Under the pieces are notes generated by a model. That model saw only the letters and a program-made list of their open reading frames with translations. It had not been told where the DNA came from and made no database searches. A stretch of DNA of 17,936 nucleotides from Xanthobacteraceae bacterium. Lineage in GTDB: Bacteria > Pseudomonadota > Alphaproteobacteria > Rhizobiales > Xanthobacteraceae. The position numbers were made by a program, and so were the translations under genes. The first letter of the stretch is position 1. Each line of letters starts with the position of its first letter. Below, piece after piece: positions 1 through 17,936 of this stretch. Location of the stretch: NCBI GenBank assembly GCA_030039655.1, contig JASHVC010000088.1, positions 1 through 17,936 on the forward strand, read 5' to 3'.

Positions 1-253
1 GGGGCAGCGTATCACCTCACATTCAATCGGCGATACGCTACCTAAATGTCACATCGAGTGGGCGCCGGTGGGTCGCGAATCTTTACGGCAACGTTCTCCG
101 GTCGGAATCTGACCGCTCGATATCGCAGTGAAGTCTATTTTCGTTAAAGAAGGAAAAGAGGCAAGCAGCTGGCCTCTGATCAAGTGCAAAGTCTTGATTC
201 TCGCACTTCCAATCCAGTGATAAATGTTTCCGCGCCGCAAGAGCCGGCACCGC
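1..253. other. Intergenic stretch, nothing assignable
   Basis: I see no gene here that I can support. A 63-codon open frame on the minus strand has no ribosome binding site and a composition that does not look coding. A small hairpin (CGGTC at 99-103 with GACCG at 111-115) lacks a T-run on either side, so I do not call it a terminator for the membrane protein gene that ends at 254. Confidence 0.4.
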
Positions 254-910
254 CTAGAGCTGATAAGCGTTCGTAACGAAAAACACTGCCGCCGCGACGA
301 CGATGCCGAGCAGCGACAGCAGATAGGGCCTCCACATCCTCCAAAGAACTCTATTTAGTACGCGATCCTCCCGATCAGTTGGAGGCATAAGCAGCGCAAT
401 AGATAGTAATGGTATAGCGAATAAGACAAGGCCGAGGAGCGTCACGCCATAGATCCAAACGGCGACGACGTAGCCGAGTATCTGAGCCAGCGACAGTCGT
501 CTACTGCGCGTTGCGATCGAGCCGCTAAGATTTGCGGCAGCATTCAAGGTGGAAAGCGCCGCCAAGTCGTTCCACCATTCCGGGACGTAAATTTGGAGCG
601 GGAGCTGAAGCCAGAAGGCTACGCGTTCGGTGGCAACAACGAACGGGGTGTAGAGTAAAGTCACGATCGAGCCAAGGAAGTCGCGACCAACAGAAAGCCA
701 GTGCGCATAGGTTGGCATCAGATGCACACCGAGCGCACGTTGAACAAGGCTGATAACCGCTATTGCCGAAACTGCTGCACCAAGCAGGTACAATGACCGA
801 AAGAGAAGTTTGCTCAAGAAGAGCGGGGATGAGTTATCGTTTGCTACGTCGTTCGCAGACATTTTGCCCAGTGCCGGGGGGCCGTAGTCCTTTGGGGCGG
901 CAAAGGGCAA
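254..910 (-). CDS. Hypothetical multi-pass membrane protein
   Basis: I do not recognise this family. The 218-residue frame starts at a TTG; an ATG at 860-862 (residue 17) is an equally plausible start, giving about 202 residues, and neither has a convincing ribosome binding site. The protein has a polar N-terminus, then hydrophobic segments at about 35-57 and 70-90, a polar stretch with an aromatic motif (PEWWND, about 110), and further membrane segments at about 143-175 and 195-215. It lies 4 bases after the stop of the gene at 915-1667, so the two are very probably co-transcribed and perhaps work as a membrane pair. Both have a PxxVPxW-like aromatic motif in the middle, which hints at distant paralogy. 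Codon use is clearly less GC-rich than the rest of the window, which suggests acquisition by transfer. No function is proposed. Confidence 0.6.
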   Translation of the reverse strand: MPFAAPKDYGPPALGKMSANDVANDNSSPLFLSKLLFRSLYLLGAAVSAIAVISLVQRALGVHLMPTYAHWLSVGRDFLGSIVTLLYTPFVVATERVAFWLQLPLQIYVPEWWNDLAALSTLNAAANLSGSIATRSRRLSLAQILGYVVAVWIYGVTLLGLVLFAIPLLSIALLMPPTDREDRVLNRVLWRMWRPYLLSLLGIVVAAAVFFVTNAYQL

Positions 911-914
911 ATGC

Positions 915-1667
915 CTAAGCCGGCAAAAACTTATATGCAGCCAGCCAGTGCAGGTAAACGACGTTGCCGACCACCAACAGAGCGAACAGTAATCCGATGC
1001 TTAGTAGCCAACGCCATGAAATGAGGAAGCCTGAACCGATCACCATTGCAAGGACGAGCGACCACTTGCCATAGGCAATAATCGTGGCTGTGTGAAGCGA
1101 TACAAAAAACGACATAAAGGTCAGGAAGCAGTAGGCTGGAAGCAAGCCGATCACAACAATCGTTGCGCATCCCGTCACGACCGCGGCAACGTCATCTATG
1201 TGGGCCTGCCAACCTTTGTCCAGAGAGCGCAGCGGATCACTCTCATATAGGGAGCGTGAAAGTCCGAACGATAGAAGGTCGGTAATAAACCACCTTCCCG
1301 TTCTTCGCTGATAGCTCACGCTGGTGACGGTAAACGATACGCATAGAAGGACGACGTAGTTATCCCATTCAAGCGGGACGGCGATGGGCGAGCGGGCAAA
1401 AGCCCAGGCTGTCCATATTGCGTACTCTCCCGCGAGCCATTGTATGGACGCGGCCCATTTAATGAGCCGCGTGGTCAAATCCACGAAGATGATCAAGGCA
1501 AGAGGGACGGCGATTAGGTTCCACGGGCCGCGAGCGAAATCTCCCCACGACCACGTTTTATCTTCGTGAACTGTTAGTAGCTGGGCCATAATGAGTTCAC
1601 TGACAAAGCCTATTTGCTCATTGAACTCGAACCTGATGACAAGATCGAGAAATAAACGATCGGCCAT
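915..1667 (-). CDS. Hypothetical multi-pass membrane protein
   Basis: I do not recognise this family. The 250-residue frame starts at ATG 1665-1667; an internal ATG at 1587-1589 (residue 27) would remove a polar leader and is possible, and neither start has a strong Shine-Dalgarno sequence. About six hydrophobic segments are visible (roughly 49-67, 100-118, 158-180, 182-200, 203-219 and 221-240), separated by a charged cytoplasmic-looking section around 120-155. It is the first gene of a two-gene unit with the membrane protein at 254-910. The base composition is lower in GC than in the neighbouring exopolysaccharide genes. With the nearby tRNA-Gln this suggests a horizontally acquired segment. 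No enzymatic motif is visible and I propose no function. Confidence 0.62.
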   Translation of the reverse strand: MADRLFLDLVIRFEFNEQIGFVSELIMAQLLTVHEDKTWSWGDFARGPWNLIAVPLALIIFVDLTTRLIKWAASIQWLAGEYAIWTAWAFARSPIAVPLEWDNYVVLLCVSFTVTSVSYQRRTGRWFITDLLSFGLSRSLYESDPLRSLDKGWQAHIDDVAAVVTGCATIVVIGLLPAYCFLTFMSFFVSLHTATIIAYGKWSLVLAMVIGSGFLISWRWLLSIGLLFALLVVGNVVYLHWLAAYKFLPA

Positions 1668-1782
1668 TCACATAACTTGCGCCATCCTGCTGATAGTCCA
1701 CATGATCCGACTATACTCCCCACAATTATCAACACGACAAAACAGCCAGGGACCGATGAAGCTTGCTGATCGAAGCGCCTGA

Positions 1783-1863
1783 TTATTTCGGAAGCCGGGT
1801 TGAGTTGAGCCATGCAGCGAAGGCCGCGGCGCCCGGAAGGCCGCCGAAGAGGACCTTGACTAG
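1783..1863 (-). other. Possible C-terminal coding remnant beside the tRNA
   Basis: Between the 3' end of the tRNA-Gln and the low-GC membrane genes lies a short GC-rich stretch that reads on the minus strand as about 26 sense codons ending in TAA (1783-1785), with strongly GC3-biased, host-like codons (ending NSTRLPK). It has no start codon after the in-frame stop inside the tRNA. It may be the tail of a gene cut off by a past integration or deletion, or chance. I could not identify a family. Confidence 0.18.
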
Positions 1864-1864
1864 C

Positions 1865-1938
1865 TGGCTGGGGAACTAGGATTCGAACCTAGATTCTCGG
1901 AGTCAGAGTCCGATGTTCTACCGTTGAACTATTCCCCA
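1865..1938 (-). tRNA. tRNA-Gln(CTG)
   Basis: The minus strand folds into a complete 74-nucleotide cloverleaf. The acceptor stem pairs TGGGGAA with TTCCCCA (a U1-A72 pair, typical of tRNA-Gln), the discriminator is G, and CCA is encoded at 1865-1867. The anticodon stem TCGGA/TCCGA encloses the loop CTCTGAC with anticodon CTG, reading CAG. The T arm carries GGTTCGAATCC. The 3' end faces the less GC-rich membrane-protein genes, which is the usual side for integration of mobile DNA into a tRNA gene. Confidence 0.96.
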
Positions 1939-2166
1939 AGTCTCTAGCCGCGGACATCAATCAGAGAGCCTCCCCGTGCCGCGCCGGCGCCTCGGAGGCG
2001 ACATCATCTATGGCATCTGCGCTGCCTTTCCAAGGGTGCGGAACCGCATCCTCGCAACGCAATGGCCCGGCCGATGATGGGGAGATTATGCATGGGCACA
2101 CACCCCGCGGGTGCTTAAGGTCGGCGATCTATATTTGAATTCCCGTACGCAAGACTATGTATTACG

Positions 2167-2177
2167 CAATAATATTG
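2167..2177. promoter_or_regulatory. Palindrome overlapping the predicted -35 box
   Basis: CAATAATATTG is a perfect inverted repeat (5-base arms, 1-base centre) whose right end overlaps the predicted -35 hexamer at 2175-2180. This would be a natural site for a repressor or activator of the exopolysaccharide operon. No regulator is identified, and short AT-rich palindromes can arise by chance. Confidence 0.25.
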
Positions 2178-2203
2178 AGTAGTAATTCGGTGTGATGTAA
2201 AAT
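2175..2203 (+). promoter_or_regulatory. Predicted sigma-70 promoter of the exopolysaccharide operon
   Basis: TTGAGT (2175-2180) and TAAAAT (2198-2203) are separated by 17 bases. They match 4 of 6 and 5 of 6 positions of the TTGACA/TATAAT consensus. Transcription would start near 2210, giving a leader of about 105 bases before the ATG at 2316. This is the best-matching promoter I can see in the intergenic region. Confidence 0.42.
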
Positions 2204-2245
2204 AAAGGAGCTAAGCAAAAGTACTTAAATAGTATAGATTCACCA

Positions 2246-2280
2246 AAATTTCGTCTAAATGTTTACTCGTTGGCGAATTT
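2246..2280 (+). promoter_or_regulatory. Possible leader hairpin upstream of the Hpt gene
   Basis: AAATTTCGTC (2246-2255) can pair with GGCGAATTT (2272-2280), with one bulged T and one G-U pair, around a loop of about 16 bases. It lies in the predicted 5' leader 35 bases before the start codon. The ribosome binding site GGGGGGA (2302-2308) is not inside the stem. It could be a protein operator or an RNA stability element; it matches no riboswitch class I know. Confidence 0.2.
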
Positions 2281-2315
2281 AACTTATGTAATTTGGCCAT
2301 TGGGGGGATTGCTCG

Positions 2316-2675
2316 ATGACTGATGATATTTTTGCCCAGCGTGTGGCCAAGGTGCGCCAGCGATTCATGTCGTCGCTGGAAGAGAAAATCGACAGCACCT
2401 ATGCCGCGCTTCCAGGTCTGGGCGGGACCGAACCACCCGCGGTTGCGGCCGTAGCGGAAGCCTACCGCCGCATCCACGGCATCGTCGGCATCGGCCGGAC
2501 GGTTGGCTTTCCGGCCGTCGGGACCGCGGCGCACGACGTGGAGGACGTGCTGCGTCCGCCTTATCACGCCGGGCGCGGGCTCACCGATGGCGAAGTCTCT
2601 CTCCTGAAAACATCCCTGCAAACTTTGCGCGAGGTGGCAACGCGCGAACTGCAGTCCTCCTCTCCCTCTCACTGA
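2316..2675 (+). CDS. Stand-alone histidine phosphotransfer (Hpt) protein
   Basis: This 119-residue soluble protein looks like a single Hpt domain, which carries phosphate from one receiver domain to another in a phosphorelay. The key segment RRIHGIVGIGRTVGF (about 51-65) matches the Hpt pattern H-x-(I/L)-x-G-x-x-x-x-x-G/A, with His54 as the predicted phospho-accepting residue. It is followed by a helix ending AAHDVEDVL, typical of the four-helix bundle. A GGGGGGA Shine-Dalgarno sequence sits 7 bases before the ATG. It is the first gene of the exopolysaccharide operon, and the BcsB-like gene begins about 10 bases after its stop. The convergent hybrid kinase has receiver domains but no Hpt domain, so this protein is a natural partner. 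The fold assignment rests on a short motif and is good but not certain. Confidence 0.72.
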   Translation: MTDDIFAQRVAKVRQRFMSSLEEKIDSTYAALPGLGGTEPPAVAAVAEAYRRIHGIVGIGRTVGFPAVGTAAHDVEDVLRPPYHAGRGLTDGEVSLLKTSLQTLREVATRELQSSSPSH

Positions 2676-2685
2676 CTGCTTGACA

Positions 2686-4860
2686 ATGACCAGGTGTATG
2701 CGCGTTATCCTTGTGCTCGTCTGGGCGCTCCTACTGATCCCAGCGCAGGCTTATTCGCAAAATCAAACGCAGGCCCAGCCGCCGACCCATGTTTTGGGCA
2801 GTCCAGTCTTGGGGCGCCCAGTCGTGGGGCATCCGTCTACGCCGCCGCAGACGCGGCCAAACGTTGCCAGCCGAGTGCCGGCGCCTGCCGCTCCCGTCGA
2901 GACGGTCGCTGCGGTCGCCGCTCCCGCAATTGCCGCACCCAAATCAAACTCCCTGGTGGCTGCAATCACGCTGGCCGACATCGGCTTCGTCAACGGTTTG
3001 CGTTTCGCCAATCTCGGCGGCCAGCACGAGCTTTATGTGCCGCTGCCGCAGGACAGCGACGTAGCAGCAACCAGCCTATCGCTGGTGCTTGACGATTTCA
3101 CCGCGCATGAGGCGAAGCGCAATCTCGAAGTGCAGGTCAACAATCGCACCGTCGCCGCCATCGTGCTGGACGGGAAGGGGAGAAACCGCGTCATTCAAGT
3201 GCCGCTGAGCGGCGCCAAGCCGAAAGACGGATATCTCAAGCTCGCGTTTCTGTATTCCGGCGCAGTCACGCCTGACCACTGCATCGACGTACGCTACGTG
3301 GGCGACAGCTTGATCATCAGGCCGGAGACGGCGGTGGAGGTCGACGTTGGCCCGGCAAGCCGGCTTGATGTTCCCACAACGGCAGCGCTGATGCCGCGCG
3401 ATGTGGCAGTGTTCTTGCCCAATCGTCACTTGGCGGCGACGGAGCTCGGGACCGCGCTCACCGTCGGGCGCGCGCTCATCAGCAGCGGGCGGCGGGTGAC
3501 TTTTTACGATGGCTACGATGCCATTGCGGAGCTCGCCAAGCGTGACGAAGCAGGCCGTTGGGCGCACGGCATCGTTCTGGTCGGCACCCTCACCGATGTC
3601 GGCGGCATCATCGACGGGCCGATCGCTACAGTGGCGGGCGACTTTCAGCAGTTCGGTCTGATTGATGCCATTCGCATTCGCGGTCTGCCGGCGCTGGTCA
3701 TCGCCGACGCGGATAGCGTGCGAGCCGCGCGCTTGTTCGGGACCCCTATGCTCGCCGCTACTCGCGGTGTGGCTGCGGCTTCGGTTGGGCAAGTGGCGCC
3801 GATCGATCTGCCCAAGGACCGGATCACTTTCGACCAGCTTGTGGTGCCGCCCGAAGAGGTCGAGGTGTTCGGCCGCGCTGAACTGAGTGCCGTCATCGAC
3901 GCGCGCCGGCTGCCAGGCGGAACCTATCCGACGCGGCTGTCACTGGATCTGATGGTGGCTCCCGACGGCGTCGGCGCCAAGGCCGTCGTCAGCGTGTTCG
4001 TCAATGACCGTCTGCTCGGCAGCACGGTCGCGGCGACCACCGAAGCAACGCATCTCGATCTACCCCTTCCGGATGGTCTTATCGGGACCGCCGCCAACAT
4101 TCGCGTCGTCGTGGAGCGTGACATCGCGCAAGGCGATTGCCGTTTCGGTCCACAGGGCTACCCGGCGCAAATTCTTGGATCCTCGGCCCTCCTGCTCGGC
4201 AGCGCCGGCGGCGCGGCGAGCGATTTCGCCGAACTCACGTCGCACTTCGCTCACGGGGTCGATATTTTGTTGCCCGCTGCTTCCGCCGATCAGCCCATCC
4301 GTGTGCTCGGCATTGTCGCGGAAGTAGCGAGCAACCTCTCGCCCGATACGGCAGCGCTCAACGTGAGCTATGTCGCGGCGAGCAGCGAGCCCGTGCCTGA
4401 GGCGCCGTTCATCGCCGTTAGCGATGTGCCGCCCGCCGGCGGATCGCCGCGCGTGAGCTTTGACCGCGGCCGTGTCGTCGTGGTTGATCCGTCCGGCCGC
4501 ACATTGCTGGATCTTGGCGGATTCTCCGGCGGTGCGGTCATGCAGGTTCTTGAAGCTAACAGCGAGCCCGGCCTGTGGATCAAACCGCTTTCGGCCAACG
4601 GGCAGGCGCCATCGCCGCCTGAGCTTCACCTCGATCACGGCGACGTCGCCTTCGTCGACGATAAGGGTGTGGCACTTGCCATGTCGACCGAGCACGACAC
4701 ACTGGTCAAAATCTCCTACCCGGATCAGGTGTCGTGGCTCACGGTGGCGGAGCGCTTCCGCTCCTGGATCATCGGTGCCCTTTGGCTCCTGGTGACAGCT
4801 GGTTTGTTGTTGACGCTGCAGCGCTTCTTCCGCAAGCGGCCAGCCAACCAAGCCGACTAG
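2686..4860 (+). CDS. BcsB-like periplasmic exopolysaccharide synthase subunit
   Basis: The 724-residue protein resembles BcsB, the membrane-anchored periplasmic partner of cellulose synthase that guides the emerging glucan. It has a signal peptide (about 1-22, ending AQA), a proline-rich linker with a short tandem repeat (about 35-65), a long beta-rich periplasmic part, and one C-terminal membrane helix (about 693-711) followed by a basic tail, which is the BcsB topology. Length is close to the usual 750-800. Two cysteines, C199 (PDHC) and C485 (GDCRFGP), lie in conserved-looking positions. The start is ambiguous: TTG 2680, ATG 2686 and ATG 2698 share the frame, and none has a strong ribosome binding site. 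The next gene is a family-2 glycosyltransferase, starting 2 bases after this stop. No bcsA with a PilZ domain, bcsC or bcsZ is present, so the polymer may not be cellulose. Confidence 0.83.
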   Translation: MTRCMRVILVLVWALLLIPAQAYSQNQTQAQPPTHVLGSPVLGRPVVGHPSTPPQTRPNVASRVPAPAAPVETVAAVAAPAIAAPKSNSLVAAITLADIGFVNGLRFANLGGQHELYVPLPQDSDVAATSLSLVLDDFTAHEAKRNLEVQVNNRTVAAIVLDGKGRNRVIQVPLSGAKPKDGYLKLAFLYSGAVTPDHCIDVRYVGDSLIIRPETAVEVDVGPASRLDVPTTAALMPRDVAVFLPNRHLAATELGTALTVGRALISSGRRVTFYDGYDAIAELAKRDEAGRWAHGIVLVGTLTDVGGIIDGPIATVAGDFQQFGLIDAIRIRGLPALVIADADSVRAARLFGTPMLAATRGVAAASVGQVAPIDLPKDRITFDQLVVPPEEVEVFGRAELSAVIDARRLPGGTYPTRLSLDLMVAPDGVGAKAVVSVFVNDRLLGSTVAATTEATHLDLPLPDGLIGTAANIRVVVERDIAQGDCRFGPQGYPAQILGSSALLLGSAGGAASDFAELTSHFAHGVDILLPAASADQPIRVLGIVAEVASNLSPDTAALNVSYVAASSEPVPEAPFIAVSDVPPAGGSPRVSFDRGRVVVVDPSGRTLLDLGGFSGGAVMQVLEANSEPGLWIKPLSANGQAPSPPELHLDHGDVAFVDDKGVALAMSTEHDTLVKISYPDQVSWLTVAERFRSWIIGALWLLVTAGLLLTLQRFFRKRPANQAD
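2791..2835 (+). repeat. Three 15-base tandem repeats in the BcsB-like gene
   Basis: Three consecutive imperfect 15-base units encode VLGSP, VLGRP and VVGHP in the proline-rich linker just after the signal peptide. Such an in-frame repeat can change copy number without breaking the frame. It probably forms a flexible spacer between the membrane surface and the folded periplasmic part. Confidence 0.6.
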
Positions 4861-4862
4861 CC

Positions 4863-6737
4863 ATGCCGTTGTCACCGTCCGATCGCGCCCTTGGCGATTT
4901 GCTGGTGGGCCGCCGTGTCATCGAACTACCGCAGCTCGACGAGGCGGTGGAGCTGGCGGAGCGATGGAACGTGCGTCTCGGCGACGCGCTGCTGTCACGC
5001 AACTGGATGGACCCGCGCAATTACTACGAAACCTACGCGCAGAATTTTGACTTGCCTTTCGTCGACCTCATTCGCGACCCGCCGGATCGCGACGTACTGA
5101 ATGAGGTCGACGCCGACCTCTATGCGAGCCGCCTCATTATGCCGTGGCGACGCAATGAGAATCGGCTGGTGATCGCCACGGCCGAGCCCGGACCCGAAAC
5201 CGTGCTGTTCGCGCGCGGCCGCTGGGGTAATGCCATCGAGTTCGTGGTGGCGTCGAAATTCGACATCGTGTTTACGCTGCAGACGGCGTTCGGCGACCAC
5301 TTGTCGCGCCGCGCGGTATTCGAGCTTGCCGAGCTCGATCCGCACATGTCGGCGCGCACGGTCGTTACCACCCCGCAACTGATCGCGGCCTACGGGTTAA
5401 TCAGTGCCGCCCTCGCCGGTTTGGCCATAGCGCCGATTACTACGCTGATCGCGCTGAATATCGCCTTTAGTATTTTCTACCTCGGGAATTTCATTTTTAA
5501 GGGGATTCTGGTCTCGATCGGCGGCGGTCGCTCGGCCGCGGCCGACGAAGCGATCGCCGTCGAGGCGCGCGCCTTGACCGAGGACGAGCTACCGGTCTTC
5601 ACCGTGCTGGTCCCGATGTTCGACGAGGCCGCCATGCTGCCGCGGCTGGCGCAGGCGTTGCGCGAACTCGACTATCCGCTTGCCAAGCTGGACATCAAAA
5701 TCGTGCTCGAGGCCAACGATGTCAAAACCATCGAGACGGCGCGGTCTCTCGGTCTCGAAGGCGTTTTTGAAATCATCATCGTCCCGCACTCCGAGCCGCA
5801 GACCAAGCCGAAAGCCTGCAACTTCGCGCTGCGCTTTGCGCGCGGCGAATATCTGGTCATCTACGACGCCGAGGATCGGCCAGAACCCGATCAGTTGCGC
5901 AAGGTGGTGGCGACCTTCCGTCGTTCGCCGCCTAACACGGCCTGCCTGCAATGCCGCCTCAACTACTACAACGTGAAGGAAAACTGGCTCACGCGCATGT
6001 TTACGCTCGACTATGCGCTGTGGTTCGACCAGGTGCTGCCTGGGCTAGAGCGTCTCGGCATGCCGATCCCGCTCGGCGGTACGTCAAATCATTTCCGCAT
6101 CAGTGTTTTGCGTGAATTGCACGCTTGGGATCCGTTCAACGTTACCGAAGACGCCGATCTCGGTATTCGCATCGGACAAAAGGGCTACAGGGTCGGCGTT
6201 GTCGACTCGACCACATACGAGGAAGCTTGCTGCCAAGCCGGCCAGTGGCTCCGCCAGCGTTCGCGCTGGATCAAAGGCTACATGCAGACGCTTTTGGTGC
6301 ACACGCGGCGGCCGCTGTATTTCGCGCGCAGTGTCGGTGTGCTCGGCTTGTTCGGCTTTGTATTTTTCATCGGCGGCACGGTGCTTGCGGGCCTCCTTAA
6401 TCCACTGTTTTGGCTGTTTTACATCATCTGGCTGATCGCCGCCGCGGCAAATTTGGACGTGATCTTTCCCCACGCCCTTTTGTACCTCTGTCTGTTCAAT
6501 CTGCTCGCGGGGAACGGCGCATTCACTTATTTGGTCATGCTGGCGCCGATCCGGCGCGGGTTTCTCGAGCTCATCCCTTACAGTTTCAGCCTGGCGGGAT
6601 ATTGGGTGTTGCTGTCTGCGGCTGCCTATAGGGCTCTTTGGCAGCTCTTGCGCGACCCCTTCTTGTGGGAAAAGACGCCGCACGGTTTGTCGCAGCATAC
6701 CGACGCACCACTCACCGAAGCCGAAAGCGCGGCATGA
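4863..6737 (+). CDS. MshEN domain-family 2 glycosyltransferase, exopolysaccharide synthase
   Basis: The 624-residue protein is a processive-type inner-membrane glycosyltransferase expected to polymerise a nucleotide sugar and extrude the chain. Residues 8-61 carry two tandem motifs, LGDLLxGxxVxxxxxLxxAV and RLGDALLSRxWxxxxxYxxxxAQ, about 29 residues apart, which match the MshEN (GspE N-terminal) module known to bind c-di-GMP in MshE. Two membrane helices follow (about 173-215). The GT2 domain then has D335xxD338 (YDAED), TED at 428-430 and QRSRW at 465-469, the signature of processive synthases. Four or five more helices lie between 490 and 590. ATG 4863 sits 2 bases after the BcsB-like stop with no clear ribosome binding site, suggesting coupling; the frame is open further upstream but would overlap the neighbour. 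It resembles XagB/NfrB-type enzymes more than BcsA, as it has no PilZ domain. The sugar cannot be deduced. Confidence 0.88.
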   Translation: MPLSPSDRALGDLLVGRRVIELPQLDEAVELAERWNVRLGDALLSRNWMDPRNYYETYAQNFDLPFVDLIRDPPDRDVLNEVDADLYASRLIMPWRRNENRLVIATAEPGPETVLFARGRWGNAIEFVVASKFDIVFTLQTAFGDHLSRRAVFELAELDPHMSARTVVTTPQLIAAYGLISAALAGLAIAPITTLIALNIAFSIFYLGNFIFKGILVSIGGGRSAAADEAIAVEARALTEDELPVFTVLVPMFDEAAMLPRLAQALRELDYPLAKLDIKIVLEANDVKTIETARSLGLEGVFEIIIVPHSEPQTKPKACNFALRFARGEYLVIYDAEDRPEPDQLRKVVATFRRSPPNTACLQCRLNYYNVKENWLTRMFTLDYALWFDQVLPGLERLGMPIPLGGTSNHFRISVLRELHAWDPFNVTEDADLGIRIGQKGYRVGVVDSTTYEEACCQAGQWLRQRSRWIKGYMQTLLVHTRRPLYFARSVGVLGLFGFVFFIGGTVLAGLLNPLFWLFYIIWLIAAAANLDVIFPHALLYLCLFNLLAGNGAFTYLVMLAPIRRGFLELIPYSFSLAGYWVLLSAAAYRALWQLLRDPFLWEKTPHGLSQHTDAPLTEAESAA

Positions 6738-8266
6738 CGGACACTACGGCGAGCACGATAGCATCGCGGCCACGGGGCGTCTTACGCGTGCTCGCGGTCG
6801 CGCCTGTTGGTCTGGCCACGTTCGTGATGATTTTGCTGCTCGCGGCTTTTGCCGTGCGTCTTGGACTTGTGGCCGACGACACGTTGCGCCTTTGGGCTGG
6901 TGCCAGCACCGCTGCCGACGGTGAAGTGCCGATTGGCCGGATTGTCGCGGCCTATCCGACTTTGCCATTCACAATCACCACGCTGGTGGCGTGGATAGCT
7001 CCGGCGAATGCACCTGCGCCGGCGCTCGTGGCAGCTGCGCTACTCGCCGTTTTCGCGGTGGGTTGCTTTCTCATGCTGCGCAAAGCCGGCCTGCCACTCC
7101 TTGCCGCCTCTGTCATGACCGTCCTGATCGCCTTTCATCCGGTGTTGTTGCGCGCGGTGGTGGCTGGACCCGGTGATATGTTTCTTGCCGTGTTCCTGCT
7201 GATGCTCTGTCTTGGGCTTTACGACCTGCGGGGACGCAGCGACACCTCCGAAGTGATGCACGTCGGGATCGCGCTCATGGCGCTTGCCTTTTCGCATCCG
7301 ATGGGCGCTGCCATCGCCTTCGCGATCATTCCCTTCTTGGCTTTCGTGGTTCGTCCCAGCCTGGTGGCCCACTCGGCCTTCAACGTGACCGTCGCGCTGG
7401 TTTTTCCGACCTTCTTCGCGATTGCGGCATTCAGCTATGTGGCTTGGGTCTTTCCGGGCGACGGCTGGACCTTCTTCGCCGCCCCGGCACAAAGCCTGGC
7501 CATATGGACCGCTTCCGTGGAGCAACTGCTTGGGGACCGACTGCTCGCTATTCCAGCACTTGAGGCAGGCATCACGATGGCGCTCGCTCTCGCTCTCGGC
7601 GCTCCCGCCGCCGTTGTGCTCGTGATCATGGTGCGCCGGCGCCGGCCCCTGGTGGTTCCGGCTCTGGTGTTCGTGGCCGCTGTCCTTGCTGCGACGGCAA
7701 TCAGCGTGTTGAGCGGCTTGTTTGGTGACCCGGCCGCGCTGGTCGTTGCAGCACCTGTACTCGGGGTAGCCGTCCTGACGCGCATACCGGTTGCCCGCGA
7801 GCGGCTCGCTCTCGTCATTACGCTGTTGGCGCTCGGATGGTTGGGCGGATTCTGGAGCCTCGCGTTGGCCGACCCCGTCACCGTGAGCACGCTACGCGCC
7901 GACTTTGCGCCTAACGCCAACGGTTCGCGTGTGGAGGCGCTTGCCGCCGGCGGAGCTTCCGCCGGCCACGACGGTGTCCTAGTCGACGTCAACAACTCAC
8001 CTGCTTTCGTGCTGGGTCGCGGCAACGCGGCCGGACTTTTCGGTCCGCAGAGCGAAGCATTCGCCCTCGCTCTCATGTTTGCGCGCGTCGATGCGCCATT
8101 CGTTGCTGTACCCGATCCGCTGAGCGCGACGGGCGCCAACGATCGGCTCGATAAGGCCTTTCCGCTGCTGTTCAGCACCGGGTTGCCCGGTTATCGCGTC
8201 ATATACCAAAACAATACTTGGCGATTGTTTGCGCGTGTTAGCAACAAAATCGTTTCTCGTCAGTAA
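6734..8266 (+). CDS. Twelve-helix membrane protein, possibly GT-C type
   Basis: This 510-residue protein has about 12 hydrophobic helices between residues 19 and 377, then a C-terminal soluble part of about 130 residues. The first loop after helix 1 contains Asp48-Asp49 (LVADDTLRLW) followed by AYPTLPFTITTLV. Acidic residues here and a YPxL segment recall GT-C glycosyltransferases (ArnT/PMT-like), which use lipid-linked sugars, and the C-terminal domain fits that architecture. I cannot confirm the family, and it could instead be a transporter or an unrelated scaffold. Its ATG overlaps the stop of the glycosyltransferase gene as ATGA, so translation is coupled and a direct role in making or modifying the same polymer is likely. 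The frame is open upstream, but that part overlaps the glycosyltransferase and is not expected to be translated. Confidence 0.72.
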   Translation: MTDTTASTIASRPRGVLRVLAVAPVGLATFVMILLLAAFAVRLGLVADDTLRLWAGASTAADGEVPIGRIVAAYPTLPFTITTLVAWIAPANAPAPALVAAALLAVFAVGCFLMLRKAGLPLLAASVMTVLIAFHPVLLRAVVAGPGDMFLAVFLLMLCLGLYDLRGRSDTSEVMHVGIALMALAFSHPMGAAIAFAIIPFLAFVVRPSLVAHSAFNVTVALVFPTFFAIAAFSYVAWVFPGDGWTFFAAPAQSLAIWTASVEQLLGDRLLAIPALEAGITMALALALGAPAAVVLVIMVRRRRPLVVPALVFVAAVLAATAISVLSGLFGDPAALVVAAPVLGVAVLTRIPVARERLALVITLLALGWLGGFWSLALADPVTVSTLRADFAPNANGSRVEALAAGGASAGHDGVLVDVNNSPAFVLGRGNAAGLFGPQSEAFALALMFARVDAPFVAVPDPLSATGANDRLDKAFPLLFSTGLPGYRVIYQNNTWRLFARVSNKIVSRQ

Positions 8267-8323
8267 CGTTTGCGGAATTAAAATAAAAATTGCAAGGCGT
8301 TAGTATAAACACGGATTACTTTG

Positions 8324-9289
8324 ATGCGAATACTTCTGATCGACGATACAGAAGACTCCCGCGATTTGACCGAAGCGGCGCTTTTGTCGGCAGGCTACAC
8401 CGACATTGCGACCGCCGCGTCGGGCTGGGAGGCGCTAAAAATCCTCGATATCGGCGGCGCCGCCGAGGAACGCGCGCCGATTGACGTCGTGCTGCTCGAC
8501 ATCGTGATGCCGGAGATGGACGGCGTCGAATGCTGCGCACGCGTGCGCAACGACGCACGCTATACCGATTTGCCGATCATCATGGTGACGGCCCTCGACG
8601 ATATGGACTCGTTGGCCAACGCGTTCGTGGCCGGCGCCACCGACTACATCACCAAGCCGGTGAATCGCGTGGAGCTGGTGGCGCGCGTGCGCGCGGCGCT
8701 GCGGCTCAAGCAGGAACTCGACCGCAGACAGGCACGCGAGCGCGAATTGCTGAGCTTTGTGTCGAACTGGGGGGACCGTCGCGCCACGGCATTGATCGAC
8801 GAGACGACCGGGCTGTTCGCGGGTGAAGCGGCCGAGGCTTATTTGACCGCCGCTTCCAGCGGCGAGAACGGCGGGACCGTTTCAATCCTGGCACTCATGC
8901 TCGACCGTTTCGATGTCTACCGGACGAAATACGGAGATGGTGCAGCCCGAAAGGTGCTGGCACAAGTGGCACGCGCCGTGCGCCGGCTCGGAGCCACCGT
9001 TGGAATTGTGGCCGCCGCCTATCGAAACGGAACCATTGTTCTGGTCGCGCCCGAACTGGAAGCCAGCCCAGCGCGCGATCTCGGGGAAACTCTGCGGGCG
9101 ACGGTTGCAAAGCTGCGTGTGCCGAATTCCGAGGCGGTCGCCGCCGACCACGTCACCGCCAGTGTTGCAGCCATCACCGGTCGCGTGAAGCAGGCGGTTG
9201 ATCGCGTGCAGTTGCTGACACAGGCGATCGCCCGAGTGCAGGACGCCGCGGGCGCGGGGGGCAACAGGGTTCTGGCGCAGAGCATCTGA
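8324..9289 (+). CDS. Response regulator with degenerate GGDEF-like output domain
   Basis: Residues 1-125 are a canonical receiver: acidic pair D7-D8, phosphorylation site D59 (VVLLDIVMPEMDG), T89 and K111 (ITKPVN). A helical linker (about 128-148) leads to a domain at about 155-310 that follows the GGDEF layout: DETTGL at 159-164 in place of DxLTGL, then LDRFDVYRTKYGDGAARKVL in place of the usual D-x-D-x-F-K-x-x-N-D-x-x-G-H stretch. The active-site loop that should read GGDEF is RNGTI (234-238), so diguanylate cyclase activity is very unlikely. The role may be protein interaction or nucleotide sensing. ATG 8324 (preceded by TTG 8321) has only a weak GGAT ribosome binding site. The gene is 57 bases after the membrane protein gene in an AT-rich spacer, so it may have an additional promoter. 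It is a plausible final acceptor for the Hpt protein. Confidence 0.85.
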   Translation: MRILLIDDTEDSRDLTEAALLSAGYTDIATAASGWEALKILDIGGAAEERAPIDVVLLDIVMPEMDGVECCARVRNDARYTDLPIIMVTALDDMDSLANAFVAGATDYITKPVNRVELVARVRAALRLKQELDRRQARERELLSFVSNWGDRRATALIDETTGLFAGEAAEAYLTAASSGENGGTVSILALMLDRFDVYRTKYGDGAARKVLAQVARAVRRLGATVGIVAAAYRNGTIVLVAPELEASPARDLGETLRATVAKLRVPNSEAVAADHVTASVAAITGRVKQAVDRVQLLTQAIARVQDAAGAGGNRVLAQSI

Positions 9290-9304
9290 CCGCGTTGGCG
9301 TGGG

Positions 9305-9309
9305 GGAGG
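9305..9309 (+). promoter_or_regulatory. Ribosome binding site fixing a TTG start
   Basis: GGAGG lies 7 bases before TTG 9317 within a purine-rich run. The TTG opens directly into a good signal peptide and no in-frame ATG follows before it, so the TTG start is well supported. Confidence 0.75.
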
Positions 9310-9316
9310 GGGAGTT

Positions 9317-10111
9317 TTGAAGCGTTGCGTTGTGTTTGTATTGGCTGCGCTGTCGGTGCCTTCCGCAGCGTGGGCGAGCGCATGGACGCTGCCGGAAGGC
9401 ACGGGGCAATGGCTTGCAACGCTTGACGCCAGCACGTCGACCGAATTTTGGGAAAAGGACGGCGCTCTCGGCCCCACGCCGCGTTACAACAAGGTCGACG
9501 TGGACGTGCTCGTTGAATACGGCATCACCGATCGGCTGACCTTCCTCGTCGACCCTGGGCTTCAGCACATCGACATCGCGTCTCCTGTCAGCGCCCAGCG
9601 CACCGGTCTCGACTATACCGAGTTCGGCGCGCGCTACGCGTTCATTCAAGATCCGACCTGGGTCCTGTCCGGCCAGGCGACGGTGCGGATTCCGGGCACC
9701 TTCGATACCTCGAACCCGGCCGCGATCGGTTACACCGATGTGGAATCCGATCTTCGCCTGCTGCTCGGCCACTCCTTCGATATCGCTGGCTTCGCGTCCT
9801 TTTTCGACGTCGAGGTAGCCGAACGCGTACGGACCGCCGGTTACCCAAGCGAATTTCGCGTTGATGCGACGCTCGGGACGTATGTTGCTCCACGCTGGCT
9901 CTTGCTTCTGCAAGGCTTCAATGTGGTGTCGGAAGGAGCCGGCAACGTCGACTACACGGGCGGCAGTTATGATTATGAGAAGGTGCAATTGAGCGCGGTC
10001 TACGCGCTCACGCCGACGTGGTCGCTGCAAGGCGGTGGCTATGTTACCTATGCGGGCCGCAACGCGCTGGAAGAAAATGGCCTGATCTTCGGTGTGTGGC
10101 ACCGATTTTAG
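9317..10111 (+). CDS. Outer-membrane beta-barrel protein of the exopolysaccharide operon
   Basis: This 264-residue protein begins at TTG with a strong ribosome binding site. It has a signal peptide (about 1-20, AWA before SAW) and then alternating amphipathic beta-strands rich in aromatic residues. It ends WHRF, with the terminal phenylalanine recognised by the BAM machinery. The mature N-terminus (AWTLPEGTGQW) and a pattern such as VEYGITDRLT recall XagA-type proteins encoded beside family-2 glycosyltransferases in Xanthomonas, and also PF13557-like barrels; I recall this similarity and have not tested it. It is the last gene of the operon, 27 bases after the response regulator gene. It has no TPR repeats, unlike BcsC, so if it is the export pore it must work without a periplasmic scaffold of its own. 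Alternatively it is an accessory anchor for the polymer. Confidence 0.8.
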   Translation: MKRCVVFVLAALSVPSAAWASAWTLPEGTGQWLATLDASTSTEFWEKDGALGPTPRYNKVDVDVLVEYGITDRLTFLVDPGLQHIDIASPVSAQRTGLDYTEFGARYAFIQDPTWVLSGQATVRIPGTFDTSNPAAIGYTDVESDLRLLLGHSFDIAGFASFFDVEVAERVRTAGYPSEFRVDATLGTYVAPRWLLLLQGFNVVSEGAGNVDYTGGSYDYEKVQLSAVYALTPTWSLQGGGYVTYAGRNALEENGLIFGVWHRF

Positions 10112-10129
10112 CAGTCGCCAGCACCCGAA

Positions 10130-11149
10130 CTATTCACAGGCTCCTGTCCATGCGCAGCGGAGAGTACTCTCCGCCGGCTTGCCCTGGACGGTGAAATCGG
10201 TGTTCGTCGGGCCACCGGCATCCGGATCCGTCAACCAGCACCAGATCAGAGTGCCGCGGATAGAAGGTCGCTGAAGTGATGCGAGCCAATCGGTAAGTAC
10301 GTCGGCTTGCAGCATCGGGTCCGGCGCGGCTGCCCGCTCCTCCGGGCTTTCCCACGGCTTTGCTGCAGCACCTTGCGCCGAACGCAAGCCGACCTCCCCG
10401 ACAATGATGGATTTCCCAAGGTGTGAGGCGAGTGCGTCAAGGCGATCAGCAACGGCAGTCATCTTGGCACGTCGCCCGGTTCGATCGTCGTCGGCGCCGA
10501 GGGGAGGATAGAGCGAAACCCCAACGGCATCGAGGCTGCGCCAGAACGGCACTTCTTCGGCCTCCTCCGTATTATGCGCGACATAAAACAGACGGCCTGA
10601 ATAAATGTTGCGGGCGCTGCTAATAAGCTCGTTCCACTCGGGTCGTTGCGAAGTCTTCGCAAGTTCGGTGCCGACGACGAGCGCCTCTGCGTGCTCCTCC
10701 TCGGCAACGCGAGCGACGCGATCCACTTCGGTTTGATAATCTGCGAACCATTGCCGCCAATCTGCTTCGGAATTCATGACAACGGCGCCGGCCCAGCTTT
10801 GCGGCACCCAGACGTGCGGCTTTACCACGACGGCAAGTCCAAGCTCATGTGCGTCGCGGATCGCGGCACGGAGCTCGTTGTCCGGCATATCACTGCCGCG
10901 AACGAGGTTAGGGCTTGCCGGGTTTGCTTGCCAGAAAAATGGCACGACCGCGATTGCGCTTGCGCCAAGCCGCTTGACGTTAGCCAGCGAAAGCTTGGCC
11001 GATGGGCTGCCGAAGGGATGACTCGGCAAAGCGATAACGTTGAAGCCGTCGAGCCGCTGCCCACTTGGCGGCTCCGAGTGCGCACCCGGTGCAGCCAACG
11101 TGCCGACGAAAAGCGCCCCGGCTATCGCCAACCGAAGCCATCGCCGCAT
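10130..11149 (-). CDS. Secreted GH113-like glycoside hydrolase
   Basis: The 339-residue protein has a signal peptide (about 1-25, AHS) and a TIM-barrel glycoside hydrolase pattern like family GH113, whose known members include beta-mannanases. Markers are the N-terminal GFNVIAL strand, the VVVKPHVWVP strand (about 107-116), E162 in VVGTEL as candidate acid/base, Y214 in VSLYPPL, E252 in IIVGEVGL as candidate nucleophile, and the closing WLTDPDAGGPTNTDFTVQGKPA-like block (about 305-326). Both catalytic glutamates are present, so it should be active in the periplasm or outside the cell. Its ATG lies 3 bases after the stop of the response regulator gene, making it the third gene of the kinase operon. 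It ends 18 bases from the convergent barrel gene. By analogy with BcsZ or PgaB it may trim, release or edit the polysaccharide made by the opposite operon. The substrate is unknown. Confidence 0.8.
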   Translation of the reverse strand: MRRWLRLAIAGALFVGTLAAPGAHSEPPSGQRLDGFNVIALPSHPFGSPSAKLSLANVKRLGASAIAVVPFFWQANPASPNLVRGSDMPDNELRAAIRDAHELGLAVVVKPHVWVPQSWAGAVVMNSEADWRQWFADYQTEVDRVARVAEEEHAEALVVGTELAKTSQRPEWNELISSARNIYSGRLFYVAHNTEEAEEVPFWRSLDAVGVSLYPPLGADDDRTGRRAKMTAVADRLDALASHLGKSIIVGEVGLRSAQGAAAKPWESPEERAAAPDPMLQADVLTDWLASLQRPSIRGTLIWCWLTDPDAGGPTNTDFTVQGKPAESTLRCAWTGACE

Positions 11150-11152
11150 GCA

Positions 11153-11539
11153 TCAAGCGCTTTGCAGCGCCTCCAGATGGTTGCGCACCGTGAAGGCGAG
11201 CGTCATCGGGTCGAATGGTTTCGAAATGACTCCCTGAGCGCCAAGCGCAATAAATTGTTCAACCTCGCGCGGCTGGGCGCGTGCGGTCATGAAAAATACT
11301 GGAACGGCAGAGGTCCGCGGATTCTTGCGCAAATGCGAGAGGGTTGTGGGGCCGTCCATGCGCGGCATCATCACGTCGAGTAAGATCAATGACGGCGACC
11401 ATTCAGCCACGGCAGCGAGCGCTTCATCGCCTGACGCGCATGAGCGTATCTGGAAATCGGGATTGAGGCCAAGCGACAAATCGACGATTTCGCGAATATC
11501 GGGTTCGTCATCGACATGAAGGATGCGGATTGTACTCAT
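11153..11539 (-). CDS. Single-domain response regulator (CheY-like)
   Basis: The 128-residue protein is a lone receiver domain: acidic pair in HVDDEPD, phosphorylation aspartate in LILLDVMMPRMDG, T in FFMTAR and K in VISKPFD, with no output domain. The frame stays open further upstream, but ATG 11537-11539 is the right start: it overlaps the kinase stop as ATGA, and a strong Shine-Dalgarno sequence (GGAGGAGG, reading the minus strand over 11544-11551) lies 4 bases before it. It would act by protein contact, either as phosphate shuttle or sink in the kinase-Hpt relay or as an allosteric partner of the synthase. It is followed almost directly by the GH113-like gene. Confidence 0.92.
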   Translation of the reverse strand: MSTIRILHVDDEPDIREIVDLSLGLNPDFQIRSCASGDEALAAVAEWSPSLILLDVMMPRMDGPTTLSHLRKNPRTSAVPVFFMTARAQPREVEQFIALGAQGVISKPFDPMTLAFTVRNHLEALQSA

Positions 11540-13440
11540 GCAACCTCCTCCCGGCTGTATGAGGATCTCAGCATCAGCCGGTCGTGGACAGCGGTGACAA
11601 GGTCGTCGAGGCAAGCCCGCGATTTATCCAGGCGCGCCTCGACTTGCGCATTTGCGACAAATTCCGGTGGATGGCCCGAAAATATGATGACCGGGATAGC
11701 CGAGCCGTCGTGCCGCCGCAGTTCCGGGAGCAGGTCCAGCCCGGATACTGGACCCACCGCCACGTCGAGCACCGCAAGGTCAAACTGATAGGCAAGCAGC
11801 GCCCGGCGCGCCTCTTCGACGGACCCTACCGAAGTGATGTTTGCCATGGGTTCGAGCGTGGATGCCACGAGATCGAGTGCTTCGCGGTCGTCGTCGACGT
11901 GCAGGATCGAAGGTCGCCGGCACACCCCCGGCGATACGGCGTTGTCGAGGGTCTGTGCTAGTTTATAGGCATCGATCGGCTTCGCGATCCACTTGAAAAT
12001 GTTGAGCTTGGACGCCTCTGGTTTGTCGCCGACACGATCGGAAGAAGCGATGACGATCGGCGTTTTGTAGATTTCCGGCTGTTCGCGGAACTGGCGGATG
12101 AGGCCGATGCCGTCGGCATCCGCTAGCTCGAAGTCGACAACGATTGCCGTATAGAAATTGGAGCGTGCCCGGGCGATCGCGTCATCGGCGTTGTGGGCGA
12201 AGTCAGTAGAAAACCCGAGCGGCCGTAACTCCTCGCGCAACGCCAAGGCAGCGTCGGGATCGTCCTCGCAAAACAGGATGCGGATTGCATCGGGTGAGCG
12301 CTCGGCATCGATTTCGCGTTCGGCAATTTGTGTCCAGTTCGGCAGATCGACGTTGAAGGCGGTGCCGCCGCCGTCGGCGTCAGCGAAGCTGACCTCGCCT
12401 CCCAACCGCACAACGATCTCGCGGACGATGCTGAGTCCGAGGCCCGTCCCTCCCTTTTGCCGCGCATCGGTGGCATCGGCTTGTGCGAACTTCTCGAAGA
12501 CGCGTGGCTTGAACTCGGCCGGGATGCCGCTGCCGTGGTCGCGGATCGATATGCGCATGAGGCCGGCCCGAAGCTCGGTCGCAATTATGACCTCTCCTCC
12601 TTGGGGAGAGAACTTGATCGCATTCGACAACAGGTTGGTGATCACCTGCGCTAATCGGTCCGGATCGGCCGGCACGTTGCCGTGAAGTGAAGCGGGGTCG
12701 AGGCGCACCCGCACGCCGAAGCCGTCGGCGTAGGCGCGATTGGCTTCGATGACCTGTTCGACGAGGGCCAATACATCGACGCGTTTGAAATTGAAGATGA
12801 CCTGGCCGGACTCGATCTTCTCGATATCAAGAATGTCGTTGATGAGCCGGACCAGCCGTTTGCTGTTGCTGTGCGCGATACTTAGGAGCCGGACGGCGCC
12901 TTCCGGCAAGGTCCCGGCTGCCCCACCGAGGAGCAGCCCGAGTGAACCGGAAATAGAAGTCAACGGTGTTCGCAGTTCGTGGCTCACGGTTGAAACGAAT
13001 TCGTCCTTCACTCGCTCCATACGTTTGGGCTCGGTGATGTCGACGATGACGCTGAGCACATACAGCCCGTCATGGGCGTCGATAGGATTGAGCCACACTT
13101 CGATAGGGAACTCGGTTCCATCGCGACGGAGCCCGAACAGCTCGCGGTTCGGCTGCGCACGCCGCGCTTGCGGATCTTCAGCAAATGCGGCGCGCTGCTT
13201 GTGATATTCGCCGTGCAAACGCCGAGTGATCAGGACTTCAATAGGCTGGCCGATGAGGTCGTCGCACGGGTAACCGAACAGCTGCTCTATCGCGTTATTC
13301 GCCAACACTATGGTACCGGCAGTGTCGGTCATCACCATGCCGCTGGGACAGGCTTCGACCGCCAGTCGAAATTTCTGCTCGGCAAAGCTTTCGTCTAACC
13401 GGTCACGGGTCGTATTGGCGATGCCGACAACGGTTCCCAT
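11536..13440 (-). CDS. Soluble hybrid histidine kinase, PAS-HisKA-HATPase-REC-REC
   Basis: This is a 634-residue hybrid sensor kinase. Residues 22-140 form a PAS domain (EACPSGMVMTDTAGTIV start). HisKA follows, with the phospho-accepting H154 in VSHELRTP. The ATPase domain has the N box around N273 (TNLLSNAIKFS), G1 at D301-G305 and G2 at 330-338 (GGTGLGLSI). Receiver 1 (about 386-500) has D393/D394, phospho-aspartate D436 and K487. Receiver 2 (about 510-622) has D516/D517, D559, S588 and a less regular K606 without the following proline. No membrane segment is present, so it senses a cytoplasmic signal, perhaps through a PAS ligand. It has no Hpt domain; the nearest is the stand-alone Hpt gene at the head of the opposite operon. 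It is the first gene of a three-gene operon with the response regulator and the GH113-like hydrolase. Confidence 0.94.
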   Translation of the reverse strand: MGTVVGIANTTRDRLDESFAEQKFRLAVEACPSGMVMTDTAGTIVLANNAIEQLFGYPCDDLIGQPIEVLITRRLHGEYHKQRAAFAEDPQARRAQPNRELFGLRRDGTEFPIEVWLNPIDAHDGLYVLSVIVDITEPKRMERVKDEFVSTVSHELRTPLTSISGSLGLLLGGAAGTLPEGAVRLLSIAHSNSKRLVRLINDILDIEKIESGQVIFNFKRVDVLALVEQVIEANRAYADGFGVRVRLDPASLHGNVPADPDRLAQVITNLLSNAIKFSPQGGEVIIATELRAGLMRISIRDHGSGIPAEFKPRVFEKFAQADATDARQKGGTGLGLSIVREIVVRLGGEVSFADADGGGTAFNVDLPNWTQIAEREIDAERSPDAIRILFCEDDPDAALALREELRPLGFSTDFAHNADDAIARARSNFYTAIVVDFELADADGIGLIRQFREQPEIYKTPIVIASSDRVGDKPEASKLNIFKWIAKPIDAYKLAQTLDNAVSPGVCRRPSILHVDDDREALDLVASTLEPMANITSVGSVEEARRALLAYQFDLAVLDVAVGPVSGLDLLPELRRHDGSAIPVIIFSGHPPEFVANAQVEARLDKSRACLDDLVTAVHDRLMLRSSYSREEVA

Positions 13441-13502
13441 GGCCGATCCAATCGCGCTGAAATCTTTCGCGCGACGATCTTGCGGTTACAACCAGGAATG
13501 AT

Positions 13503-13512
13503 CTCTTAAGAG
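13503..13512. promoter_or_regulatory. Perfect palindrome in the kinase leader
   Basis: CTCTTAAGAG is a perfect 10-base palindrome between the predicted -10 box and the kinase start codon. It is a possible operator just downstream of the transcription start, but it is short enough to be chance. Confidence 0.2.
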
Positions 13513-13522
13513 GAACGTGTGG

Positions 13523-13551
13523 CGTATAGAAATTATGATACGTACAAACAA
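13523..13551 (-). promoter_or_regulatory. Predicted promoter of the kinase operon
   Basis: On the minus strand TTGTTT (13546-13551) and TATACG (13523-13528) are 17 bases apart, in an AT-rich island within the 192-base gap upstream of the kinase. The match to the sigma-70 consensus is moderate (3 of 6 and 4 of 6). Position and spacing fit a leader of about 75 bases. Confidence 0.33.
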
Positions 13552-13558
13552 CTACGTA
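13539..13558. promoter_or_regulatory. Candidate operator TACGTA-N8-TACGTA
   Basis: Two copies of the self-complementary hexamer TACGTA (13539-13544 and 13553-13558) are separated by 8 bases, and the spacer contains the predicted -35 box of the kinase promoter. Such a symmetric 20-base element over a -35 box is a typical place for a dimeric repressor or for autoregulation. The binding protein is unknown. Confidence 0.35.
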
Positions 13559-13632
13559 AAAATGTGGAGATGGATGCGTCCGCACGTCTTATTTTGCCGC
13601 GTGCAACGCGGCGTAGCGTAAGGACGCGTCCG

Positions 13633-14646
13633 TCAATGCCCGCCGGAACTAACGCCGCGCCTTTGTCCTCTTGCGGCTTTTCTTCTCGACCTGGCGCGTC
13701 CGTACGCGAGCGCTGGTGCGGTCTTGCGTGACGGCTTTTGCGCCGGTTGCGGCGCGGGGGCTGCCGCGTGGCTCGGCCCGCGCGACATGGGCCCCCACCA
13801 GTTTGAGCGCGTGTCGTCACCCCAGACTTTGGGCCGCTGCGGCCGGTCCTGGTGCCAGGGACGCGGCTCGAAGAAGCCAAGATCCTCGTCGAACATCTGG
13901 TCCAAGTCGCAGAAGAACTCGATCGTCACGCCGTCCGGGTTCTTGTGGTAGATCGCGATGTTGTGGCCGATGATGTGGCGGATCGGGCCCCAGGTGAGCA
14001 GAATGTCGTTGCGCGCCAACAGATCGCAGGCGCGCTTGATGTCGGACCAATCGCGGACCTCGAATGCGATGTGATGGATTGAAGTCTTGGGGTCACGAAG
14101 GAAATTCACCGTGTGATGGTCGCGGCTGCAGCGCAGGAAGGCGAAGAAATCGCCGCGCCAGTCAGACACGCGAAAACCGAGCGTGTCGCAATAGAACTTC
14201 ACCACGCCCTGCACGTCCGGGCACTGATAGGCGATATGGCCGAACTTAAGCGGCATGACTCCGTTGAAGTTCGAATCCTCGTCCGCGAAAGCGAAGTCGG
14301 AGAAAATCTCCAGGGTAGTTCCCTTCGGATCCTTGAAGGCGATTGCCTCGCGGATCCCCGGCGTGATGTCGGTCCGTCGCTCGCTCTTGATGCCGGCCTT
14401 CTTCAGCCGTGAGGTGAGTTCGCTGAGGTCACTGCCGGGCGCGACCTGGAATGACAGGCGCGGGGCCTCGACCTCGCTGGCGCGCTCGAGCACTATCGCC
14501 TCTACACCCGATTTCGTGGCCAAAATGGCTCGGTTCTTGTCGCGTGCTGAGAGGGTCAGGCCGACGATGCGGGTGAAGTAGTCGATCATCCGCTCGATGT
14601 CGGGAGTCGTTAGCGTCGAGTGGCCTGCGCGCTTGATTTGCAGCAT
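13633..14646 (-). CDS. Two-domain VOC protein, extradiol-dioxygenase-like
   Basis: The 337-residue protein has two vicinal-oxygen-chelate domains (about 1-116 and 132-246), the arrangement of type I extradiol ring-cleavage dioxygenases. In the second domain the Fe(II)-ligand positions are filled: H137 (FGHIAY), H192 (HHIAFEV) and E243 (GVTIEFF). H228 and Y233 (GHNIAIYHKNPDG) sit where catalytic second-sphere residues are expected. It probably opens a catechol-like ring, but the substrate is not readable. A tail of about 75 residues rich in Pro, Ala and Arg follows, which is unusual for the family. The ATG has an AGGAAG ribosome binding site 7 bases upstream, and the gene lies 27 bases after the fumarylacetoacetate-hydrolase-family gene, its likely pathway partner. 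The next gene downstream, the kinase, is 192 bases away and seems separately transcribed. Confidence 0.85.
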   Translation of the reverse strand: MLQIKRAGHSTLTTPDIERMIDYFTRIVGLTLSARDKNRAILATKSGVEAIVLERASEVEAPRLSFQVAPGSDLSELTSRLKKAGIKSERRTDITPGIREAIAFKDPKGTTLEIFSDFAFADEDSNFNGVMPLKFGHIAYQCPDVQGVVKFYCDTLGFRVSDWRGDFFAFLRCSRDHHTVNFLRDPKTSIHHIAFEVRDWSDIKRACDLLARNDILLTWGPIRHIIGHNIAIYHKNPDGVTIEFFCDLDQMFDEDLGFFEPRPWHQDRPQRPKVWGDDTRSNWWGPMSRGPSHAAAPAPQPAQKPSRKTAPALAYGRARSRRKAARGQRRGVSSGGH

Positions 14647-14673
14647 TGAACGCTTCCTGGACTCTCGCAGAGA

Positions 14674-15591
14674 TTACGCCGGCACGCGGGCCGGCTGTTC
14701 GCTTTCAACTGCGCCGATCTGATGCGCCCGCACTTTGACCGTCAATTCCCCAAGCGCCGGCGCCGAACGGCAAACGATGACGTCGCCAGGTTTTACCGGG
14801 CCGACACCGTCCGGTGTTCCGGTGTAGAGCAGATCGCCTGGATAGAGTGAGTAGAATTCGGACGCGAATTCCATGAGGCGGCGGCAACTGTAAATGAGTT
14901 GGCCGGTATTGCTGTCCTGCCGCTTCTCGCCGTTGACAGTGAGGCTGATTGGGACCGCGTCGGGATCGGGAATCTCGTCTGCGGTGACGAACCACGGGCC
15001 GAGCACGGCGTAGCCGTCAACCGATTTGCGAAAGCTCCTGTCCTCGCGACCACGGACGGTCATGTCGAGGCCAAGGCAATAGCCGGCGACGTGATCGAGC
15101 GCCTTGGCCTGCGAAATGTCGCTGCCGGCTGTGCCGATTACCATCACCAGTTCGACCTCGTGATCGGTGCGGCGTTCAGGAAAGCGGACCGGTACGCCTT
15201 CCGACGGTCCGACGAGGGCGGAATTGGCTTTCAAGAACATTCCAGCTTCAAGGATTTTCGAGGAGTGCCCGCGCACGATCTGTGAGCCCGGTTGTTGCGA
15301 CGCCTTGGCCATCTCCTCGATATGCGCCTGATAATTTGTCGGTGCGCAGGTCAATTTGGTCGGCCGCGCCACCGGCGGGAGCAACTTGACTGACGCGATC
15401 GGTTTGCCTGCCGCTTTGTCCGCCATGCGTTCGATGCGTTCGCGCCATTGCGGCAGCGACGCAATGACGGCGTCGCCTTTCATCGCATAGGGGGCGGATT
15501 TGCGAATTTCCCTCTGCGCTTCGGTCACGTCGTGCACCATGTTTCCGCGCACCACGCCCATGCGGTCGTCATCGTATCGGCAAAGCTTCAT
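14674..15591 (-). CDS. Fumarylacetoacetate hydrolase family protein
   Basis: The 305-residue protein belongs to the FAH superfamily, which hydrolyses, isomerises or decarboxylates 2-keto acids late in aromatic or sugar-acid breakdown. The metal-binding triad is visible as E145 and E147 (DHEVELVMVIG) and D176 (GLDMTVRG), and the conserved YTGTPDGVGPVKPGD block lies at about 256-270. The N-terminal 75 residues form the usual small lid domain. ATG 15589-15591 has a good Shine-Dalgarno sequence (GGGAGAGG on the minus strand). It lies 30 bases after the solute-binding protein gene and 27 bases before the dioxygenase-like gene, so all three are probably one operon in which this enzyme handles the ring-cleavage product. 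Acylpyruvate hydrolase, HpcE-type isomerase or 2,4-diketo-3-deoxy-rhamnonate hydrolase roles are all possible. Confidence 0.9.
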   Translation of the reverse strand: MKLCRYDDDRMGVVRGNMVHDVTEAQREIRKSAPYAMKGDAVIASLPQWRERIERMADKAAGKPIASVKLLPPVARPTKLTCAPTNYQAHIEEMAKASQQPGSQIVRGHSSKILEAGMFLKANSALVGPSEGVPVRFPERRTDHEVELVMVIGTAGSDISQAKALDHVAGYCLGLDMTVRGREDRSFRKSVDGYAVLGPWFVTADEIPDPDAVPISLTVNGEKRQDSNTGQLIYSCRRLMEFASEFYSLYPGDLLYTGTPDGVGPVKPGDVIVCRSAPALGELTVKVRAHQIGAVESEQPARVPA

Positions 15592-15621
15592 AAGCCTCTC
15601 CCTCTATTTTCCTTCGCAGCC

Positions 15622-16677
15622 TCAACTGCGCCCGAAAAGTTCATTGTAGGTCTTCTGCCATTTCCGCTCATCGGCGCCGGTGAACAAGACTGGCACGATC
15701 TTCATCGACTTGAGCATGTCGCCGACTTCCGGCGGATTGGTCTGTACATCGGGCCGCGTGGGAATGCGGCCCTTCTGGGTCATGAAGATCTCAGCCTCCC
15801 GGCTAAGCACGAAATTTTCCGCAAGTTTTGCCGCATTGGAATGCGGCGCTAGCACGTTGACGCCCACCGACCCGAAAATCAGCGCCACTGGATTGAGCAG
15901 CCAGAAATCAGTCGGCGCACCGGACATTTTGACGTTGAGCGTGAGCGGCAGGAAATTGTTGAGCGCGAGCCAGTATTCGCCGGACCCAACGGAGCGCGCA
16001 AGGGCAAGGTGGCCGTCGGTGATGACGGGGTCGAGGGCGGCAACGATGTTCTTTATCAGCGCACGGCCGCGGTCTTCGCCATAAGCGCCGAAAATCGCCG
16101 CCAGCCATTCGTCGTCGGTGCCATCGATGGCGACTTTTCCAACCCACTCCTTGTGAGCGGGAAATTCATCGTAGCTCTTCGGCAGGTCGGCCTTGTTTAC
16201 GAATTTGGTGTTGTAGGCCGGCGCGTTGTAGTTAGCGTAGACGCCATACCAGCGGCGGCCGACGTCACGCGCCTCGGCCATGAGGCCGCTCGCTTCCGAC
16301 GGGTCGAACTGGATGAGGCTTTCAGGCGCGATCTGAGATACGGTGGTTGTGAGCGCGACATCCCAGGTGCGTTGCCGCGCACGATTTTCGATGGCGATGC
16401 GCGCCATGATCTGGGTATCCGAGGAGCGCACGTAGCTCACTTTGACGCCGGTCGCGTCCTCGAAGGTCTTCCAAAGCGGCAGCGCCTCCTGTTCGTTCAT
16501 CGACCCGTAGACGGTGAGTGCTCCCTCGGTTTTGGCGGCGCTCAGTAGATCGGGAACGATCCAGGAATGCGGCGCAGCATCTTCTGCGCCGGCTGGCGTG
16601 TGCGAGAGCGCAAGTGCAAGCACCGCAGCAACGGCATTGCCTGCGATCGTCAGCGTCGCCGCACTCCGCTTGCGCAT
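15622..16677 (-). CDS. Periplasmic solute-binding protein (ABC type, Fe3+/polyamine class)
   Basis: The 351-residue protein has a signal peptide (about 1-31, AGA before ED) and the fold pattern of type 2 solute-binding proteins. Features are an early GALTVYGSMNEQEALPLWKTFEDATGVKV segment, a central crossover region, and a late domain around LNPVALIFGSVGVNVLAPHSNAAKLAENFVL. This class includes iron, thiosulfate and polyamine binders, and many members with unknown ligands occur in Rhizobiales. I chose ATG 16675-16677 over a TTG 24 bases upstream because the mature signal peptide begins there and GGAGG lies just before it. No ABC permease or ATPase gene follows; the next genes are the FAH-family hydrolase and the dioxygenase-like gene, so it probably delivers their substrate to transporter subunits encoded elsewhere. 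The ligand is unknown. Confidence 0.87.
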   Translation of the reverse strand: MRKRSAATLTIAGNAVAAVLALALSHTPAGAEDAAPHSWIVPDLLSAAKTEGALTVYGSMNEQEALPLWKTFEDATGVKVSYVRSSDTQIMARIAIENRARQRTWDVALTTTVSQIAPESLIQFDPSEASGLMAEARDVGRRWYGVYANYNAPAYNTKFVNKADLPKSYDEFPAHKEWVGKVAIDGTDDEWLAAIFGAYGEDRGRALIKNIVAALDPVITDGHLALARSVGSGEYWLALNNFLPLTLNVKMSGAPTDFWLLNPVALIFGSVGVNVLAPHSNAAKLAENFVLSREAEIFMTQKGRIPTRPDVQTNPPEVGDMLKSMKIVPVLFTGADERKWQKTYNELFGRS

Positions 16678-16746
16678 TTCCTCCACTCCGCACGGAGCCA
16701 AGGTCGGCGCCGTCTCCGCGAGGTTAGCAAGCAGGTGAGGGCGAGC

Positions 16747-16765
16747 AAAGACGCACGAATGCGTC
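16747..16765 (-). terminator. Possible rho-independent terminator after the MFS gene
   Basis: On the minus strand GACGCA-TTCG-TGCGTC forms a 6-base-pair hairpin with a UUCG loop, followed by TTT, starting 13 bases after the MFS stop codon. The stem is short and the T-run minimal, so it would be weak. It suggests that the solute-binding protein operon is at least partly independent of the MFS gene. Confidence 0.4.
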
Positions 16766-16778
16766 GACTGCTACGCGC

Positions 16779-17936
16779 TCAAACCGCTTTTCGTCCCGAA
16801 AAGCCGAACGTCACAGTCGAGATGCACAGAATGCTTACGGCCGCCGACAGCAGGAAGACGGCACGCGGCATGCCGTTGTCCATCAGAGTGCCGTAGATGA
16901 TCGGCGCGATACTGGCGCCGATGTTAAAGCCGACGCTGACGAAGCCGAACACCAGGCCGTAGGCGCCGGGCGGCGTTACGGCACGGACCAGCATGTCGCG
17001 CGATGGGTAGGTCGCGCCGACACAGAAGCCGCTGAATCCCATCAGCAGTATCAAGCCGACCGAATGGAGATCGAACAGCCCGACCATGGCGGTCACCACG
17101 CCGCCGATCGCAAGCCCGGACGCCGCAACCAGCGCATGGTGGGTGGTGCGACCGGCAAGCATCCCGCCCGCGAGCACGCCAAGTGCGTTCATGGCAAGAA
17201 GGCTGGTGAGTGCCATGTTGGCGATTGCGACTGGCGTCGAATGCAGCGCACCCAGCGCTACCACCAAATAGGTGTTGAGCCCGCCATTCATGATCGACGT
17301 CAGCATGAAATAGCCGAGATTGAGCAGGATCGGCAGCGTGAAGATCACGCGCCAAGCGGCCGCCACATCGGTGCGCGTCTTTGCCGCCGCGTTGGCGGGC
17401 TGTGCAATCTCGCTCTTCGGCTCGGGCTGGGCGATCAGTGCCAGCAGAACGATGAAACCGAAAATCGACGCACCCACGTAGGCGCCGCGCCAACCGAAAT
17501 AGGATTGCATGGTGAGCAGTGTCGCCGGCGCAATGGCGGAGCCAATGATTCCAGCGAAGGAATGGAAAGCAAAGACCTGGCCGAGCCGTTCCTTCGGCGT
17601 GTGATGTGACAGCAGGGAATAGTCGGAAGGGTGAAAGACGGTGTTGCCCAATCCGGCGAGACCGTACATCGCGACGAACACCCAATAAGAGTTCGCGATT
17701 CCGGCAATCGCATAGGCGACACTGGCGATTGCCAGGCCGACGATCAGCACAATCCGCGCCCCAATCCGATCGACCAAAAATCCGATCGGCGTTTGCAACA
17801 CGCCGGAGACGACGTTGAACACGGTCAGCGCCAGCGCGAGCTCGGTATAGCTGACGTTGAAATCGGCGCGCACGAACATGAACAGCGGCGCCAGCAACAG
17901 CATGTAATAATGACTCATCATATGCGCCGCGCAGAC
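16779..17936 (-). CDS. MFS transporter, fosmidomycin-resistance-like (5' end missing)
   Basis: This major facilitator protein of about 385 visible residues has two bundles of hydrophobic helices around a central cytoplasmic loop containing charged residues (PEPKSEIAQPAN...). The segment GLGNTVFHPSDYSLL after helix 4 resembles the FHP motif of the Fsr-like subgroup, and GFLVDRIGARIVLIVG is the MFS signature between helices 2 and 3. An ATG lies at 17919-17921, but the frame remains open to the window edge, and the residues before it (VCAAH) fit the first helix of relatives (xHxxSHxYMLLLAPLF). The true start is therefore probably outside the window and the gene is partial. It may export or import a small organic compound. 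It precedes the binding protein and catabolic genes but is separated from them by about 100 bases and a possible terminator. Confidence 0.87.
   Translation of the reverse strand, partial: VCAAHMMSHYYMLLLAPLFMFVRADFNVSYTELALALTVFNVVSGVLQTPIGFLVDRIGARIVLIVGLAIASVAYAIAGIANSYWVFVAMYGLAGLGNTVFHPSDYSLLSHHTPKERLGQVFAFHSFAGIIGSAIAPATLLTMQSYFGWRGAYVGASIFGFIVLLALIAQPEPKSEIAQPANAAAKTRTDVAAAWRVIFTLPILLNLGYFMLTSIMNGGLNTYLVVALGALHSTPVAIANMALTSLLAMNALGVLAGGMLAGRTTHHALVAASGLAIGGVVTAMVGLFDLHSVGLILLMGFSGFCVGATYPSRDMLVRAVTPPGAYGLVFGFVSVGFNIGASIAPIIYGTLMDNGMPRAVFLLSAAVSILCISTVTFGFSGRKAV

Follow-up and report, generated by a model that had tools for sequence, protein, structure and literature searches.

A gene cluster of Mariprofundus and Ferriphaselus, sfz1-4/sfb1-4 ('bcsB-xagBCD'), has been described as a candidate stalk cluster, its role in forming the twisted iron stalk being itself only proposed (PMC4643136, PMC8250860). 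The 2021 sfz/sfb paper takes the N-terminus of the GT2 to be EpsE/T2SS-like, assigns Sfz4 to family 10 and lists Sfz3 as unknown (PMC4643136/PMC8250860). In Xanthomonas, xag genes serve biofilm, c-di-GMP affects xag transcription, and the beta-1,4-mannanase ManA is implicated in biofilm dispersal (PMC3528676, PMC3609779); a 2012 paper explicitly raises two questions, the identity of the Xag polymer and the substrate of the mannanase that disperses the biofilm (PMC3528676). For a C. difficile system with a BcsA/B-like pair and GH113, its authors infer a ManNAc-rich polymer (PMC7710045).

The locus analysed here lies in a stretch of DNA of 17,936 nucleotides (the window). Judging from protein comparisons and the published description, its core of BcsB, GT2, membrane protein and hydrolase is the sfz/sfb ('xag-like') cluster known from iron oxidisers that form stalks. 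The core is thus not new, and the suggestion of an earlier note that this might be an undescribed system is not borne out. In sfz/sfb, genes for BcsB, MshEN-GT2, a membrane protein of ~500 aa and a hydrolase come in order; the window keeps the first three in that order, but its hydrolase gene is encoded on the other strand, with two extra genes in between, whereas the Ferriphaselus hydrolase gene shares the strand of the core. The window has homologues of all four sfb1-4 products, with identities of 26% (BcsB-like, 651 columns), 47% (GT2, 613 columns), 22% (membrane protein) and 42% (hydrolase) to the counterparts on a Ferriphaselus R-1 contig (L059), which, going by contig name and gene order, would hold DM08DRAFT_00347-00350. 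Unlike the window, L059 has no match to Hpt, kinase, REC or REC-pseudo-GGDEF within 9.5 kb, and its strict MshEN positions are better kept (5+4 of 7+7). In contrast to the 2021 reading, the Ferriphaselus proteins give profile matches to MshEN and GH113.

The nearest named relative is the XagB-type GT2, in line with the earlier note, which had named XagABC along with NfrAB; the likeness is one of name, close GT2 homologues being called XagB by a source. Compared by description, Xanthomonas xagABCD has no BcsB named among its genes in the parts of the papers used, unlike the window (PMC3528676, PMC3609779). NfrB-NfrA-YbcH of E. coli resembles the window in uniting GT2 and MshEN in one protein and in having its own outer-membrane exporter (PMC8669469). 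However, GT2 comes first and MshEN is C-terminal in NfrB, the reverse of the window protein (MshEN 105-188, GT2 288-573); NfrA has TPR repeats, and for the Nfr operon, which comprises three genes, the portion of the source used names neither BcsB nor GT-C nor GH113 (PMC8669469). The C. difficile system shares GT2, BcsB and GH113 with the window but is Gram-positive and comes with a WecB homologue and a deacetylase (PMC7710045). Like the window locus, BcsE brings a catalytically dead receiver-GGDEF pair to a synthase, there that of cellulose; its receiver is degenerate and its RxxD intact, the reverse of the window protein (PMC7439463). With the Bcs cellulose synthase itself the window shares the BcsB subunit, although its PF03170 match (E 1.7e-4, 20.6 bits) falls 0.4 bits below the cut-off of 21. 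The absence of PilZ from the nine proteins scanned with Pfam and NCBIfam upholds the claimed distinctness from bcs.

Layout and conservation of the locus

Open reading frames and profile matches confirm the gene order, strands and domains previously proposed for two convergent operons (Table 1). Several adjacent genes of both operons overlap by 4 bp or are 2-4 bp apart, and the membrane-protein gene starts with a 4-bp overlap of the GT2 gene. The tail-to-tail operon ends lie at -26 to +38 bp in all 14 rows with a convergent layout, the window included. A consensus scan yielded no terminator-like site between the two operons and 8 promoter-like sites against 2.9 expected, one of them (2175-2203) upstream of Hpt on the Hpt strand; these are consensus matches only. 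Query P0001 was the GT2 frame taken from GTG 4734, 43 residues longer than the protein starting at ATG 4863, and query P0002 starts 32 residues early.

Table 1. Features of the locus, with positions in the window
Feature	Position	Strand	Details
Hpt histidine phosphotransfer protein	2316..2675	+	119 aa, His54; PF01627 31.1 bits
BcsB-like periplasmic co-synthase subunit	2686..4860	+	ATG 2686; TTG 2680 possible; PF03170
MshEN-GT2 processive polysaccharide synthase, XagB/Sfz2-like	4863..6737	+	ATG 4863, 624 aa; PF05157, PF13632, others
MshEN key residues of GT2 protein	4887..5045	+	3+3 of 7+7 scored positions kept
GT-C-fold membrane protein (predicted), XagC/Sfz3-like, candidate periplasmic side-chain glycosyltransferase	6734..8266	+	
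REC-pseudo-GGDEF response regulator	8321..9289	+	ATG at 8324; PF00072 90 bits, PF00990 40.5 bits
Outer-membrane beta-barrel, resembles COG4313 channel	9317..10111	+	N-terminus signal-peptide-like
Gap separating convergent operons, 18 bp	10112..10129	none	
GH113 hydrolase, mannanase-type	10130..11149	-	Glu162, Glu252; PF22612 138 bits; N-terminus signal-peptide-like
Single-domain receiver (REC)	11153..11539	-	PF00072 89.5 bits
Hybrid histidine kinase, PAS-HisKA-HATPase-REC-REC	11536..13440	-	Pfam matches

The window was compared with 80 related loci, each count covering the rows testable for that feature. The membrane-protein gene immediately follows GT2 in 79/79 rows and BcsB immediately precedes it in 67/74; a REC-pseudo-GGDEF gene comes after this core in 51/75, and a barrel lies at most 9.5 kb away in 47/64. 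Counting the window, 71 rows extend far enough to be scored for Hpt, whose gene directly precedes that of BcsB in 28 and does not in the other 43; in all, Hpt abuts bcsB in 29 loci and in the window. A kinase profile match above 400 bits falls within 9.5 kb in 27/81 rows, though this profile would match unrelated kinases too, and the kinase gene shifts place and strand between loci. GH113 is linked in 22 of 59 rows and unlinked in 37. The hosts are alpha-, beta- and gammaproteobacteria, one Desulfobulbaceae MAG and one Bryobacteraceae MAG; many alphaproteobacterial versions carry added Hpt, kinase and receivers.

Since gene order is conserved across the 80 loci, a chance layout is excluded, and the gene system is well supported. 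This synteny sustains the claim of one linked system. The proviso that the two operons should co-occur in related genomes holds in part: they do stand together in the closest relatives, but given the limited linkage of GH113 and the moving kinase gene, the core is fixed and the second operon is an accessory that varies from locus to locus.

Synthesis and export of a sugar polymer are the probable task of the encoded machinery. The D, E and D of DAED, the E and D of TED and the Q, R and W of QxxRW are invariant in 81/81 GT2 rows, and 31 of 33 members of the BcsB-like family match PF03170 at E <=0.01. The GT2 would polymerise the chain at the inner membrane and, by analogy with BcsAB, the BcsB-like subunit would guide it through the periplasm, the whole being a putative synthase-dependent system for an exopolysaccharide, of the same kind as sfz/sfb ('xag-like'). 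Neither the membrane protein nor the barrel of the window has a Pfam match. AlphaFold2 models predict a GT-C glycosyltransferase fold for the former (pLDDT 93.4) and an outer-membrane barrel for the latter (pLDDT 93.1), which, from its fold and position, would export the chain. The predicted GT-C fold of the Sfz3/XagC-like protein is new here, as are the GH113 assignment of the hydrolase with its hint of a mannose-type polymer and the relay genes added in many alphaproteobacterial versions, with strict c-di-GMP residues eroded in the window. Going by its fold, the Sfz3/XagC-like protein may be a periplasmic side-chain glycosyltransferase that transfers a side sugar carried on a polyprenyl lipid. 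Against this, 9 of 59 members lack a D/E at positions 47-53 of the first periplasmic loop, which the other 50 have (Asp48-Asp49 in the window), and a scan of 15 window proteins brought up neither a polyprenyl-phosphate glycosyltransferase nor a sugar-nucleotide enzyme.

Control of the synthase

Our favoured reading, to which we give about even chances, is that the locus encodes a mannan-like exopolysaccharide synthase mainly under a local phosphorelay that ends in the REC-pseudo-GGDEF protein. In the alphaproteobacterial branch that includes the window, a hybrid kinase would pass phosphate to Hpt and on to the lone receiver and REC-pseudo-GGDEF, which would set synthase activity; the latter may act by protein contact rather than by making or sensing c-di-GMP. 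The earlier note had proposed dual control by c-di-GMP and phosphorylation. The phosphorylation half of this proposal agrees with the phospho-acceptor residues. The Hpt His is kept in 35/35 aligned matches (five of them not separate genes upstream of BcsB), the receiver Asp of the REC-GGDEF-like protein in 52/52, and the phospho-Asp and Lys in 33/33 of the best receivers aligned from the surroundings of GT2, a set that may include unrelated proteins. The kinase His is present in 31 of 32 aligned proteins, with one gap. The Pfam matches of the window kinase include no membrane domain.

For the c-di-GMP half the residues point both ways, so dual control may or may not apply. No GG[DE]EF motif occurs in the 52 REC-GGDEF-like proteins of the clusters, the window included; this set leaves out two unrelated matches (L060 and L073), the second of which has GGDEF. 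RxxD is present in 10 of the 52 rows, and the window protein has TVGI in its place. Under strict scoring, the window MshEN keeps 3/7 positions in each half. In motif I, Ala takes the place of Arg, Arg that of Gly, Val that of Leu and Ala that of Gln; in motif II, Asn takes the place of Gly, Tyr that of two Leu and Asn that of Gln. Nine of the ten scored gamma/beta/delta/Bryobacteraceae rows keep 5-7 per half, the tenth being Ferriphaselus. From these residues, the window system may have lost the usual c-di-GMP switch.

A possible, if doubtful, alternative is that c-di-GMP still controls the synthase through the divergent MshEN and/or the pseudo-GGDEF, in the manner of BcsE or PelD, while the relay only tunes it or sets expression. 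The window domain is still recognised by PF05157 (42.9 bits, cut-off 23.1), by the solved MshE domain 5htl (E 1.6e-7) and, below its cut-off of 38, by NF053729 (31.4 bits). The looser motif of the MshEN paper is matched at 8/11 and 10/11 positions, failing at the Gly position in both halves and, in motif I, also at Arg and Gln. With this fit and a PF05157 score well above the cut-off, weak c-di-GMP binding stays conceivable. Six of seven Azospirillaceae-type loci keep both RxxD on the pseudo-GGDEF and an MshEN sum of at least 7, and BcsE shows that a degenerate REC-GGDEF tandem may bind c-di-GMP by RxxD (PMC7439463). Against this alternative stand the missing RxxD and the four substitutions in each MshEN motif of the window.

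Returning to the phosphorelay reading, it is tempting to go further and suppose that the allosteric switch was swapped: as the MshEN pocket decayed, the kinase-Hpt-receiver relay took over, a dead GGDEF driven by phospho-REC would press on MshEN-GT2, and the GT-C protein would decorate the emerging chain within the complex. We regard this extended version as quite unlikely. On a GT2-domain tree (built by a quick method, rooted at the midpoint and covering 76 of the 81 rows, the partial rows L006, L047, L058, L061 and L063 being omitted; Hpt scored as present in 29 loci and the window), MshEN state changes 3 times, REC-pseudo-GGDEF 3, Hpt 6 and RxxD 4. MshEN erosion and REC-pseudo-GGDEF gave 2 independent pairs on supported branches, pointing in neither direction, and we make no statistical claim for this association. 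Erosion of the motif and gain of Hpt likewise map to few branches, too few for a claim that the two go together. Were the relay reading true, the synthase would have given up control by a second messenger in exchange for control by a protein.

Hydrolase, polymer and hosts

Both the profile match and the catalytic Glu pair place the window hydrolase in GH113. It matches solved beta-1,4-mannanases, and both glutamates are kept in 29/29 rows, hinting at a mannose-type polymer. The enzyme would cut or release the chain, and such action would suggest a beta-mannose-type or glucomannan backbone. Among 289 genomes drawn from the class of the genome of L001, the 4 with a GT2 above 800 bits were all among the 6 with GH113 at E <1e-20, and the pairs lay <4 kb apart. 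Of 50 genomes that carry the loci, a selection in which loci lacking GH113 weigh more heavily, 29 have no GH113; among the 21 that do have it, 11 showed none in the stretch around the locus. In two of these 11, L035 and L060, the match is close to the end of a different contig, so the real linkage may exceed 22/59. In 15 loci without linked GH113, no replacement hydrolase was recognised by eye.

It is also conceivable, though rather unlikely, that the polymer is cellulose or another glucan and that GH113 acts on plant or other foreign mannan, a view compatible with any reading of the control. BcsB homology and the rows with unlinked GH113 speak for it, but the nine proteins scanned contain no PilZ domain, GH8 or TPR porin, GH113 comes directly after the membrane-protein gene in gamma/beta loci, and the linkage in the sampled genomes is tight. 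The glucomannan synthase gmsA of Rhizobium belongs to an upp-like cluster. We weighed it on account of GH113 and set it aside, by description only: the BcsB/MshEN-GT2 layout is not described for gmsA in the parts of the sources used. Under the mannose-type reading, the linkage of GH113 to XagB-named synthases suggests such a polymer as an answer to both questions of the 2012 paper.

That the phosphorelay serves the hydrolase side or another process as a mere neighbour, REC-pseudo-GGDEF alone working with the synthase, seems improbable: kinase and REC do sit with GH113 in the window, L001 and L003, the sensor modules of the kinase vary among loci, and many loci lack Hpt, kinase and REC or have them elsewhere, but Hpt abuts bcsB as counted above, and kinase and REC follow REC-pseudo-GGDEF on the synthase strand in 13 Rhodobacterales-type loci.

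For the candidate iron-stalk core, the predicted GT-C fold offers a testable function for the third gene. Host genera include Sulfitobacter, Salipiger, Novosphingobium and Croceicoccus, which are not known as iron oxidisers; with the core present in such genera, carrying the cluster may by itself say little about stalk formation. The cultured environmental Novosphingobium sp. PC22D (L040) has all the parts, and Sulfitobacter dubius DSM 16472 (L054) has a linked relay but no GH113 in its genome. A search for the GT2 on plasmids returned 11 records, one of which exceeded 50% identity, the Hyphomicrobiales plasmid of locus L031.

Layout and conservation of the locus

In the window, two convergent gene groups face each other, six genes on the + strand and three on the − strand. 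The same genes, strands and domains were recovered as in the earlier note, whose coordinates and domain calls were thereby borne out.

Genes of the two convergent groups in the window
Gene	Position	Strand
Hpt	2316-2675	+
BcsB-like	2686-4860	+
MshEN-GT2	4863-6737	+
Membrane protein	6734-8266	+
REC-GGDEF-like	8321-9289	+
Barrel	9317-10111	+
Hybrid kinase	13440-11536	-
REC	11539-11153	-
GH113	11149-10130	-

Using the window's polysaccharide synthase (GT2), we fetched 80 loci from named genomes, the best 80 of at least 583 confirmed relatives; the closest of these best 80 was L001 from a Xanthobacteraceae MAG (GT2 81% identical), which points to an alphaproteobacterial host for the window. Synteny was counted by profile mapping in rows with enough flank, the window being one row. 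The membrane protein gene lay immediately 3' of GT2 in 79/79 rows, and BcsB immediately 5' of it in 67/74, the seven remaining rows being six of the Acetobacteraceae/Devosia branch and one Bryobacteraceae MAG; in L073, L075 and L076, BcsB was found one gene further upstream, preceding the barrel gene. The response regulator with a degenerate GGDEF domain (REC-GGDEF*) stood 3' of the membrane protein in 51/75 rows, a barrel no more than 9.5 kb away in 47/64, and Hpt just 5' of BcsB in 28/71, while GH113 was present within 9.5 kb in 22 of the 59 rows with enough flank (29/81 over all rows). Overall, we conclude that the gene system is real, conserved and well bounded.

In four loci of the Acetobacteraceae branch (L069, L073, L075 and L076), the barrel gene is immediately 5' of GT2, an order that would fit xagA-xagB. 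Wherever the two operons meet tail to tail, their ends fall within −26 to +38 bp (14/14 rows). Read-through at such ends would produce antisense RNA against the opposing operon, and it is tempting to speculate that this pits synthase against hydrolase.

The two gene groups are flanked by tRNA-Gln on one side and, on the other, by genes for a glyoxalase, an FAH-type hydrolase, a solute-binding protein and an MFS protein. The first three of these genes come after the kinase gene both in the window (13633-16701) and in L001 (13381-16055), with 76-86% identity, and represent an unrelated catabolic group of shared synteny. Beside tRNA-Gln, a lower-G+C region (254-1667) holds two ORFs with no Pfam matches over the cut-off.

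The candidate stalk-cluster core and the putative polymer

According to an excerpt of Kato et al. 2015, such a cluster in Ferriphaselus R-1, bcsB-xagB-xagC-xagD, was proposed for iron stalks (PMC4643136). The 2021 Zetaproteobacteria pan-genome paper named it sfz1-6/sfb1-4, its excerpt giving Sfz3 as unknown, Sfz4 as family 10 and the Sfz2 N-terminus as EpsE/T2SS-like (PMC8250860); a 2025 paper, likewise in excerpt, still terms the genes putative (PMC12607638). Compared protein by protein with the Ferriphaselus sp. R-1 contig (L059), all four core proteins of sfz/sfb match those of the window: BcsB (26% over 651 columns), GT2 (47% over 613 columns), the membrane protein (22% over 541 columns, E 2e-15) and the hydrolase (42% over 308 columns). 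The core is already proposed elsewhere for stalks. What is new is an alphaproteobacterial variant that carries a relay and in which the strictly scored c-di-GMP residues are eroded, together with an interpretation of core genes three and four at the level of fold or family. No description of a relay-bearing alphaproteobacterial version was found among the openly licensed PMC papers listed, judged by listings.

The window's GH113 can be aligned to beta-1,4-mannanases of solved structure, where its Glu252 pairs with a Glu. In the second sequence listed, which we infer to be a catalytic mutant, Ala takes the place of this Glu. Both catalytic Glu residues of GH113 are present in 29/29 rows. Linkage was assessed in 289 genomes from the class of L001's genome, with G001 as the centre of the draw. 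GH113 had any match in 9 of them and a match at E <1e-20 in 6; GT2 matched at E 1e-100 in 22 and at >800 bits in 4. All 4 of the latter were among the 6 strong-GH113 genomes, with the pair within 4 kb in each, two of them (G001 and G009) being already among the 80 loci. In the 18 genomes with a weaker GT2 match there was no strong GH113, and a weak one in two (G159, G263). Among 50 genomes of the 80 loci, with loci lacking a linked GH113 over-represented, GH113 was carried by 21, linked in 10 and elsewhere or on another contig in 11.

As excerpted, the literature describes the GH113 family as endo-mannanases only, with a ManNAc-rich polymer inferred for a similar gene set (PMC7710045); in Xanthomonas, it implicates a mannanase in dispersing xag-dependent biofilm of unknown polymer (PMC3528676) and reports less biofilm upon xagA or xagB deletion in an rpfG mutant (PMC3609779). 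Given the mannanase match, the GH113-GT2 linkage and these mannanase and xag papers, our best guess is a mannose-type polymer.

Putative phosphorelay and c-di-GMP sites

The phospho-acceptor residues are conserved: the Hpt His was found in 35/35 aligned matches (five of them not separate upstream genes), the REC-GGDEF* receiver Asp in 52/52, the lone REC Asp in 33/33 aligned (some possibly unrelated receivers) and the kinase His in 31/32 aligned, with one gap. A kinase match of >400 bits within 9.5 kb, with a profile that would match unrelated kinases too, occurred in 27/81 rows, one being a Desulfobulbaceae MAG. The kinase is not fixed in position: in the window, L001 and L003 it accompanies GH113 on the strand opposite the synthase, and in 13 Rhodobacterales-type loci it shares the synthase strand and comes downstream of REC-GGDEF*. 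Sensor parts of the ten linked proteins scanned comprised PAS only, MASE4, 5TM-LYT, GAF, Cache-like and MASE1-CHASE; the kinase core is kept and sensor modules differ between L001, L003, L012, L019, L035, L040 and L064. Two kinases (L019:5455-7854 and L040:195-4769) end in an Hpt-like domain slightly below the Pfam cut-off; L040 also has a separate Hpt, and L019 lacks one upstream of BcsB.

With the MshEN motif excerpted from PMC5013675 as reference, each half was scored strictly at its Arg, Leu, Gly, Gly, Leu, Leu and Gln positions. Of these seven, the window kept 3 and 3, versus 4-7 per half in ten scored gamma/beta/delta/Bryobacteraceae rows. Under the looser motif in the same excerpt, the window kept 8 and 10 of 11 and the ten rows 9-11, which makes the contrast smaller; since the window still meets most of these positions, its MshEN may bind c-di-GMP weakly. 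The GGDEF motif was found in 0/52 REC-GGDEF* proteins and RxxD in 10/52, the window's lacking RxxD. Scoring 49 rows for RxxD and an MshEN sum >=7 gave neither in 37, both in 6, RxxD only in 3 and MshEN only in 3. In the midpoint-rooted tree, the Azospirillaceae-type branch, where the sites are better kept, falls outside the large Hpt-containing alpha clade. These patterns are compatible with control having passed step by step from c-di-GMP to a phosphorelay, as seen on few branches. In BcsE, as excerpted, a dead REC-GGDEF serves the synthase via partner-protein binding as well as c-di-GMP (PMC7439463).

Two placements in the tree also deserve comment. L010 is labelled Candidatus Eremiobacterota, yet its GT2 falls inside the alphaproteobacterial clade, reflecting either mis-binning or a recent transfer. 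The cluster of Hyphomicrobiales UR115 (L031:1-21857) is plasmid-borne, and in the tree its GT2 falls with those of Azospirillaceae, suggesting plasmid-mediated transfer.
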